NCBI GenBank assembly: GCA_024278755.1
Contig: JAJRSO010000008.1
Span: 1-64,000 of the forward strand
Direction of reading: 5' to 3'
DNA from: Calditrichota bacterium
GTDB lineage: Bacteria > Calditrichota > Calditrichia > Calditrichales > Calditrichaceae
DNA: 64,000 bases
Numbering within the stretch: position 1 is the stretch's first letter; each line of letters starts with the position of its first letter. Below are positions 1 to 64,000 of the stretch, piece by piece. Under the pieces are notes generated by a model. The model worked only from the letters and a program-made list of their open reading frames with translations, was not told where the DNA came from and did no database searches. A program made the translations under genes and the position numbers.

Positions 1-89
1 AAAAAGTAACAAATGTCTAAAAAGCACTATGTACATCAAAGGTTAGTGCATTTAGTAAAAAACTGAGACTTGATTATTAAACATTTCTT

Positions 90-242
90 TTACCCACCCC
101 TTACCTTCGGCAAGCCCCTCCCTAATTCAATTAGGGAGGGAAAAGGTTCCCGATAAATCGGGAACCGGGGAGGGTCAGAATACGAAATAATCAACCCAAT
201 TTTCTTTTTTAAAAAGTTCTTTTATTTAACCGGACACTAATG
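90..242. mobile_element. Right part of a MITE-like element (copy A)
   Basis: The sequence TTTAACCGGACACTAATG at 225-242 is the reverse complement of the left end of the elements at 39789 and 62919, and matches the right end of the complete copy at 59069-59324. The interior carries palindromes also found in the other copies, for example an inverted CCCTCCCT/AGGGAGGG pair and TTCCCGAT/ATCGGGAA. There is no coding capacity. The left end is not recognisable and may lie outside the window, so the start is approximate. Confidence 0.5.
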
Positions 243-277
243 ATTGGGTTATTCATCTTAAAAATCAAGGGGCTTTT

Positions 278-3200
278 ATGCGCTTCTCCGTCATTCCCGT
301 TTTGGGACTAATTTTTTTAGCACTAATCGGCTGTCAGAAAACAAAACCGCAGTCCGAATTAAGCTACCCGCTGGAAACCGCCAAACTAATCAGCGGTTCC
401 ACCGCCGGCTATATCCGCAGTTCCGCTGCCATCCGGGTCGTTTTTAGCGCGGATATCGTTGATTCTACCCTGATAAATAAGCCGCTCGGGAAAGCGGTAT
501 TTTCATTTGAACCGTCCATTGACGGAAAAACCTTCTGGCAGAACGCGCATACGCTTGTTTTTAAACCCAACACGCGGCTACCGTTGCAGCAGTCTTGGCA
601 GGCTGAACTAGATCTGCCTTTGCTGCTAAACCGGCAAAGCGAATCCCTGCAACCCTTTCCGTTTCGCTTCCAAACAGCCGGCAGAAAGGTGAAATCTTTT
701 TCTGTAGATTTTATTCCGGCCAAAACAGACGATCCCAGATTTTTACGTTTCAAAGGGAGTCTGACCTTTACCGAGAGCATTACCCTGGAGATGCTTCGGT
801 CTGCCGCACAGTTAGAACTGAATCATTCCAAAGTAAATATTTCCTGGCAGAGCGATGCTTCCGGGCGCAATTTTACCTTTATATCCAAACCGCTGGCCCG
901 CGGCAAAAAAAAGCAAACGGTAACTCTTTCTATCGATAAAGACGCGCTAAACCTATCCACCGGTTTTACTCAAACCGTTTCCCTGCCCCGGTTTAAAACG
1001 CTCAGCATCGCGGATATACAGGTACAAACCGAAAAGGCACAGCCGCAGCTGCGTCTAACTTTTTCAGACGATTTAATGGCGCAGCAGGATTTAGAAGGTT
1101 TTATCCAGGTAAAGCCAAATTTGCCCCTCACTCTTAAAATTACCGGAAAGCAGGTTCTGGTAAATGGAGCCTTTAAACACGGCCAAACCTACGAACTGCG
1201 GGTGAAGCCCGGCGTGCGCAGCAAACTGGCCGTAAAACTGAAAAAAGAATATAAAGAATCCATCCGTATCGAAAACCTGCTGCCCAAAATCCGTTTTTCC
1301 GCAAACGGGGTTTTCCTTCCTTCCGGCAACCAGCAAAAAATTCTCTTTCAAACCGTAAACGTACGCCGGGTCGATCTCAAAATTATCAAGGTGTTCGATT
1401 CCAATCTGGGACAGTTTTTGCATATGGGAAACCTGCGAGGCAATAAAGAACGCCGCGAAAATTTTGGGTATTCCGTCCATAACGTGGGTGTGGATGTAAT
1501 CAAAAAAGAATTAGACATCGGCAGCGAGCAAAACCGCTGGTTACAGCACGAACTTGATCTGGCACCATTGCTCAAAAAAGAAAAAGAAGGTTTGTTCCTC
1601 ATTGAAATTTCTTTCACGCGGGAAGATATGATCTACGAAAAAAATGAAAATATTCTGCGCTATAACCGGTGTTATAATTATTACAACGACCCGGATTCAT
1701 GGGGCTATCTCTATCAACACGGGCATATCTATAAACCGTTGATTATCAGCGATCTGGGCATAACCTATAAACAGGCCGCAAGCGATCACTATGTCTTTGT
1801 AACCGACCTTGCTCAGGCCAAACCGCTTTCCGGTGCAGAAATAAAACTCTATTCCTTTCAAAACCAACCGCTTGCTTCGACACGCAGCGATGCGCAGGGT
1901 AAAGCCATATTTCATAATATTCCGGATAAGGTTTTTTATGTTACCGCAGAAAAGAACGGACAGCGCAGCGTGGTTACGCCCGGTACAATGCGCTGGAATC
2001 TTTCCACCTTTGACACCGACGGCATTCAGGCGCTCAATGGCGGAACCCGCGCATTTATCTACACGGAACGCGGCGTTTACCGGCCGGGAGACACTATAAA
2101 TCTGAGCGCTATTTTCCGGAATAAACAAAATACTTTCCCTGCCGATCATCCGGTTACCCTGACTATTAAAAATCCGCAACAACAAACGGTTTTTCAGCAA
2201 ACTTTAAAAAACGGAAAAGACGGATTTTACAGTTTTTCGTACACAGGGGAAAGCACGGATATCACCGGCACTTACAGGGCGGCATTTGAAGCCGGCGGGC
2301 AAACGTTTTACAAACCTTTACAAATTGAAACCGTTCTTCCGGAACGGCTAAAAATAGCTCTCGACGCGCCCAAACATCTGGGGCCGGCGGACAAACAGCT
2401 TACACTCGACATTAGCGGTGCCTACCTGATGGGCAACCCGGCTTCCAATTTAAAAAGCGCGGTTTCCATTGAACTAAGCGGAATGGAACGACGGTTTAAA
2501 CAATTTAAAGATTTCCGATTCAGCAACCCCTCCCGCGATTTTCGTTCCGCCCGTTTCAATCTTTATTCCGGGGCGCTGGATGCAAACGGGACAAAGCAGA
2601 TTCTCTGGAACCTGCCTAAACTTAGCGCGGCGCCTTCTGCGGTGACGGGACGGATCACGGTCAAGGTGTTCGAAAAAAGCGGCCGGCCGGCCCAATCCGG
2701 TTTAAATATTTCCATCGATCCCTATTCCTATTTTGTGGGTCTAAAAAAACCTAAAACGCGCTACGGCTCAGTTCGAACGGGAAGCAAAATAAAAGTGCCG
2801 GTTGTTCTGGTGGATTCCTGCGGCAATACCAAATCCGGGCGCACGCTTCGCTACCGTATCTATAAAAATGAACAACACTGGTGGTACGAATATAATTCAC
2901 GCGATCGCTTCCGCCTGCGTTTTAAACAGGATCGCAGCACCGAACTGCTCAAAGAGGGCGCTCTTATTTCCGGCAGGCTGCCGGTCTATTTTACGTTTAT
3001 TGCGGAAGAACGCGGCCAGTATTTTGTGGAAGTTCAGGACAAGGGAATCCGGGGACATTCCAGCGGATTTTTCTTTCAGGCCTATGCCTGGGGCAGTGAA
3101 ACCGGTCCGGGTCGGGAAGCGGGTGTTTTAACCCTGCGAACCGACAAAGAAATCTATCATCCCGGAGAAGAAGCCGTACTGCGTTTCCCCGCTCCCGAAA

Positions 3201-5779
3201 AGGCTTCCATTTTATTTACCATCGAAAAAAACGGCGCTTTGTTAAAATCCGAATGGCTGCAAAGTAGCGGCGCGAAGAACGAACAGGTTATAAAAATTCC
3301 CATCACAAAAGAAATGCTGCCCAATGTTTACGCCTCCGTTTCGGTAATTCAGCCCCAGACGCTGGTGGAGAACGACCGCCCCACCCGTATGTACGGCGTC
3401 ATTCCGATTCAGGTGGAATCGGCTTCTACCCAGCTGCCGCTAACTATCGATGCGCCTGCCGAACTTCAGCCCGGCAAGCAGTTCAAAATACATGTTCAGA
3501 CAAAAGATAAAACACCCGCCCGGCTTACCATCGCCGTAGTGGATGAAGGACTGCTCAGTTTAACCCGTTTCTCTACGCCGGATCCATGGAAGGCTTTTTT
3601 CAAAAAACAGCGTCTAAGCGTACGTACCAGTGATCTGTTCGATCTGGTCATCGGTATGAATCACGGCGATATTTTAAACGCCTTTTCCATTGGCGGCGGA
3701 TTAACTTCCGAAGAAGCCTACCGTCAGGGTCAGCTTGCTCCACAGAAAAACCGCTTTAAACCGGTAAGCCTGTTCAGTGGCATTCTCACTACGGATAAAA
3801 ACGGAAAGGCCGAAACGGAATTTGAAATGCCCGATTACATCGGCGCCGTGCGGGTAATGGTCGTAGCCGTGAATGGAAACCGCTACGGGCACACACAGAA
3901 AACCGTTCCCGTTAAAAAAGCGCTGATGCTACTGCCTTCCCTGCCGCGGGCGGCTTCGCCGGGTGATTTTTTTAGCTTACCCGTAACGGTATTTAAGACA
4001 GACCCGAAAACCGAAGATATAAATGTACAGCTTTCGGTGAAGGGACCGTTACAGATTAGCGGCGCCAGTCAGCAAACACTGCATTTTGCCGAAGCGGGTC
4101 AGAAGAATTTATTTTTTGCGATTGAAGCAAAGCAGGCAACCGGTCTGGCCGCCGTTTCCCTGAAAGCACAGGGAAAATATTTTAGCACAACGTTTAAGAC
4201 GGAACTGCCCGTTCGTCCGGCCTCGCCGCGCCTGACGCGATACGTACAAAAGGCGGCGGAACCCGGACAAACGGTTTCGTTTAAAATTCCATCGGACGGA
4301 TTGCCCGGTTCCAATACGGCCCGCCTGCACATCCGGCGCCGGCCCAAGCTCAAACTAACCCGGCGTATTCTACAATTAATTCAATATCCGTACGGCTGTA
4401 TCGAACAAACGGTTTCGGCGGTTTTTCCGCAGCTCTATATCCAGGATTTTATTCCCAAATCTCTGGCCGCCAAACGCGATATTGATAAAGATATAAACGA
4501 GGCCATATACCGTCTCGGCCGTTTTCAGACAGCCTCCGGTGGATTTTCGTACTGGCCGGGGAATTATAACGTTTCGATATGGGGAACTCTGTACGCTGTA
4601 CATTTTTTAAGCGAAGCCCGTGAGGCCGGTTATCACGTTGCGCCCGCTTTGTTCGATAAAACGAAGGCCTTTATTAAAAAGCAACTACGCATTGCTTCCG
4701 ACTGGGAGCTAATGGAAAAAGTGTATGCCGCTTACCTGCTTGCCCTTGCCGGTCAGCCGTCAATCGGGTCTATGAATCTACTGCGCGAAAACCATCTCTC
4801 GGCGATGAACGATACCGAACGCTGGTTGTTGGCAGCCGCGTACGCCCTTGCCGGCAATAAAGAAGCCGCCGGTTCAATTGTTCGCAATACCGGAATTTCG
4901 GTTGCTAAGTATAAACATTTTTCACGCACATTCGGCTCCGCATACCGCGATAAAGCCCTTATTTTAGATCAACTTATCCGCTTTAAACGCTGGAATCTGG
5001 CCGCGCAGCTTGCCGACGAGCTGGCCGAAGCGCTTTCATCCGACGACTGGTATGCCACTCAAACCAGCGGCGTTATGCTGGTTGCCCTGGGGAAATATCT
5101 GCGGGCGGTGGAAGGACGGGGCGATCAGCCAAAACAAATGAGCGGCGTTATTATTCTGCCGGATGGAAAACGACTCTCCTTTAAAACGGATAAAATCAGT
5201 TACAGCATCGAAATCAATAAGGGATTCGGTAAACAAGTCACCCTGGAACTTGATACAAAGACAACGGTGCAACGGGTTTTTGCCGAACTGGAATGGTCGG
5301 GCCTGCCTTTGCGTTACACCGCTAAAGACGAAGCGCACAATTTGCGGTTAGAAATTAAATTTTTGGATGGAGACGGTATAAAAATTAATCCGGTCAGTCT
5401 TGCACAGGGCCAAAGCTTCTGGATGCATTTGCGAGTTAAACGATCGTCCGAACTTAACTACCCCATTAAAAACCTTGCGCTAACACAATTGTTGCCCGCC
5501 GGCTGGGAAATTGATAATTTTATGCTCACCTCCGGCGAACGTCCTTCCTGGATGAGCCGCTGGTATACGGGGCGCGAAACGTATCGTGATTTTCGTGATG
5601 ATCGGGCTATGTGGTTTTTTAATCTCGGCAACGAAAGTTTGGATTTTGTACTTAAAATAAACGCCGTAACCAAAGGCCGTTTTTTCCTGCCACCCACGCA
5701 GGTGGAAGCTATGTACAACCACAGCTACCGGGCACAGAAAGCCGGAAGGCCGGTGGAAGTAACCGGACAATCGTTTTAA
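278..5779 (+). CDS. Alpha-2-macroglobulin family lipoprotein (YfhM-like)
   Basis: Bacterial alpha-2-macroglobulins are large envelope proteins thought to trap foreign proteases in the periplasm through a reactive thioester. The 1833-residue length is normal for the family. The N-terminus is a lipoprotein signal with lipobox ALIGC (Cys19). MG-type beta domains follow. The thioester motif GCIEQT has its Cys at about residue 1374 and Gln at 1377, followed by the helical thioester domain and a C-terminal domain. The ATG at 278 follows an AAGGGG site at a good distance. PbpC lies downstream, the classic yfhM-pbpC pairing; in the known systems the two are thought to act together as defence and wall repair. 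A small DUF1937-like gene separates them here. Family assignment is firm; the protease-trap role is inferred from the intact thioester. Confidence 0.93.
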   Translation: MRFSVIPVLGLIFLALIGCQKTKPQSELSYPLETAKLISGSTAGYIRSSAAIRVVFSADIVDSTLINKPLGKAVFSFEPSIDGKTFWQNAHTLVFKPNTRLPLQQSWQAELDLPLLLNRQSESLQPFPFRFQTAGRKVKSFSVDFIPAKTDDPRFLRFKGSLTFTESITLEMLRSAAQLELNHSKVNISWQSDASGRNFTFISKPLARGKKKQTVTLSIDKDALNLSTGFTQTVSLPRFKTLSIADIQVQTEKAQPQLRLTFSDDLMAQQDLEGFIQVKPNLPLTLKITGKQVLVNGAFKHGQTYELRVKPGVRSKLAVKLKKEYKESIRIENLLPKIRFSANGVFLPSGNQQKILFQTVNVRRVDLKIIKVFDSNLGQFLHMGNLRGNKERRENFGYSVHNVGVDVIKKELDIGSEQNRWLQHELDLAPLLKKEKEGLFLIEISFTREDMIYEKNENILRYNRCYNYYNDPDSWGYLYQHGHIYKPLIISDLGITYKQAASDHYVFVTDLAQAKPLSGAEIKLYSFQNQPLASTRSDAQGKAIFHNIPDKVFYVTAEKNGQRSVVTPGTMRWNLSTFDTDGIQALNGGTRAFIYTERGVYRPGDTINLSAIFRNKQNTFPADHPVTLTIKNPQQQTVFQQTLKNGKDGFYSFSYTGESTDITGTYRAAFEAGGQTFYKPLQIETVLPERLKIALDAPKHLGPADKQLTLDISGAYLMGNPASNLKSAVSIELSGMERRFKQFKDFRFSNPSRDFRSARFNLYSGALDANGTKQILWNLPKLSAAPSAVTGRITVKVFEKSGRPAQSGLNISIDPYSYFVGLKKPKTRYGSVRTGSKIKVPVVLVDSCGNTKSGRTLRYRIYKNEQHWWYEYNSRDRFRLRFKQDRSTELLKEGALISGRLPVYFTFIAEERGQYFVEVQDKGIRGHSSGFFFQAYAWGSETGPGREAGVLTLRTDKEIYHPGEEAVLRFPAPEKASILFTIEKNGALLKSEWLQSSGAKNEQVIKIPITKEMLPNVYASVSVIQPQTLVENDRPTRMYGVIPIQVESASTQLPLTIDAPAELQPGKQFKIHVQTKDKTPARLTIAVVDEGLLSLTRFSTPDPWKAFFKKQRLSVRTSDLFDLVIGMNHGDILNAFSIGGGLTSEEAYRQGQLAPQKNRFKPVSLFSGILTTDKNGKAETEFEMPDYIGAVRVMVVAVNGNRYGHTQKTVPVKKALMLLPSLPRAASPGDFFSLPVTVFKTDPKTEDINVQLSVKGPLQISGASQQTLHFAEAGQKNLFFAIEAKQATGLAAVSLKAQGKYFSTTFKTELPVRPASPRLTRYVQKAAEPGQTVSFKIPSDGLPGSNTARLHIRRRPKLKLTRRILQLIQYPYGCIEQTVSAVFPQLYIQDFIPKSLAAKRDIDKDINEAIYRLGRFQTASGGFSYWPGNYNVSIWGTLYAVHFLSEAREAGYHVAPALFDKTKAFIKKQLRIASDWELMEKVYAAYLLALAGQPSIGSMNLLRENHLSAMNDTERWLLAAAYALAGNKEAAGSIVRNTGISVAKYKHFSRTFGSAYRDKALILDQLIRFKRWNLAAQLADELAEALSSDDWYATQTSGVMLVALGKYLRAVEGRGDQPKQMSGVIILPDGKRLSFKTDKISYSIEINKGFGKQVTLELDTKTTVQRVFAELEWSGLPLRYTAKDEAHNLRLEIKFLDGDGIKINPVSLAQGQSFWMHLRVKRSSELNYPIKNLALTQLLPAGWEIDNFMLTSGERPSWMSRWYTGRETYRDFRDDRAMWFFNLGNESLDFVLKINAVTKGRFFLPPTQVEAMYNHSYRAQKAGRPVEVTGQSF

Positions 5780-5796
5780 TCAGAAAGGATTTGTAA

Positions 5797-6123
5797 ATGG
5801 ACTTATGGTATTTTGCGCACCCCTACTCTTCCCCTTCCAAGGAAAATCATGCCGACAATTTCGCGTTGTGCAACGACCGGGCGGTTAAACTGCTTGATAA
5901 CGGTTACCTGATTTTCAGCCCGATTTCGCATTCGCATCCGTTGCAGCATGTAAAAGAATCTTCGCTGGATTTTTGGCTGAAATTGGATGTGGAATTTATG
6001 GATCGCTGCGACGGATTAATCTTGGCGCCCGGATGGGAGGAATCGGAAGGCTGCCGTTTTGAACACGATTATTTTAAAGAGAAAAACAAACCTATTTTGT
6101 TTTATGCGGAGATTATTAAATAG
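5797..6123 (+). CDS. DUF1937/DUF4406-like small protein (nucleoside deoxyribosyltransferase fold)
   Basis: This 108-residue soluble protein begins with the AHPYSSPS type motif, and continues with FSPISHSHPL and CDGLILAPGWEESEGCRFE, the pattern of the DUF1937/DUF4406 families. These are related to nucleoside 2-deoxyribosyltransferases, and many occur as phage or accessory genes. The catalytic role of this branch is not established. It starts 17 bases after the macroglobulin stop, behind an AGAAAGGA site, so it is probably cotranscribed with it. It separates macroglobulin from PbpC, which are usually adjacent, so it may be a later insertion into the operon. Confidence 0.75.
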   Translation: MDLWYFAHPYSSPSKENHADNFALCNDRAVKLLDNGYLIFSPISHSHPLQHVKESSLDFWLKLDVEFMDRCDGLILAPGWEESEGCRFEHDYFKEKNKPILFYAEIIK

Positions 6124-6240
6124 ACAAAAAGAACTCTGTTGGAGGTTTGTTTGTTTCAGCCTTCGGCTACGCTCAGGGCGTTGGGCTGAGTTTTTCCCGA
6201 CGTTATCGGTAACAAATACAAATAAAAGGAATTCTAAAAA

Positions 6241-8574
6241 ATTAGTATTCTTCCATTACCCCGTTTCCTCAGGCGCAAGTCCATCCGGATTTTCAGTGCG
6301 GTACTTTCGCTTTTTGTATTGTTCTATCTGGTCATTCCGCTGCCGTCTCCCCTTTTTAAAAATGATTACAGCACAGCTGTTCTGGATAAAGACGGAAAAA
6401 TACTGCGCCTGTTTTTAAACCACGACGAACAATGGTGTTTCCCTCCGGACAGCACGGCGGTTATTCCGGAGAAACTAAAGCAGGCTGTTTTAGTTTTTGA
6501 GGATAAATATTTTTATTACCACCCGGGTATCAATCCGGTTTCCGTGTTACGCGCGGCGCTTCAGAATATGCGGGCGGGCGGCGTAGTCAGCGGGGCGAGT
6601 ACCATTACGATGCAAACAGCCCGTTTAATGGCGCCCAAATCCAGAACCATTTGGCATAAAATTCTGGAAATGCTGCAAGCAATCAAAATAGAGTTGCGCT
6701 ATTCTAAAGATGAAATACTTAGCAACTATTTAAATCACGCGCCCTACGGCGGAAATATTATCGGCTACCGCGCCGCCAGCCTGCGCTATTATCGCAAGCA
6801 ACCGCGCGAACTGACCTGGGCTGAAGCAGCCACGCTGGCCGTACTGCCCAATGCGCCCGCTTTGATTTCTCCACATCAGAATCCGGATCGATTAAAACAG
6901 AAACGGGATCGGTTGTTAAAACGCATGCATAAGGCTGCTCTTTTTAATGACCAAACTTTTACGCTGGCTCTGGCCGAAGACGTTCCGCGCCTTTCCTACG
7001 CGCCGGATACCCACGCTGCACATCTTGCCCGGCGGCTAAAAACGCAATTCCCCCAAAATTTCATTCTGCATTCGACCATCGATTTAGCATTGCAGCAAAT
7101 GCTGGAAGAAATACTCCGGCGGCATAAAACCGAACTAAATGCTTTGGGAATTCAAAACCTGTCCGCAATTGTTACGGAAACCCAAAGCGGCGCCGTTCGC
7201 GCTTATGCCGGCTCTGCTGATTTTGTCCAATCGCAGGTAGACGGAATTCAGGCGCCCCGCTCCACCGGTTCCGTTTTAAAACCCTTTTTGTACGCTCTGA
7301 GTATGGATGAAGGCCTGCTTTTACCACAAACACTTATTAAAGATATTCCCTCTTATTTCGGCCCCTTTTCGCCTTTCAACGCCGATCAGGCCTACCGTGG
7401 AATTATTACGGCCAAACAGGCCCTGATTCAGTCACTTAACGTTCCCGCCGTGCGCCTGCTTAATACATTCGGTCTGGAGGTGTTTTACTATTTTTTAAAA
7501 CAGGCCGGACTCAGCACTCTCTTCCGCAGCGCCGAAGGATACGGACTGCCTCTGATTATCGGCGGAGCAGAGGCAACTCCCTGGGATATTGCCACGTTGT
7601 ACCGTGGTCTGGCGCGGGGCGGACGATTTTCATCTCTTTCTATTTTATCAAATCTACAAAAAACGGCTCATCCGAATCCGGATAAACAATTAATCAGCCC
7701 CGGAGCAGCCTGGTTAACGTTGAATAGTTTAAATGAAGTCAAACGTCCGGGAGCCGAATACTACTGGCGGCAGTATAGCGGGCAGCGTCCACTGGCCTGG
7801 AAAACGGGTACCAGCTACGGACAGCGGGACGCCTGGGCGGCCGGCGTAAATCCGCAGTGGACGATTGTGGTTTGGGCCGGGAATTTTAACGGCGAAGGAA
7901 ACGCCTCTTTAAGCGGCGCCCAAACGGCCGGCCCGGTATTATTTGATATTTTTAAACGGCTTCCTATTAACAACGAACAATTATGGTTTTTAAAACCGGA
8001 TAGCGCATTAAAAAAAACAACCCTCTGCCGACAAAGCGGTTTTGCCGCCGGTCCTTTTTGCCGGAACATAGAGGAAGCAGACGCGCCGCTCAACATGAAG
8101 CCGCTGGCCCTTTGTCCGTTCCATCAACAGCTTACGGTCAGCGCGGATGAAAAAGAACAGGTTTGTTCGCTGTGCTGGAAAGATGGACACAAAAAAATAG
8201 TACGCTTGCTGTTTCCGCCGGAAGTGGAACAATTTCTAAGGCAGAATGGAAATAAAACAGAATCTGCACCGCCACACCGCCGTTCCTGTCCGGCGCCGCC
8301 CGTAGAGAACCCGCTCACCATTATTTATCCCGGAAAGCCGGCTTCCCTTTTTCTGCCCCGTGATTTTGGCGGTTCTCTGCAAAAGCTCAACTGCCGCGCG
8401 GCGCACCAGCAGCCGGGCGAAACGGTTTACTGGTATCTGGACGGCCATTACCTGGGCAGTACCAAAGAACGGCACCAAAAAGCGCTACAGCCTGGCTGCG
8501 GCTGGCATAATTTGCTGCTAATCGATCAGGACGGGCATAAAGCCCGGACACGATTTTATATTACTCAACAATAA
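6241..8574 (+). CDS. pbpC: Penicillin-binding protein 1C (bifunctional transglycosylase/transpeptidase)
   Basis: The protein polymerises and cross-links peptidoglycan at the outer face of the inner membrane. It has a GT51 transglycosylase domain with the catalytic Glu in VFEDKYFYYHPG, a transpeptidase domain with SVLK (Ser near 7270) and KTGTS (7801), and a C-terminal PbpC-type beta domain with several cysteines. No ATG begins it. A TTG at 6319 lies inside the membrane helix and would cut off the basic RFLRRKSIR anchor and half the helix. The open frame continues up to a stop at 6235, and an ATT at 6241 sits 10 bases after AAAGGA (6225-6230); I prefer this rare start. ATT at 6247 is the alternative. 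Function is firm; the exact start is not. Confidence 0.88.
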   Translation: MSILPLPRFLRRKSIRIFSAVLSLFVLFYLVIPLPSPLFKNDYSTAVLDKDGKILRLFLNHDEQWCFPPDSTAVIPEKLKQAVLVFEDKYFYYHPGINPVSVLRAALQNMRAGGVVSGASTITMQTARLMAPKSRTIWHKILEMLQAIKIELRYSKDEILSNYLNHAPYGGNIIGYRAASLRYYRKQPRELTWAEAATLAVLPNAPALISPHQNPDRLKQKRDRLLKRMHKAALFNDQTFTLALAEDVPRLSYAPDTHAAHLARRLKTQFPQNFILHSTIDLALQQMLEEILRRHKTELNALGIQNLSAIVTETQSGAVRAYAGSADFVQSQVDGIQAPRSTGSVLKPFLYALSMDEGLLLPQTLIKDIPSYFGPFSPFNADQAYRGIITAKQALIQSLNVPAVRLLNTFGLEVFYYFLKQAGLSTLFRSAEGYGLPLIIGGAEATPWDIATLYRGLARGGRFSSLSILSNLQKTAHPNPDKQLISPGAAWLTLNSLNEVKRPGAEYYWRQYSGQRPLAWKTGTSYGQRDAWAAGVNPQWTIVVWAGNFNGEGNASLSGAQTAGPVLFDIFKRLPINNEQLWFLKPDSALKKTTLCRQSGFAAGPFCRNIEEADAPLNMKPLALCPFHQQLTVSADEKEQVCSLCWKDGHKKIVRLLFPPEVEQFLRQNGNKTESAPPHRRSCPAPPVENPLTIIYPGKPASLFLPRDFGGSLQKLNCRAAHQQPGETVYWYLDGHYLGSTKERHQKALQPGCGWHNLLLIDQDGHKARTRFYITQQ

Positions 8575-8843
8575 CCGGCAATTTGCTCTTTTTAATAAAT
8601 TGCTTTCCATCCCCTACTAAATTGTTTACCTTTTCGCAGCCTAATTCAGAACTTCATACTTTTATTTAGAATAAAATTCAGACTTCACTCCGACCGGGCC
8701 GGACAGGTTTAATTTTACGGATTAAGAAGCTCCGTAAATGCGCATTTCAGACCATAAAGCGTACAATAGAAATATGGGAAATCACCGTATGCATCGTTTT
8801 TTTATGCATACTATCATTGTTAACCATTAATGCAGGAGGTTTT

Positions 8844-9428
8844 ATGCGCCATTCTTTTTTTCGAACAGGGATCGCGGGCTTTATATTGCTTGCCACCATT
8901 CTGTCTGTTTCCATATTTGCGGGGGATAAAATTGAACTGAAAAAAAAGTTCTTTTCTCCTGTAAAATATTCTTTTAACGGTCAGGACCCTAAGCCGATTT
9001 ACACCTTTAGCGGAATGGACTGTCAGCCCCATTTTAAAAAAATAATCCGCCGCTGTCCGGACGCTTACAAAGAGATCAAAACCACCTATGCATACAATGG
9101 GGTCTCATTAGCCGGAAGCGCCATAATGCTTCTCGGTTCCGTACTTATGCTTTCAAATACCCTGCAGGAAGCGGAAGACGTTAACAACGGCAAACTAACG
9201 AGCGGTACGAGTGATTCATCGCCATTGGGATTAGTTATTGTCGGCGCCGTCGTTTCGATTGTCGGAGGATCTATTGCGGGCAGCCATTTAAAAAAGGGAA
9301 TACAAATTTTTAATAAAAAGCAAACTCAGGTTTCGGAAGAAGAAAAAGCCTCCGGCCTTAAATTACATCCCGGCTCTGATAAAAGTGCAAAGCGTATGGA
9401 ACAGAGGCTGGTAATACACCGGAAATAA
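8844..9428 (+). CDS. Secreted or membrane protein of unknown function
   Basis: A 194-residue protein that I do not recognise. AGGAGG at 8834-8839 fixes the ATG at 8844; an upstream TTG at 8817 has no such site. The N-terminus is a signal peptide or membrane helix (FFRTGIAGFILLATILSVSIFA). Two more hydrophobic segments, around GSAIMLLGSVLMLSN and LGLVIVGAVVSIVGG, are joined by a polar loop, and the tail is charged. Glycine spacing in the helices suggests a small packed membrane protein. It is the last plus-strand gene before the large minus-strand cluster and is separated from pbpC by 269 bases, so it is probably transcribed alone. Confidence 0.65.
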   Translation: MRHSFFRTGIAGFILLATILSVSIFAGDKIELKKKFFSPVKYSFNGQDPKPIYTFSGMDCQPHFKKIIRRCPDAYKEIKTTYAYNGVSLAGSAIMLLGSVLMLSNTLQEAEDVNNGKLTSGTSDSSPLGLVIVGAVVSIVGGSIAGSHLKKGIQIFNKKQTQVSEEEKASGLKLHPGSDKSAKRMEQRLVIHRK

Positions 9429-9439
9429 AAAACCGGACT

Positions 9440-10837
9440 CTAAAAACGGTTATTTATTTTTATTTCCAGCCCGTTAAATTCCGGTTCGTAGCGGCAAACG
9501 CCGCCCACACAGACAAAACCTTCTTTTCGGGAGCCGTACAGAATAGAAATACGCTGATTTTCCCAGAAATTGAAGCTAAGCGTTCCGTATAGCCAGTAGT
9601 TTTTGTCCTTCTTCCAGTTAGGCAACTGATCTTCGTTGGTCCACTCACCCACCAGCGCCGCGCTAAATCCGGGAGAACGGGAGAATTCCATCAGAACGAA
9701 TTCATTGTCGTATTCACTTAGATTGATTTTATTGGTTGTATGCTGGTGCTGGTAGCTTAAATGTAGCTGGTCCCGATCGCTCAGATTAAAGGCTCCGTCG
9801 ATCAGCGGAGTAATGTTTTCCGTTGAAATATCTTCGCTCCAGGCGATGGCGCCATATACCTCAAACTGCTGATGAAAATCCAGGTGTGCCTGAGCATACC
9901 ATTCGTTAAACAGAATCTGGTCTTCGTGGCTTCGTGTTTTGCTGTGGTTCAATACGATTTCCCACATTTCCCACGGAGTGATGGCCGCTTCGATCTGGTA
10001 GCCCTTTTCATTGTTTAAATTCAGGGCATGGGGATGGCGGTTAAGCAGCGAAAACGAGTGTTCCCGGCTAAGTGAGGGTGCGGCATTGTATTCCGTATCG
10101 TAAAAATTACGGAACGAAAGTCTGTCGTAATCTTTATATTCCATCGTAACGGATATTTTGTCAAAGGATAGATTAACCGCCGTGTAATGGCTCAGTTTAT
10201 TGGTCCAGTCCGGCTGCGCTGCTTCCGTATAAATATCCCACCAGCTCCGACCGTAATTCACGCGGCCGGCCCACATGGTGCCCGCCTCTTTTTTTCCATT
10301 TTCCTGACGCAGATAGCTACCGCCAATATGCAGGCCCTTTAACGGTTTTATCTCGCCGTCGAAACCATACAACATATCTTTACGCCGATTGTATTTATCG
10401 CGCATTTTACCGGCGATAATTTTCGTGCGAAGTTTGCGTCCTTTATAGCCGAACTTTAATCCGTCTAAATTGTTATCTACGCGCAGGTTACGATCTTCGT
10501 AAGTACGCAGGGTTAACCCTCGTCCGAACATTTCATAGAAATTTCCCAGGGTAAAATTCATTTTTTTCCAGCGGTACTGCATATAGCGGTAGGTAAGCGC
10601 ATACTCGTCCACAAGATAATCTTTTTCGAAGATAAAGGGATCGGGAGGATGATTTATTTCGTAGCGCAGACCGAATTTAAAAGATTTTAACTGGTAATTC
10701 AGATCGGCCCAGTTCTCCAAAATCTGACGGTCGTAATCTTTCCAATTGGTATAAACAAATTGATTTCTGAAAGAGACTTGTCCGAATGCAGAACCGGTAA
10801 AAAGCAGTAAGAGAAACAGAATACATATTTTTTTCAT
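9440..10837 (-). CDS. Outer-membrane beta-barrel protein, DUF6029-like
   Basis: The 465-residue protein has a clear signal peptide (MKKICILFLLLLFTGSAFG) and alternating aromatic and polar strands ending in a C-terminal Phe (INNRF), typical of an outer-membrane barrel. The segment LGNFYEMFGRGLTLRTYEDR, followed by VDNNLDGLKFGY, resembles DUF6029 proteins of Bacteroidota. The function of that family is unknown. It is the last gene of the redox cluster and starts 11 bases after the TlpA-like gene, so it is probably cotranscribed with it. That context suggests a partner for the secreted thiol proteins upstream, but this is only inference. Confidence 0.72.
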   Translation of the reverse strand: MKKICILFLLLLFTGSAFGQVSFRNQFVYTNWKDYDRQILENWADLNYQLKSFKFGLRYEINHPPDPFIFEKDYLVDEYALTYRYMQYRWKKMNFTLGNFYEMFGRGLTLRTYEDRNLRVDNNLDGLKFGYKGRKLRTKIIAGKMRDKYNRRKDMLYGFDGEIKPLKGLHIGGSYLRQENGKKEAGTMWAGRVNYGRSWWDIYTEAAQPDWTNKLSHYTAVNLSFDKISVTMEYKDYDRLSFRNFYDTEYNAAPSLSREHSFSLLNRHPHALNLNNEKGYQIEAAITPWEMWEIVLNHSKTRSHEDQILFNEWYAQAHLDFHQQFEVYGAIAWSEDISTENITPLIDGAFNLSDRDQLHLSYQHQHTTNKINLSEYDNEFVLMEFSRSPGFSAALVGEWTNEDQLPNWKKDKNYWLYGTLSFNFWENQRISILYGSRKEGFVCVGGVCRYEPEFNGLEIKINNRF

Positions 10838-10848
10838 TATAACAATCT

Positions 10849-11319
10849 CTATTTAAGCAGTTTCCGGATTTCTTTCTTCAGTTCGGCTTCATCTCCCTTT
10901 CGGTAGCCGCTATGGGTAAACACAACTTTCCCTTCTTTGTTTACCAGCATGGTATAAGGCACTTCATTCACCAGCATTTCCTGAGCCATTTCACCGCTGG
11001 GATCTAGCAGCCAGGAAAAATCATATTTATGTGATTTAACATAGTTTTTTACCTTGGCCAGGCTGCGCGGCGAATCGATGGAAATGGCAATGATTAGCAC
11101 ATCGTTATCGGGAAAATCTTCCTTAACCTGCTGCAGGGCAGGGTGTTCTTTTTTACAGGGCAGACACCAGGTAGCCCAAAAGGAGATCACAACCGCATCA
11201 TGGTCTAAGTTTTCTTCCAGTATAAAGGTATCGCCGTTAACATCATCCAACTCTAACTGTGTTACATTTTGTGCGCCTATGAGCAGGGGCAGCAATAGTA
11301 TAAAAAACAATTTTTTCAT
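10849..11319 (-). CDS. TlpA/ResA-like thioredoxin-family protein
   Basis: A 156-residue exported thioredoxin-fold protein. After a signal peptide (MKKLFFILLLPLLIGA) comes the redox motif WATWCLPCKKEHP and the family cis-proline region NEVPYTMLV. TlpA/ResA proteins usually reduce disulfides in periplasmic proteins such as apocytochromes. The start is placed at the ATG at 11319 because the residues upstream of it in the open frame (MFYYLGIGNWEF) do not form a signal. No cytochrome biogenesis gene is nearby. The neighbours are two Omp28-type proteins with their own CxxC motifs and a repeat protein with cysteine pairs, so its substrate may be a neighbour. Confidence 0.9.
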   Translation of the reverse strand: MKKLFFILLLPLLIGAQNVTQLELDDVNGDTFILEENLDHDAVVISFWATWCLPCKKEHPALQQVKEDFPDNDVLIIAISIDSPRSLAKVKNYVKSHKYDFSWLLDPSGEMAQEMLVNEVPYTMLVNKEGKVVFTHSGYRKGDEAELKKEIRKLLK

Positions 11320-11402
11320 AACGTTTCCCGGTTTAATTTTTAGAATCGGAAAGCGGGAAAATTCCCAATTTCCGATTCCCAAGTAATAAAACATCGCAGA
11401 TA

Positions 11403-12809
11403 CTATTTCAACAGCAGCATCTTACCGGTTTTGATCTGACCGTTTGCTTTTAGCTGATACAGATACGTTCCGGAAGAAAGATGGGATGCCTTAAATAAAA
11501 TATAATGCGTTCCCGCTTCCTGCCGTTCACTTACCAAATTCCGAACCACTTTTCCGGAAATATCATACACGGTAAGCTCAACCCGACTAACGTACGAAAG
11601 CTGATAGCTGATAGCGGTTGTCGGATTAAAGGGGTTGGGATAATTACCCAGCAGCTCAAAAGAGCCAACGGTGTTCCCCGGAGTATCACCGATAGCGGTG
11701 GAAGAGGTATGCAGTGAAAAGGCCTGACGTACCGTATCGCCTTCACCGGCGGCGTAAAACTGAATCAGCACATCACCGTCTGCCGGCGTTTCATCGGAAT
11801 AGAAAGTAACGATATATTCCAGACTGTCTCCGTTCATAATCAGGGAACTCACCGTATCAACCGTCGCCTGGGGGCAGCTTCCGAAACAAAGGGTGGTCGA
11901 CCAGCCGGCGGGAATATTATTCTGTTCCCGCACCATAAAAAAAGTCTGGGCTTTGTCGCTATTGTTGTACACATATCCGGAAAATTCATGGCTCTGTCCG
12001 GCCAGGGTATCGGCGGCGGTATCGGTAACACTGACAGAGAAGACAGGTTCGGGAGTTACCGTAATCGCCGTAAAGACCTGTTCAATTTGATCGCTGCTAA
12101 TGGCATCAACAAAACGCAATAAAGCGGAGCCCTCTCCTGCCTGCATATCCGAATTAAACGTAATATCAAAAAAGAGACTGTCGCCCGGGTCTACCGTTTC
12201 CGAGGCATTATCGACATAAGGCGGATAACAGGTTGCCCCAAAACAGATGGAAGTGGTCCAATTTGCAGGAATATCGTTTGTCACCCGGTACATCTGAACA
12301 ACCGTCGTTACATCGCTCTGATTATGGACATACCCTTCAAATACCAGACTTTCGCCCTGAGTTCCCTGTTTTACCGTATCTTCCATCGATATCCGTATGC
12401 TTTTATTTAGTTCTGTTGATACGGAAAACAACATACTATCCTTTTCGGAAGTAACGGCATCTGTAAAAACTATCCATGCCTGTCCCGATGCCGGGACACT
12501 GCTGGTATTGAATGTAATGTCAAAAAACAAACTATCTCCCGGATCCACCGCTTCCGACGCTTCGTCCACATAAGGCGGATAACAGGTTGCCCCAAAACAA
12601 ATTGATGTGGTCCAGTCTACGGGGATTTCATTTGTTGCGCGTTTCACCTGAAGAACCGTTGTTGCGGAACCCGTATTATGAACATAGCCTTCAAACACTT
12701 TTACTTCGCCGGGAGCGACCTGTGCCGTCGAATCCGGAATATCCAGATAAAACGTACTGGCCGAAAAAGCATAAACGGTAAAAAGAAAGATCAAAATTAC
12801 TTTTTTCAT
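11403..12809 (-). CDS. T9SS-targeted protein with three Cys-containing beta repeats
   Basis: The 468-residue protein starts at the ATG at 12809 with signal peptide MKKVILIFLFTVYAFSAS. Three tandem domains of about 110 residues follow. The first two share ATNEIP/VTNDIP and WTTSICFGATCYPPYVD; the third has TTLCFGSCPQATVD. Each therefore carries a close Cys pair that could form a disulfide. The C-terminus is a type A T9SS sorting tail (GNYPNPFNPTTAISYQLS ... GKMLLLK), so the protein should be carried across the outer membrane and the tail removed. It lies between an Omp28-type gene and a TlpA-like gene, suggesting that it is a substrate or scaffold of the redox cluster. No enzymatic motif was seen. 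Confidence 0.82.
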   Translation of the reverse strand: MKKVILIFLFTVYAFSASTFYLDIPDSTAQVAPGEVKVFEGYVHNTGSATTVLQVKRATNEIPVDWTTSICFGATCYPPYVDEASEAVDPGDSLFFDITFNTSSVPASGQAWIVFTDAVTSEKDSMLFSVSTELNKSIRISMEDTVKQGTQGESLVFEGYVHNQSDVTTVVQMYRVTNDIPANWTTSICFGATCYPPYVDNASETVDPGDSLFFDITFNSDMQAGEGSALLRFVDAISSDQIEQVFTAITVTPEPVFSVSVTDTAADTLAGQSHEFSGYVYNNSDKAQTFFMVREQNNIPAGWSTTLCFGSCPQATVDTVSSLIMNGDSLEYIVTFYSDETPADGDVLIQFYAAGEGDTVRQAFSLHTSSTAIGDTPGNTVGSFELLGNYPNPFNPTTAISYQLSYVSRVELTVYDISGKVVRNLVSERQEAGTHYILFKASHLSSGTYLYQLKANGQIKTGKMLLLK

Positions 12810-12827
12810 AACAACCTCAATAAAAAG

Positions 12828-12849
12828 AAGCGCCGTATGCACGACGCTT
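12828..12849 (-). terminator. Putative intrinsic terminator inside the redox cluster
   Basis: AAGCGCCGT and ACGACGCTT form a nine-pair stem with one mismatch. Read on the minus strand it is followed by CTTTTT. It sits in the 70-base gap between the stop of the Omp28-type gene and the start of the repeat-protein gene, so it may reduce transcription of the three downstream genes. Confidence 0.55.
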
Positions 12850-12879
12850 TTTCATTATTTATGTTAAGGAAACACTTCT

Positions 12880-14775
12880 CTATTTAATTAAAACCATTTT
12901 ACGCATTTGGGTAAAATTTCCCGCCGTTAAACGATAGATGTAGATGCCGCTGGATAAACCGTTTGCGTCAAAGGAAGCCGAATAAGAGCCTGCATTTTGT
13001 TTAGAGCTAACCAAGGTGCGCACTTTTTGTCCTGCCGCATTAAACACCGTCAATTCAACCTGGCTGGTAGCCGACAACTGATAGCTAATTGTTGTTGTGG
13101 GATTAAATGGATTAGGATAATTCTGTTGCAAAGCAAATTCCGTTGGTAAGTTTTGATCATTTGCCTTATCAATCGCCGAAGGACCATCCGAAAATTTAAC
13201 CTTTGCGGCAACCAATATTTCTTTATTATCTTCATTCTGAACAAATGCGATAAATTCACAGTTATTTTTTACAACTCCGCTGGGGATTGTAAACGAGACA
13301 TCGTCAACAATTTGTGTGCCCACTGTGGGTGCGGAACTGCCGGAATTAAAGGTTTTCCCATTGGCATCCGGATACATTTCACGTTCAACAAAATGTAGTG
13401 AATCCATGGAAGTTTCCCAATTATATGCAATATGCGATTCACAAAGCGCATAGCGTAATTTTAAATTTTTAAGATTTGTAATACTCTGATAGGTTGTCGT
13501 CGATTGCATATTTATGGTACTGCCGTTCTCAGTATACCGTAACGACATTGTAAATGGTGTATATTCTGCGCGTTCAGCGAAATAATTACTTTCATAGCCG
13601 GAATAGACGCCAGACCAGTCGCTCCCCGCTGCCGCTCCGCCAACCTGTGTACGATCGCCGCCAAAAATACAAGTCGGGTATCCTGTTACACCATAATAAC
13701 TACGGCGGTTGGAAGCAGCGGTATTATCAAACGGGTCGTTTCCGCTAAAGCCACCGTGGTAAGCAATAATGGCCACATTATCCGGATAAGCGTTATAAAG
13801 GCTATCCAATGCTTCGGCGGCACCCGGGCAATACGTACATTCCGTATCGGTACATTCTTCGGGAACAACGACATCTTTTTGGTTAGAATATGAATTAATA
13901 AACAGAGACTGAGAGTCATTACTACTGTCCATATCGCCGGTAAGAACCGTTTTAGCAAAGAAGGTATAGCCTACTTTTTCAAATGTATAATCAGCAAACG
14001 TGACATCAAAATTTGTACCTGCCGCCAGGCTGGTTACTGTTTTGGTGTCAATTACAACAGGGTTATCATTCCAATCATAGTACCCGAACTGGACAGTAAA
14101 AGTTTCCGTATTTAAGCCGTCATTACGAACCGTTGCTTCCGGTGTTACAACCGTATTGGCAGGATAGTGGCTATCCATATTTAAGGAAACGACCATCGCA
14201 TCGTGTTCGGATGGTGTTGTAATCTTTACATCATCAATAAACCACTGGTAATTCGGCGAAGCGGGATCATGGTAATGAAAGGCCACATAAACCGTACTTT
14301 CACCGATATAGGCCGAAAGATCAACCATAACAGCTGCACCAGAAAAGCCATTGTTTGTATGGTTGGCCGGGGTCATATCCAGAATGCTGGTAAAAGAAGA
14401 GGCCGAGCTGGCATTTGTAGTGGATACTTCAATGGAATTTGTTCCTCCGCTAGCGGCCCAGCCGCTTTCATCTTCATAAAAATAGAGTGTAGCACTTGAT
14501 GCGGTGGATAAGTCCACAGCAGGGGTTACCAGCCAAACATCTTTATCATAAAGATAGCCCGTCTCCGCCAGGGCTGAGTTGCTACCTGTACGCGCTTTTT
14601 CTGAACTCTGGGCCCATTCTTCTAAACTAAAATCAGAAAAACGTGTCCATCCGCTGGGTGGGAAACTTCCTTCGAACGATTCGTTAAGCAGGGTAGAAAG
14701 AGTGCTCTGCGTCCCTGCAAAAGCAAGACTTAAAAAAGTCAAGCTCAGCACAATTGATTGTAGCAACGATTTCAT
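12880..14775 (-). CDS. Omp28-type thioredoxin-fold protein with T9SS sorting tail
   Basis: The 631-residue protein begins with signal peptide MKSLLQSIVLSLTFLSLAFAG. Next is a choice-of-anchor/MAM-like beta domain (about residues 28-190, starting LNESFEGSFPPSGW), then a beta segment, then an Omp28-like thioredoxin-fold domain with CTDTECTYCPGAAEALDSL near residue 310 and YGVTGYPTCIFGG as the cis-Pro-like loop. It ends with a type A T9SS sorting tail (NYPNPFNPTTTISYQLS). It is probably exported to the cell surface with a redox-active or disulfide-bonded CTYC site. It starts 10 bases after the PEGA/Omp28 gene and is cotranscribed with it. The role of the Omp28 family is poorly known. Confidence 0.82.
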   Translation of the reverse strand: MKSLLQSIVLSLTFLSLAFAGTQSTLSTLLNESFEGSFPPSGWTRFSDFSLEEWAQSSEKARTGSNSALAETGYLYDKDVWLVTPAVDLSTASSATLYFYEDESGWAASGGTNSIEVSTTNASSASSFTSILDMTPANHTNNGFSGAAVMVDLSAYIGESTVYVAFHYHDPASPNYQWFIDDVKITTPSEHDAMVVSLNMDSHYPANTVVTPEATVRNDGLNTETFTVQFGYYDWNDNPVVIDTKTVTSLAAGTNFDVTFADYTFEKVGYTFFAKTVLTGDMDSSNDSQSLFINSYSNQKDVVVPEECTDTECTYCPGAAEALDSLYNAYPDNVAIIAYHGGFSGNDPFDNTAASNRRSYYGVTGYPTCIFGGDRTQVGGAAAGSDWSGVYSGYESNYFAERAEYTPFTMSLRYTENGSTINMQSTTTYQSITNLKNLKLRYALCESHIAYNWETSMDSLHFVEREMYPDANGKTFNSGSSAPTVGTQIVDDVSFTIPSGVVKNNCEFIAFVQNEDNKEILVAAKVKFSDGPSAIDKANDQNLPTEFALQQNYPNPFNPTTTISYQLSATSQVELTVFNAAGQKVRTLVSSKQNAGSYSASFDANGLSSGIYIYRLTAGNFTQMRKMVLIK

Positions 14776-14785
14776 AAACGTCTCC

Positions 14786-15958
14786 TTAGTTAATAGATGA
14801 TTGATAAATTTCTTTCGTATTAATATCCTGAATAAAAACGATAATCTGTGAATATGTATAGTCCCATTCCGGCCACTGAAATGTGTAATTTAATTTCATC
14901 CCGTTAATGGCGTCGCCTAATCTGGAACTAAGAAACCGACGAAAAACAAAGTTAAAATCCGTTAACCCATTGAGTCCCGGGGGATCGCTCATATGAATTT
15001 CATTTTCAACAACCGCCACAAACAAGCGTAGATTAGGATTATTTAACACATTGGCAAAATCAAACAATTCGATATCAACCCGTAATTCTGCATCCTGTTT
15101 CTGTTTTTTTACAGATATTGCCAGTTGTGTTTGCTGATTATCTAATAATTGGGTATAAGCTGAAACAACTGCATTATAATCCGTCGCATCCACCGTATTT
15201 GACCCATTCATTCTAAGAGCTGGCAATGCAAAAATCTGATAAACATTTTGCACCCGCTGATCCACATCATCCGGAGAGACCAGATAAAACGGATCGTTTA
15301 CGGAAGGCCAATTGGCATAATACTCCATCAAAGCATAGGTTTTATCCGCGTGTTCGCTGCGAAAACGTTCTAAGTTTTCGGCAGATGTCGTACAGGGCAG
15401 ACAAGAAACGTTTCCAAACGATTCAAATAAGATACACTGTTCAATTTCCAAATCCGTTTTCCCTGTGAGCAGAGAATCTTCAACAATCTCAAAATCCTGT
15501 TCAAACACCTTAAAACCATTTTTTCGGGCGCCAATGGAATGCAAACCCGGTTCCAGGCGAATCGTATCCGGTGTAAATTTCGCGGTAGACTGTCCGTCCA
15601 CAAATATTTCGGCGCCGGAGGGGGTGCTTTCTAGAAAAAGCGAACCGATATGCACAATTTCTTCCAGCAAAAAACGGACACGTTTCAGAGAATCTTTTTC
15701 CACCTCTACCGTCAGAGAATCCATATCCGCTTTATATCCTTCTTTTATAACGGAAAGGACATGGCTTCCCACAGAGATATTTTTTAACGTATCCGGAGTG
15801 GATTTGTTGACAAAGAGGCCGTCCAGAAAAATCGATGCGCCCGTCGGTTCCGAAGTGACCAAGACACTGCCGGTTTTTTCATTTAAACCGATATCTACTG
15901 GCTGTTTTACACCACAGGAAATAACCAATAAAAGGATGAGCAAATGGCTTTTACGCAT
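14786..15958 (-). CDS. PEGA-domain lipoprotein fused to an Omp28-like thioredoxin domain
   Basis: The 390-residue protein carries lipobox LVISC (Cys15), so it is anchored in a membrane. Two PEGA domains follow (about 30-97 and 103-168); each has the pattern T/S-x-P-(S/T)-GA-x-I-F-(V/L)-DG and ends in a GxHxxxxxKxGY/F-type turn. PEGA modules are thought to bind surface polymers. The C-terminal 220 residues resemble Omp28 and contain FGNVSCLPCTTSAENL, a thioredoxin-like CLPC site. It is the first gene of the minus-strand redox cluster, so its promoter should lie in the 412-base region upstream. The architecture suggests a surface-anchored thiol protein. The exact partner is unknown. Confidence 0.78.
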   Translation of the reverse strand: MRKSHLLILLLVISCGVKQPVDIGLNEKTGSVLVTSEPTGASIFLDGLFVNKSTPDTLKNISVGSHVLSVIKEGYKADMDSLTVEVEKDSLKRVRFLLEEIVHIGSLFLESTPSGAEIFVDGQSTAKFTPDTIRLEPGLHSIGARKNGFKVFEQDFEIVEDSLLTGKTDLEIEQCILFESFGNVSCLPCTTSAENLERFRSEHADKTYALMEYYANWPSVNDPFYLVSPDDVDQRVQNVYQIFALPALRMNGSNTVDATDYNAVVSAYTQLLDNQQTQLAISVKKQKQDAELRVDIELFDFANVLNNPNLRLFVAVVENEIHMSDPPGLNGLTDFNFVFRRFLSSRLGDAINGMKLNYTFQWPEWDYTYSQIIVFIQDINTKEIYQSSIN

Positions 15959-16370
15959 GTTCCCCCGGTAATGATTAAAAAATGATGGGTTGATTTATTT
16001 GATTGTGGAATATAGAATTTTCGCTCCGGGAAATTTGTAACGCATATCACGGAAACTGAACTATATTCATTAAAATCCGGAAGGTAATTTATAGAAATCT
16101 TACAAACTATGCAACGCTGGATAATCATTCATTATTGAGCATAATATTTCCCCACAATCCCTTTACCGGTTTTATTTCATTTTTTAGGCGCTCTGTCGTT
16201 TTGTGTAGGTAATACGGAAAAAAGTGTCGCGGATTTACAGATAGAACGATTGTTTATTTGCCCGATTTAAAATATTCCCGTTAATCCGCGACTTTAATTT
16301 TTTCTATTTGCTCCTATCCACACGAAGTGACAGGGGGCCTTTTTTTAATACCGATAACTAACAGGGGAAT
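15959..16370. other. Intergenic region, 412 bases
   Basis: It lies between the DUF3179 gene stop and the start of the PEGA/Omp28 gene, both on the minus strand. It must hold the promoter of the redox cluster and the end of the DUF3179 transcript. I saw no open frame with coding character, no RNA gene and no strong terminator. It is AT-rich next to the PEGA gene and more mixed towards 16330. Confidence 0.5.
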
Positions 16371-17057
16371 TTAATTTGGTTCAACTGAAACTAATTTCAA
16401 CAGTTTTGACTGCGGGTATTTTTTATGCCAGTCCATCCAGTTTATCAATTCCGCCGGCCAACTCTTTAAACTTCTGTCGGCAAATGCGCCGCTGACACAA
16501 TGCAAAACCTGTTTTTCCGTATACGGATACCACATGCTGCGCGTCTCGTAATCGGCTAAAACAAAGGTGTTAATGTAAACCCATCCGCTTGCGGTAAATC
16601 GTAAAACCTGTCCGTTCAAAGTTCGGCTGTACACGACAGTCAATTTTTCCAGCGGTCAGTAGGCCACCGCGACAGGATGCTCCCCAAATTGATCATTAAC
16701 GATTTCGCGGCTTTTAAGAATACTCAGCGCATAGGCTCGTGGATCACCTTCAATTTCCACGCCAAGCACCATAAATGTATCCAAAGAATCGGGGTATCCC
16801 ATATCTCCGGGAAGAAAGAACTGCGGATTGTTAATAGGCTTTATGCGGCCAATCCCCAGGCCAAATCGAAACAAATCCGGATCCCAATGGTAGCGCTGCA
16901 CGGCATGTGTTATATCCCAATCATATCCGTCCTGATCGGTAATCGTTATTATTTTAACGGCGCTGGAATCTGCAGAATTTAATCCGGTCATTGTCTCTTC
17001 GTCCGAACAGGCTAGTGAAAATACCGACCCGATGATAAATAAAAATAATATCTGCAT
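16371..17057 (-). CDS. DUF3179 lipoprotein gene with an in-frame UGA at the conserved Cys: candidate selenoprotein or nonsense mutant
   Basis: Two open frames are joined in the same frame by one TGA (16656-16658). The first part is a lipoprotein (lipobox FSLAC) with the DUF3179 signature DPRAYALSILKSREIVND and HPVAVAY; the second continues PLEKLTVVYSRTLNGQ and LRFTASGWVYINT, which is also DUF3179. In this family the residue after the Tyr is normally Cys (YCPL), and TGA stands exactly there. A hairpin about 20 bases downstream fits the loose bacterial SECIS rules. TGA is an ordinary stop in other genes here. Translation may stop, giving a truncated protein, or insert selenocysteine. The ATG at 17057 follows GAGG and is preferred over 17069. 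DUF3179 function is unknown. Confidence 0.7.
16623..16643 (-). promoter_or_regulatory. Possible bacterial SECIS-like hairpin
   Basis: On the minus strand, directly after the in-frame TGA, CTGT and ACAG pair around the loop CGTGT, extended by TTG/CGA across one A-C mismatch. The loop begins 20 bases after the TGA and has G as its second base, which agrees with the loose consensus for bacterial SECIS elements. Such short hairpins also arise by chance, so this is weak without selenocysteine genes elsewhere in the genome. Confidence 0.25.
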
Positions 17058-17231
17058 CGGCAGCCTCATTTTTTTGTGAATGCATATACTTCGAATGAAA
17101 CGTATTTTATTTCTGACGTTACGGTAAGCGGAACCTTGTTCCGTTTCCTCACGAAAGGATCAAATTTGTTAAACATCTTTTAACCGTTTAAATTACAGTC
17201 TTTGCATCCAAATATAAATAGGAAAACCATA

Positions 17232-18467
17232 TTGAAACCTTTTCTTTTCATGAGTATTCTGCTTGTTTTTTTTCTTACCAAAGCGACAAAAGCGCAAACC
17301 GTGCTTAGCGGGCTGGATCAAGTTCCGAACTATCACGCTTTGTTTAACGGAAAGCGCGTTGGCATCATCACTAATCACACGGCATATAATCGCACAGGCA
17401 AACACATTACCGATATTTTTTTAAATTTGGGCGGTGTTCGTTTAACCGCGCTGTTCGGACCCGAGCACGGCATCCGCGGGCAAGCGGACGCGGGTGCGGC
17501 AGTAAAAACGAAAAAGGATCCTCTTAGCGGAATTCCGATTTACAGCCTGTACGGGCAAACCCGGAAGCCGACACCGGAAATGCTAAAAAATGTAGATATT
17601 CTGGTCTTTGATATTCAGGATATCGGCAGCCGGTTTTATACCTATATCTGGACCATGGCGCTGGCTATGGAGGCGGCCGCCGAGCAGGGGAAAATTTTTG
17701 TGGTGCTGGACCGCCCCAATCCTTTAAACGGGACACTCGTAGAAGGTAATATCCTGGAGCAGGCATACAGTACATTTGTAGGAATGTACCCCATTCCGGT
17801 TCGGCATGGGATGACGATTGGGGAACTGGCGCGTATGTTTAACGGCGAAGGCTGGCTGAAAAACGGAATTAAAGTAAATTTAAAAGTCATTCCTCTAAAA
17901 AACTGGCGGCGATCGCTGTGGTATAACCAAACCGGATTGGAATTCATAAAGCCCTCTCCCAATATGCCCAATTTAATGACGGCTACGGTATATCCCGGAA
18001 TCTGTTTGTTGGAAGGCACTACTGTTTCGGAAGGACGCGGTACTCGGCAACCGTTCCTCCATTTTGGCGCCCCGTGGATTGATGGGGCTGTATTGGCAGA
18101 TTCGTTAAACAGCCTCTGCCTGCCCGGCGTTCGTTTTACAAAAACCCGTTTTACTCCACGGGCAATCAAAGGCATGTCCATGCATCCTAAATTTCAGGGC
18201 CGGCAATGCGGCGGCGTTAAAACAGAGGTAACCGACCGTTCCAAATTTCGCGCTTACGAAACGGGAATCCGGATTACCGCGATGGTGCATCGTTTATACG
18301 CTGACAGTCTGCAATGGCGCGTTAAACATTTTGACCGCCTCTGCGGAACGGCCGCGGTACGGGAAACCATTTTACAAAACAAACCTTTAAATTCCCTATT
18401 TAAACACTTTGCAGAACAGGAAAAAAGCTTTATTTTGCAGCGTAAACAATATCTTTTATATCACTAA
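17232..18467 (+). CDS. namZ: DUF1343 exo-beta-N-acetylmuramidase (NamZ-like)
   Basis: NamZ proteins remove N-acetylmuramic acid from the non-reducing ends of peptidoglycan fragments during wall turnover. The protein shows the DUF1343 hallmarks GIITNHTAYNRTG, ALFGPEHGIRGQADAG, IPIYSLYGQTRKPT, VFDIQDIGSRFYTYIWTM and VVLDRPNPLNG, and is close to the usual 400 residues. A TTG at 17232, eight bases after AGGA, gives a sensible signal peptide (KPFLFMSILLVFFLTKATKA); ATG at 17250 is the alternative. It is followed after 21 bases by the next plus-strand gene. Family is certain; the substrate follows from characterised members. Confidence 0.88.
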   Translation: MKPFLFMSILLVFFLTKATKAQTVLSGLDQVPNYHALFNGKRVGIITNHTAYNRTGKHITDIFLNLGGVRLTALFGPEHGIRGQADAGAAVKTKKDPLSGIPIYSLYGQTRKPTPEMLKNVDILVFDIQDIGSRFYTYIWTMALAMEAAAEQGKIFVVLDRPNPLNGTLVEGNILEQAYSTFVGMYPIPVRHGMTIGELARMFNGEGWLKNGIKVNLKVIPLKNWRRSLWYNQTGLEFIKPSPNMPNLMTATVYPGICLLEGTTVSEGRGTRQPFLHFGAPWIDGAVLADSLNSLCLPGVRFTKTRFTPRAIKGMSMHPKFQGRQCGGVKTEVTDRSKFRAYETGIRITAMVHRLYADSLQWRVKHFDRLCGTAAVRETILQNKPLNSLFKHFAEQEKSFILQRKQYLLYH

Positions 18468-18488
18468 TATTTTTGGAGGTAATTTACG

Positions 18489-19559
18489 ATGAAGAGATTA
18501 TATTCGATCATCGGAATCGTTCTTCTTTTTAGCGCGTTGGCCTTTTCCGGCGTTATCCGGGAATCCAAAAGCACCGTATCCTTTAAAGGCTTCGGAAAAT
18601 ATGTCACCAAAACTTCCACAAAAATTTCCGGCAGCCAGAGTTTGAGCGATTCTAAAAAATCCTTTAAGGGGAAAGGTTTTATGGGCGGAATGATGGCCAA
18701 GTTTATCTTAAAACCGGGGCACACCGCCGACATAATCTCCCTCGCTAACAAAACCATGACAAAAATCGATCATAAAGAAAAGACCTTCCGAACCTTTGCC
18801 ATCGACGAGATGGATTGGAATAATTACGGCAACGATGAAGACTCCGACACGCGAGATGAGGAGCGGGAAGACGAAGAAAGCAGCGTCCGTATTATTAAAA
18901 ATGAATTTACAGTTACAAAAACCGGAGAGAGTAAAACGATTAACGGATTCCCTGCCAAAGAATACCTGATAAGCTGGGTAATGGTCTGGGAAGATACCGA
19001 AAGCGGCGACCGTGGCACAGACAGTCTTGCGTCTCACGTTTGGACCACAAAGCCGACTTCCAAAATGCAAAAAGCCCAGCGGGAAGAAAACGCTTTTTTT
19101 ATAAAATATGCCAAAGCGGCCGGATTTGAAATGGATATGCAATCTCGGGAGATGCTCGGCACACAATGGCTGGCTATGTTCCGGGGACTGAATCACAGCG
19201 CCGGCGCCGAGAAAAAAGTGGATGAATCGGCTTGGGCCAAAGAGATGAAGAAGATCAAAGGCTATCCGGTGTTAACAAACGGACGCTATTTCACTTTTCG
19301 TCAGAACAAGCAGAAAAAGAAGGTAGAAAAAGAAGAAGAGAATGACGACACGCCCGATTTCACCAATCCCAAATCTGTTTTCGGCAGTATTATGAAAAGC
19401 GCGTTTAAGAAAAATAAAAAGAAAAAAAAGAGCAAGGTACGCAAAGCCGATTTTTCGTTTCGTACGGAACTGCTCAGGCTGGAGAGTCAATCCGTCCCGC
19501 CTTCTGCGTTTCAAATTCCTCAAGGATACGAAGATATGTCGGAAGAAAGCAATCGATAG
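18489..19559 (+). CDS. Secreted protein of unknown function, DUF4412-like
   Basis: The 356-residue protein has a signal peptide (MKRLYSIIGIVLLFSALAFSG) and a good GGAGG site. The pattern of an N-terminal beta region, KTMTKIDHKEKTFRTFAIDEM and then INGFPAKEYLISW resembles DUF4412-type exported proteins, which have no known function. It contains an acidic stretch (DEDSDTRDEEREDEESS, about residues 119-135) and a strongly basic region (KKNKKKKKSKVRK) near the C-terminus. It follows namZ by 21 bases and may be cotranscribed with it, although the products are not obviously connected. Confidence 0.6.
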   Translation: MKRLYSIIGIVLLFSALAFSGVIRESKSTVSFKGFGKYVTKTSTKISGSQSLSDSKKSFKGKGFMGGMMAKFILKPGHTADIISLANKTMTKIDHKEKTFRTFAIDEMDWNNYGNDEDSDTRDEEREDEESSVRIIKNEFTVTKTGESKTINGFPAKEYLISWVMVWEDTESGDRGTDSLASHVWTTKPTSKMQKAQREENAFFIKYAKAAGFEMDMQSREMLGTQWLAMFRGLNHSAGAEKKVDESAWAKEMKKIKGYPVLTNGRYFTFRQNKQKKKVEKEEENDDTPDFTNPKSVFGSIMKSAFKKNKKKKKSKVRKADFSFRTELLRLESQSVPPSAFQIPQGYEDMSEESNR

Positions 19560-19688
19560 AATAAAACCCAAATTTCTTAAACTTAAACAGGCCTCTATAC
19601 GGCGCTTTTTGTTTGAGCTTTAAGTTAATGTTTTTTTAATCTTTATTTAATTTTTGTTATTTGTACTTTAGACTTTAAGGAAAAACAT

Positions 19689-19717
19689 ACCTGTCAGGTT
19701 CAACAGACCTGGCAGGT
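19689..19717. terminator. Bidirectional hairpin terminator between convergent genes
   Basis: ACCTGTCAGGT and ACCTGGCAGGT pair around a seven-base loop, with runs of A before and T-rich sequence after. It lies five bases beyond the radical SAM stop codon and serves the convergent genes on both sides. Confidence 0.7.
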
Positions 19718-19721
19718 TTCT

Positions 19722-20777
19722 CTATTTCTTCTTTTTAAAAATACCTTTTGGCGAAATAAAACTGCCCAAACCCTGGTTGCAATTGCGGCACATTTCGATG
19801 CTTTTCCTGTCCGTGGCCAGTTGTGTGCGGAAGCGTTCAAAAGCATCTCCCTTCCATAAACTTTCCAAATCTCCGGCTTCAGTAAGATTGCCCATCTCAT
19901 ATTGTCCGTTTTTATCAAAACAGCAGGGCACCATAGAACCGTCCCAGTTGATCAGGGTTGACAGCCAGGGACGGGGACAGGATTGTTTATCGCTGTTTTT
20001 TGCTTCGAGGCGGCTGCCGTCAAATTTGTAACGGCGGTATTTTTCATCCTCCGGAAGCCACTCGGCCGCCTCTTCTTTGGAGCGCACTTCGATGGTTTTT
20101 ATCAGCAGGCGATCGACGCCTACCTCTTTAGCCAGACGCTTAATTTCGGAAATTTCATGCGCATTGTGTTTCATAACCAGAAACTGCCAGGCGATGAGCG
20201 GTGTTTTTTTGCCCAGCTCTTTTTTGATTTCCATAAAACGACGGCTGCCTTCGACTACTTTTTGCAGGTTGCCCCTAACACGGTATTTTTCATAGCTTTT
20301 CTGCGCAACACCATCGATGGAAACAATCATGCTGTCCAGCCCGGATGCGATGGTGGCCCGGATGGTCTCATCATCAAAATAATGGCCGTTGCTGCTGGTG
20401 GTGCAGTAAATATTTTGTGCTTTAGCCATGCGCACCAGTTCCAGAAAATGCGTATTCAGATACGGCTCCCCCTGATGGTAGAGCAGCAGAAAAAAAATAT
20501 CACGTCCCATCTTGTCTAAAATTTGTTGAAAGGTTTCCGGTTGCATATGGCCGCGTACGCGGGTCATTTCACCGTTGCCGGTGGTACACAAAGGACAGCG
20601 CAGATTACATAAATTGGTCGGTTCGATGGTTAAAATGGAAGGTCGGCCCCAGAGGATATTTTTTCGCAGCGCCGCCGAAAGCAAAAAAGAGCTTCCGGTC
20701 AGAATTAAATTGTACAGCCGCCGGGGGGTAAGAGAGCGGACTAAACGATTGATGATAAGTTCGTTTGTCTGGATCAT
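19722..20777 (-). CDS. Radical SAM/SPASM domain protein
   Basis: The 351-residue enzyme has the radical SAM cluster motif CNLRCPLC (Cys57, Cys61, Cys64) preceded by TIEPTN, and a C-terminal SPASM region with CPRPW, MVPCCFD and MCRNCNQG that would hold extra iron-sulfur clusters. SPASM enzymes modify peptides, mature enzymes or act on other substrates. The N-terminal 45 residues contain a hydrophobic segment. No precursor peptide gene or partner is visible: it is convergent with the upstream secreted-protein gene and divergent from the BNR-repeat gene. The substrate is unknown. Confidence 0.88.
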   Translation of the reverse strand: MIQTNELIINRLVRSLTPRRLYNLILTGSSFLLSAALRKNILWGRPSILTIEPTNLCNLRCPLCTTGNGEMTRVRGHMQPETFQQILDKMGRDIFFLLLYHQGEPYLNTHFLELVRMAKAQNIYCTTSSNGHYFDDETIRATIASGLDSMIVSIDGVAQKSYEKYRVRGNLQKVVEGSRRFMEIKKELGKKTPLIAWQFLVMKHNAHEISEIKRLAKEVGVDRLLIKTIEVRSKEEAAEWLPEDEKYRRYKFDGSRLEAKNSDKQSCPRPWLSTLINWDGSMVPCCFDKNGQYEMGNLTEAGDLESLWKGDAFERFRTQLATDRKSIEMCRNCNQGLGSFISPKGIFKKKK

Positions 20778-21275
20778 AGATTAGAGCCTTTTTATGAGCG
20801 GCCAAGTTAACGGATTCAGTGTTTGGATGCAAAATGTTTCCGGCGGACCAGGATTCCAAAACGTTTGTTTTTAAATTTGAACCTGGCTGGTTAAGTGAAT
20901 TTCGGTTCTGCTAAAATATTACCGGGTAGGAGAGCGGGTTGTTTTAAAGGAGTCACATCGAATATATTCGCTTTAATTCGTAAAATTCACGGCTTTTCAT
21001 TTTTTCAATTTATTTTCCCCACACTATGAGACAAAGCGCTCCTATATTTTTAATTTTCATTTTAATATTCTTTCCCAAATTAAAACCCATTCCTAAAAGC
21101 CGTTTATCCTGTCTGAAAGGTAGAAATGCTCCTTCATAAAATTCGCTTAAAGATTTTGTAAATATTGAATTGGTACCGTAAATTCACTTAGGATATATCA
21201 TCCTTAATTCTATTTGTACTTGATCTTCTCGCTTCCAAGATTGAAATTTATACAGAATCAAATAAAGGATTGTAT
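20778..21275. other. Divergent intergenic region, 498 bases
   Basis: This region separates the minus-strand radical SAM gene from the plus-strand BNR-repeat gene and must contain both promoters. I see a CCAGG/CCTGG pair around 20849-20885, but no coding frame, no RNA gene and no promoter that I can place with confidence. Confidence 0.45.
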
Positions 21276-24182
21276 ATGAAATTACGGCACACCGCATATT
21301 TGACATTTCTTCTTTTATCATTTTCTTTTGCTCAATTTCCCGCCGCCACTCCGGCACTGGTTCGCTTACAGGCAAAAACTATCCGCGATTCCCTTAAAGC
21401 CCATTCGCTGGTTAAAAATGTGCCTTTTAAATCCATCGGCCCGGCCATTATGAGCGGCCGCGTTGTGGATATTGAAGGCGACCCGCAGAATCCGGCGCAC
21501 TTCTACGCGGCGTTTGCTTCCGGCGGTCTCTGGGAAAGCAAATCAAACGGCATTTCCTTTAAGCCTTTGTTTGACCACGAAGCCTCAATGACCATTGGCG
21601 ATATTGCCGTGGACTGGAAACATGGCGGGACTATCTGGGTTGGTACCGGCGAAAACAATTCCAGTCGTTCTTCCTACTCGGGAAACGGCATTTACAAAAG
21701 TACGGACAATGGCAAAACCTGGCAACGCCGGGGATTAGCCGAAAGTCATCATATCGGGCGTATCATTTTACATCCTGATAATCCGGATATTCTCTGGGTT
21801 GCGGCTTTAGGACATTTGTATTCCAATAACCCGGAACGGGGTGTATTTAAAACAACCGACGGCGGGCAAAGCTGGAAAAAAGTTCTGTTTATAAATGATT
21901 CCACAGGCGCGATTGATTTAGCAATCGATCCGCAGAATCCCGCTGTTTTATACGCGGCAACCTGGGAGCGCAGCCGCCGGGCTTGGAATTTTAAAGAGAG
22001 CGGAAGCGGTTCCGGCATTTATAAAAGCAGTGATGGCGGCGGCCACTGGCAAAAATTAAATATAAACGAGAGCGGCTTCCCAACAGGGAAAGGCGTCGGA
22101 CGCATCGGCCTGGCCGTTAGTTCGTCTAACCCACAAATTCTTTATGCCCTGCTCGATAACCAGTTCCATCGCCCCAAAAAGGATGAACCGGGGCTGACTA
22201 AAAAAATGCTGCAAAAGATGACCGTTAAAACCTTTTTAAAACTCAAAAGGGATGATCTAAATGATTTTCTTGACCGTTACGGATTTCCCCAAAAATATAC
22301 GGCCGATACCCTGTTCCAATTAATTCGCAATAAAACCATTAAACCGCAAACGCTGCTGGAATATCTTGATGACGCCAACGCCCTGCTTTTTGACACCCCG
22401 GTAATCGGGGCTGAATTGTACCGGTCCGACGATGCCGGTAAAACCTGGAAACGCACCCATTCCAGTTATCTTGATAAAATGTTCTACACTTTCGGTTATT
22501 ATTTTGGAAATGTTCGCGTTAGGCCGGACAACCCGGATAAACTCTACGTTCTCGGTGTTCCCATTGTGGTTTCCGACGACGGCGGCAAAACGTTTACTTC
22601 CGTTAATCGGGAAAACCTGCATGTGGACAATCACGCCTTGTGGATCGATCCGCAAAATCCAAACCATCTGATTAACGGGAACGACGGCGGTCTGAACATC
22701 TCCTTTGACGGCGGTAAAATCTGGCAGAAAACAAATTCAATTCCGGTGGGCCAGTTTTATTCCGTTGCCGTGGATATGAAAAAACCATTCAATGTTTACG
22801 GCGGTTTACAGGACAACGGGGTTTGGACAGGCTCTTCCTTTAATAAAGAAAACCGGGCCTGGCAGGCCAGCGGACGCTATCCCTTTAAATCTATAATGGG
22901 CGGCGACGGCATGCAGATTGCCATCGATACACGGGATAATAATACTGTTTACACCGGATTTCAATTTGGTAATTATTACCGGGTGAATGTGGAAAGCGGA
23001 AAGACCATCCCTATTTCTCCCAGACATAAACTGGGTGAACGGCCGCTGCGCTTTAACTGGCAGACGCCCATCCATCTATCTGTTCATAATCAGGATATTT
23101 TATACCTCGGCTCGCAAAAACTGCACCGTTCCATGGATCAGGGAAAAAGCTGGAAAGCCATTTCCGCGGATTTAACCATGGGCGGCAAAACGGGCGATGT
23201 TCCCTACGGCACGCTGACCACCATTCATGAATCGCCGTTGCAATTCGGTTTAATTTATACCGGTAGCGACGACGGCCTGATTTATGTCACGCAGGATGGC
23301 GGGCATCAGTGGAAGCGTATTTCGGACGGTCTTCCGCCGGGTTACTGGATCAGCCGGGTGCAGGCTTCGGCTTTTGACACTTCTGTCGTTTACGCCAGCT
23401 TAAACGGCTACCGTTTTGATAATTCCCGGGCTTTGGTTTACCGATCGGATAATTTTGGAAGTTCCTGGCAGCAAATCGGAACCGACCTGCCGGATGAGGC
23501 GGTAAACGTCATCAAAGAAGACCCGGCAAATCCGGATATTTTATATGTGGGAAGCGATCACGGCCTTTATGTCAGCTTAAATAAGGGCCAAACCTTCATG
23601 GCTTTTAGCGAAGGTCTTCCCGACGCGCCGGTACATGATTTGGTAATTCATCCGCGCGATAAAAAGATAGTCGTTGCCACGCACGGACGCTCTCTCTATC
23701 TCGCCGATGTTGCACCGGTTCAGAAACTGAATCCGCAGATGCTTGCCCGGCCGCTCCGTCTTTTCCCCCTTAAAGCTAGGCATTTCAGCAACACCTGGGG
23801 CGTGCATACCTATAGTTGGAATTTCATTATTCCCCCAAAACTGAATATTGTCTACTTTGCCAGTGTGGATGGGAAAGCACAAATTTCGTTACAGGATGAA
23901 AACGGAAAGACCATCTGGAAAACGGAAAAAGAAAGTAGTCGCGGTTTAAACTATTTCCCCTATGATTTAACGTTAACGAAAAACGCTTATTTAAAACGGA
24001 TAAAATCTCTTAAAAAGGAGAAGCGGCCAAAAAAGATTAAAGCCGCCGATAATGGAAAATACTATTTACTGCCGGGAAAGTATTTTTTTGTAATTGCGCA
24101 GAATGGAAAGCAGGTAAAACAACCCTTTACAATGGAAGCGCCAAAAGAATCGACCCGAAAAACAAAGAAGAAAACGCCGTAA
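21276..24182 (+). CDS. Large secreted BNR/sortilin-type beta-propeller protein
   Basis: The protein of about 968 residues starts at the ATG at 21276, six bases after AAAGGA, with signal peptide LRHTAYLTFLLLSFSFA. It contains many BNR/Asp-box repeats such as GIYKSTDNGKTWQR, GVFKTTDGGQSWKK, GIYKSSDGGGHWQK, LYRSDDAGKTWKR and IYVTQDGGHQWKR, alternating with DPQNP-type turns. This is the architecture of VPS10/sortilin-like or glycosidase-like propellers common in FCB bacteria. No catalytic residues can be assigned. It has no T9SS tail and ends in a lysine-rich stretch. Probable roles are binding or processing of extracellular polymers or proteins; the substrate is unknown. Confidence 0.82.
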   Translation: MKLRHTAYLTFLLLSFSFAQFPAATPALVRLQAKTIRDSLKAHSLVKNVPFKSIGPAIMSGRVVDIEGDPQNPAHFYAAFASGGLWESKSNGISFKPLFDHEASMTIGDIAVDWKHGGTIWVGTGENNSSRSSYSGNGIYKSTDNGKTWQRRGLAESHHIGRIILHPDNPDILWVAALGHLYSNNPERGVFKTTDGGQSWKKVLFINDSTGAIDLAIDPQNPAVLYAATWERSRRAWNFKESGSGSGIYKSSDGGGHWQKLNINESGFPTGKGVGRIGLAVSSSNPQILYALLDNQFHRPKKDEPGLTKKMLQKMTVKTFLKLKRDDLNDFLDRYGFPQKYTADTLFQLIRNKTIKPQTLLEYLDDANALLFDTPVIGAELYRSDDAGKTWKRTHSSYLDKMFYTFGYYFGNVRVRPDNPDKLYVLGVPIVVSDDGGKTFTSVNRENLHVDNHALWIDPQNPNHLINGNDGGLNISFDGGKIWQKTNSIPVGQFYSVAVDMKKPFNVYGGLQDNGVWTGSSFNKENRAWQASGRYPFKSIMGGDGMQIAIDTRDNNTVYTGFQFGNYYRVNVESGKTIPISPRHKLGERPLRFNWQTPIHLSVHNQDILYLGSQKLHRSMDQGKSWKAISADLTMGGKTGDVPYGTLTTIHESPLQFGLIYTGSDDGLIYVTQDGGHQWKRISDGLPPGYWISRVQASAFDTSVVYASLNGYRFDNSRALVYRSDNFGSSWQQIGTDLPDEAVNVIKEDPANPDILYVGSDHGLYVSLNKGQTFMAFSEGLPDAPVHDLVIHPRDKKIVVATHGRSLYLADVAPVQKLNPQMLARPLRLFPLKARHFSNTWGVHTYSWNFIIPPKLNIVYFASVDGKAQISLQDENGKTIWKTEKESSRGLNYFPYDLTLTKNAYLKRIKSLKKEKRPKKIKAADNGKYYLLPGKYFFVIAQNGKQVKQPFTMEAPKESTRKTKKKTP

Positions 24183-24186
24183 AAGC

Positions 24187-24218
24187 AAACCTTCCGGGAT
24201 TACAACCCCGGGAGGTTT
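24187..24218. terminator. Bidirectional hairpin terminator between convergent genes
   Basis: AAACCTTCCGGG pairs with CCCGGGAGGTTT (11 of 12 positions) around an eight-base loop. It lies just after the stop of the BNR-repeat gene and just beyond the stop of the diacylglycerol kinase gene. The arms resemble those at 30236-30266, so it may be a repeat-derived terminator. Confidence 0.7.
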
Positions 24219-24227
24219 AATTCACTT

Positions 24228-25121
24228 CTAAATCCAAAAGAACGGTACATCCTCTTTAAGGCATTCCACTTCGATTGGTGTGGAACCCAGCACTTCACCG
24301 TCGGGCGTCAGTACTTTAGATATATCCGTTTCAATTTTTATCTTTTTCGCTTTAAAAACCTCTACCTTTTCTTCGCGCACATGACTACCGTCAAAAATGG
24401 TGGGAAATATCTTTAGTAATCCGCGGCGATTAATTTTATTTAACAAGGTAATATCCAGTAACCCGTCATCAATCTTCGCTTCGGGCGCCATTAAAAAAGA
24501 GGTGCCGGTATAACGGGTATTCGATATTTCTACAAAAATATTTTCCCGTTCCAGTTTCTTCCCGTCAATTTCAATGGTTAACCGATGGCTGTGTAAAAAC
24601 AGAATGTGATACAACACGCCGAGTGTATAAGCCGTATTGCCGAAAACTTTTAACCCTTTTGCCGTATCGCTTACATCGGAGACAAACCCCAGTCCGAGAA
24701 TATTCAGAAAATAATATTTTTGACCCTCTGTCGTAAAATATCCGGCGTCTATTTTTTTGATCGTATTGGCAGATATAATATCAATGGCCTTTTCCCAGTC
24801 ACTCGTTTTTAAACCGAGATCACGCGAAAACGCATTACCCGTTCCCGTGGGCAGCACGCCGACAGGAATCCGTTTTTCGGAAGGATTTGCATAGTAGCCG
24901 TTGATCACTTCGAACAGAGTGCCGTCGCCACCGGCGGCAATCACGCCGTCAAATTTACTAAAATCGGCCTGTGTCGTAAGTTCCCGGCCATGTCCCTGCG
25001 CTTCTGTTTGCAACACTTCAATTTAAATTTGCCGTTCTTCAAAACGTTTTAAAAGTTTTGGCAGCATTTTTTTTGCCCGGCCGTTAGCCGCATTGGGATT
25101 AAATATTAAAAGCAGTTTCAT
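24228..25121 (-). pseudogene. Diacylglycerol/sphingosine kinase-family gene with an in-frame TAA
   Basis: From the ATG at 25121 the frame encodes KLLLIFNPNAANGRAKKML, the standard N-terminus of the DAGK catalytic family. It then meets a TAA (25023-25025) after 32 codons and continues in the same frame with VLQTEAQGHGRE. The nucleotide-binding motifs GVIAAGGDGTLFEVING and VLPTGTGNAFSRDLGL are intact. The longest uninterrupted frame would start at a TTG at 25016 with no clear ribosome site and would lack the first strand and the NPxxG loop. The gene is otherwise full length (about 297 codons), so the damage is recent, is a sequence error, or is read through. Intact enzymes phosphorylate diacylglycerol or similar lipids. 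Confidence 0.82.
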
Positions 25122-25262
25122 TGTTTTCTTTCAATTAAGTGTTTTTCATATCTCAAAGTGGAGTCGCCGTTAAGCGAAGGGAGGAAATGAAAAAAATTTA
25201 CTCCCTTCCCTCTTTTGCTATTCTTCATGATTTTTCAGGTTCCATTTCAGCAACCCGAATTT

Positions 25263-27191
25263 TTATTGGATTATCTTCCCTTTCCGTGGGAATTTAAACG
25301 GATTTTTTACCTGTCCGGTTTTTCCGTTACTGTAATGCACGGTTAACATGGGTTTTTGCAGGGTGGCATAAATACTATCGGGACTGATTTTCCCCTTTAC
25401 AAAAAAGACTCGGGCATAAGGCCCGTCTTTGTACAAGGTTTGAAAGCGCAGCAGATTGTCATCGGTGGAAATATGACTGACCAGATAAGAAAAACTGCGG
25501 CGCAGCTTGGGGTTTGCCGCCTGCGGCATAGGCAACTCGTACACGCTTATTTCATCGGGCATATATTTTTTATACCCGTTAAAAGCCTGATTAAACGGCG
25601 CAAACATGTTAACGGCAAATTCCTGCGGGGAAATTTGCGCTAAGGAATCCGATAAAATATGCGCTTCAAAATCAACCTCTACCGTTGTTTCTTTGCCCCG
25701 GCTGGAATAGGTGAGTTCCCGTTGCTCGAGCGCCGCTTTTATTTCGGCCGGATTGGTTTTGTCCGCATCAAAATAGATCTTTGCGGGGACCGGTTCGCCA
25801 AAGGTTGTGCTGAAACCGTAAACTCCTTTCATCTGAGCCAACAGGCGTGAAAAATAAAAATTGTAGTAACTGTCAAAAAGATTACCAATACCCATTTTCA
25901 GAACCGAAAGCGAAACCATTTCTTTCCCCGGTCTACGCAGAATAGTCCGGCTTGGCGTAAAAATAGCTTTTTGAATCGAGGCCGGTTTCAGTTTACTGGA
26001 ATCGTAAAATACTTTTACCGTATGGGATTGAACAAAGGTTTCGACGCCAACAACGCCTTTTAAACGGCGCATCTTACTGGCAAAGGACATGGAGCTACCG
26101 TAGCATTTAACGCTTTTCAGTCCGGACTGTGAAAAAACAGAGGCGGTTTCGAGCTGTTGCTCGTTACCCCATTTCATATTGATCGTCGGTAATTCAATGG
26201 TGCTTGCCAGAAACAAACCGATAGCAATTAACGCAACCGTTGCGGCTGCCGGCATCCAGCGGATATTTTTCTTATTTATCTGTAATGTATCTTCCACCGG
26301 GCAGACTTCGAGGCAATCGCCGCATAAATGGCAGTCGATGTGTTTGACCGTATCCACCGTGGCAATATCCAGCCCCATGGGACAGGCCAAATCACAGATG
26401 GCGCAATTGGTACAGCTGCTCTCATTGCGGGTAATTTTAGACACCGGAAAAATCCAGCCTTCGAGGCGCCAGGACTCCAGCACAAATCCGAGAACAGAGA
26501 TTACACCGGCCGGCCAGAGCCAACTGATTTCCAACCCGAACCAGCGCAGTAAAAAGAAGAGTGCCAAAACGCCCGCAAACATTACTCCGTTCGAAAAAAT
26601 ATTGGAAATCGCACCCAACGGGCATAAATATTTACACCAGAATTGTCGGATAAATATAGAACCGACGACGGTTAGCAGAATGGCTGCCAGGGCGTACCAT
26701 AAATAAACGTCGTGTCCGAATCCGGTAAAGATAGCATAAAACGGATCATATTCTTTACAGAAGAGTTCGCTGCTGGTGGTCGTAAAATAGACCGTTACAA
26801 ACAAAAGGGCGTATTTTAATCCGCGCAGTAGTTTATCCGGCAATCCTTTAAGTGTGATTAGAACCTTAAACTTTGCGCCGAGCTTGGCCATCCATTCCGT
26901 AAACGTACCGATGGGACAGATGAAACTACAGAACAATTTACTGAACAGAAGCACGCCGACAAACAGAACCACACCCATAAAAATTTGCATCTCGGTCATG
27001 GTACAGGCCAGAGAATTATTGACCAGAAAGCTGTTAAAAGCCTGAAGGCCGCCAAAAGGACAAAAGGCTTCAAAATCAGGCAGATAATTCGGATCGACCC
27101 ACCAGCGTACAACCATATAAGCCAGCAGGCCAAAGGTTCCCCACTGTAACGTTTTACGCAATACGTTTTTTACTTTAATTCCATACGCCAT
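25263..27191 (-). CDS. NapH-like membrane iron-sulfur protein with HMA-like C-terminal repeats
   Basis: The 642-residue protein has about six membrane helices with two CxxxCP motifs (FCSFICPIG and WCKYLCPLG), as in the NapH/NosR/RdxA polyferredoxins. Two 4Fe-4S clusters follow at CTNCAICDLACPMG and CHLCGDCLEVCPVE. The last 300 residues are unusual: they look like three degenerate heavy-metal-associated folds (the first starts GLKSVKCYGSSMSFASKM), none with the metal-binding CxxC. It is the last gene of a tight operon with an ABC transporter and a DUF4857 protein. It probably moves electrons across or along the membrane for that system. The partner and substrate are unknown. Confidence 0.8.
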   Translation of the reverse strand: MAYGIKVKNVLRKTLQWGTFGLLAYMVVRWWVDPNYLPDFEAFCPFGGLQAFNSFLVNNSLACTMTEMQIFMGVVLFVGVLLFSKLFCSFICPIGTFTEWMAKLGAKFKVLITLKGLPDKLLRGLKYALLFVTVYFTTTSSELFCKEYDPFYAIFTGFGHDVYLWYALAAILLTVVGSIFIRQFWCKYLCPLGAISNIFSNGVMFAGVLALFFLLRWFGLEISWLWPAGVISVLGFVLESWRLEGWIFPVSKITRNESSCTNCAICDLACPMGLDIATVDTVKHIDCHLCGDCLEVCPVEDTLQINKKNIRWMPAAATVALIAIGLFLASTIELPTINMKWGNEQQLETASVFSQSGLKSVKCYGSSMSFASKMRRLKGVVGVETFVQSHTVKVFYDSSKLKPASIQKAIFTPSRTILRRPGKEMVSLSVLKMGIGNLFDSYYNFYFSRLLAQMKGVYGFSTTFGEPVPAKIYFDADKTNPAEIKAALEQRELTYSSRGKETTVEVDFEAHILSDSLAQISPQEFAVNMFAPFNQAFNGYKKYMPDEISVYELPMPQAANPKLRRSFSYLVSHISTDDNLLRFQTLYKDGPYARVFFVKGKISPDSIYATLQKPMLTVHYSNGKTGQVKNPFKFPRKGKIIQ

Positions 27192-27217
27192 AAATAACTC
27201 CGTTTTTCATATCGATT

Positions 27218-28453
27218 TTACAAATCTGTATTTTCATAAATTAGAATTCCAATAAATCCGAAAATTCCGCTAATCAATACCAGAAGGAAATCATACCAGC
27301 GGTTCAATCCGGCCCGACCTTTGTAACGTTTAAGAAAGAACATAGAAAACATTAAAATTATATTTAACCAAAGCGCGGTAAACGAATAGTCGCTAAAATA
27401 AAAATCTTGAAAATAAGTGGTTTTTATACCGAATTGCAATGTAAACGGAAACAGGTAATGATGAACTATGGCTGCTGTTTCTCCGAAACTTGCCGGGATC
27501 TCCTGTTTATAGGCGGCTATTTTTTGATACTTGCGGTTTACAGCCGTCGAAATAATTTTCCTGTCTTTGATAACCGTTGTCAAACGATAAAACAAATCGC
27601 CTCTGAACACCAGTTGATCTTTTTTAGCATCATAGTTTTCCGTTGGTAATTTTTGAAGTTTATACTGATCGTACAATAAAAGGAACACTTCGTTTTTATC
27701 GTTCACTAACAAACCGTAAAACTCCTGCAACGCATTTTCATACACTACCATATGACGTACGGAAAAGCCATCTGGCAGCACAATGTTTTTACAATAGGGT
27801 TTGCCTCTGATTTTTTTAATATGGAAAAACTTCCCGGCTGCATCCACAACAAAATAACCTTCGTCAAACGCTTTACGGGTAGAAGGATTTCCAAAATATT
27901 TAACGCCGGGAAAGGTGAATCCCTGTTCCGTTAAGGCGGTTGTGAAACGCTTTGATATTTCCTCTTCCACCCTGTTTTCCCGGGCATTCACAAATTCCAT
28001 CCGTGTGTTAAAGCGAACAAAATCTTTGGGCATGGTTAGTTTTAAACGCGCCGGTTTCGATTCGAACAGGGGGAACATTTTAATCCCGGGAGGGTCAATT
28101 TCTTTGGGACGTAAACGCATGAACAGGTTATTATAGCGTAATGTATCGATATTGATCTTTTTCCCCTGAAGTGAATCGGGCATTAATCCTTTGGCCAGCA
28201 ACAAACGGTAGTTTGAAAAAGGAAGCAGATTATCCGCCTCTTCGCGATTGTATATATGGCCGTTGGTATCTTTCCACTGAAATTTATTGTTCGCGTAACT
28301 GCCGATTAAAAACCCTTTTGTAACGGGACTGAAGTTTATCATGGGGTTCACCACCCGCTTACCAAAACTGATCCGGTAATAATGGGGCAGCGTTACGGCA
28401 GCCATCAACACGACGAGAATTAATATAAAAATTCGGCTTAGTTTTACCATCAT
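27218..28453 (-). CDS. DUF4857-like membrane-anchored protein
   Basis: The 411-residue protein has one N-terminal membrane segment (IFILILVVLMAAVTL), a large extracytoplasmic domain, and two C-terminal helices (FTALWLNIILMFSMFF and FLLVLISGIFGFIGILIY). The size and topology, with the VVNPMINFSPVTKGFLIG motif near the start, agree with DUF4857, a family of unknown function found beside ABC transporters. Its ATG overlaps the TGA stop of the permease gene (ATGA), which implies translational coupling. It is probably the periplasmic part of the transporter system. The assignment rests on recall of the family and on context. Confidence 0.65.
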   Translation of the reverse strand: MMVKLSRIFILILVVLMAAVTLPHYYRISFGKRVVNPMINFSPVTKGFLIGSYANNKFQWKDTNGHIYNREEADNLLPFSNYRLLLAKGLMPDSLQGKKINIDTLRYNNLFMRLRPKEIDPPGIKMFPLFESKPARLKLTMPKDFVRFNTRMEFVNARENRVEEEISKRFTTALTEQGFTFPGVKYFGNPSTRKAFDEGYFVVDAAGKFFHIKKIRGKPYCKNIVLPDGFSVRHMVVYENALQEFYGLLVNDKNEVFLLLYDQYKLQKLPTENYDAKKDQLVFRGDLFYRLTTVIKDRKIISTAVNRKYQKIAAYKQEIPASFGETAAIVHHYLFPFTLQFGIKTTYFQDFYFSDYSFTALWLNIILMFSMFFLKRYKGRAGLNRWYDFLLVLISGIFGFIGILIYENTDL

Positions 28454-29121
28454 TTCAGTACTCCTTTTCTAAAGCGGTGTCCGGAGAATAAAATGGCAAT
28501 ACTAAATAACAGCGTAACAATTGTAAATTGCGGAAGCGAATGCTGAAAAAAATTAAGGTGGCTGGGTTCTAAAAGAGCCTGGATAAAGCTGATAAAAACA
28601 ACAATGAAAAAGATGCGTTTAAACCAGATGGGTTCTACAAATACGGCAATAGTGCCGAAATAACCGGTAAGACCGGCCAATACCCAGGGAAGGGAAGTGC
28701 TAACCATTGCCCATAATACTTCCGACGGGAAATAGGTGAGGCTTATTAATCCCATTACAAACAGCGAAATTGCGCTTATCAGTAATACGGCGCTTGCACC
28801 TATAAAAGCCATATACAACAGGATATTGTTTTCTTTAAGCGGCAAATGCAGAGTTAATTTTAGCCGGCTTTCGGTAACTTCCGGGAAAAACTGGGCAATT
28901 CCGATTACAATTCCGGTTAAAACCGGCAGATATAAATAATCATTAAAAAAGGGAATGTTCTTTAAAATTATTTCACCCCAAAAATTATTGGCGCCGAGAA
29001 TTCGAATTCCATAGGATATATTCAGCGCGGTTTTGGCTGCCGCGAGGAAAAACAGGCCCAGCATTATCAATCCTGCCCAGCGAATTTTCAGCCATTCTTT
29101 AAAAAAAAGAGCTTTAAACAT
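28450..29121 (-). CDS. ABC transporter permease, ABC-2 type
   Basis: The 223-residue protein has about six hydrophobic segments, for example GLIMLGLFFLAAAKTALN, YLPVLTGIVIGIAQFFPEV and AFIGASAVLLISAISLFVMG. It also has the LKLTLHLPLKENN motif typical of short ABC-2 permeases. It pairs with the ATPase 8 bases upstream and overlaps the DUF4857-like gene downstream. The transported substrate cannot be read from the sequence. Confidence 0.82.
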   Translation of the reverse strand: MFKALFFKEWLKIRWAGLIMLGLFFLAAAKTALNISYGIRILGANNFWGEIILKNIPFFNDYLYLPVLTGIVIGIAQFFPEVTESRLKLTLHLPLKENNILLYMAFIGASAVLLISAISLFVMGLISLTYFPSEVLWAMVSTSLPWVLAGLTGYFGTIAVFVEPIWFKRIFFIVVFISFIQALLEPSHLNFFQHSLPQFTIVTLLFSIAILFSGHRFRKGVLK

Positions 29122-29129
29122 TACTACTC

Positions 29130-30020
29130 CTAATATTTTCCGGTTAATCCGATAAATGCGTCTTCGAGGGACATGGATACCTGTTTTAGATTTTTATAAG
29201 GAATTTTAGTTTGTTGAAGATATTTTTCAACCTGTGCTTTTTCTTTAAATGAATAAATAGCGCCATGCGATTTAAACAATTCAAAATTGTTCACCACATC
29301 GGTTTTTTCTAATTGGATCTTCATATTTTCATCAAATTCAAAATTAAACTGCTTAAAATTATCCCGAAAATCTTTAACCGTTGTAGACAGAAGCACGCTA
29401 CGGTAATCGAGGATAACAATGTCCTGTACAAAATCTTCTAAATCCTGAATAATATGCGATGTAATAAATATTGTCTTATTGTTTGACGAGGCATAGTCTT
29501 TCAGAAAGTCCAAAAACAAACGTCGGTAACCGGCGTCCAATCCCATAGAGTAATCATCCAGAACCATTAAATCCGGATCCTGTGCTAAAATGAGTCCCAA
29601 CGCTACCTGAGAGCGCTGCCCGCAAGACATGGTGGAAAGTTTTTGTTCGGGCAGAACTTCCAATTTTTCCATTAATTCATAATAGGCTTCTTTTTTCCAT
29701 TTGGGAAAAAATGCCGAATAAAATTTCTCGATTTGACTGATGGTCATAAAATTGTACTGGATGTGGCCTTCCATTAAAAAGCCGATCCGTGTTTTTGTTT
29801 GCGGCGGTAGGTTTTGGGAATCTTCGCCAAAAATCAAGCATTGTCCCGAAGCCGGCTTAAGGTATCCGTTGAGAATATTTATCGTTGTTGTTTTACCGGT
29901 GCCGTTTTTTCCTAACAACCCAAAGATACTACCTTTTTTTATGTTAAAACTCATGTCCTCATAAATGAGACGCTTGCCATAGTAATGCGTTAGATTCTTA
30001 CACTCAACTACATTTTCCAT
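29130..30020 (-). CDS. ABC transporter ATP-binding protein with atypical signature and Walker B
   Basis: The 296-residue ATPase carries Walker A GLLGKNGTGKTTT near residue 34 and a signature written MSCGQRSQ instead of LSGGQ. Walker B is LMVLDDYSMGLD, with Asp in place of the usual catalytic Glu. The H-loop ITSH is present. The C-terminal 80 residues are the usual extension of ABC-2 exporters. It is the first gene of the operon with the permease, DUF4857 protein and membrane ferredoxin. The Asp substitution may slow ATP hydrolysis, or may be normal for this subfamily. Confidence 0.9.
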   Translation of the reverse strand: MENVVECKNLTHYYGKRLIYEDMSFNIKKGSIFGLLGKNGTGKTTTINILNGYLKPASGQCLIFGEDSQNLPPQTKTRIGFLMEGHIQYNFMTISQIEKFYSAFFPKWKKEAYYELMEKLEVLPEQKLSTMSCGQRSQVALGLILAQDPDLMVLDDYSMGLDAGYRRLFLDFLKDYASSNNKTIFITSHIIQDLEDFVQDIVILDYRSVLLSTTVKDFRDNFKQFNFEFDENMKIQLEKTDVVNNFELFKSHGAIYSFKEKAQVEKYLQQTKIPYKNLKQVSMSLEDAFIGLTGKY

Positions 30021-30067
30021 TTAATGATCCTGAATTTAAAATTTAGATACAGTGACAATATATCTTA

Positions 30068-30219
30068 AACCTAAATTGAGCGATTCTTTTGTTGTCATCG
30101 TCCCGCCCAAGCGGGATAAGCAACGTGGCGATCCCAAGAAGATTGCCACGTCCGTCAGCGACGGACTCGCAATGACAATACCTACAGCACTTGAACATAG
30201 GAATCGCTCAATTTAGGTT
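30068..30219. mobile_element. 152-base element with perfect 19-base inverted ends and nested hairpins
   Basis: AACCTAAATTGAGCGATTC (30068-30086) is the exact reverse complement of 30201-30219. The interior is itself palindromic: CCCGC/GCGGG, CGTGGC/GCCACG around AATC-like cores, CCGTC/GACGG, and a GTTGTCATCG to CGCAATGAC pair that resembles the widespread CATTGCGAG-type repeats. There is no open frame and no clear target duplication. It lies upstream of the ABC operon and may affect its transcription or RNA stability. Confidence 0.65.
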
Positions 30220-30235
30220 AAAAAAAGAAAAGAAA

Positions 30236-30266
30236 AACCTCCCGGGTTTTAAAGGCCCGGAAGGTT
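30236..30266. terminator. Hairpin terminator after the YCF48-type gene
   Basis: AACCTCCCGGG pairs with CCCGGAAGGTT (10 of 11 positions) around TTTTAAAGG, with A-rich sequence on one side and AACAAAAAAT on the other. Read on the minus strand it follows the gene at 30390-33014 and precedes the ABC operon. The 369-base gap around it holds only this hairpin, the 152-base element and copies of a CCCGATAA/ATCGGGA motif. Confidence 0.6.
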
Positions 30267-30389
30267 AACAAAAAATTATTTTTTCCCGAAGGAACCGAAT
30301 TATGAGGGCAACCCGGATAAAATATTCCTTCTCCTCCATCCCGATAAATACTCCCCCTTCCCGGGGGAAAATCGGGATGAAATAATCCT

Positions 30390-33014
30390 TTATTTCATCA
30401 ACAACATTTTTTTAACCGCTGTAAAATGAGCGCTTTTTAACTCATAAAAATAGACGCCGCTGGCCACATTGCCCGCATCCCATTCAACCGAAACGGTCCC
30501 CGCTTTAATATCTTTATTAAGCAGAACCGCTACTTTCTGCCCGGTAACAGAATAAACCGTAAGCGTTGTTTTTCCTGCCTTTGGTACCGCAAATTCAATG
30601 GTTGTTGTCGGGTTAAACGGATTCGGATAATTTTGCGCCAAATGGTAATCCGTTATAAAGGAATTCGGTTTTTCGGTAATACCAACCACAACAATACCGT
30701 TGGCATTGGTTTCACCCGGGGTAGCGGGATTAAAGTAACCTCGGTCGCCACCGCCGTCTTCCACATAGCCGTAGGAGGTATCTGCCCATTGCGGGCCAAA
30801 TGTCAACGAATCAATACTGATCGTATTCCCTTCAAATCTATCGGAAATACCTATCTGTTCTCCTTTACCGCTTAGTTTTAACTCCAGATGTAAAACACCC
30901 TCTTCGGATTCTTTATCCGCCCACAACACTAAAAACCCACCGGGAGCAATAGTAGTCGAATCCGGCGCCGTATCGGGGATTTGCCACATTGTGGGATGTT
31001 CCAAATCATCTGTCATATACATACCGCCAATATCAACCGCATAATTATTTGAATTATAAATTTCAATCCAGTCATCAAAATCACCGTGTTCATCGGCAAA
31101 AGCGGCATCATTGCTGGCCATAAACTCATTAATTATTAAACCGGTCCTCGCCGCCGGAGGAGTAAAGTTTTTCATAATTATAGTACCATTACTGCCGGCA
31201 GCCCACAATCTATTGTTACTGAAGGCTGCCTTTTCCAAGTTTTTAGAAACGGGGCTTACTTCTTCTTGCCAGTCTACACCGCTATTTTCAGAATAAAAAA
31301 TCCGGCCCTTCTCACCCACTCCATATACGAGATTATCATTGACAAACGCAACACCTAAAACATCATCTCCCGCGATATCTTTATATACTTCTGTCAGAGT
31401 ATCCCAATCGGCGGTAGTCGTGTGATAAATATACCCTTTTGTCGCAACAACTACGATGTTGTCGCCTCTTACATCGATACCGCGGAAATTCATACTACCA
31501 TAATCTTTGGGCATGGAAAAACTATCCACAGCTGCATTGGATACATATAACTGACCACTGGAGGCGCCTGCCAATACCTGTTTACTGGAGATAACTTTTA
31601 AGGTGTATATGGAATTATCTTCATCATTATGCACTAAGTTCCAGGTTAAACCGCTATCAGTAGATTTCATAATATAGCCTTTAGAACCTGCTGCGATCAC
31701 AGTATTCGCATCTAAGTAGTCAATAGTATAAATAGCTCTGCCAGCTTTATACATGGGATTAACCAGCGTATCATTTAGTGATGTCCAGGTTTGACCGCCA
31801 TCGGTTGTGCGGTAAAGTTCGCCATTAGAACCACCGATTAATCCGTTATCGGCATCATAAAATGCGGGTGCATATAGTTTATCCACTGAACCGGTTAAAT
31901 GGTTGTCAAAATAGGTCCATGACCAGCCGGCATCGGTGGTCATAGCCTGTTCGCCACCCCAGCCTGTAACCATTACATTATAGTCCGGCCATGCTGTTAA
32001 ACCTTTGATACCGGAATTAGGCCAATCCAAAATCGGCTGCCATGTTGTTCCGCCATCCGATGTCTTAAACCACTGACCATAACCGGCGAAGACAAAACCG
32101 TTTTGGGCGTCAATAAAATCTACAAATGTAACCGTTTGTCCGGTTGGGATATTAATATTCGTCCAGCTTGCCCCGCCATTTGTTGTAATGACCACATGGC
32201 CTTTCGAACCACCGGCAACAATTACATCTTTATTTACAACATCAACAGAACGGTATTGTAAATAAGAGGTCGTTGTTTCGCCACTATGGTTAAACGTTTT
32301 ACCACCATCTTGTGAAATAAAAATATGGTAGAAATAGCCAACAGTTACAATTGTTGAGTCGCCACCCGCCGCTACATCATATAAGCGGGCACTGTTTCCC
32401 GTGGGGAAGAATATCTCGTTTTCTGTCCAGGTGTCACCACCGTCAACTGTATACCATGTGTAAGCATGTTTACTGTAATCTACCGCAACAACGCCCACAT
32501 TCTCACTGCAAAAATCTATCCCGCCATCTAAATCTTGGCTGTTAAAATCGAATGCACTCTTGGTCCAATTGGCACCGCCATCAATTGTTTTTAGCAAAGT
32601 ATGTGTTTTTCCCGCTACATAAACAACATTTTCATTGACGACTGATATATTCAGCAAATCTTTAGTATAATTAGTTGTATCACCAACATTAGTCCAGGTT
32701 AATCCGCCGTCGGTGGTTTTAAAGATAAATCCATCCTCCGCGCAAGCATAGCCAACCATATTGTTTGCAAATTCAACATCTTTCCAGTTTGCCGTACCCG
32801 CAACCGGCTCACGTACGGTTTCGCCGGAAATGCCGCCGTCGGTCGTGCGTACAACGACACCATCCGTGCCCACATACCAGCCGGAATCAGCAGTTAAAAA
32901 GAACCCGTCATTGGGTTCATATTCCATATTGCCGGAACGGACAACTTGCCAGTTTTGCGCCACAAGCGTACCGGCAAGCAAAACCATTGTAATTAAAAGT
33001 AACAAACGTTTCAT
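30390..33014 (-). CDS. T9SS-exported YCF48/BNR-propeller protein with lamin-tail domain
   Basis: The 874-residue protein has signal peptide MKRLLLLITMVLLAGTLVAQ. About 620 residues of YCF48-like propeller repeats follow, each with a VVRTTDGG, FKTTDGGLTWTN or LKTIDGGANWTK type element. A lamin-tail domain starts INEFMASNDAAFADEHGDFD, and the protein ends in a type A T9SS tail (NYPNPFNPTTTIEFAVP). The last 240 residues closely resemble those of the gene at 53888-56191, a sign of module exchange. The protein is probably on the cell surface; a binding or scaffold role is likely, but no enzyme motif was seen. It follows the TonB receptor cluster on the same strand. Confidence 0.85.
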   Translation of the reverse strand: MKRLLLLITMVLLAGTLVAQNWQVVRSGNMEYEPNDGFFLTADSGWYVGTDGVVVRTTDGGISGETVREPVAGTANWKDVEFANNMVGYACAEDGFIFKTTDGGLTWTNVGDTTNYTKDLLNISVVNENVVYVAGKTHTLLKTIDGGANWTKSAFDFNSQDLDGGIDFCSENVGVVAVDYSKHAYTWYTVDGGDTWTENEIFFPTGNSARLYDVAAGGDSTIVTVGYFYHIFISQDGGKTFNHSGETTTSYLQYRSVDVVNKDVIVAGGSKGHVVITTNGGASWTNINIPTGQTVTFVDFIDAQNGFVFAGYGQWFKTSDGGTTWQPILDWPNSGIKGLTAWPDYNVMVTGWGGEQAMTTDAGWSWTYFDNHLTGSVDKLYAPAFYDADNGLIGGSNGELYRTTDGGQTWTSLNDTLVNPMYKAGRAIYTIDYLDANTVIAAGSKGYIMKSTDSGLTWNLVHNDEDNSIYTLKVISSKQVLAGASSGQLYVSNAAVDSFSMPKDYGSMNFRGIDVRGDNIVVVATKGYIYHTTTADWDTLTEVYKDIAGDDVLGVAFVNDNLVYGVGEKGRIFYSENSGVDWQEEVSPVSKNLEKAAFSNNRLWAAGSNGTIIMKNFTPPAARTGLIINEFMASNDAAFADEHGDFDDWIEIYNSNNYAVDIGGMYMTDDLEHPTMWQIPDTAPDSTTIAPGGFLVLWADKESEEGVLHLELKLSGKGEQIGISDRFEGNTISIDSLTFGPQWADTSYGYVEDGGGDRGYFNPATPGETNANGIVVVGITEKPNSFITDYHLAQNYPNPFNPTTTIEFAVPKAGKTTLTVYSVTGQKVAVLLNKDIKAGTVSVEWDAGNVASGVYFYELKSAHFTAVKKMLLMK

Positions 33015-33155
33015 AAAACCTCCTGGTTAGTTTACGGTTAACGTAATATTGCTTAAATGAAAATTAAAATATAAAAGCGCAAATTAAAAACTTTTTTTCT
33101 GTTATCCTTTTATCCCGACAAAAAACCGAAGGGAAAGTGTTTCGCTTTTATTCTT

Positions 33156-34625
33156 TTAAAAAAACTGCTTAACGCTTACAACCGCATTGATATATTTTCG
33201 CTCAATCCGGGCATCTGGCGGGGAAAATCCGCTGCGCAGAAAGGCGTAGTGCGCAAAAGCGCCTTCCACGCGAAAACCGGAACCGATATATTCAAATCCG
33301 TAAGTAACTCCCGGTCCCCGATAATTTCCAAAATAATTCCAGATTTCATCTTCCGTATATTTAGTAAACACATATCCGCCACGGAAACGCCAGTTGCTGC
33401 CATTTTGTATTTCGATACCCGAATGAAATTCTAAATTTGTAATCAACCCACTGCGCAGACGATGCGCCAAATAATCGTTCTTGCGCGGATTATATCTATC
33501 GTAGCGCAGTTCCATCGCCAGCAAAATGGGATTCTTCGTAAACCGGTGGGAAAATCCGGCAGTAACATGATGCGCCCTTTGCCAGGATTGGTAAATCATA
33601 AATTCGCCTAATGGTTCGTCGGCCCAGTCCTGTAAATATTCAAATGCATATTGAGCGGCAAAAACTGTATGCTGCGCCCAGCGCGGATAATAACGCCAGG
33701 CCGTGCGGATGCGGTACTGTTACGATTGGTAATTACCATCATACGTACGCTGGCTGGTGCCGTCGTATACTTCCTGCCACAAATAGCGGTAAGCGGCGGA
33801 GAACGCCCCCTCCAGCCAATGTTTTTTTACGCTCATCTGAGGTGAAATTTCCCAGCCTTTATACTGTGCGGTTCGGTCTCCGGTAGACACATATTTACTG
33901 TACTCAAATTCTCCCCGGTAACGTCGGACGACCGGCTTAATTCCATTCGGCTGGGTCACTAATTTTGTAATATCCTGCACATCAAAAGGCCGGAATGAAA
34001 GGCCAAAAACCCAGGAAGAATCGGGCTTATAGGCCAGATCAAAACTTGTATTTATATAGCGTCCGATAATTTCCGGACGGGTGAACTGCTTCTTTAACCC
34101 CTCGCTAATCGCATAATCCAGCGAAACGCCCAATAACAACTTTGATGAGAGGCGTTGACTGAAAGCAACGGTTATTTTCGGTCCGTAATAGACAAAATCA
34201 CCGCTAACGGAGTCGGCCAGTACGAACGGGTCCGAATCGTACGGCCGGGGCTCAATGGCCATATTTACACGATTCAGCCAATCGTGATTGTACTGAACCG
34301 ACCCGAAAAAAACCTGGCTTTCGGAAATATGTTTCTGACCGGAAAAATAAAAAAACTTTTGATGAACGCCTTCTGCGTCCCAGTTACGGTGTAAAGACCC
34401 CCATTGATTCCGGCTGTTCAATGAATAACGCCCCCAATTCAGCGAATCATTCTCTTTAATCCAGGCGGTGTTTCCGGCAAACTGGAATAGATTAAAACGT
34501 ACATCCACATCCGGAACTGAAATACGAATTCCACCCATGGCCTGCATACGGTTATCTGTAGAATACAGATCGGAAAAAATGAACAGCAGTACAAAAATTG
34601 TATTAATAAAGATTGGTTTACTCAT
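33156..34625 (-). pseudogene. Outer-membrane barrel gene (DUF6850-like) with an in-frame TAA
   Basis: The ATG at 34625 overlaps the TGA of the DUF4876 gene. The frame runs 301 codons to a TAA (33720-33722) and then continues without a break in the same frame (QYRIRTAWRYYPRWAQH) to a normal stop at 33156. The joined protein of about 488 residues has a signal peptide and alternating barrel strands throughout, and ends in a Phe (SVKQFF), so both halves belong to one barrel. The position after a DUF4876 gene suggests the DUF6850 family, by recall. Without readthrough, the product lacks the last barrel strands and cannot be inserted. Single-base damage or a sequence error would explain it. Confidence 0.75.
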
Positions 34626-35770
34626 CAGCGCTGGTACCCCGGGGTTGGATGGTTAAGAACAATAAAATCCAGGCTACTGTTATTGGTATCGTATCCGGGC
34701 AAACGACGCTGCGTCGATTTCCCCGTATATTTTCCGATTCCCACACCGGCAAAACCGGCGTCTACCCGATAGGTAAGTTCTTTCTGCTTCTCCGGATTGG
34801 CGCTGTATTCCACTCCATCTAAAATCGTTTCGATGGGTATATGAATATACTGATACCCGGTTGGTGAAATTTCCCCGTAAATATATTTTGAGCCATCGGC
34901 AAGAATAATGGCATTATGCACTACATTAATCATAAAATCCGTTGAGTTTTCCGGTATTACATTGGATACATTTCCTGCGGGATTATCCAAATCCCCGGCA
35001 TATGGATTATAAAATTCCCAATCCACGCCGCTTAAATCGGCAGCGCCGGCAATATAGGCGGAATGGTCCACCGCGTCCATGGCAATTACTGTAAATGTTT
35101 CCGGTTCGAGGGGATAGGAACGGCCGGTTACCGGCACCCCCGGAAACTGATAGACATAAATAACCTGCACATAATCCACTTCGTCAATATTCACCGGACG
35201 CGCCTGACGTGCCCGGCATACTATTTTACCATCCAAATAAACAGCCGTATCTGCGGAATTATACAGTTCAACATACTGATCATAAAAATAGTGTGCGTTA
35301 TTTATTGGGCCTGCATAATATATTTCATTGATGACTAACGGTGATTTCGGCAGCAACCGTGTTTTTGTGGCGCCAAGAAAATTAGGCCGGTCAAGTATAA
35401 TAGATTCGTTACTGCCAATGGTAACGTCCACAACCTTACCGTTAGCCGGATCAATAAAGGTCGTGTCTTTAAAAAGGGTTAATAAGTATTCTGCCGCCGA
35501 GAGATTCTCAAACTCAAAAAAACCGGCGCTGTCTGTTTGTGTATAGTATTCTTTAAGTTTCCCGTTATCCGCATAATATTTAGTTGACTGAAGTACAACA
35601 TCGGTATAGGCAACCGGCGCATAGCCTAATTGCGGAACAACAGAAAGGACGCCGCTTGTGTCCTGGGCAACCATACGCAGCGTCAAACTCCCGTCTTCCT
35701 GAACCGGCGTTTTTACCTGACAGGCAACCGCAAAGAAGAAGAGTGTAAAAGATATCAAAAGAAGACGCAT
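34625..35770 (-). CDS. DUF4876 lipoprotein
   Basis: The 381-residue lipoprotein has lipobox FAVAC (Cys17). An Ig-like or carboxypeptidase-regulatory-like domain (about 30-130) is followed by the DUF4876/lamin-tail-like region starting LVINEIYYAGPINNAHYFYD. DUF4876 proteins are found beside TonB receptors in Bacteroidota and are presumed to be surface parts of an uptake system. The gene is 18 bases downstream of the TonB receptor and overlaps the barrel gene by ATGA, so the three form one operon. The substrate is unknown. Confidence 0.8.
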   Translation of the reverse strand: MRLLLISFTLFFFAVACQVKTPVQEDGSLTLRMVAQDTSGVLSVVPQLGYAPVAYTDVVLQSTKYYADNGKLKEYYTQTDSAGFFEFENLSAAEYLLTLFKDTTFIDPANGKVVDVTIGSNESIILDRPNFLGATKTRLLPKSPLVINEIYYAGPINNAHYFYDQYVELYNSADTAVYLDGKIVCRARQARPVNIDEVDYVQVIYVYQFPGVPVTGRSYPLEPETFTVIAMDAVDHSAYIAGAADLSGVDWEFYNPYAGDLDNPAGNVSNVIPENSTDFMINVVHNAIILADGSKYIYGEISPTGYQYIHIPIETILDGVEYSANPEKQKELTYRVDAGFAGVGIGKYTGKSTQRRLPGYDTNNSSLDFIVLNHPTPGYQR

Positions 35771-35788
35771 TACTCGTACTCCAGATTA

Positions 35789-38527
35789 TTAAAAGAGATC
35801 ATCCAGCTTGCTGCTAAAAGCAATCCCCCAAAACATAGCCGGATTGGCAGCGCGTAACAGGCCGTAAATATCTTTATAGTAGGCCAGATCATTAAAAATA
35901 TTGTTTACAAAAATAGAAACCTCGGCCCCTTTAAAAAGCGCTTTACTGGCGGTGACGCTAAACAGCCAAATGTCATTAGGGCGGCTGTCATTCACCGTTG
36001 TTTCCGTGCTAGGAGGGGTGGACCGATCCAAACCCATTAAAGCAGACGTAGCCGCATCTATTTCATAATTTTGTCCATTATAAAAATAACCGTCCGCACT
36101 CATTTTTATTTTTGAATAACGTAAGCTCTGGTCCCATAATTTTTGTTCTGCTCTAAAGGTCAGCCAGATGCCCAGCGATTTGGCAATATAGTCGACACTG
36201 TATTTAACCACCATCCGCTGCCGCCACGATTCGATGGGCGAATAATAGGGCGCAATTCGTAACGTATCCCCTTCCGAAGAAACATAATTACGGGCCGCCG
36301 AATAATTCGGGTATTTATCGCCGCCTTTTTTCCTAAAATTAAACGCGGCGCTTACTCGGAAACGCATATTTAATGAGGGAATTCGGTGCGAACGCAGGCT
36401 GAATTCGAACCCGCTGTTTTTCGACCAGCCCCGGTTTATATATTTTTTATACGATGTTGAAGCCAGAACCTGCCCAATACTTTCTTTATCCAAATCCTCG
36501 GGCCATTGCGGCCAAAAATAAAAATCATAGTAAAAAGGATTATACATCGAAACCGGCTGGTTTTTAGACATATTATAATAGGCAGATAGACTTAACCCAA
36601 AATCACCGACCTGTTGATCAATGCCAAACTCATACTTGGTACTCTGGTATCCCTTTAAGTTCGGAGCGGAACGATCAAAGACATAGGTAGAAACAATATG
36701 AACCGTATCGGAAACTTGTCCATTCCGGAATCCCCTTTCGAATACATCCAGAAAAAAGTTTTCGGGATAGATGGAATTTAGCGCTGGTGTTTTGGATGAT
36801 TTACTATAGGTAAAACGTACCTGCGTTTTGGGAAACGGTTTTACCTTTAAACCAAGCCGGGGATTAAAAAAAGTGCCCTGATCTGCTTCAAAAACATCTT
36901 TATCTTTAAACAAGTTCCCCACATTGAGACCGGTAGGATTGTAACTGTCCAAACGAAATCCCAAGTCCAATGTAAACGGTAACAACCATTCTCCGCTTAT
37001 CCGATCCTCAAAAAACAGGGCCAGTTGCGTAACACCCGGAACATCATCAAACGCCCGGGGCCGTGAGGTCAGCTGACCATTCGGAGGTCGCAGAATATCA
37101 AAGGACTTGCCCTGCCCCATATTACGATCGGTTTGAAACTCGGCGCCGCCAAGAAAACGGTGCAAAATTTCGCCGCTAAATAGTTTTCGCTGGATTTTTA
37201 ATTTTGACCCGTAACTCCATTCGTCCCCGATAGTGCGCACATTGGAACGATATATGGGAGAAGAAATAATGGCTTCACTCGCGCCGGATGTCATACGTTC
37301 CGTTAAGTAAGCGACGTCGGCCGTTTCCAGTTTGTTTTTCCAACTATTACGCCTCTTGTAATCCACATAATTACGCAGATAAACCTTTGTTACCTTATTC
37401 CATTTAAAATCGAACTGTTGTGAATAGGTAAGATGGTGATCCCGGTTATAGGCCTTGGTCGCTGATGTATCGATACGATAATAGTTCTCTTCCACTTTGC
37501 GGCTGTATTTGAATGAATTACGTACATCCAGCCGATTGTCTAATAAGCTGTTTTGCATTTTAAGACTTGCGGAAATGCGGTGAAATTCATCCCCGTCAAT
37601 GCGGATATCGCGCTCGCTATAGCCATAGTTCAAATTATAAACAAAATTTGTGTGGAAACGATTAAAACTGCCCATTAAATTTGCTTCGCGCGTATCGGGA
37701 TTATTTTTCAGCTTTAAGCGGGTTGGGACATTTCTCATTCTTGTTTTAACGTTAACAAGTCCGGTTGTATGGTCGCCATATTCCACGGAAGAAGCGCCGG
37801 ACGATACTTCTATTTTTTCCAGATTTTCCGCTGCGATTTCACGCAGGTCGTAGCCCCAGCCGCTATTATTAGAAACCGTTGCCCCCAGGCCAACGCCCAC
37901 CCCTGTATTCAGGTTTGCATTATTACTGAGAGGAACATCGTCCACAATTACTTTGGTTCCGAAGGCCGAGGCCTGATCTTCGCTAAACGAACGCAGGTTA
38001 ATGCTCTGCTGTTTGTTCAAACCCAGACCGCCCGCGTTTTCATTCCCCGGAATCATCGTCAAAGCATCGGCCAGGCTGTTGGCCTGCATATGTTCAATTT
38101 CACCGCTGTTGATAGTGTGCACCGTTTCCGCTTCTTCCGAAAGCAGCTCCCGCTCGGCGGTTACCTGAATGCCGCCGATTTCCAAAAACAGGAATTGCGT
38201 TTCATCGCCGGGATACATTTCGGCCTTTAGCAGAACAGGTTCATCGTTTTTTATTTTTACATCGGGAATGATTAAGGAATAATACCCTTTTTTCATAAAA
38301 CGGATATAATAGGTGCCAGGTTTAAGATTGCGTAGCAAAAAGGCGCCGCCGGAATCGGTTTTATCGGAAATTTCCATATCCTGAACCGTTACAATAACAT
38401 CGGAAAGATATTTATGCGTTTCGTTTTCCTGTACGGTTCCGGTAATAACGCCGGCGCCGGCAAAGGCAAAACGGGTAAACAGAAAACTCAGCAGTATACA
38501 TAAATACGCTCTATTCATCGAAAGCAC
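35789..38527 (-). CDS. TonB-dependent outer-membrane receptor with carboxypeptidase-regulatory-like domain
   Basis: The 912-residue receptor has a signal peptide, a CarboxypepD_reg-like beta domain (about 27-105), a plug domain (TVHTINSGEIEHMQANSLADALTMIPG is its start) and a 22-strand type barrel region. It should import a substrate with energy from TonB. The substrate is not evident. GTG at 38527 or ATG at 38518 may be the start: GGAG lies four bases before the GTG but too far before the ATG for a usual spacing. It heads the operon with the DUF4876 lipoprotein and the interrupted barrel. Confidence 0.9.
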   Translation of the reverse strand: MLSMNRAYLCILLSFLFTRFAFAGAGVITGTVQENETHKYLSDVIVTVQDMEISDKTDSGGAFLLRNLKPGTYYIRFMKKGYYSLIIPDVKIKNDEPVLLKAEMYPGDETQFLFLEIGGIQVTAERELLSEEAETVHTINSGEIEHMQANSLADALTMIPGNENAGGLGLNKQQSINLRSFSEDQASAFGTKVIVDDVPLSNNANLNTGVGVGLGATVSNNSGWGYDLREIAAENLEKIEVSSGASSVEYGDHTTGLVNVKTRMRNVPTRLKLKNNPDTREANLMGSFNRFHTNFVYNLNYGYSERDIRIDGDEFHRISASLKMQNSLLDNRLDVRNSFKYSRKVEENYYRIDTSATKAYNRDHHLTYSQQFDFKWNKVTKVYLRNYVDYKRRNSWKNKLETADVAYLTERMTSGASEAIISSPIYRSNVRTIGDEWSYGSKLKIQRKLFSGEILHRFLGGAEFQTDRNMGQGKSFDILRPPNGQLTSRPRAFDDVPGVTQLALFFEDRISGEWLLPFTLDLGFRLDSYNPTGLNVGNLFKDKDVFEADQGTFFNPRLGLKVKPFPKTQVRFTYSKSSKTPALNSIYPENFFLDVFERGFRNGQVSDTVHIVSTYVFDRSAPNLKGYQSTKYEFGIDQQVGDFGLSLSAYYNMSKNQPVSMYNPFYYDFYFWPQWPEDLDKESIGQVLASTSYKKYINRGWSKNSGFEFSLRSHRIPSLNMRFRVSAAFNFRKKGGDKYPNYSAARNYVSSEGDTLRIAPYYSPIESWRQRMVVKYSVDYIAKSLGIWLTFRAEQKLWDQSLRYSKIKMSADGYFYNGQNYEIDAATSALMGLDRSTPPSTETTVNDSRPNDIWLFSVTASKALFKGAEVSIFVNNIFNDLAYYKDIYGLLRAANPAMFWGIAFSSKLDDLF

Positions 38528-38651
38528 ATAACTCCGAAAAAATAAAAGGAAATTATTCCAAAAAGACGGAATATATTAAAACCGGGATTAGTTCGTTTGG
38601 TAAATATACGAAATATTGAATATTATTCAAACATAAATTCTAAACTATGGT

Positions 38652-39593
38652 TTAGCGTTTCATATGAGAACGCCCCTTTCGGACGATATTCCTTGTCGCT
38701 GTTTTTATCGCTCCTCCCGCTTCCTTTAATTCATTCCTGCGATGAAAAATAAAAATCGCGCCAATCAGGGCCGGAAGGATAATATTGATGAAAAAAAGCA
38801 ACAGGGCAATGCCCGTTGCCGCAGCGGCCGGAAAATGAAAGAGTCCTAAGAAAAAGACCGCCGTATTTTCCCGCACGCCAAGCCCCGAAACGGAAATAGG
38901 TAGCAAGCCAGAGCCCCAAATCATGGTAACCGCCAAAACCGTATTCCAAAGACTTATACTGCCGCTATCATTTAATAAAATATTATATTGGAGTATGAGG
39001 CAAAAATAAATGGTCAGAGAATACAAAAGCGTATGAAAAAAAATACGCTGATAGCGCAGCTCCTTTTCCCGGAAACGTTCCATAAACGGTAATCCCCACA
39101 GAGCGGGTAGAAAAAAATAGGCGCCCATTCCGAGAGCAGCCAGGCCCCATAAGGGAAGACGGTAGACCGGAAAAAAAACAGGAAAGACGATTAAAACAAA
39201 AATGAATTTAATATAGGTCTGAAAAAACTTTTCGATGCTAAAGGCCACCACCTTGCCCCGTTTTTGGCCGGGCAATAAAAAGACCTTGGTTATTTCCGCG
39301 TGTCCGCCGGGCACCATTAAGCGGAAGGCAAAGCCGGCAAAAAAAGAGGGCAGCAGATCTTTGTAGCGGAAATGATTGGAATGACGTTCGATTAAATATT
39401 TCCAACGCAAAAACTGGGTACTTAAGTTGACCACAGTCAGAACGACGACCAATAATACCGTTTCCCATTTAAAATGAAGCAGTGTCCGGATCATTTCCCG
39501 CCGGTCTACCCGCCATAAAATCCAGCCCAGCAGTAAAAATCCGATGCAGTACTTTACGATAAATAAGAGTTTATTTCTGAGCATCTCTTTCAT
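38652..39593 (-). CDS. Lysylphosphatidylglycerol synthase transmembrane/flippase-like protein (UPF0104)
   Basis: The 313-residue protein has about eight membrane helices and the family features FLRWKYLIERH, SFFAGFAFRLMVPGGHAE, SVSGLGVRENTAVF and a final basic tail. Members of this family are flippase-like membrane proteins involved in lipid or polymer export, and the soluble synthase domain is absent here. A GT2 glycosyltransferase lies 450 bases upstream on the same strand, so the two may work in glycan or lipid assembly, but a direct link is not shown. Confidence 0.85.
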   Translation of the reverse strand: MKEMLRNKLLFIVKYCIGFLLLGWILWRVDRREMIRTLLHFKWETVLLVVVLTVVNLSTQFLRWKYLIERHSNHFRYKDLLPSFFAGFAFRLMVPGGHAEITKVFLLPGQKRGKVVAFSIEKFFQTYIKFIFVLIVFPVFFPVYRLPLWGLAALGMGAYFFLPALWGLPFMERFREKELRYQRIFFHTLLYSLTIYFCLILQYNILLNDSGSISLWNTVLAVTMIWGSGLLPISVSGLGVRENTAVFFLGLFHFPAAAATGIALLLFFINIILPALIGAIFIFHRRNELKEAGGAIKTATRNIVRKGRSHMKR

Positions 39594-39788
39594 TCCGACA
39601 ATTATTCTTTAGAAATAAAATAGTTTAAATCCCAAATCACAAAGAACAAATAACAAACAATTCTCAAAAAAACAAATAACGAAACCACAAACTTCCATGC
39701 ATTCAGACGGTAATAGTTTGGAAATTTAAATTTGGCGGTTGTAATTTGTGATTTTCTAATTACCTCTATAAAAATTTGGATATCATTT

Positions 39789-40005
39789 CATTAGTGTCCG
39801 GTTAAAAAAGTAAATGTTCTGGTTTGTTGAAAGTTCAAAACAATACCCCTCTTCTTCCCGAAACCGGGATTTTCCCTCCCTTGAAGCATCAAGAGAAGGG
39901 GTTGAGGGTGGGTTCAGAAACAAATCTCGTGAATACAAATTTTTCCTAATACTTTGGTATTGCAAGACTTTTAACCATATTTTAAACTTTAACCGGGCAC
40001 TCTTG
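39789..40005. mobile_element. MITE-like element (copy B) in a 448-base intergenic region
   Basis: Left end CATTAGTGTCCGGTTAAAA (39789-39807) and right end CTTTAACCGGGCACTCTTG (39987-40005) are imperfect inverted repeats. The first 55 bases are nearly identical to the copy at 62919. The interior carries the family CCCTCCCTTGA palindrome. No target duplication remains. The rest of the gap 39594-40041 is AT-rich, with short direct repeats of the type TTCACTGTTCATTG, and holds no gene. Confidence 0.6.
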
Positions 40006-40041
40006 ATTCACTGTTCATTGTTCACTATTCATTGTAATACG

Positions 40042-41145
40042 CTACGGTTTCCATTTATACAATTGCAAAGCGCCTAAAGCACTAAACACAATCACATAAG
40101 CCGGATAGATAATCTGCATCAGCGGGAACCAGGGAATCAGTTCCTTCCGACGGAAAACAAAGGCGGCCTGAGTAAGCGCCCAAAATTCCACGCCCGTTTT
40201 CAACGCTATAACGATTAGCCACACACCAAGCATGGACGGTTGTAGTAACGGCAAAAACAGAAACAACAGATAGGCCGCAAAGACAAGAATCGAAAACAGT
40301 ACCGTGGGCAGACTCTTTTTTAGTGTTTTGCTGTTCTTGCGGATTTGCTGATAGAAAATTTCGCGTCCCGTTTCCGGTGGCAGCGCAGAAACAAAGGAAT
40401 CGGGATGCACGCAGTAGTCCACTTTTCCCAACCCTTTGCGGCGGAACCGCTCCGTTAAATGCACATCGTCTCCGCTGCGGAATTTCTTTAAGGCTGCGTA
40501 ACCGCCCACATTTTCGTAGGCCGTTTTCCGGTAAGCTAAATTCCGGCCAATGCCGGTGTGGGGAAATCCTAATTTTGACGGTGCAGCGGTAACGACGGCC
40601 GAAAATAGATTATCGAAATTTAAGAAGGTTCCCCAAAAACCCTTTGCGGTTATAAGTGGCGAATTGCCCAGCACCATCTGAACGTCTTTTTCAAAATAGC
40701 AGCTCATCGCGTGCAGCCAGCCGGGCGGAACGACACAATCGGCGTCCGTCGTAAAAATCAATTCGCCCGTTGCGGCCCGCAGCGCTTCGAGCAATGCCTT
40801 CTTTTTCCCGCGCAGTGCGTCGCTTTTCTCGCTGAGCCGGATCAGCTTCCAGTTGGAAAAACGATTCGCGTAACGTTCTATTATTTCCGCCGTACCATCT
40901 TCCGAAGCGTCATCCACCAAAATGATTTCAAAACGTTCCTTGGGGTATTCCAGCCGAGTAAGCGACTCCAGCGTGGGCATGATGCGCAGCGCTTCGTTAC
41001 GCGCAGCAATGACAATGGAAATGGTCGGTTCTTGTTCGCATGTTTTAATCTTCAATCGTCGCAGTCCCCAAATTATCAGCAGGATGATTCCGATATAAAA
41101 AGCGCTGAACAGCAAAAACAGCTCCGGCAGTATTTGTATTTGCAT
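40042..41145 (-). CDS. Family 2 glycosyltransferase, membrane-bound
   Basis: The 367-residue enzyme has one N-terminal helix, a GT-A domain with SIVIAARNEA, ILVDDASEDGTAEII, the metal-binding TTDADCVVPPGW (DAD) and a QxxRxxK element (QQIRKNSK), and about three C-terminal helices. Such enzymes transfer a sugar from a nucleotide donor to a lipid or polymer at the inner membrane. The acceptor and sugar are unknown. The flippase-like gene downstream suggests envelope glycan work. Confidence 0.88.
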   Translation of the reverse strand: MQIQILPELFLLFSAFYIGIILLIIWGLRRLKIKTCEQEPTISIVIAARNEALRIMPTLESLTRLEYPKERFEIILVDDASEDGTAEIIERYANRFSNWKLIRLSEKSDALRGKKKALLEALRAATGELIFTTDADCVVPPGWLHAMSCYFEKDVQMVLGNSPLITAKGFWGTFLNFDNLFSAVVTAAPSKLGFPHTGIGRNLAYRKTAYENVGGYAALKKFRSGDDVHLTERFRRKGLGKVDYCVHPDSFVSALPPETGREIFYQQIRKNSKTLKKSLPTVLFSILVFAAYLLFLFLPLLQPSMLGVWLIVIALKTGVEFWALTQAAFVFRRKELIPWFPLMQIIYPAYVIVFSALGALQLYKWKP

Positions 41146-41264
41146 TCCATTTTCCCCGGCATTAAAATCGAGAATGAATTTAGACCGCGCCGCATTTAAT
41201 TACAAGTAGATGCGCCAATCGGAATAAAATTGTCCGAAAGCGAAAAAACTGATACGGAGCCTGT

Positions 41265-42728
41265 ATGACAGAACAATTATATTACTGGATGGGATTCCTT
41301 CTTTACGCCGTTATCGTTATCGGAATCGGCCTGGTCACCTGGATAACGGAAAAACGCAGCGGCACCGAGACCGATAACAAAGCTTATTGGGAAGCGAGCC
41401 GCAGTTTGTCGTTCGGCTCGGTCGGTCTCTCTATTTCGGCCAGTATGATGTCCATCAGCTGGTCTTGTGTATACGGCGTTCAGCTTTTTTACTGGTATGG
41501 CTGGGGCGGCGCCTGGCTGCTAATTATTCCCTGGCTGATTACCATGGCCGGTTTTTATTGGGCCTCTTCCAAATTCCGCAGCTTAGATGTGTTTTCACAG
41601 CCGCATTTACTGGAAAAACGTTTCGGCGCCCGCACCCGACAGATGCTGGCTCCGGCGCTGATTATTGTGTTCATTACCTGGACAGGAGCCGAAATTTACG
41701 CGGCCGGTCAGATTATCTCCCCTTTTCTGGGGATTTCGTTAAACCGGACCTTATTCCTCATTTCGGCCGTTGTGGCCGTTTACACCTATAGCGGCGGATT
41801 CAGCGCCGTGGTTTCCACCGATAAAATTCAGTTTTTCCTCGTGGCTTTTTTCATCACCGTCATTGCCATTTTAGGATGGAACGCGCTGCCGGAAGGGAGT
41901 TCATTTTTCCAAATTCCGACACCGCCCAAGGCCAAACCGGGTCTGTTATTTTTTACGCCGGGCCTCGCGCTGATCCTTATCACCTTTATGGCCTATCTGC
42001 CCGGCTGGCTCATCGAAACGGACGTCTGGATTCGCCTGCAGGGCGCCAAAGACAATTCCGCCGCAAAAAAAGGCGTGCTTTTGGCCGGATTCAATTCTTT
42101 TGTTTTTGTGGGGGTGATGCCGCTGGTTATCGGCTTGTCGGCGCTTATTTTATATCCGCCCGTTAACGGCGTCATTCCGGCACAATTGCAGGACGGCGCG
42201 CTTATTTTTACCGTACTGATGAAACAATACGCGCCGCTGGGACTCAGTATTTTCCTTTCGGTGGGTCTGATTGCGGCCGCCATGTCCACCATCGATACCT
42301 GCGGAAATGTAACCGCCCTTTCCTTTTCACACGATTTAATGGAACCGCTGCTGAAAAAAACCTGGTCGCCGCTTCAGCTCAACACCTTTGCCCGCTGGTC
42401 GTCCGTCGGGGCGGTTCTGATTGCCTTTCTTTACGCGGTATTTACCGAAAGCCTGTGGGATATTTTTTACCTTTCTTCCGGAATCTTAACCACCACCGTC
42501 TTTTTGCCGGTCATCGGCAGTTTTTTTAAGTCCACTAAACCAAGGCAGGCGCAGCTGGCTATTCTTTTCGGACTCGTTTCGACCCTGGTGTTTTATTTTA
42601 TGGAATCGCGGGGCATGCTGAGCGGTATTCAACCCGAGGCGGTCAGCCAGACCGGGCTGGGCTATATTTTATGGGGATTTGTATTTTCGGCCGCGGGATT
42701 TTTAGGAGGACGGTACGGGAAGGAATAA
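41265..42728 (+). CDS. Sodium:solute symporter (SSS family)
   Basis: The 487-residue protein has about 13 membrane helices and the SSS features SISASMMSISW near the first helices, VYTYSGGFSAVVSTDKIQF and GLIAAAMSTIDTCGNVTALSF. It imports a small solute with sodium. The substrate cannot be read from the sequence. It is transcribed alone from a 119-base region that it shares with the divergent glycosyltransferase gene. Confidence 0.9.
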   Translation: MTEQLYYWMGFLLYAVIVIGIGLVTWITEKRSGTETDNKAYWEASRSLSFGSVGLSISASMMSISWSCVYGVQLFYWYGWGGAWLLIIPWLITMAGFYWASSKFRSLDVFSQPHLLEKRFGARTRQMLAPALIIVFITWTGAEIYAAGQIISPFLGISLNRTLFLISAVVAVYTYSGGFSAVVSTDKIQFFLVAFFITVIAILGWNALPEGSSFFQIPTPPKAKPGLLFFTPGLALILITFMAYLPGWLIETDVWIRLQGAKDNSAAKKGVLLAGFNSFVFVGVMPLVIGLSALILYPPVNGVIPAQLQDGALIFTVLMKQYAPLGLSIFLSVGLIAAAMSTIDTCGNVTALSFSHDLMEPLLKKTWSPLQLNTFARWSSVGAVLIAFLYAVFTESLWDIFYLSSGILTTTVFLPVIGSFFKSTKPRQAQLAILFGLVSTLVFYFMESRGMLSGIQPEAVSQTGLGYILWGFVFSAAGFLGGRYGKE

Positions 42729-42915
42729 ATTCCAAACCACAAATAACAAATCTCAAATAAATTTCAATATCCAATGCTCAAAACTAAAGAGCACTCAGAA
42801 ACATTTGGGATTTGTTTTTTGGAACTTGTTTTTTATTTGGTATTTGGAGCTTGTTTTTTGAAATTTATTGTCTGAAATTTGTTTTTGAATCGACACAGTC
42901 GATTTACTCCAAAAA

Positions 42916-42940
42916 AAAGGATGCGCTTTGGCATCCCTTT
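42916..42940. terminator. Bidirectional terminator between convergent genes
   Basis: AAAGGATGC pairs with GCATCCCTTT around GCTTTG, flanked by a run of A on the left and by TTTT on the right. It terminates the symporter gene and can also serve the minus-strand gene. Confidence 0.7.
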
Positions 42941-42960
42941 TACACTTTTAATATTTTTTC

Positions 42961-42996
42961 TTATCCCGATAAAAACCTCCCGATCCATCGGGATAA
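42961..42996 (-). terminator. Hairpin after the PNPFNP-tail gene
   Basis: TTATCCCGAT and ATCGGGATAA are a perfect ten-base inverted pair around a 16-base loop, a few bases after the stop at 43005. On the minus strand it is followed by GAAAAAA rather than a T run, so termination strength is uncertain. Confidence 0.45.
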
Positions 42997-43004
42997 AATA
43001 GTCT

Positions 43005-43874
43005 TTATTTTATCAGCATCATCTTGATGGTCTGCGAGAACTGCGGCGCCTTTAAGATGGCAAAATAAACGCCTGTCGGCATATCATTTCCGGAAGCGTC
43101 TTTTCCGTTCCACTGATAATTGAACACACCTGGCTGAATATTGCCCTGAAACAGCGAAACTACTTTACGTCCCAACACATCAAAAACCGTCAACTGAAGA
43201 TTTTGAGTAATTTCAGGAACATCAAACTGCAGCATCGTGCTTGGGTTGAATGGATTTGGGAAATTCTGTTTTAACGCAAATTTTTCAGGCAGCCCCGAAT
43301 TTGTAACGGGTTCCAAAGCGCTTGGATTTAACGAACTATTCTCTGTATCGGTTGCTGTAACCGGACTGTATTTAGCAACATTATCCGATTCGTATTCCTG
43401 ACCCACCATTAACGCTTGCTCAAAACTCAATCCCGCCGTTTGGTTTACATCCACGATTTCGAGTTTTACATGAAGCAACTGCGTTGGCGTAGTTGGCACT
43501 TCATTGCCATATTCCGGAGAACCGGGATACTTATACTCGGTTGTAATAGCAAGTCGCGAAGGCGTATTATCCGTAACATTAACGATTACATAGTACGGCG
43601 CCGGCGGGCCAAAATCACCCTGAAGCAGGGTCCCTTTTGTCACCGTATCTGTCCCCGCAGCGGCAACTGAACTACCAAAGCCAAGGGTATTGTAATTGAT
43701 ATAAACAAGATTGGTGCCCAATCTCGTACCGGCCACATCGGCCTGCGCCATAACGTCAAATTCATAAAAACTTGGCGAAGTACCCGTAATGGTCACATTC
43801 GCAAACGTAAATGTTATTCCTGTTGCCCAAAGCACAGAGCTTAACAGAAATAAAAGGGGTATTAATTTTTTCAT
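43005..43874 (-). CDS. Secreted protein with possible cohesin-like domain and T9SS tail
   Basis: The 289-residue protein has signal peptide MKKLIPLLFLLSSVLWATG, an all-beta domain of about 155 residues (FANVTITGTSPSFYEFDVMA ... LVYINYNTLGFGSSV) and a type A T9SS tail (NFPNPFNPSTMLQFDVP ... TIKMMLIK). The beta domain has the feel of a cohesin or cohesin-like fold, but I cannot confirm it. It is 30 bases downstream of a gene whose product ends in dockerin-like repeats, so the two may bind each other on the cell surface. A GGAG site precedes the ATG. Confidence 0.7.
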   Translation of the reverse strand: MKKLIPLLFLLSSVLWATGITFTFANVTITGTSPSFYEFDVMAQADVAGTRLGTNLVYINYNTLGFGSSVAAAGTDTVTKGTLLQGDFGPPAPYYVIVNVTDNTPSRLAITTEYKYPGSPEYGNEVPTTPTQLLHVKLEIVDVNQTAGLSFEQALMVGQEYESDNVAKYSPVTATDTENSSLNPSALEPVTNSGLPEKFALKQNFPNPFNPSTMLQFDVPEITQNLQLTVFDVLGRKVVSLFQGNIQPGVFNYQWNGKDASGNDMPTGVYFAILKAPQFSQTIKMMLIK

Positions 43875-43904
43875 TTTAATTCTCCAAATCTTATAACACT
43901 CATC

Positions 43905-45239
43905 TTAAAAAGGAACCTGCGTTCCCTTTCCCACATTATTATTCCAGAAATCATTTTTATCATCCGTCTGAACCTGACCATTCAGATTATAATCCGACCG
44001 TTTATATCCGGCAGAACCAACCTCTGTTTCCCAAATATCATTATTATCATCCGTTTGTATCTGACCGTTGCCATTGGCGTCGCCGGTAATCAGACCAAAC
44101 ACGCCGCCGGTTAGTTCGGTTTGCGCGCCGGTTCCGTATGCTTGGGTTGCCGCCGTTGTAAAATCATATAACACACTGCCGGATGACAGAGCGATTGCGT
44201 TGGCCGTCATTACCGCTAAGTGTATGCGCGGGCGGACCACCACATAATAACTGCCGGAACTGATTCCTGAAAAACTTACCATGCTGCTGCCGTCCATATC
44301 GGTGATGCTGCCGTCTTTCGTTATTAACGCTGCCCGGGTTGCCACAGTAGTGGAAGAATCCGTTCCGGTACGCAACTGCACCAAAACCCAATCCACCACA
44401 TTACTTCCGATCACGGGAATCGTTTCCACTCCCGAATAGTTCCAGGGAGCTCCGCTAAATGGCTGAGCCAACGGAATAACGCCATCTGACGATAAATCTG
44501 TTTTCATACTGTCCGCATCAAACGGACCTTCCAAAAAGGCAGAAATATTTCCGTTTACGCGATCACCCGATTGCACTAAAACATCATCAAGCCACAATTG
44601 CCCTCGGGAACGATTGTCAAAATAAAAACTCATACCAAAGTAATTTGCAGCCGTATAATCCGTATTAGCAGCCGCGCCGGCTGAAACAAGATTATCAAAC
44701 CCACCGTTTGTATCATATTTAAGCTCCCAGAGTCCGGACGTATCCCGGGTTACTTCAATCCCCAATAAGGTGTTGTTGTTCCAGTCGAAACCCGTTTGCA
44801 ATACGACGCCGTCGGGAGCGCTTGCCGTAACCTTCCAAAGAGTCAGCGTGTCTGTGTCTCCGCTTAAATTTACACCCACCGCATACCCGTTCACAGCGGT
44901 TGTGTCGTGCACCATTATGTAAACCCAAAACTTTTCGACGGCTGTGGGATCAAAATCACCGTTTTTTAAATTGAAACGCCAGCGGGTCGTTTGAGCGGTT
45001 ATATCCAAACCATTCAAAGGTGTGCGAATATGGCTTCCTCCGGTTGAATCCGTCGAAATGTGCTTTAATGAATAGGCGCCTGTAATAGCCCCCGTCGTTT
45101 CTACACCCCAACTGGTATCCGGAGTTTCCACCCAGCCATCCATATTTCCATCTTCAAAATCATCACTCAGGTAAACTGTTTGTGCAGAAGCGGTTAGAAA
45201 TGCGGTTAGGACAATTACAAAAACAAGATATTTTTTCAT
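43905..45239 (-). CDS. Secreted protein with C-terminal dockerin-like calcium repeats
   Basis: AGGAGG six bases upstream fixes the ATG at 45239 rather than 45245. The 444-residue protein has a signal peptide, an LamG/MAM-like N-terminal domain (YLSDDFEDGNMDGW), a central beta region, and a C-terminal pair of F-hand motifs: DANGNGQIQTDDNNDIW and DYNLNGQVQTDDKNDFW. These match dockerin calcium loops (D-x-N-x-N-G and a final Asp). It has no PNPFNP tail, so its attachment may be through another protein. It is the first gene of a pair with the possible cohesin-like gene. The function is unknown. Confidence 0.72.
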   Translation of the reverse strand: MKKYLVFVIVLTAFLTASAQTVYLSDDFEDGNMDGWVETPDTSWGVETTGAITGAYSLKHISTDSTGGSHIRTPLNGLDITAQTTRWRFNLKNGDFDPTAVEKFWVYIMVHDTTAVNGYAVGVNLSGDTDTLTLWKVTASAPDGVVLQTGFDWNNNTLLGIEVTRDTSGLWELKYDTNGGFDNLVSAGAAANTDYTAANYFGMSFYFDNRSRGQLWLDDVLVQSGDRVNGNISAFLEGPFDADSMKTDLSSDGVIPLAQPFSGAPWNYSGVETIPVIGSNVVDWVLVQLRTGTDSSTTVATRAALITKDGSITDMDGSSMVSFSGISSGSYYVVVRPRIHLAVMTANAIALSSGSVLYDFTTAATQAYGTGAQTELTGGVFGLITGDANGNGQIQTDDNNDIWETEVGSAGYKRSDYNLNGQVQTDDKNDFWNNNVGKGTQVPF

Positions 45240-45245
45240 GTCCAT

Positions 45246-45652
45246 CCTCCTATAAAATGAATGTTACTTCCCTATAACAATCGCAAAATAAACTATTGGA
45301 TTGTAAAATCCGTGACCTGAATCAAACTATCGTAACTTTATTGAAAGATATGAGGTTAAAAAGAATAACTGGTTAAAAAAAATTGTTTTTTTCAATTAAT
45401 GAGTCCAGTCTAAAAAGGCATAACCACTGATTTCCACAGAAAGACACGGATTGTTTTTATTGAAATTACATTGAATAGATTCGTGTAAATTCGTGGAATT
45501 CGTGGTTTTTATAGTGAACTCATTAATAATTTCTAAAAGACATGCGCCTCTTTTTATAATTTCTGTTTTTTCAGCCTGTCCGCCTCCGGCGGGGCGGGAG
45601 GCAATGGTTCTCTTTTTCCTATTCGTTTTACCCGTGCGATTCGAAATAGAGG
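45246..45652. other. Intergenic region, 407 bases
   Basis: The region upstream of the dockerin-like gene contains a long palindromic stretch around 45430-45510: words of the type CACTGATTTCCACAG and ATTCGTGGAATTCGTGG, which occur in similar form near 56700-56850 and 62750. A GC-rich palindrome (GCCTGTCCGCCTCCGGCGGG) is at 45575. There is no gene and no RNA that I can recognise. Promoters for the dockerin-like operon should lie at the left end. Confidence 0.45.
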
Positions 45653-46543
45653 CTATTTATGCAATCCTTTCAGCGCACTGATTTCCCAAGGTTTAATGAT
45701 TTTCCCTTTTTGGTCTAACTCCGGTTTAATCCGCATAAAAGCCAGACCAATATATTTTTTTGAAAGCGGTTGTTTTTGCCGCACCCATTGATCATACGGC
45801 GTATCGAACGTGGTCATTTTGCTGTTGGATGATTCGCGGATAATTTTTTGCCCGTTTTTTTCCACCACCATCAGCATATGCGCCGAGAAAATATTGGTCT
45901 TGTTAGCAAACAGCAGCGCCAAAATATCGCCCGCCTTAATTCGTTCCTTCACTTTATACAATGCTTCTAACGGCACATAATTCAACGTAATCGTTCGGTC
46001 CGGCAGGACGTCGCGCATGTCGGTCATGCCCTTCCCTTTAAAAAAAGTCCGGTGCGAAATAGTGCGCGTAACCTGTTTTGTGTACGCGCCGCCTACCGTT
46101 GCCGAGACATCCTGCAATAACCAGCTGTTCTGCGGCAGCCAGTCAGCCATCGTGTAATGGTTGCGTGTTTTCATTCCTATCAATCCGTCTTTATAACGAA
46201 TCTGCTGCAGGTTATCGAAAAAATGATCCCAGGAATCGGAAACGGATAAGGCCAGCACATGTTCGCAAAAGGCCATACAATTGGTCTCTTCGAAATTAAC
46301 CAGCGGCCAGGCTTCCAGTAGCGCATACGGGCCGTCGCCGGTGCAGGTTAAATTATAGGGCGTCCCAAGAAAATAATCCGACAGCAGATTTATCTTTTCG
46401 CTAATGGACAGATTCTGCGCCGCCGTTTGTTGAATTACCTGATCAATTTCGGCATTGGTCATCTGGTAGAATTTTTTTCCCGGTAAATCGGCAGCCGCCG
46501 AAAAGGAAAGAGTAAAAATAAAAATGAATAGATAATGCCTCAT
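45653..46543 (-). CDS. DUF1460 family protein (amidase/peptidase-like, NlpC/P60-related)
   Basis: The 296-residue exported protein has signal peptide RHYLFIFIFTLSFSAAA and the DUF1460 pattern: YFLGTPYNLTC, FEETNCMAFCEHVLALS with the expected catalytic Cys, and YKDGLIGMKTRNHYTMADW with the His. A later HMLMVVEKNG segment is also typical. Members are thought to cleave peptidoglycan peptides or related bonds. Nothing is directly coupled to it. Together with PbpC and NamZ it is the third wall-related gene in the window. Confidence 0.85.
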   Translation of the reverse strand: MRHYLFIFIFTLSFSAAADLPGKKFYQMTNAEIDQVIQQTAAQNLSISEKINLLSDYFLGTPYNLTCTGDGPYALLEAWPLVNFEETNCMAFCEHVLALSVSDSWDHFFDNLQQIRYKDGLIGMKTRNHYTMADWLPQNSWLLQDVSATVGGAYTKQVTRTISHRTFFKGKGMTDMRDVLPDRTITLNYVPLEALYKVKERIKAGDILALLFANKTNIFSAHMLMVVEKNGQKIIRESSNSKMTTFDTPYDQWVRQKQPLSKKYIGLAFMRIKPELDQKGKIIKPWEISALKGLHK

Positions 46544-46837
46544 AGTAAACCTTTCAAAATATGCAGTCCTTGTTTTTAGACCATACGTCTTCTTTTTTTA
46601 ATCCGAAATTATTCTTCAACTTTTATATCTCTCGGCGGCGCTCCGCGTATGTTTATCGGATCGGCATCGTCCGCCCAATGCTTAGAAATTGAAACGCAAT
46701 TAGGTTCGCTTTAACTTTTGATGCCAACTAAAATGCACAGTCGGAACATTTGAAGGATTTATTACCCTCCTTCCCCCGGTCCCCTGTCATTGCGAGCGGA
46801 GCGAAACCATCTCCGGCTAAAAACAGCGGGGATTAGG
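46544..46837. repeat. Intergenic region with a CATTGCGAG-type repeat fragment
   Basis: The sequence GTCATTGCGAGCGGAGCGAA at 46787-46806 is a fragment of the repeat class seen reversed inside 30068-30219 and in a variant at 60331. The rest of the gap is AT-rich and no gene was seen. Confidence 0.5.
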
Positions 46838-48604
46838 TTAAAATAATGTCTCCACCGCTTCCCGCTCTGTGATTTTGCCCACCGGGTAAACATTCATCTT
46901 TTTATCCCAGTAGGGTGAATGCCGGTAAAACCACATCAAAATAGCGCCGGGACTTTTAGCAAACGTAGAATCACTTTTAAACTTCGTTTCGAACTCCGAT
47001 TTCAGTTCCGCATCGGAGGCCAGCATCATTCGGGCGTATTCTTCCATCACATAGGATTCCACATATTCTTTTCGTTCAAAAACAGCGTTGAAAAATCCCC
47101 AGTAAACAAACGAATCCCGGGCCTGCGGTTCCAGAATATTGGCAATCACTTTAGCCGTTCGCTGATTCATATCAATTAGGGCAGAACCGGCCGGAAATGT
47201 CCGTTTTTCCGTAAGCGGTTCCAGTTTAAACGAAACCGTTTGCCGGCCTTCGTAAGGGCTTTTGGCCCAGGAAATATCCCTGAATTTATAGGAATCTACT
47301 GTAATAGTTATCGCTTTTTTAAGACGCACAAAATGAATGCCGTGCCATTTCAACCGATTAATCACCTGCCGCCATTCCACCGGAATGATATATGCCTCCG
47401 GCAAATTTACCTTAATATCCGGTTCCATTTTATTGAAAAAGGGAATACGAAAGGTCTTTGGTTTATCGGAATGAAACCGGTACCAGTCTCCGCCGCTTAC
47501 ATCACTCTTAATCTTTTCATATTCGAATCCCAAAAAATCAATCATCGTGCTGTCCGGGCTGGGTTTGTACACCACCGTTAAGGGCTTATCACGAAACGCG
47601 GCCGAGGCGGTTAAACGGTCGGCGTCCGCAATTGTTTGCTTTAATACTTTGTATTCTGTATTTAAAATTTCAAGCGTATGTTTTAAAATTTCATACGTCC
47701 CGGTTACCCGCGTTTTATAGTCCTTAAACATATGGGTTTCGATGAGCAGGCCGGGCCGGTTTTGAATGGCTGTGTAGCCGTCGGAAAGACGCGGAGGCGT
47801 GGCCCAGGTGGCCATTCCGCTTTGCGGATCATGCGCTGTTCGAAAAGAGACATATTCAATAATGGGGAAACCGCTTGCCTGCATTTTCTGCTGCAGCGGC
47901 GGCAGATAGTTTTGCCTTGTCCAGTCGATAATTCCGGCGTTCTGAATCCCGTGCAATTCGATTTTATAGGTCACGGCGTACTGGTAATCGGCGCCGTCCG
48001 TTACATGGCAGTCGGCAAAAAACTCCGGCAGCCATTCATTGTAAAGACGCAGCATAGCCTGCATTTCCGGAGTGTCTGCCTTTAAATAATCGCGGTTTAA
48101 ATTGAGATTCTGCGCCGTTACCCGCCAGCCCATTTCGGCGGGTCCGTTTTGATTCGCCCGGTTGTAGGGTCCAAAACGCTCATGTCCGTCCACACTGAAG
48201 ATGGGATTAAATAAAATAGTTACATGATCCAGCAAATGGGGATATTTATTATGAATGACTAAATCGCGAATCAGCATCAATCCGGCGTCTTTCCCGTCGA
48301 TTTCACCGGAGTGAATTCCAGCCTGAATATAAAAAACAGCCTGATCCGTTTCACGCACCGCGGCGGCGGTAAACAGTCCGTTTTTATTTACGACCAGCAG
48401 AGGTAATTTACGTCCCTGCGGACTAACGCCAAACGTCTGATATTCCACATACGGCGACGCTTCGGCCAGTTTCTTGCAATAGCGGATCGTTTCTTCGTAG
48501 CGGGGTGTCTCCTTAAAATCGGATTTTTCATAAAAAGTCTGCCAGTCGTCTGCAAAGGCAAAAGAGACAGAAAAGAGCAGTAAAAATATAATCCATTGTT
48601 TCAT
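46838..48604 (-). CDS. M14 family zinc carboxypeptidase
   Basis: The 588-residue exported protein has a signal peptide (MKQWIIFLLLFSVSFAFA) and the zinc motif AGIHSGEIDGKDAG (HxxE, about residues 97-100), with the third ligand probably the His of DCHVTDG near residue 200. The substrate-binding region NRDYLKADTPE is present, and the C-terminal 200 residues are a beta extension seen in related bacterial enzymes. It probably trims C-terminal residues of extracytoplasmic peptides. It begins 12 bases after the polytopic membrane gene of the FtsX/LolD operon and may be part of that transcript. Confidence 0.9.
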   Translation of the reverse strand: MKQWIIFLLLFSVSFAFADDWQTFYEKSDFKETPRYEETIRYCKKLAEASPYVEYQTFGVSPQGRKLPLLVVNKNGLFTAAAVRETDQAVFYIQAGIHSGEIDGKDAGLMLIRDLVIHNKYPHLLDHVTILFNPIFSVDGHERFGPYNRANQNGPAEMGWRVTAQNLNLNRDYLKADTPEMQAMLRLYNEWLPEFFADCHVTDGADYQYAVTYKIELHGIQNAGIIDWTRQNYLPPLQQKMQASGFPIIEYVSFRTAHDPQSGMATWATPPRLSDGYTAIQNRPGLLIETHMFKDYKTRVTGTYEILKHTLEILNTEYKVLKQTIADADRLTASAAFRDKPLTVVYKPSPDSTMIDFLGFEYEKIKSDVSGGDWYRFHSDKPKTFRIPFFNKMEPDIKVNLPEAYIIPVEWRQVINRLKWHGIHFVRLKKAITITVDSYKFRDISWAKSPYEGRQTVSFKLEPLTEKRTFPAGSALIDMNQRTAKVIANILEPQARDSFVYWGFFNAVFERKEYVESYVMEEYARMMLASDAELKSEFETKFKSDSTFAKSPGAILMWFYRHSPYWDKKMNVYPVGKITEREAVETLF

Positions 48605-48616
48605 TCTTCGATCCTC

Positions 48617-49597
48617 TTAAATAATCCAGCGCAACCAATATAAGCTTAAAATTAAAAGATGCCCAATTAAGCCCCCGGCCGCCATCCATTTTAATTTTCG
48701 TTGCAGATTCAGCCGACCATCGGCCAGTTTATTCTTAACAAATTGCAAAAGAAGAAGCATAAGCAAACTGATTAAATAGACCGCCAACGTGCCGAAAATG
48801 AGATAGCCGGCAAAATAGTACTCGCTCCAGAATATATCAAACAAACAATTGTGCGCCGGCATTCCGTAAATATATTTTACAAAATGATATTGTAGGGCAA
48901 CTACATCGGCAAATACAAAAAGCGGACTTAATACAAGCAATATAAAAAACCGGTACCCTTTAAGCTTTTCTATTAAAAGCAAAATTAAAGCGCCCAATCC
49001 ATAAAAGACAAACAGAGCCGTTTTTACATATTCCGAAAAGGCCTGGATGGAACTAGCGCCGACAGAATTGAGACTAAAATTAACGCTGCAACAGGCGGCG
49101 ATAATATCTGGCTTAATACCTGCAAAATAGGAAACCGTTACATACACATCCAACATAAAAATCAAAACCGCAACAAAAAGAAGATAGTATTTTTGCGGCG
49201 TCAGGGGAAAATCCGCTTCGGATTGATCCAGATAATTAATAAAAAGGAATGAAAGATAGATAAAAACAGCCGCTATTTTTATATACAACGACAGATCGCC
49301 GTAACCATTTACGTTTAACGTTCCGGCGGCACACATGGCGCCTTTGATTACTCCGGGCAGATGCACATTTATAAGCTGTAAAAAGAACAGCAACAGAATA
49401 ATCTGGAAGAAAAAAGCGTACTGAAGCAGCGCCGAGATAAGATAATTTTTTTTTTCCAACTGCAGCTGTTTTTCCGAAGAAGAAGAAAAATCCCAGCCAA
49501 ACAAAATTTTAATCCCGGCCGGAAGCGCCCAAAGAAATAAAAATCCGCAGGCAAAATAAATAACAAAAAGGCTGATAATCCACAAATCAGCAAACAT
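48617..49597 (-). CDS. Polytopic membrane protein of unknown function
   Basis: The 326-residue protein has about eight membrane helices and no family that I recognise. Potential functional residues in or near loops are MCAAGTLN, IAACCSVNFS and PAHNCLFDIFW, which together supply five Cys and a His outside the membrane core. This pattern may indicate metal or thiol chemistry. It overlaps the ATPase gene by 11 bases and is followed after 12 bases by the M14 peptidase. Its position in an FtsX/LolD-type operon suggests that it is a third membrane component of that system. Confidence 0.65.
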   Translation of the reverse strand: MFADLWIISLFVIYFACGFLFLWALPAGIKILFGWDFSSSSEKQLQLEKKNYLISALLQYAFFFQIILLLFFLQLINVHLPGVIKGAMCAAGTLNVNGYGDLSLYIKIAAVFIYLSFLFINYLDQSEADFPLTPQKYYLLFVAVLIFMLDVYVTVSYFAGIKPDIIAACCSVNFSLNSVGASSIQAFSEYVKTALFVFYGLGALILLLIEKLKGYRFFILLVLSPLFVFADVVALQYHFVKYIYGMPAHNCLFDIFWSEYYFAGYLIFGTLAVYLISLLMLLLLQFVKNKLADGRLNLQRKLKWMAAGGLIGHLLILSLYWLRWII

Positions 49598-50282
49598 GGT
49601 CGGGCTCCAGCCGTCCGTCTTTTATACAAAACACCGTGTCGATCAGCGGATGTCCGTTTAGCGCCGGATCGTGGGTGGCAATAATAATAGTTTTCCCCCG
49701 TTTTTTTAAATCCGAAAAAACAGTAAGAATCTCTGCCGACAAGCGACTGTCGAGGTGTGCCGTCGGCTCATCGGCAATAAGGATCTCCGGCTCCTGAATC
49801 AGCGCCCGGGCGATGGCCACCCGCTGCTGTTCGCCGCCGGAGAGCATACTTGCTTTGTAAGTTAAACGATGTTCTATCTGTGCCAGTGCGCTCACCTTTT
49901 GCACTCTGGTTTGAATTTCGGATGCAGACAAAGGCAGCGGAATGAGGGGCGCCGCAATATTATCATAAACGGAGAGCTTGTTAATTAGGTTAAAATTCTG
50001 AAAAATAATGCCCATATGCCGGCGTCGGAATCCGGTAAGAAATTTCTCCTGCCAGTGAGACAGATTTTGCTGCAGACAAATGATATTGCCCGAGGTTGGT
50101 TTTGAGAGCGCGCCCAACAAGGTTAGCAGAGTGGTCTTTCCGGAACCGGAAGGGCCTCGTAACAGTACCGCTGTGTTCGGCTTAATCTCCAGTGAAATAT
50201 TATCCAAAGCCCTCGTTTCGTTGTGCCGGCCCTTATTAAATATTTTAGAAATATGTTCCGCTTTGATTATGAATTCAGACAT
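49587..50282 (-). CDS. ABC transporter ATP-binding protein, LolD/MacB type
   Basis: The 231-residue ATPase has Walker A LLRGPSGSGKTTLL, signature MLSGGEQQRVAIARAL, Walker B ILIADEPTAHLD and H-loop IIIATHD. This is the MacB/LolD/FtsE type, which uses ATP to drive mechanical change in an FtsX-like permease rather than simple transport. It lies 31 bases after the FtsX-like gene and overlaps the polytopic membrane gene. Confidence 0.92.
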   Translation of the reverse strand: MSEFIIKAEHISKIFNKGRHNETRALDNISLEIKPNTAVLLRGPSGSGKTTLLTLLGALSKPTSGNIICLQQNLSHWQEKFLTGFRRRHMGIIFQNFNLINKLSVYDNIAAPLIPLPLSASEIQTRVQKVSALAQIEHRLTYKASMLSGGEQQRVAIARALIQEPEILIADEPTAHLDSRLSAEILTVFSDLKKRGKTIIIATHDPALNGHPLIDTVFCIKDGRLEPDHVC

Positions 50283-50313
50283 TTTTTCCTATTCATTTTA
50301 ACGAACTCTGCCG

Positions 50314-51462
50314 CTAATTATTTTGCATCGCTTCCGCCGGATCGGTCACGGCGCCACGCCAGGCCGGAATAACCGCCGCTGTTAGATAGGGAACCGTTGA
50401 AATAATAAAAACGATTAAAACCGCCGTACCGGAAAACGATGGCACTAAATGATAGCTGGGATATAAACCGGACCAGCCGATAAACAATGGTTTTAAAAAG
50501 GCCGCGTCAAAATAAAAGATATGAATAAACCCCGTAAGCAAACCCAACAGAGTTGCCGTAACCGAAAGGCTGAATGCTTCCCAAAACCTGAGCCATAAAA
50601 TATCTTCCACCTGCCAGCCAACGCCTTTTAAAATCCCCAGTTCCCGTTGTTCATCGGCGCTTATTCCGGACGCTCGTTCCCATGCTAAAATTAAAAATGC
50701 CAATAAGGGAATCAGGGCGCCAAATAAAAACAGGCCGCCTTTCCAGCTAAACAGATAATCATACGTACGCTGTAGCTGATCCCGTGTAGAAACCCGCAGA
50801 CCGGGAATCATGCGGCTGATTTTAGCCGCGATATTGGCGCTTTCGGAATTATTGGTAATCCGCACGGCAAGATCCATAGCCCGATTTTCCGGAATCCCCA
50901 GAATTTGGCGGGCCGCTCGCGGATGCAGAACAATCAGATCGCGTGTTAAAATATCGGTTTCGGAATGAAAAAACGCCTTAAGGGTAAAACCGTACATTTC
51001 CGAATTGGAATCCAGTAATAAAAAACGTTCGCCGGGTTTAATTGCATGTGTTTCTATGTATCCGCTGCCACAGATAGCTTCCGTTTCTTTTAAAGACTGA
51101 TTTAAAAGACGTGGAAGCCGCTTATTTAATGCGGTAATCGTAAAAATCGCATTGGAAGGCGCATCGTAATACGAGCCCCAAATACGCGGATAAACCGCCT
51201 GAACCCCGCGTATTTTTTTCAGACTATCTGAGATGCTTAAAGGAATCGGTTCAATTCGTCCACCGGATATTTTTTGAACCCACACTTCGGGCGCGTCCCG
51301 CAACATTGTTTTGGATTCCTGCAACAGGGACTTGGTTAAAAAAACAATGGAGGAAAAAAAAGCGGCGGCCAACATATAAATCAGCAGTAAAGCCATATTT
51401 TTCTTCCAGCGGCGCAGAAGAGTTTGCAGGGCATATTCTATTAAATTTAGCTGGCGTCTCAT
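50314..51462 (-). CDS. FtsX/MacB-type ABC permease
   Basis: The 382-residue protein has an N-terminal helix (NMALLLIYMLAAAFFSSIVF), an extracytoplasmic domain of about 210 residues, and three C-terminal helices: LFLFGALIPLLAFLILAW, LSVTATLLGLLTGFIHIFYF and AVLIVFIISTVPYLTAAVIP. The last is followed by AWRGAVTDPAEAM, a typical FtsX/MacB ending. Its ATG overlaps the TGA of the small upstream gene. The substrate is unknown; this class often moves lipoproteins, peptides or acts mechanically on the envelope. Confidence 0.88.
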   Translation of the reverse strand: MRRQLNLIEYALQTLLRRWKKNMALLLIYMLAAAFFSSIVFLTKSLLQESKTMLRDAPEVWVQKISGGRIEPIPLSISDSLKKIRGVQAVYPRIWGSYYDAPSNAIFTITALNKRLPRLLNQSLKETEAICGSGYIETHAIKPGERFLLLDSNSEMYGFTLKAFFHSETDILTRDLIVLHPRAARQILGIPENRAMDLAVRITNNSESANIAAKISRMIPGLRVSTRDQLQRTYDYLFSWKGGLFLFGALIPLLAFLILAWERASGISADEQRELGILKGVGWQVEDILWLRFWEAFSLSVTATLLGLLTGFIHIFYFDAAFLKPLFIGWSGLYPSYHLVPSFSGTAVLIVFIISTVPYLTAAVIPAWRGAVTDPAEAMQNN

Positions 51463-51764
51463 TTTTCACTCTCTTCGTTTAGCGGCCTTAAAGCAGAGGC
51501 CGGGATTTGCAGGAAGGTTGAAGAGGGAAAGCGGTCCAGCCCGCCGGGGAAATCCTGAAACGGAGTTAAAATATCGGGTTGCGACAATCGACGGGTATGC
51601 CGGGCTTCCGTGGTCAGACAGAGATCGGTCAGCAGCAAATCATGCGCTAATTGTGCGCGGTTTGCCTGATTTGTATCATCCGTCAATAGAACCAGACGGC
51701 TAAACAGCAAAACCAGTATAAGTAAAAAACTAAAAAACAGGATGCTTTTTTTCCGTTTGAACAT
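51459..51764 (-). CDS. Small membrane-anchored protein, first gene of the FtsX/LolD operon
   Basis: The 101-residue protein has one N-terminal helix (SILFFSFLLILVLLFSRLVLL) and a short extracytoplasmic part with LTDLCLTTEARHTRRLSQPD and LTPFQDFPGGLDRFPSSTF. The Cys, His, Arg and Pro-rich motif looks conserved, though I cannot name a family. The coding sequence ends in TGA overlapping the permease ATG. It is probably a dedicated partner of the transporter, as a substrate or an accessory subunit. Its small size makes a wrong call possible, but the ATGA coupling supports it. Confidence 0.65.
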   Translation of the reverse strand: MFKRKKSILFFSFLLILVLLFSRLVLLTDDTNQANRAQLAHDLLLTDLCLTTEARHTRRLSQPDILTPFQDFPGGLDRFPSSTFLQIPASALRPLNEESEK

Positions 51765-51919
51765 AAAATTACCGTTTTTAAATTTCTCTTGAATTTCAAG
51801 AAAAATCAGCGGATTTCAAAAAATATTTATTCTTTGTCAGAAATAACCTCGGGTATTGCAATCAGCTAAAAATATAGTAATTTGTTTGTCCCGACGAAAC
51901 TAAACCTAATGGAGGCTAT

Positions 51920-53689
51920 ATGATGAAAACGCTACAATATTTTTTGCAGGTTATCCTGTTTTCCGTTTTTCTGCTTAGTGGAATTAGCAAGGCAGATATC
52001 TTTATTACAGAAATTGCCGATCCGGATAATGACGCCGGCGCCCGTTTTGTTGAATTGTACAACAACGGGAGTTCCGCCGTGGATTTGAGTACCGGATGGG
52101 CTTTACAGAGATGGACTAATGCAAATACAGACCCGCAGGCTCCTGTTTCTTTAACCGGCACTATTGAAGCCGGAGGATTCTATCTTGTTTCTCCCAACGG
52201 AACTCAATTTGCCACTGTTTACGGTTTTAGCGCGGATCAGGATATCGGAACTGGCGGCCCGGCCGATAGCAACGGTGATGATAACATTGCCCTTTTAGAC
52301 GCTTCGGGCGCAATTGTTGACCTGTTTGGCGTTCCCGGCGAAGACGGAAGCGGAACCGACCATGAGTTTGAGGACGGACGCGCAGAGCGAAAAGAAACGG
52401 TAACCACAGGTGCAAATCCCTGGGTGGCAAGTGAATGGAATATCGACAACGATTCCGGTGGCGGCGACGGTCCGCAGAATGCTCCGGGAGATTTTGATCC
52501 GGGCGCCTGGATTGGCGCTCCCGTTTCGACAACCACCGTTTCCTTTGCCTCATCCGGCGCTTCTGTTGCCGAAGATAGCGGCACATACGATCTGATCGTT
52601 TCCATCACCAATCCCGACGGCAGCAACGCCACCAGCGCCGATGTGGCGCTTATTAGCGGCGACGCCGCCGATATCAATAATTACACCACCCAAACCGTTA
52701 CCTTCCCGGCCGGAAGCTCGGCAGATCAAACCGTGGTTATTACGATTACGGATGATTCCGAGGTTGAAGGCGATGAAGTGCTGACCTTTGAACTTCAGAA
52801 TGTTTCCGGTGGGAACAGCGCTGCCGCCGCATCTCCTTCACAGTTTAATTTAACCATCGAAGATAATGACACGGCTCCGACGCCTGATATTGTAATCAAC
52901 GAAATTATGCAAAACCCCAGCGCTGTTGGAGATTCGGACGGAGAATGGTTTGAACTGTTTAACCCGACCGGTTCCGCTGTAGATATTAACGGATGGACCA
53001 TTAAAGACGACGGCAGTGACAGCCATACCATTGATAACGGTGGGGCTTTGACTATTGCCGCAGGCGGTTATCTCGTTTTAGGAATTAACGGTGATTCCGG
53101 CACCAATGGCGGCGTAACGGTAGATTATGTGTATAGCGGATTAACGTTGGGCAACAGCGATGACGAAGTTGTTTTAGTGTACAGCGACGGGGTTTCGGAA
53201 GTGGATCGCGTTAATTATGATGGCGGAACGAATTTCCCCGACCCGACCGGGGCATCGATGGAACTCAACAATCCGTCCAATGACAATACCGTTGGTTCAA
53301 ACTGGAATGAAGCAACCGCCACATTTGGCGCTGGCGATTTGGGTACCCCGGGTGCGCAAAACAGTACCTTTGTGAATTCCATTGAACGGGGAAATCCGGC
53401 AGCCGCGGCTTCTTTTAAATTGTATGTAAATTTCCCTAATCCCTTTAATCCGTCCACCACGCTCCGTTTTGACGTTCCGCAGCACGCCGAGAATATTGAG
53501 CTTGCCGTTTATGACGTGATTGGACAAAAAGTAGTAACGCTTTATCAGGGATCGGCAACGCGGGGACAGTATACAACTCGGTGGAACGGTACAAACCAGA
53601 ACGGCCAGAATGTTCCTTCCGGTGTATATTTTGGTGTATTAAAATCCGCTTCTTTCAACCAAACAATAAAAATGATGCTCTTAAAATAA
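51920..53689 (+). CDS. T9SS-exported lamin-tail/Calx-beta protein
   Basis: GGAGG at 51911-51915 precedes two adjacent ATG codons (51920 and 51923). The 589-residue product has a signal peptide, lamin-tail domain 1 (about 27-200, starting FITEIADPDNDAGARFVELY), a Calx-beta domain (about 205-315, ending FNLTIEDND), lamin-tail domain 2 (about 325-495) and a type A T9SS tail (NFPNPFNPSTTLRFDVP). These are adhesive or calcium-binding modules. The first 200 residues are nearly the same as those of the next gene, a tandem duplication. No enzyme site was seen. Confidence 0.87.
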   Translation: MMKTLQYFLQVILFSVFLLSGISKADIFITEIADPDNDAGARFVELYNNGSSAVDLSTGWALQRWTNANTDPQAPVSLTGTIEAGGFYLVSPNGTQFATVYGFSADQDIGTGGPADSNGDDNIALLDASGAIVDLFGVPGEDGSGTDHEFEDGRAERKETVTTGANPWVASEWNIDNDSGGGDGPQNAPGDFDPGAWIGAPVSTTTVSFASSGASVAEDSGTYDLIVSITNPDGSNATSADVALISGDAADINNYTTQTVTFPAGSSADQTVVITITDDSEVEGDEVLTFELQNVSGGNSAAAASPSQFNLTIEDNDTAPTPDIVINEIMQNPSAVGDSDGEWFELFNPTGSAVDINGWTIKDDGSDSHTIDNGGALTIAAGGYLVLGINGDSGTNGGVTVDYVYSGLTLGNSDDEVVLVYSDGVSEVDRVNYDGGTNFPDPTGASMELNNPSNDNTVGSNWNEATATFGAGDLGTPGAQNSTFVNSIERGNPAAAASFKLYVNFPNPFNPSTTLRFDVPQHAENIELAVYDVIGQKVVTLYQGSATRGQYTTRWNGTNQNGQNVPSGVYFGVLKSASFNQTIKMMLLK

Positions 53690-53711
53690 TTCAATTAATT
53701 GGAATAATAGA

Positions 53712-53744
53712 AACCCCGTACAGTAAACTGTTGCGGGGTTTTTT
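53712..53744 (+). terminator. Intrinsic terminator
   Basis: AACCCCG and CGGGGTT form the outer stem, with ACAGT and ACTGT as an inner stem, and the structure is followed by TTTTTT. It lies 23 bases after the stop of the lamin-tail gene. Confidence 0.85.
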
Positions 53745-53823
53745 ATTCATTTTTCCTATTTTTTCAATATCAAAAAAAGTTTAAAAAAAAGAACTGTCAT
53801 TTACTAAAATTACATTTCATTTG

Positions 53824-53853
53824 TTGCAATTTAATTGGATTGTGTTAATTTTG
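53824..53853 (+). promoter_or_regulatory. Candidate Bacteroidota-type promoter
   Basis: TTG at 53824-53826, 19 bases, then TAATTTTG at 53846-53853. This fits the TTG-N19-TAnnTTTG pattern of the primary sigma factor in Bacteroidota. The GGAGG site is at 53878 and the gene starts at 53888, so the leader would be short. Confidence 0.4.
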
Positions 53854-53887
53854 TCTCCCTTGCAAAATAAACCAAACGGAGGTAGCT

Positions 53888-56191
53888 ATGAACAGAAGAT
53901 TATTAAACTATTTAAGCGCTTTGCTGCTTTTTTCCGTTCTTTTGAGCGGACTTGCCAGAGCGGATGTATTTATTACGGAGATAGCGGACCCAAACAATGA
54001 TTCCGGCGCTCGTTACGTGGAACTTTATAACAACGGCGCCGAAGCGGTTGATTTCAGTGCCGGCTGGGCACTGCAACGCTGGACCAACGCCAATACCGAT
54101 CCGCAAACGGCCGTCGCCCTAACCGGCACCATTCCGGCCGGCGGATTTTATATTATATCGCCTAACGGGTCTGAATTTTCTACCGTTTATGGCAAAGATG
54201 CCAATCAGGATATTGGAACCGGAGGACCTGCCGACAGTAACGGCGATGACAATATTGCCCTTTTAGATGCTTCGGGAACCATTGTCGATCTCTTTGGCGT
54301 TCCCGGTGAAGACGGTTCCGGAACCGCCCACGAATTTGAAGACGGACGCGCCGAACGCGTGGCAACCGTAACCGCCGGCGCTAACCCCTGGGTGGCATCG
54401 GAATGGAACATTGATAATGATTCCGGTGGCGGCGACGGCGCACAGGACGCTCCGGCCGGTTTTGATCCTGGCGCCTGGATTGGCGCGCCGGTAGGTGATG
54501 CCCCTCCGGCTATTAGCAATGTACAACGAAATATTCTTATTCCGGGGGCAGACGATAATACAACCGTTACCGCCGATGTAACCGATGACAGCGGACTGAC
54601 CAAAGTGGAACTACGCTATATGGTTAATGACGGAACTCCTGTTGTTGTATCTATGACCAACACCAGCGGTGACAGCTACAGCGCAGAAATTCCCGCCTCC
54701 GCTTATGTCAGCGGCGACCGGGTGGCCTATTGGATTCATGCCGAAGATGATGCGGCACAAAACAATGAAAATTCTCAGGATCATTTTGTGGCCGGTACCA
54801 TCGATATTGGCAGCCTGCATTCGGTTGATGCAAACGGTCGTTCCATTTATATGCGGTATTATGTTAAAATAAGCGGTACGGCTACGGTCGGTAGCGGCAC
54901 CTTCTCATCGTCTTCTCTGGACGTCTATTTTCAGGATGCAACCGGCGGCATCAATTTGTTTAAACAGGGTGCGGATTCCATCGTGTTTACTTTGGGCAAT
55001 GCCTATACGGTTAGCGGAAAAATTGACCAGTATAATGGAAAGCTGGAAATTATTCCCGATAACGCCGGGACAGACGTTGTCGACAATGGCGCCGGAACGG
55101 TTCCCCTACCGCTGGTAAAAACCATTGCCGAAATTTTAGCGGCTCCGGAAACCTACGAAGGTATGTTGCTAAAAATTGTTGACGCCACCGTAACAAGCGG
55201 CAGCTGGCCCAGCGCGGGAAATTCCACAAATCTGACTATTTCCGATGACGGCAGCAAAAATACGCTTACCATGCGTATCGACAGCGATACGGATATCGAC
55301 GGTTCTAACGAAGGCACATATCCCGTAACTGTTACGGGAATTGTCGGACAATATGATTACAGTTCGCCCCACACCAGCGGTTACCAGATTCTGCCCCGCA
55401 GCACAGCCGACTTGGAATGGACGCCTTCTGCAATCACCGGCCTGATTATCAATGAAATCATGGCCAGTAACGACGCTGCCTTTGCCGATGAAAACGGCGA
55501 GTACGACGACTGGATTGAAATTTACAATGCAAATAATTATTCCGTGAATATCGGCGGATTGTATTTAACCGATGATTTAGGTGAACCGACTCAGGTTCAG
55601 GTTCCCGCAACGGCTCCGGATACTACCACCATCCCGGCCGGCGGCTTTCTTGTTTTATGGGCGGATAAACAATCGGAACAGGGCGTATTGCATCTGGAGT
55701 TTAAATTAAGCAGCGGCGGTGAACAGGTTGGTTTGGCACAGGTGCTCGGAAACGATACAACATTCATTGATTCATTAACTTTCGGACCGCAATGGGCCGA
55801 CACATCGTATGGTTATATTTCCGACGGTAGCGGTGACCGGGCGTATTTTAATCCCGCGACCCCGGGCGAAACCAACGCCAACGGGATTGTTGTGGTTGGA
55901 ATCAGAGAGACGCCCAATCCGGCCATTACGGATTACCACTTGGCACAAAATTTCCCCAATCCGTTTAACCCGGCAACGACCATTGAGTTTTCGGTTCCGG
56001 TAGCCGGCCATGCCACATTAACGGTTTTTTCGATCACCGGCCAAAAAGCGGCCGTTTTGCTTGATAAAGAGGTAAGCGCCGGAACGGTTACCGTTAACTG
56101 GGATGCCAGCCACTTGGCCAGCGGCGTCTATTTTTACGAATTAAAAAGCGGACCGTATTCCGCTGTAAAAAAGATGCTTCTGACAAAATAG
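53888..56191 (+). CDS. T9SS-exported protein with two lamin-tail domains and an OB-like middle
   Basis: The 767-residue protein begins with a signal peptide and a lamin-tail domain (FITEIADPNNDSGARYVELY) nearly identical to that of the upstream paralogue. An Ig-like domain (about 210-305), a middle domain around residues 310-515 of the DUF5689/OB-like kind (YYVKISGTATVGSGTF, VDATVTSGSW), a second lamin-tail domain (NEIMASNDAAFADENGEYDD) and a type A T9SS tail (NFPNPFNPATTIEFSVP) follow. The last 250 residues resemble those of the protein at 30390-33014. The protein probably resides on the cell surface with a binding role. It has its own promoter and terminator. Confidence 0.87.
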   Translation: MNRRLLNYLSALLLFSVLLSGLARADVFITEIADPNNDSGARYVELYNNGAEAVDFSAGWALQRWTNANTDPQTAVALTGTIPAGGFYIISPNGSEFSTVYGKDANQDIGTGGPADSNGDDNIALLDASGTIVDLFGVPGEDGSGTAHEFEDGRAERVATVTAGANPWVASEWNIDNDSGGGDGAQDAPAGFDPGAWIGAPVGDAPPAISNVQRNILIPGADDNTTVTADVTDDSGLTKVELRYMVNDGTPVVVSMTNTSGDSYSAEIPASAYVSGDRVAYWIHAEDDAAQNNENSQDHFVAGTIDIGSLHSVDANGRSIYMRYYVKISGTATVGSGTFSSSSLDVYFQDATGGINLFKQGADSIVFTLGNAYTVSGKIDQYNGKLEIIPDNAGTDVVDNGAGTVPLPLVKTIAEILAAPETYEGMLLKIVDATVTSGSWPSAGNSTNLTISDDGSKNTLTMRIDSDTDIDGSNEGTYPVTVTGIVGQYDYSSPHTSGYQILPRSTADLEWTPSAITGLIINEIMASNDAAFADENGEYDDWIEIYNANNYSVNIGGLYLTDDLGEPTQVQVPATAPDTTTIPAGGFLVLWADKQSEQGVLHLEFKLSSGGEQVGLAQVLGNDTTFIDSLTFGPQWADTSYGYISDGSGDRAYFNPATPGETNANGIVVVGIRETPNPAITDYHLAQNFPNPFNPATTIEFSVPVAGHATLTVFSITGQKAAVLLDKEVSAGTVTVNWDASHLASGVYFYELKSGPYSAVKKMLLTK

Positions 56192-56202
56192 TAGTTTTAA
56201 AA

Positions 56203-56230
56203 AAGCCTCGTTTCGACGGGGCTTTTTTTT
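56203..56230 (+). terminator. Intrinsic terminator
   Basis: AAGCCTCG and CGGGGCTT pair (one G-T) around TTTCGA, followed by eight T. It lies 11 bases after the stop at 56191. Confidence 0.85.
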
Positions 56231-56259
56231 AGCGCCGTTATTCATTTTAGGAAACTACA

Positions 56260-56682
56260 ATGCAAAAAAAAACAATTCGCGTTTCGGCTGCTCTCATCTT
56301 TGACGATCAAAACAAAATTATCATTTCCCGCAGACCCGAGGGATCGCATCTGGCCGGAATGTGGGAATTCCCCGGTGGGAAGATCGAAAACGGCGAAACG
56401 GCCGAAGAGGCTCTGGTACGGGAACTTGCCGAAGAACTGGCTTTGGATATAAAGGTCGACCCGTTGTATTTTCAGAATGTTTTCGAATACGATGAAAAAT
56501 TTGTAGATATTTCATTTTATATGTGTACGCAAATCCATCCGCAGCAGGAACCGCAGGCAATTGAAATCGCGGAATGGAAACGGATACGTTTAATTGAGCT
56601 GGAACAGTATAAATTTCCCCCGGCCGACAAAGAAGTGGTTCGCCAATTGCTGGAATTTGATTTTATGTTCTGTAAAATTTAA
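56260..56682 (+). CDS. mutT: Nudix hydrolase, MutT type (8-oxo-dGTP diphosphatase)
   Basis: The 140-residue enzyme contains a full Nudix box, GGKIENGETAEEALVRELAEEL, located about residues 39-60, preceded by MWEFPGG. This is the MutT pattern: it hydrolyses oxidised dGTP to prevent mutation. The length is normal for MutT. The ATG at 56260 follows TTTTAGGAAAC. It is transcribed alone. The 219-base region after it holds only AATCCGTGT-type repeat words. Confidence 0.88.
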   Translation: MQKKTIRVSAALIFDDQNKIIISRRPEGSHLAGMWEFPGGKIENGETAEEALVRELAEELALDIKVDPLYFQNVFEYDEKFVDISFYMCTQIHPQQEPQAIEIAEWKRIRLIELEQYKFPPADKEVVRQLLEFDFMFCKI

Positions 56683-56901
56683 AAAATCTTGACCAAGGAT
56701 AACACTGATTTAGCAGATTTTCACCGATACTAATAATCAAACTGCTGCTAAATTCTAACCAATACCTGCTGTTATTTTTCAATACCTGGAAATATTTTAA
56801 TATTCCGTGCGTATCCGTTTAATCAGCGTAATCCGTGTTCCATACTTTTATCATACCGGATTGGGAATGTCAATAAACTCCACATCCACATCAAACTGCT
56901 T

Positions 56902-57606
56902 TTACAGATGCTTGCCCAGAGCCAATACGCCAAAACGTTCCGTGGCATAATGTCCGGCCGAAACAAAGTGGATGCCTTCCTCTTTTACGTAATTTAAAAT
57001 ATGCTCGCTTACCTCTCCGGTAAGATACATATCCAGTTCCGCCTCCACCGCCTGCGAAACGCTTTTTTGAGCGCCGCCGCTGATGATACCGATTTTTGAA
57101 ATTTTATCCGGCCCGTACATAAAACTCAATGCCTTCGGGTTCACTTTTTTTCGTATTAGGTTTAGTAATTTTTGTACTTCCACGGCGGGAAGTTCGCCCT
57201 TAACGCCCACAAAGCGGCCGTTGTATTCGCCAAACGGTTGCGGGTTCTGCACGCCCAAAATCCGCGCGATTTCGGCATTGTTACCGATTTCCATATGAGC
57301 GTCTAACGGCAGATGATAACCAAACAAATTAATATCATTTTCCAACAGCAGCTTTACCCGCTGTTTGTAACCGCCTTTGTAAACAGGCCGTTCGAAATTC
57401 CAGATAATGCCGTGGTGAACGATTATGGCGTCGGCTTTTTTTTCGATGGCTCTTTCAAAAAGTTCCACGCCGGCGCTGACGCCGATAGTGATTTTTTGGA
57501 TGGCTTCCCGGCCTTCCACCTGCAAACCATTAGGTCCGATATCATTAAAACCGTCACAATCCAGATACTCATTTAAATACTGTTCTAATGCAGCGCGTTT
57601 AATCAT
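56902..57606 (-). CDS. Nif3-like dinuclear metal-centre protein
   Basis: The 234-residue protein shows the family landmarks: NDIGPNGLQVEG, DAIIVHHGIIW (metal-binding His pair), YHLPLDAH, and VSAGHYATERFG with the later His and Glu ligands. It is the short form, without the inserted central domain. The molecular role of the family is unsettled (GTP cyclohydrolase I type 2-like hexamers). The gene overlaps the stop of dctP by 8 bases, so the two are cotranscribed, though no functional link is known. Confidence 0.88.
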   Translation of the reverse strand: MIKRAALEQYLNEYLDCDGFNDIGPNGLQVEGREAIQKITIGVSAGVELFERAIEKKADAIIVHHGIIWNFERPVYKGGYKQRVKLLLENDINLFGYHLPLDAHMEIGNNAEIARILGVQNPQPFGEYNGRFVGVKGELPAVEVQKLLNLIRKKVNPKALSFMYGPDKISKIGIISGGAQKSVSQAVEAELDMYLTGEVSEHILNYVKEEGIHFVSAGHYATERFGVLALGKHL

Positions 57607-58594
57607 TCTTTTCCCCCTTGCGAAATTCGTTTAAAGCCGCTTCCACCTCGTTCAGTAATTCGGCGCTGTATAATTTCCCGACTAAGGCTTGCCGCGCTTT
57701 TTCTCCCACCTCGTTAAACTCTTTTAAAATTTCCGGATCGGTGACGGTGATTTCCTGCATACCCTTTTCCAGCATTTTTTCGGCGGCGGTTTTATTATCT
57801 TCCCGGCTTAGTTGGGTAAGTTTTCCGAAATACTCCTTTGCTTTTTGCCGCAGAATTTCCTGCTGCTGCGGATTTAGTTTATTAAACATCCGTTTGGAAA
57901 TCAGTACGGCCCCGTTGGAATTAGCCAGCGGTACATTCAGTACATATTTTAGTTTTGTGAACCACTGCAGAGCCGCGCAGGCCAGCGGCGAAGTGTACAC
58001 GCCATCGATTAACCCCGTTTGCAACGAAGTCATTACGTCGGTGATGGACAGCGGAATAGGACTGATGCCGTAAGCTCTAAACGTGGCCTCCGCCAGCGGA
58101 TCGCCTTCCCACATCCACATTTTTATCCCTTTAAAATTTTCCGTATTCTGAACCGGTTTATTCGTGTAAATATGCACGAAACCGACCTCCGTCCAGCCCA
58201 ACAGAATATAGCCCTTTTCCTCGAACTTTTTGGCAAAGCGATGGAAAAACTTTTTTGTAATGAAATCCACTTCCCGATGGTTACGAAACAAAAACGGCGT
58301 ATCGAGGATACGCACCTCGGGTAAAATTTCGCCCAGCCCCACACCGGTAAATCCCGCGCTGTGCAACTGATTGATGCGGATTTTGCGAATCACATCCATC
58401 TCGTCGCCCTGTACGCCGCCGGCATAAATTTTAAATTTCACCTTGCCGTCGGTCGATTTGAGCAGGTCCGCGCTGAATGCCTTCATCACATTCATCCAGG
58501 TGGAGCCCTCGGGCGCCAGGGTGGCAAACTTAATTTTTATTTGCTGCGCCGGTAAAAGCTGAATCAGTAGAAACAGTACAAAAAGTAGTCGCAT
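57599..58594 (-). CDS. dctP: TRAP transporter solute-binding protein, DctP family
   Basis: The 331-residue binding protein starts at the ATG at 58594 with signal peptide MRLLFVLFLLIQLLPAQ (an upstream ATG at 58618 would place polar residues in front). The DctP features are FATLAPEGSTWMN, KIYAGGVQGDEMDVIRK, LDTPFLFRN, IKMWMWEGDPLAEATFRAYG and SLQTGLIDGVYTSP. It captures an organic acid or similar solute in the periplasm. The membrane subunits DctQ and DctM are absent from the window; the TatT-like gene is 780 bases upstream on the same strand. Confidence 0.9.
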   Translation of the reverse strand: MRLLFVLFLLIQLLPAQQIKIKFATLAPEGSTWMNVMKAFSADLLKSTDGKVKFKIYAGGVQGDEMDVIRKIRINQLHSAGFTGVGLGEILPEVRILDTPFLFRNHREVDFITKKFFHRFAKKFEEKGYILLGWTEVGFVHIYTNKPVQNTENFKGIKMWMWEGDPLAEATFRAYGISPIPLSITDVMTSLQTGLIDGVYTSPLACAALQWFTKLKYVLNVPLANSNGAVLISKRMFNKLNPQQQEILRQKAKEYFGKLTQLSREDNKTAAEKMLEKGMQEITVTDPEILKEFNEVGEKARQALVGKLYSAELLNEVEAALNEFRKGEKND

Positions 58595-58620
58595 CGTTTT
58601 TCCTTTGGTTTTATTCATAA

Positions 58621-58679
58621 ATCGTTATTCGTTGCTCTTCAATCTGATATTCCTTTGATTAACAAACGCGGATTGCAGA
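58621..58679. repeat. Palindromic intergenic repeat, copy 1
   Basis: AATCGTTATTCGTTGCTCTT ... CCTTTGATTAACAAACGC and then GGATTGCAGA. The same order of words recurs at 60250-60303 and 60487-60560, sharing AACGCGGATTGCAGA. The two halves are inverted with respect to each other, so the copy can form a hairpin. Confidence 0.65.
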
Positions 58680-58718
58680 AGTTTTGCTGGTCACTGACAA
58701 CGCATTTGTTTCACCCGT

Positions 58719-59019
58719 AAATCGTTAATCGTTGATTTCCAATCTGAAATCTTCTTTTTAATTCGTGTCCGGTTAAAATTGAAACTGCCTGAAAGAACTG
58801 TAATACCAAGGTATTAAGGGAAATGTATACTAACAGGACTTGTTTCAAAACCCACCCCCCATCCCCCTCCCTTGACGCTTCAAGGGAGGAGGAGAGTCCC
58901 GTGGAATCGGGGCTCGGGGGAGAGTTTGTAAAATAATCTCATTAACAGTACGAGTCTTTTTAATTTAAGCGAACACTATTGATCAACGATTGGAGATTAA
59001 CGAACGTAGATTGCAGAAG
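58719..59019. repeat. Palindromic repeat, copy 2, split by MITE-like element C
   Basis: The left half (58719-58759, AATCGTTAATCGTTGATTTC) and right half (58982-59019, ATCAACGATTGGAGATTAAC and ACGTAGATTGCAGA) match the halves of the intact repeat at 60487. Element C lies between them at the loop. Confidence 0.6.
58760..58981. mobile_element. MITE-like element, copy C
   Basis: Left end AATTCGTGTCCGGTTAAAA and right end ATTTAAGCGAACACTATTG are degenerate inverted repeats of the family ends. The interior includes CCCTCCCTTGA/TCAAGGGAGG and CCGTGGAATCGGGGC-type palindromes. No clear target duplication remains. It is inserted in the loop of the repeat described at 58719-59019. Confidence 0.55.
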
Positions 59020-59030
59020 TTTTAGTTCTG

Positions 59031-59360
59031 AAATCGTTGATAGTTTGTCTTCAAGCTTTATTCTTTCTCATTAGTTTCCGGTTAAATAATCATTCGGGCA
59101 AAACAGATAACTTTTAAATTGCCGATGTCTCTTACCCTCTCCTGGCCCGGCAGTTTCGCCGGGCCTTTCCCCTCCCTAATGCATTAGGGAGGGGTGTCCG
59201 AAGGACAGGGTGGGTTAGTGATTATGAGAATTCATAAATCAAGTTGCTCGAATATTAAGACACTGTAAGGTCTTTAATGACTGCTGATTATTCAAATCGC
59301 TTGTGATTTAACCGGATACTAATGATTCTTTCTCTTGATTAACGATTGGAGATTTACGAT
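59031..59360. repeat. Palindromic repeat, copy 3, split by MITE-like element D
   Basis: The left half (AATCGTTGATAGTTTGTCTT, 59032-59051) and the right half (TTGATTAACGATTGGAGATT, 59335-59354) flank element D. Removing the element and one copy of the nine-base duplication rebuilds a sequence like the intact copy at 60487. Confidence 0.6.
59069..59324. mobile_element. MITE-like element, copy D, with 9-bp target duplication
   Basis: This is the best copy: 256 bases with 19-base inverted ends, CATTAGTTTCCGGTTAAAT at the left and ATTTAACCGGATACTAATG at the right (one mismatch). Both sides are flanked by the direct repeat ATTCTTTCT (59060-59068 and 59325-59333), a nine-base target duplication. 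The interior is palindromic (GCCCGGC/GCCGGGC and CCCTCCCTAATGCATTAGGGA) with no open frame. It must depend on a transposase encoded elsewhere. Confidence 0.75.
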
Positions 59361-59370
59361 GTTTGTAGTT

Positions 59371-60228
59371 CTAAAACAAATCCTCTTTTTGCTTTTGCAG
59401 CCGCCTCGCTTTTTTTTTGGCAATCTGATTGAACAGCCGCATACCGGGCCGAATATTAACCGGGGTCTTCTCAATATGATTTAAATATTGGTCAAAAAGT
59501 TCTTCATCCAATATTTTGGCCGCGTAAAATTTTGCCGCATAGACGTAGGCCAATAAAAATGCCTCGTCATTCAGTTTGAAATTCTTTTCGAAATAGGCGC
59601 CAGCCTTCTGCGGGTCGCCGCCCATAATGCGTGGCTTCATCCCGTACATACTGCCCTGAAATAAATATACCGCACCGTAGAAAAAATCTGGCTGAAGTTC
59701 TTCTACCCGCTGCATATAGCGCTGAATTTCGGGTAGCGCTAAAATCGCTTCCGGATCATTTAGTGAAAGATTAGCGAACCCTGCCCAGGCAAAACCGCTC
59801 CAGAAAAGAGCGGGCACATCTTTTTTCCCGTATTTTTTCAGAAAACGCTCCAGATCGGCAAGGCCCTGCTTCCGCGCATTTTCAAACCCTTCTTTTTGAT
59901 TTAAAACCCGCAGGGCATAATCCCTGGCCCGCAGATAAAACCGTTTGGCCCGCTGCGGATTTTCATCTTCGGCGAATCCAAGCGCGTAGCCGGACCAGCC
60001 CTGAGCCAGTAACAAAAGTAATTCTTTATTTTGCGGATCGCTTTTCAGCAGCCCTTCAAGCAGTTTTAAATTGGAGCTCAGCGCCTGTTCGGCAACCTTT
60101 AAATCGGATTCTTCGTACAATGCCTCGGCGCTGTTTTCCAGAACCGGCGTCATCTGACGCAGAACAAATACCGTGGGGCTGCAGGAAAAAAGCAGCAGGG
60201 CGGCAAAATATATTATCTGTTTTTTCAT
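59371..60228 (-). CDS. TRAP transporter T component (TatT-like) lipoprotein
   Basis: The 285-residue protein starts at ATG 60228 and has lipobox LLFSC (LLLFSCSPTVFVLRQMTP). It is mainly helical with TPR-like repeats (EALYEESDLKVAEQAL, LLLLAQGWSGYALGFAED, FWSGFAWAGFANLSLND), as expected for TatT, the T component described in Treponema. TatT is thought to form a trimer that works with the DctP-type binding protein on hydrophobic ligands. The DctP gene is downstream on the same strand. GTG at 60240 is the less likely start. Confidence 0.82.
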   Translation of the reverse strand: MKKQIIYFAALLLFSCSPTVFVLRQMTPVLENSAEALYEESDLKVAEQALSSNLKLLEGLLKSDPQNKELLLLLAQGWSGYALGFAEDENPQRAKRFYLRARDYALRVLNQKEGFENARKQGLADLERFLKKYGKKDVPALFWSGFAWAGFANLSLNDPEAILALPEIQRYMQRVEELQPDFFYGAVYLFQGSMYGMKPRIMGGDPQKAGAYFEKNFKLNDEAFLLAYVYAAKFYAAKILDEELFDQYLNHIEKTPVNIRPGMRLFNQIAKKKARRLQKQKEDLF

Positions 60229-60249
60229 AGACAACGACACTCATTTTAT

Positions 60250-60303
60250 TAATCGTCGATCTTCAATCGGGCCTTCCTTTGATTAACGAACGCGGATTGC
60301 AGA
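60250..60303. repeat. Palindromic intergenic repeat, copy 4
   Basis: AATCGTCGATCTTCAATCGG followed by CCTTTGATTAACGAACGCGG and ATTGCAGA. It ends in the same 16 bases as copy 5. Confidence 0.65.
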
Positions 60304-60330
60304 AACTATCTGTGGCAACCTGTTGCAAAT

Positions 60331-60429
60331 CGTCTTTGCGAGGCGGCCGGCTTTTGACGGACGATGAAGTAATCCCCGCGCGGCTACAAGGGATCACTTC
60401 GTCCGGCAGCGGCCGGACTCGTGAAGACG
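60331..60429. repeat. CATTGCGAG-type hairpin repeat
   Basis: The outer arms CGTCTTTGCGAG and CTCGTGAAGACG pair with two mismatches, and the inner arms GAAGTAATCCC and GGGATCACTTC pair with one. It resembles the repeat class within 30068-30219 and at 46787. It occupies the 338-base gap between TatT and slipin together with the palindromic repeats, and nothing else was seen there. Confidence 0.55.
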
Positions 60430-60486
60430 GCATGGCCACCACTTTCCCTCGAACAAGTCCCTGCAGGATGACATTTATTATTTCTT

Positions 60487-60560
60487 AAATCATTATTCGT
60501 TGCTCTACAACCGGGCATTCCTTTGATTAACGATTGAAGAGTAACGAACGCGGATTGCAG
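60487..60560. repeat. Palindromic intergenic repeat, copy 5 (intact)
   Basis: TTCGTTGCTCTACAACC and GATTGAAGAGTAACGAA pair at 14 of 17 positions around GGGCATTCCTTTGATTAAC, followed by CGCGGATTGCAGA. This is the clearest uninterrupted copy and serves as reference for those split by MITE-like elements. It lies just after the slipin stop and may also end its transcript. Confidence 0.65.
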
Positions 60561-60566
60561 ATTTGG

Positions 60567-61316
60567 TTATTTCTTTGCCATATTATCGAGATAGGGCTTA
60601 ATCAAATCGATGGGCAGCGGGAAGATAGTCGTAGTATTTTTCTCCACGCCAATTTCCACAAGCGTTTGTAAAAATCGCAGTTGCAAAGCCGATGGCGTTT
60701 CATCAATAATTTTTGCCGCATCGGTTAGTTTTTGCGCGGCCTGAAATTCGCCTTCCGCTGCGATAATTTTAGCCCGGCGTTCCCGTTCCGCTTCGGCTTG
60801 TTTGGCCATGGATCGTTTCATCTCTTCCGGCAGGTCGATGTGTTTTACTTCCACCAGCGATACCTTTATACCCCAGGGATCGGAATGCTCGTCGATAATT
60901 TCCTGCAATTGGGCATTGATTTTATCCCGCTCGGTCAGTAAATCATCCAGGCTAATTTGGCCAACCACACTGCGCAGCGTGGTTTGGGACAACTGCGATG
61001 TGGCAAACAGAAAATTCTCCACTTCTACAACGCTTCTCGAAGGATCCACAACCCGAAAATAGAGGACCGCATTGACCTGAACCGAAACGTTGTCTTTGGT
61101 AATCACATCCTGCGGCGGCACATCCATTACCACGGTACGCAGACTGACCTTAACCATTTTATCAATCAGAGGCCACAGAAAAATAATACCCGGCCCTTTG
61201 GTTGTGATTAAACGTCCCAATCGGAAAATAACCCCGCGTTCATATTCTTTTAAAATACGAATTGCGCTGGCAAGAATCATAATAATGATTACAAGAATAC
61301 TTACACCAAACGGCAT
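60567..61316 (-). CDS. Slipin family membrane protein (SPFH/Band 7)
   Basis: The 249-residue protein has an N-terminal membrane helix ([18 protein letters not shown]), the SPFH start [13 protein letters not shown], and the family core [53 protein letters not shown] and an [17 protein letters not shown] helix. Slipins assemble into membrane rings or microdomains and work with NfeD proteases. The gene is 10 bases after the NfeD gene, so they form one operon. Confidence 0.92.
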
Positions 61317-61326
61317 AACGCCTCCT

Positions 61327-62619
61327 TTATTTGATGGGTTTAACTTTTAACAACAGTGTTTCACGGTCAACTTCCTGTACTTCCACCCGCTGCCCTTTTT
61401 TAATCGGCTGCTCGCTTTCCGCTTTCCAAAATTCGCCGTGTACTTTAATAGTACCCTGTGGATTCAGCGCTTTATAAACCTCTCCTTTTTCACCGGCCAT
61501 GCCTTCGACGCCGGTGGTTGGTTTTTTACGATAGGTACGCACGACCAGAGTCACAAGAAAAACAAAGAACAGGGTTGTTATTAACACGACAGCGGCAATC
61601 ACCTGCCAGGATAAATGTAAAAACGGAAGATTGGAATCGAACAACATAACGCTCCCCGCGATTAATGAAATGACGCCCCCGATACTGAGCACTCCGTAAC
61701 TGGGGATCTTTATTTCCAGCAAAAATAAAATCACCGCAAATACGATTAACAGAATACCGGCATAATTGACAGACAGGGTTTCCATGGCATAGAGGCCCAA
61801 AATAAGAGAGATGCCGCCCACCACACCCGGTAAAACCGCGCCGGGATGGTAAAGTTCCAGGGTCAGCCCCAGCATACCGAGCATCATTAAAATATAGGCG
61901 ATATTGGGATTGGTGATGGTGTCCAGCAGTTTTTCCCGCCAGTTCATTTCGAAGGTAACCACCCGCGCGCCGGCTGTTTTTAACGAAATAACCGCCCCGT
62001 CGTCCAGGGCTACTTCCCGGCCGTCAATCACGGTTAACAACGCATCCAGCGTGGGTGCAATATACTCGATCACCTTTAGTTTAAGCGCTTCTTCCGCCGT
62101 AATATTGGCGCTCTGGCGGATGGATTTTTCCGCCCAGTCTACATTCCTTCCGCGGCTTTTAGCCATTGATTTTATTTTGGCCACCGCATCGTTAACAACC
62201 TTTTCCATCATCGTTTCGCTGGCGCTGGAATCTGGCTTGCCGCCCGGACTGCCGCCGCCAAAAACCGGATGGGCCGAACCGATATTGGTAGACGGCGCCA
62301 TGGCTGCGATATGGGCGGCATAGGTAATAAAAACCCCGGCTGAAGCAGCCCTGGAACCGGAAGGCGCCACATACACCGCAACCGGCACACGGGAGGTTTG
62401 AATCGCTTTTACAATTTTATGCATGGATTCCATTAAACCGCCGGGCGTATCCAATTGTATCACTAATAGCTGCGCTTGTTCTCTTTCGGCCCGATCAATG
62501 GCGGAAATAATGTATTCTGTCGCAGCGGGATTGATTACCCCGTTGATAATAATCCGATGGACCGTAGAAGCAAAAAGGAACTGGCAGGATAACAGGATAA
62601 AAACGACAACTGTTTTCAT
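61327..62619 (-). CDS. NfeD family membrane serine protease
   Basis: The 430-residue protein has a signal peptide ([14 protein letters not shown]), a ClpP-like serine protease domain (about 20-230) with [15 protein letters not shown] and the Ser-containing [16 protein letters not shown], a catalytic Lys expected near the [13 protein letters not shown] region, four membrane helices, and an NfeD OB-fold at the C-terminus ([20 protein letters not shown]). It probably degrades membrane-associated substrates such as stomatin-like proteins. It is the long form normally paired with a slipin, as here. Confidence 0.92.
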
Positions 62620-63444
62620 TTTTTTCCTATCTGAGTTAGCTGATTGATTTTATTGAAAAATAGAAGGATTCTCTTTTTAAAGCAAGCTGTTTTCGGGATA
62701 TTTTGAGAAGGAGTTCCGAGCCCCGAGATGGTCTAAAAAGATTAAAATACCACGAACAAATACGGATTTTTTGCACATTTCAATATTCTGCAAGAATACT
62801 ACCGCTGATAAAAAGAATGATTGAATATAGCAGATTAACGATATTAACAAAATTTTTTAAATAACGTATTTTTTCGGCGACATTGTGTGCTCAGGTACCT
62901 TTATTTTATATAAATTTATATTAGTGTCCGGTTAAAAAAGTGAATGTTCTGGTTTGCTGAAAGTTCAAAACAATAGGCTCTATGTTGCTCCGTGTGGGTA
63001 AAGGGCCAAAGCTTCGTGTCTGCCTGTAAAGTGTCGCCGCATTACGTAAACATCAATGACTGAAAATATTTTTTAATAACCCACCTGTCCCGATACTCGG
63101 GACACCCTCCCTGATATCAGGGAGGGAAGGTTCGGCGGTCATTAGACCCAGCTCACGACAAGCAGCCGAACAGAGAGGGTCAAACCCTTTGAAGCGCTAC
63201 ACAAATGGTATTGACGATGTTTGGGATCTTGTTTTTTCCACCCGCATAATTTAAAACAATTTTATTATCCACACAAAACGACATAGACTCAAATAATAAC
63301 TCTCCCCTTCCCGAAATCGGGATTTTCCCTCCCTTAAAAAAAAGGGAGGGGATTTAGCCGGAGGCGAGGGGTGTCCCGATCAACAGGCTGTTTCGCAATA
63401 ATTATACAACTTTATTAAATAATTATTATAGCCTGTAAGTCGGG
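62620..63444. other. Intergenic region before the CRISPR array, 825 bases
   Basis: It contains a MITE-like left end at 62919, several CCCGATA/TATCGGG and AGGGAGGG palindromes (63090-63130 and 63300-63380), and AT-rich sequence. I found no cas gene, no credible open frame and no RNA gene. If the array is transcribed from the right, this is its trailer side. Confidence 0.5.
62919..62980. mobile_element. Left end of a MITE-like element (copy E)
   Basis: ATTAGTGTCCGGTTAAAAAA followed by about 38 bases nearly the same as copy B (words ATGTTCTGGTTT and GAAAGTTCAAAACAATA). No matching right end was found before the CRISPR array, so the copy is truncated or rearranged. Confidence 0.55.
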
Positions 63445-64000
63445 GTTTCAATCCACGCTCCCGCACGGGGAGCGACTCTGACAAGCAGATAACGGTCGAC
63501 GGAACGGTGTACGTTTCAATCCACGCTCCCGCACGGGGAGCGACGCCCTGGTCATGCACATTAATGCCAAACCGATGGCCGTTTCAATCCACGCTCCCGC
63601 ACGGGGAGCGACCAGTCCCACGGTGTTTAGTAATTTTGCGTCGTGGTTTCAATCCACGCTCCCGCACGGGGAGCGACATAATGTTGAGCAGCTTTTGCAG
63701 CGCCTCATCGATGTTTCAATCCACGCTCCCGCACGGGGAGCGACGCCGCCAGGTCAAAAAGCCGCGCCCGCACCTGACGGTTTCAATCCACGCTCCCGCA
63801 CGGGGAGCGACTTCCCAATACTCGCCCAAGGGTATATATGATGCTGTTTCAATCCACGCTCCCGCACGGGGAGCGACAGCTGCCCGCGCGCGTAAAGATA
63901 CGCCAGTTCGCTGTTTCAATCCACGCTCCCGCACGGGGAGCGACCTCCTTAAGCTGCCGCTGGCCGATGAGGATGGTGGAGTTTCAATCCACGCTCCCGC
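63445..64000 (-). CRISPR. CRISPR array, type I-C-like, continuing beyond the window
   Basis: Eight complete 32-base repeats start at 63445, 63513, 63581, 63646, 63713, 63780, 63846 and 63913, and a ninth is cut by the edge (63981-64000). All are identical as far as visible, starting GTTTCAATCCACGC and ending GGGGAGCGAC, with a GCTCCCG/CGGGGAGC hairpin. The eight spacers are 33-36 bases. The repeat belongs to the class used by subtype I-C, whose transcribed form ends in ATTGAAAC; transcription should therefore run on the minus strand, with the leader and probably the cas genes to the right of the window. No degenerate terminal repeat is seen at the left end. Confidence 0.97.

What the first reader, a model, noticed from the sequence alone, without database searches (positions are those of the whole stretch)
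9440..15958. A secreted thiol-redox cluster with three different CxxC proteins and Cys-pair cargo
Five consecutive minus-strand genes encode a PEGA/Omp28 lipoprotein (CLPC), an Omp28 T9SS cargo (CTYC), a T9SS repeat protein with a close Cys pair in each repeat, a TlpA-like thioredoxin (CLPC) and a DUF6029-like barrel. The arrangement suggests an extracytoplasmic relay that forms or repairs disulfides in T9SS cargo, or delivers electrons across the outer membrane. I know of no described pathway with this set.
Basis: inference. Interest (0 to 1): 0.6.

Follow-up and report, generated by a model that had tools for sequence, protein, structure and literature searches.

The report
Conserved cell-surface thiol-redox PorA cluster
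Five neighbouring genes encode a periplasmic thioredoxin, an outer-membrane barrel and cell-surface proteins that nearly all keep a strictly conserved pair of cysteines; the set recurs across several bacterial phyla and includes a relative of PorA, a regulator of a major protein secretion system, so that secretion may be tied to thiol chemistry on the cell surface.

Summary
In detail: five compact minus-strand genes encode a PEGA/Omp28-related lipoprotein (CLPC), an Omp28-related T9SS protein (CTYC), a three-repeat T9SS protein with a Cys pair per repeat, a TlpA-like thioredoxin (CLPC) and a DUF6029 barrel. Neither refutation test succeeds: the genes co-occur in records titled Calditrichota, Ignavibacteria, KSB1, Zixibacteria, Gemmatimonadota, Eisenbacteria and Bacteroidetes, and the Cys pairs are nearly invariant. 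The repeat protein is PorA-like (6KJK: profile E 1.9e-4; rank 1, Z 13.9), and PorA itself has the pair. Porphyromonas-like genomes carry contiguous TlpA-DUF6029-Omp28-PorA, matching P. gingivalis PG2175-PG2172 (PG2174 as DUF6029 is inferred). So the pieces are partly known, but I found no paper describing the set as a redox module. Redox function is supported by selenocysteine-type TGA codons at the first Cys of some Omp28 proteins, natural TlpA-barrel fusions, CxPC motifs, and 79 of 80 DUF6029-positive genomes having the T9SS pore gene. Best reading: a reductive periplasm-to-surface thiol-disulfide module linked to T9SS control. The electron route and the role of PorA's cysteines are inferred, not shown.

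The parts
14786..15958 (-). Lipoprotein (lipobox Cys15) with two PEGA repeats and an Omp28-related thioredoxin-like domain; CLPC at residues 186/189
   Evidence: PEGA 63.8 bits; Omp28 32.3 bits, cut-off 34.9; C186, C189 and P246 invariant in 31 aligned relatives; profile matches thioredoxin 1fo5 and Omp28 2r2c
12880..14775 (-). Choice-of-anchor J domain + Omp28-related domain (CTYC at 313/316) + T9SS sorting tail; surface thioredoxin-fold protein
   Evidence: Omp28_seleno 87.6 bits, below its cut-off 200; choice_anch_J 61.5; Por_Secre_tail 52.6
11403..12842 (-). PorA-like protein: three Ig-like repeats, each with a Cys pair (C-x4-C, C-x4-C, C-x3-C), plus T9SS sorting tail; likely start near 12809
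   Evidence: profile hit to PorA 6kjk, LCFGQC; model of repeat 1 pLDDT 97.1; PorA rank 1, Z 13.9, 113 residues, rmsd 2.3
10849..11394 (-). TlpA/ResA-like thioredoxin, WCLPC at 77/80, signal peptide, no lipobox or T9SS tail; likely start near 11319
   Evidence: best solved relative 2m72, E 5e-23
9440..10837 (-). DUF6029 outer-membrane beta-barrel, 24 long strands in the model
   Evidence: 252.8 bits, cut-off 27; pLDDT 93.2, pTM 0.85; usher FimD barrel rank 1, Z 20.5
9494..9511 (-). DUF6029 Cys hairpin CVGGVC (C443, C448), in the loop between the last two long strands

Best explanation
The cluster is a cell-envelope thiol-disulfide module coupled to the type IX secretion system. Electrons probably come from the inner-membrane DsbD to the periplasmic TlpA-like protein. 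The DUF6029 barrel docks TlpA on its periplasmic side (the two are sometimes one polypeptide) and presents a Cys hairpin in its last, probably external, loop. On the surface, thioredoxin-fold Omp28 proteins (one lipoprotein, one T9SS-exported) reduce or reshuffle disulfides of surface proteins, and the PorA-like Ig repeats, whose C-x3/4-C pairs can switch between thiol and disulfide, act as partner or sensor and report surface redox or T9SS status to the PorX pathway. SHOWN: gene set, conservation, Cys invariance, PorA homology, fusions, Sec-type codons in Omp28, co-occurrence with the T9SS pore, PorX and DsbD in this genome. INFERRED: direction of electron flow, that electrons cross the outer membrane, that the Omp28 lipoprotein is on the outer face, that PorA's pair is redox-active, the targets.
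For: Gene order: TlpA lies directly upstream of DUF6029 in 20 of 20 regions from 18 of the 24 DUF6029-positive genomes of the window's phylum. In loci with 3 kb or more on both sides: TlpA within 600 bp or fused 39 of 44 and 45 of 52; Omp28 within 6 kb 33 of 44 and 41 of 52; PorA-like 35 of 44 and 20 of 52. Fusions: TlpA-DUF6029 in L115, L129, L171; Omp28 with PorA-like domain, e.g. L058. DUF6029 C-x4-C: 56 of 56 Bacteroidota loci found by searches that did not demand the motif, 76 of 80 genome-contig loci; of the 4 misses L122 is masked and L124, L128, L129 are cut or damaged. Omp28 motif: 142 CxxC and 9 UxxC (TGA at the first Cys) of 156 matches; the other 5 are partial or do not show the site; SelA in 5 of 5 UxxC genomes. 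TlpA motif CxPC in 67 of 68 and 46 of 48. DUF6029 with SprA_N: 79 of 80; SprA_N in 228 of 296 (Fisher p 7e-10, not corrected for kinship). Own genome: DsbD, PorX 694 bits against cut-off 300, no VKOR, no DsbB.
Against: No biochemistry. TlpA is periplasmic and the barrel's Cys hairpin is probably external, so how they would meet is unclear; the model gave no coordinates to check whether the loop reaches into the pore. PorA's and DUF6029's pairs could be plain structural disulfides: the PorA paper text does not mention a disulfide, so the state in the crystal is unknown to me. 6 of 52 flanked Bacteroidota loci have no TlpA within 6 kb, and 149 of 228 SprA-positive genomes have no DUF6029 match, so the module is not required for T9SS as such. 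One PorA-like repeat in the nearest relative (L038/L061) has lost its pair. PorA-like genes were not found near DUF6029 in 32 of 52 flanked Bacteroidota loci.
Confidence: 0.5

Rival explanations
1. Assembly model: the Cys pairs of PorA and of the DUF6029 loop are structural disulfides. TlpA is a dedicated folding factor (reductase or isomerase) for them, and DUF6029 is a channel or anchor for PorA and Omp28 rather than an electron carrier. PorA of P. gingivalis reaches the surface in T9SS translocon mutants, and a usher-sized barrel encoded beside it could be its route.
For: [quoted passage not shown] The DUF6029 model has 24 long strands and its best PDB match is the pilus usher FimD (Z 20.5, 361 residues, rmsd 4.3, 10% identity). 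C-x3/4-C in a beta hairpin is also typical of a structural disulfide (general knowledge).
Against: Sec-type codons at the first Cys of Omp28 argue that at least the Omp28 part is a catalyst. Nearly all barrel-adjacent TlpA proteins have the CxPC motif. A barrel-fold match says nothing of function.
Confidence: 0.3
2. Shared regulon only: the genes are together because all serve the T9SS surface programme, with no common redox mechanism.
For: 79 of 80 DUF6029-positive genomes carry SprA_N; many surrounding genes carry T9SS tails.
Against: Natural fusions, conserved Cys pairs in different folds, and immediate TlpA-DUF6029 adjacency in several phyla.
Confidence: 0.08
3. Metal-site maturation: TlpA keeps Cys pairs reduced so that PorA or DUF6029 can bind copper or another metal, as TlpA does for CoxB and ScoI in rhizobia (recalled).
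For: C-x3-C resembles a CuA-type pair and TlpA-like proteins are known to reduce such sites (recalled, not tested).
Against: Beside the Cys pair only Asn29 and Trp50 are invariant and Pro47 nearly so in 55 aligned PorA-like domains (rows taken from loci other than the window were chosen to have a Cys pair): no conserved His or Met. Pair spacing varies between 2, 3 and 4.
Confidence: 0.05

Closest known systems
PorA of Porphyromonas gingivalis (PGN_0123/PG2172, PDB 6KJK)
   Same: Ig-like domain of the same fold with the same Cys pair (LCFGQC against SICFGATC), signal peptide and T9SS tail; gene order TlpA-DUF6029-Omp28-PorA in Porphyromonas-like genomes L215, L216, L217
   Different: Window protein has three Ig repeats instead of one, the gene order differs, and no PorXY-SigP effect was tested; SigP was not looked for
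TlpA/ResA/CcmG-type periplasmic thioredoxins (solved relative 2m72, recalled as P. gingivalis PG_2175)
   Same: Redoxin fold, WCxPC, signal peptide
   Different: Scores far below the NCBIfam cut-offs for ResA, TlpA and DsbE; genomic partner is an outer-membrane barrel, not cytochrome or oxidase maturation
Omp28 (PF11551, PDB 2r2c) and NCBIfam Omp28_seleno (NF045500)
   Same: Thioredoxin-like half with C/U-xx-C plus C-terminal half like 2r2c
   Different: Both window proteins score just below the Pfam cut-off and far below the NCBIfam cut-offs; N-terminal PEGA or choice-of-anchor J domains
DsbD pathway (inner membrane thiol relay)
   Same: Works like: a thioredoxin passes electrons through a membrane protein with Cys pairs to an Ig-like domain and further thioredoxins (analogy, inferred)
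   Different: Would be in the outer membrane; no sequence match of the PorA-like repeats to DsbD_N; DsbD itself is elsewhere in the genome
Chaperone-usher barrels (FimD, PapC)
   Same: Barrel of about 24 strands, Z 20.5 to FimD
   Different: No sequence similarity (10%), no plug or periplasmic domains in the model, no chaperone gene in the cluster

Membership tests
PorA family | N-terminal Ig-like domain of the PorA fold | tested here: met
   Profile E 1.9e-4; Foldseek rank 1, E 1.3e-6; Z 13.9, next row 12.0
PorA family | T9SS C-terminal sorting domain and signal peptide | tested here: met
   Por_Secre_tail 39.8 bits, cut-off 27; TIGR04183 42.5 bits, cut-off 23; signal peptide read from the sequence only
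PorA family | Gene beside TlpA, DUF6029 and Omp28 | tested here: met
   Window and L215-L217
PorA family | Activates the PorXY-SigP pathway | not testable with these tools
   PorX is present in the genome; PorY and SigP were not searched
DUF6029 (PF19494) | Pfam gathering score | tested here: met
   252.8 bits, cut-off 27
Omp28 (PF11551) | Pfam gathering score of 34.9 bits | tested here: not met
   32.3 and 31.0 bits; 34.4 and 33.8; called Omp28-related here
Omp28 (PF11551) | Similarity to the solved Omp28 2r2c in the C-terminal half | tested here: met
   Profile E 9e-4 over profile positions 266-398
ResA / TlpA / DsbE models (NCBIfam) | Curated cut-off scores | tested here: not met
   79.0 of 170, 55.7 of 230, 51.4 of 123 bits; called TlpA-like here
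Thioredoxin-fold TlpA-like superfamily | AhpC-TSA/Redoxin domain with CxxC | tested here: met
   74.1 bits, cut-off 26; CLPC
DsbD_N (PF11412) | Sequence or fold match of the PorA-like repeats to DsbD N-domain | tested here: inconclusive
   No match at E <= 0.1; not among the 50 rows, which does not exclude it
Chaperone-usher | 24-strand barrel with plug, N- and C-terminal periplasmic domains | tested here: not met
   The model is signal peptide and barrel only; only the barrel part of ushers matches

The most novel reading that the evidence does not exclude
A thiol relay through the outer membrane, in effect a DsbD of the outer membrane: DsbD to TlpA to the DUF6029 Cys hairpin to surface thioredoxins (some of them selenoproteins), with PorA as the redox-switched partner that ties the redox state of the cell surface to T9SS expression. 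Surface Omp28 proteins would then be secreted disulfide reductases. That would also suggest a mechanism for the Omp28-related protein 00502 of Paraprevotella clara, which makes trypsin destroy itself (PMC9477747): reduction of trypsin's disulfides.
Probability: 0.3. Interest if true: 0.92.

Novelty: new variant of a known kind. Interest (0 to 1): 0.74.

Why it matters
PorA is needed for normal T9SS expression in P. gingivalis, but what it senses, and how a surface protein reaches the inner-membrane kinase, is open (PMC7712824, discussion). This cluster gives PorA conserved partners with Cys pairs in many phyla, and so a specific and testable chemistry. No established route carries electrons from the periplasm to protein thiols on the outer face of the outer membrane (my knowledge, not searched exhaustively); this module is a concrete candidate. 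It also gives a first functional hypothesis for two uncharacterised families, DUF6029 and Omp28.

Tried and rejected
DsbD_N homology of the PorA-like repeats (CYPP resembles recalled DsbD N-domain motifs): no Pfam hit, no DsbD chain among the 50 rows; left as analogy only. Polysaccharide export by DUF6029: one paper notes HHpred similarity of some export barrels to DUF6029 (PMC9603273, passages), and AlgE is among the Foldseek hits, but the conserved neighbours I found were thioredoxins and T9SS proteins. Metal-site idea: no conserved His or Met. L175 PorA-like protein alone against PDB: only chance hits; the profile was needed. Search for P. gingivalis itself: the 99 genomes drawn gave at most 69% identity to 2m72, so PG2174 = DUF6029 is inferred from L215-L217; PG_2174 is listed only as an uncharacterised protein in a comparison of vesicle proteins (PMC4335976, one passage). 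The neighbourhood sets overlap: several L033-L052 and some Bacteroidota regions are the same contigs as genome-contig loci, so their counts must not be added. A6 rows from other loci were filtered to carry a Cys pair; the count without that filter is 62 of 65 and 8 of 9. Genome-contig loci were found with patterns of which one is CxGGxC, so their Cys count is biased; the Bacteroidota count is not. Not run: structure of the TlpA-DUF6029 fusion (A5 was aligned but not folded).
Full report
WHAT IS THERE. In order of transcription they are: a lipoprotein with PEGA repeats and an Omp28-related domain (CLPC); a choice-of-anchor J plus Omp28-related protein with a T9SS tail (CTYC); a protein of three Ig-like repeats, each with a Cys pair, and a T9SS tail; a TlpA-like thioredoxin (CLPC); and a DUF6029 protein. 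It has one, C443/C448 in CVGGVC, near its C-terminus.

CONSERVATION IN THE PHYLUM. PF19494 (DUF6029) is found in 24 of 40 genomes of the window's phylum. I fetched 20 regions from 18 of those genomes; the window's own genome is one more, and five positive genomes (G006, G015, G017, G024, G028) were not fetched. TlpA is directly upstream of DUF6029 on the same strand in 20 of 20. The complete five-gene order of the window is visible in six of the 20 (L033, L036, L037, L038, L040, L041); L034, L035 and L039 are cut by contig ends; L042 lacks the second gene. Others use a shorter or permuted set: a PorA-like protein with one repeat, then Omp28 proteins, TlpA, DUF6029. L048, L050, L051 and L052 have a second type without Omp28 or PorA-like genes: in L048, L050 and L051 a thioredoxin with a T9SS tail follows DUF6029 and a second TlpA precedes; L052 shows TlpA, DUF6029 and a shorter T9SS-tailed ORF. 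The DUF6029 Cys pair is present in 20 of 21 aligned sequences; the remaining one (L045) is masked there.

CONSERVATION ACROSS PHYLA. A genome-contig scan with a DUF6029 alignment gave 80 loci (the best 80 of 92), titled Calditrichota, KSB1, Ignavibacteria, Melioribacter, Zixibacteria, Gemmatimonadota, Eisenbacteria, Bacteroidetes and others. MAG titles can be wrong: L110 is titled Actinomycetota but carries the same gene lengths as Calditrichota L109. In a separate search 80 of 296 genomes drawn from the phylum of an Ignavibacteriales genome have DUF6029; with further genomes I read 56 neighbourhoods. Home-made HMMs gave, for loci with at least 3 kb on both sides (genome contigs first, Bacteroidota second): TlpA within 600 bp or fused, 39 of 44 and 45 of 52; Omp28 within 6 kb, 33 of 44 and 41 of 52; PorA-like within 6 kb, 35 of 44 and 20 of 52. 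Density inside 6 kb against outside, per 100 kb: TlpA 11.2 against 0 and 8.6 against 1.1; Omp28 12.5 against 1.4 and 8.3 against 0.4; PorA-like 8.6 against 0.3 and 4.1 against 0.75. The sets overlap in part and members are related, so no p-value is given.

THE CYSTEINES. DUF6029: C-x4-C in the last 50 residues in 56 of 56 Bacteroidota loci, found by searches that did not require it, and in 76 of 80 genome-contig loci (one of the two scan patterns contained it); the four misses are masked, cut or damaged C-termini. PorA-like domains: 62 of 65 and 8 of 9 have C-x2/3/4-C; two exceptions have wider spacing (L122, L172) and two have none (the middle repeat of L061, which is the same locus as L038, and a weak match in L083). 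Omp28 domains: of 156 distinct matches, 142 show CxxC and 9 show an in-frame TGA in place of the first Cys followed by xxC; the remaining 5 do not show the site (contig edges or partial matches). All five genomes with UxxC that I searched contain SelA; of three CxxC control genomes one does. NCBIfam already holds an Omp28-related selenoprotein model. A Sec at the nucleophile position of a thioredoxin-like motif is strong evidence for redox catalysis by this domain (established chemistry of thioredoxin-fold selenoproteins, recalled). Profile search ties the Omp28 domain to thioredoxin (1fo5, E 3e-4) and to solved Omp28 2r2c (E 9e-4). Cluster TlpA proteins carry CxPC in 67 of 68 and 46 of 48 cases, the TlpA/ResA pattern rather than the DsbA pattern (recalled).

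THE REPEAT PROTEIN IS PorA-LIKE. A profile of the repeat family hits PDB 6kjk, the N-domain of P. gingivalis PorA, E 1.9e-4; the alignment places PorA's LCFGQCMLP on the Cys pair. The AlphaFold model of the first window repeat (pLDDT 97.1) has 6kjk as its best structural match in the PDB by Foldseek (E 1.3e-6) and by VIA-align (Z 13.9, rmsd 2.3, 113 aligned, next row 12.0). PorA is 246 residues: signal peptide, Ig-like domain, CTD (PMC7712824, passages and discussion section read), the same layout as the single-repeat proteins in most loci. In three Porphyromonas-like genomes the order is TlpA, DUF6029, Omp28, PorA, contiguous on one strand (L215, L216, L217). This fits P. gingivalis PG2175 (TlpA-like; that 2m72 is PG_2175 is recalled), PG2174, PG2173 (Omp28 lipoprotein) and PG2172 (PorA) (PMC9722745, passages). 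PG2174 being DUF6029 is inferred. PorA is required for normal T9SS expression through PorXY-SigP, and is abundant in the Sov-PorV complex (PMC7712824; PMC8754138, passages). Neither paper, in what I read, discusses PorA's cysteines or the neighbouring genes.

THE BARREL. The window DUF6029 model has pLDDT 93.2 and pTM 0.85: 24 long strands plus a short hairpin (440-444, 447-451) that holds the Cys pair between the last two long strands. If both termini are periplasmic, as usual, that loop is external; this is inference. Best PDB matches are the FimD and PapC usher barrels (Z 20.5, 361 aligned, rmsd 4.3, 10% identity), so the pore may be large. In L115, L129 and L171 TlpA is fused to the N-terminus of DUF6029 (Pfam on L115 and L171), which places TlpA at the barrel, presumably on the periplasmic side.

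LINK TO T9SS AND TO ELECTRON SUPPLY. Of 296 genomes, 228 have SprA_N (the T9SS pore) and 80 have DUF6029; 79 of the 80 have both (Fisher p 7e-10, kinship ignored). The converse fails: 149 SprA-positive genomes have no DUF6029 match, so the module is not part of the core machine. The window's genome has PorX (694 bits, cut-off 300) and a DsbD with its N-domain, and no VKOR or DsbB match (genome 95.8% complete). This favours a reductive direction.

HOW IT PROBABLY WORKS. See Best explanation; confidence 0.5 for the whole, about 0.95 for a conserved functional module and about 0.7 for redox work by its thioredoxin parts. The weakest step is the passage of electrons through the outer membrane. The main rival is that the PorA and DUF6029 pairs are structural disulfides and the barrel is a channel or anchor for PorA, which reaches the surface in T9SS translocon mutants of P. 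gingivalis (PMC7712824).

A WIDER LEAD. The Paraprevotella clara surface protein 00502, annotated as Omp28-related and exported by T9SS, recruits trypsin and makes it degrade itself; bead-coupled recombinant protein suffices, in a medium that contains cysteine (PMC9477747, passages). The terms disulfide, disulphide, thioredoxin and redox do not occur in that paper's main text. Reduction of trypsin's disulfides by a thioredoxin-fold Omp28 would explain it. I had no sequence of 00502 and did not test this.

NOVELTY. In the open library, DUF6029 occurs in one paper, Omp28 with gingivalis in ten, no paper holds both Omp28 and selenoprotein, at least one of PG2172-PG2175 occurs in seven papers and PGN_0124-0126 in none. 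Papers with T9SS, disulfide, thioredoxin and PorA together number two; the one I read by passages is irrelevant (Gut Bacteroides review), the other I saw only in the listing. Two further searches listed nothing that by title or abstract describes the set. Subscription papers are not covered. I file it as a new variant of known kinds (periplasmic thiol pathways and a T9SS component), with a possibly new mechanism.

Noticed in passing
window 16371-17069, minus strand: DUF3179 gene with one in-frame TGA at residue 138 (VAYUPLE). Read through, the Pfam score rises from 39.7 to 110.4 bits, and the genome has SelA: probably a selenoprotein gene just upstream of the cluster.
   Followed up: partly
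L105 (Zixibacteriota, CP070839.1) about 2920-7230, and L103, L064, L120/L046, L122/L045: Omp28 genes with TGA at the first Cys of CxxC; L105 has four in a row, and a SelA gene lies a few kb upstream of them.
   Followed up: partly
L048, L050, L051, L125, L127, L203: Second type of DUF6029 locus without Omp28 or PorA-like genes: two or more TlpA genes and a T9SS-tailed thioredoxin.
   Followed up: partly
window 8817-9428, plus strand: 203-aa ORF convergent with DUF6029, no Pfam match and no NCBIfam match above cut-off.
   Followed up: no
window 278-8574, plus strand: A 1833-aa and a 751-aa gene, by reading alpha-2-macroglobulin-like and penicillin-binding protein 1C-like; a similar sized pair lies beside DUF6029 in L036.
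   Followed up: no
L058, L072, L109, L115, L116, L129: Natural fusions of Omp28, PorA-like and T9SS tail in one polypeptide.
   Followed up: partly
PMC9477747 (paper): Trypsin-degrading Paraprevotella protein 00502 is annotated Omp28-related and T9SS-exported: a possible surface disulfide reductase.
   Followed up: partly
   Followed up: no

Follow-up and report, generated by a model that had tools for sequence, protein, structure and literature searches.

A MITE family of a Calditrichaceae genome, probably of IS4Sa type, with AT-rich target sites and two copies nested in intergenic palindromes

Insertion sequences (IS) of the IS4Sa subgroup are 1150-1750 bp long, possess ends of the form CA------T and the YREK motif, and generate duplications of 8-10 bp (Table 1 in De Palmenaer et al. 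2008, PMC2266710), and the IS4-family element ISRm22 inserts into REPs in all of its copies (Tobes and Pareja 2006, PMC1525189). Bacterial MITEs (PMC10969869) are short, non-coding, bounded by TIRs, flanked by duplications, intergenic and multicopy. These features are shared by the elements described here, found in a 64,000-nucleotide stretch (hereafter the window) of a Calditrichaceae draft genome; they represent a newly noted Calditrichaceae family with a recurring C-rich/G-rich hairpin core, yet are the same in kind. With regard to IS4Sa (PMC2266710), the parent IS that we identified in other genomes are alike in that they measure 1273-1387 bp, begin with CA, have T at position 9, contain YREK and DDE, and are flanked by 9-bp duplications, whereas the window elements carry no gene and have only about 18 terminal bases in common with these parents. 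As with ISRm22 and REPs (PMC1525189), a putative IS4-family element interrupts a dispersed intergenic palindrome close to its centre; here, however, only two independent insertions lie in palindromes, the rest being in unrelated AT-rich DNA, and the palindromes of the window are AT-rich, not GC-rich. A location of most or all copies at palindrome centres, as seen for ISRm22, was not found. The MITE family is new in Calditrichaceae, while the phenomenon itself is already known, a palindrome-targeting IS4 element (ISRm22) having been published.

The preliminary description had placed MITE-like elements at 58760 (C) and 59069 (D), and both proved to be real, with inverted ends that have TCCGGTTAAA in common. 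The genes on either side encode a TRAP transporter T-component and a DctP solute-binding protein (minus strand), and a promoter/terminator scan of this intergenic region gave no signal above chance. Element D (59069..59324; this and all features below are given on the plus strand) is a 256-bp MITE of subfamily gamma, whose TIRs, CATTAGTTTCCGGTTAAA and TTTAACCGGATACTAATG, match at 19 of 20 positions, whose DNA folds back on itself (z = -8.4), and whose sister copy (contig C11, 1055-1288) is 85% identical. It is flanked by a perfect 9-bp target duplication, ATTCTTTCT, at 59060..59068 and 59325..59333, lying inside the spacer of an imperfect palindrome (left half 59029..59059, right half 59334..59361). 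When D was excised in silico together with one copy of the duplication, a palindrome-family sequence was restored, whose spacer matches the ATTCCTTT found at 60517-60524, the position homologous to the D insertion point, in the intact reference copy of the palindrome (60484..60560); the claim that the duplication occupies the place of the intact-copy spacer was borne out in this way.

Element C (58760..58981), a MITE of 222 bp, belongs to subfamily alpha; its ends, ATTCGTGTCCGGTTAAA and TTTAAGCGAACACTATT, are degenerate, and it joins two palindrome halves (58716..58759 and 58982..59022) at a point equivalent to that of the D insertion. It has no target duplication, as its flanks, TTCTTTTT and ATCAACGA, differ at 7 of 9 positions. 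The same insertion is present on contig C34 (4967-5158), within a copy of a whole block of about 400 bp (58609..59022 in the window, C34:4815-5200; 84% identity) that also includes a second palindrome-family copy and stands beside different genes at its two locations. As the C and C34 elements are closest to each other (94.8% identity, versus at most 81% between either of them and other alpha copies), C is one old insertion that was duplicated together with its surroundings, to or from C34. C lies in another palindrome copy than D and was inserted before the block was duplicated, and its target duplication would have been lost later, perhaps through recombination between elements or through deletion. 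Recombination between copies, which was also suggested for some ISRm22 copies without duplications (PMC1525189), would most simply account for the missing duplication. Elsewhere in the window, the element at 39790-40004 is a hybrid MITE, delta-like in its left half and alpha-like in its right half, and devoid of a 9-bp duplication; it looks like the product of recombination between two copies, which suggests that such exchange has taken place in this genome. Overall, the origin of C (alpha) and D (gamma) in different subfamilies upholds the view that two separate insertions took place.

The palindrome family to which the two split copies belong is genus-specific, dispersed, intergenic and AT-rich: 15 matches were found in the window genome and 11 in a sister species, and none in the remaining 13 genomes of the family that were searched. 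In the sister species, all 11 loci are free of such a MITE. Within 58614-60560, several copies of the palindrome family are clustered between the genes of one minus-strand run (NfeD, SPFH, TAtT, DctP), and a pattern search of the rest of the window revealed no further good copies. The reconstructed empty sites fold modestly better than shuffled sequences (z = -1.7 for D and -2.4 for C), as does the intact copy at 60484 (z = -2.3), while two degenerate copies, at 58614..58682 and 60246..60305, fold no better than shuffles (z = +0.5 and +0.4, respectively). Thus, of the statement that C and D each split a palindrome at its centre, the part that stands is that both interrupt copies at the matching place, but the palindromes are imperfect and their folds modest. 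Similarly, the palindromes were held to be older than the elements, which is true of the one that received D, whereas the C palindrome was duplicated with C already inside.

Copies of the MITE were gathered by a genome-wide search with the end sequence and by inspection of the stretches around the matches. Allowing up to 3 mismatches, TTAGTGTCCGGTTAAA was detected at 141 genome sites, as compared to 43 for the reversed control, an excess not attributable to chance, with 42 sites at no more than 1 mismatch among the matches listed. Pairing of ends yielded 26 elements, mostly 190-270 bp in length, plus copies cut by contig ends, so that the window genome holds about 30 copies with ends of the form C(A/T)(A/T)TAGTGTCCGGTTAAA, falling into at least 4 subfamilies. 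Alpha, of about 220 bp, includes C; beta measures about 255 bp; gamma consists of D and C11:1055-1288; and delta is made up of C58 together with copies at contig edges. A 9-bp duplication is the rule, as it is present in 16 of the 24 copies for which both flanks were available, and in about 30 copies from other genomes. Flank-to-flank identity reaches 0.965 at exactly 9 bp and only 0.27-0.35 at all other lengths tested, while the flanks of different duplication-bearing copies are mutually unrelated. No open frames of 90 aa or more occur inside C or D. The elements being short, with matching ends, no transposase gene, a constant 9-bp duplication (in D, not in C) and ends shared with autonomous elements, namely IS in other genomes, their description as MITE-like can be sharpened: they are MITEs. 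Rfam gave chance matches only, below threshold, and a literature search with the TIR sequence retrieved no relevant publication.

Several other repeats were observed along with this family. Positions 1-241 of the window correspond to a beta-subfamily MITE truncated at the start of the contig, and contigs C43 and C55 open with the same sequence; near-identical copies thus interrupted the assembly, a sign of recent activity. At 62920-63430, an unpaired MITE left end precedes two C-rich/G-rich hairpin cores; this stretch stops just short of a CRISPR array that begins near 63446 and has a 32-base repeat, GTTTCAATCCACGCTCCCGCACGGGGAGCGAC. C-rich cores resembling MITE interiors also occur without MITE ends in the window genome (C64:2267 and C47:34430). 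Finally, a record with the label KSB1 bacterium 4572_119 contains a MITE 85% identical to alpha (L136:5640-5859), reflecting either shared ancestry or transfer.

The 18-base end sequence recurs without mismatch in over 100 stretches from public genomes of bacteria, and at least 13 of 104 TIR-carrying stretches contain a gene, or part of one, for an IS4-family transposase of the kind described below. Complete IS elements with the same ends (1.27-1.39 kb, with one gene of about 390-410 aa) were identified in Chitinophagaceae, Prevotellaceae, Salegentibacter, KSB1 and a proteobacterial MAG, and perfect 9-bp duplications surround the Chitinophagaceae, Prevotellaceae and Salegentibacter copies. Their proteins match DUF4372, DDE_Tnp_1 and the NCBIfam IS4 model NF033592 (E = 6.7e-62 to 1e-81), and the YREK residues (Y293, R296, E300 and K307) are invariant, as are those of DDE. 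The spacings of D131-D197-E300 (65 and 102) agree with D(60-110)D(100-150)E, and the motif with Y(2)R(3)E(6)K. Judging from these sequence features, the parent IS belongs to the IS4 family and is predicted to be of IS4Sa type, the subgroup being assigned by ends, size and duplication length. In a Calditrichales record (L177), one of the 13 stretches above, a transposase fragment lies beside the same end and is 57% identical to the KSB1 protein. The search for a transposase with the same inverted ends, as proposed in the preliminary description, was therefore successful in other genomes, where IS4-type IS were found, but not in the draft assembly of the window genome: a profile of five IS4 transposases gave no match there or in the sister species, the former being a fragmented draft of 79 contigs, several of which end inside these repeats, which makes the absence less than firm. 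For a MITE, an autonomous partner in its own genome is usual but no requirement. Two candidate partners were set aside, namely a DDE_Tnp_1 gene of the window genome itself (C36:712-1002), which has no matching ends, and a match in genome G013 (L228), for which these ends were not seen in the stretch read.

The preliminary description had attributed the two nested insertions to a transposase that prefers hairpin loops or the palindrome spacer motif. A precedent within the IS4 family is ISRm22, which inserts at the palindromy axis of REPs in Sinorhizobium meliloti (PMC1525189). The insertions in the window come from different subfamilies and occupy homologous spacers at points that differ by a few bases, and their number, two, does exceed the 0.05-0.2 insertions in palindromes expected under uniformity (P = 0.001-0.02, in a test chosen post hoc), the palindrome family accounting for well under 1% of intergenic DNA, and one IS site (L126) lies in a strong hairpin. 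However, at 48 insertion sites with duplications, pooled over this and other genomes (about 30 from other genomes; one site appears in two registers), the best stem with the insertion point at its centre averaged 4.19, against 3.63 for shuffles (Wilcoxon P = 0.10) and 3.91 for neighbouring DNA (P = 0.45), so that the sites are no more palindromic than either control. The target sites of other copies, set in advance as the refuting test, are unrelated and vary from copy to copy with only AT richness in common, which speaks against the loop hypothesis, as do the 11 element-free palindrome loci of the sister species. In addition, as C is devoid of a duplication, the exact point at which it was inserted is unproven. 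A hairpin-loop preference is not supported, and we regard a loop- or motif-seeking transposase as quite improbable. What the sites do share is an AT-rich 9-mer that starts with A and ends with T; with orientations pooled, A occurs at position 1 in 76% and T at position 2 in 58%, a weak symmetric preference. Under a target profile built without D, the D site ranks at the 96th percentile of intergenic positions of the window, whereas palindromes, with 5.8% of positions, receive 0.5% of the weight and are thus not generally favoured. The nesting of MITEs in palindromes is chance or at most weak bias, and a modest post hoc excess remains.

That palindrome and MITE might form one composite mobile unit and spread together is brought to mind by the palindrome-plus-C block, which occurs twice beside different genes at 84% identity. 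It is, nevertheless, the one composite of its kind that was found; the flanks of all MITE copies with a duplication are unrelated, palindromes are mostly without a MITE, and the duplication of D lies immediately outside the MITE ends, which means that D moved alone, without the palindrome. We consider such a unit highly improbable. A different link between MITEs and hairpins concerns their interiors: it is conceivable, though rather doubtful, that MITE shells with near-identical ends in several phyla repeatedly capture host intergenic hairpin repeats and may spread them. MITE interiors resemble the abundant intergenic hairpin repeats of each host, which in the window genome are the C-rich/G-rich cores. 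In other phyla, same-ended MITEs (L132, L134, L174, L182, L202 and others) have interiors made of different hairpin repeats, of the GGGCTTTAGCCC, GGGAATCC and CCGCGTAGCGGA types.

The reading that we prefer, and hold to be very probable, is that C and D are non-autonomous IS4Sa-type MITEs moved in trans into AT-rich targets, not hairpins, D having entered a palindrome spacer and C being older and copied as part of a block. An IS4-family transposase (IS4Sa type, DUF4372 plus DDE_Tnp_1) would mobilise both elements in trans, a step not directly seen in the window genome because its draft assembly holds no IS4/DUF4372 transposase gene. Such an enzyme would recognise ends of the form C(A/T)(A/T)TAGTGTCCGGTTAAA and join them to staggered cuts 9 bp apart, giving the 9-bp duplication. 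The target would be chosen by its AT-rich surroundings rather than by a hairpin, with AT-N5-AT as a weak symmetric preference, and D would have landed in the AT-rich spacer of a palindrome copy, where insertion would presumably be harmless.

Overall, the repeats of the locus were laid down in layers, a palindrome being followed by C and then by block copying in one case, and by D in the other. An orphan family of repeats from an uncultured lineage would be linked to a transposase family that bears a name and whose target rule was measured, and the tempting idea of a loop-seeking transposase in the window genome is removed.
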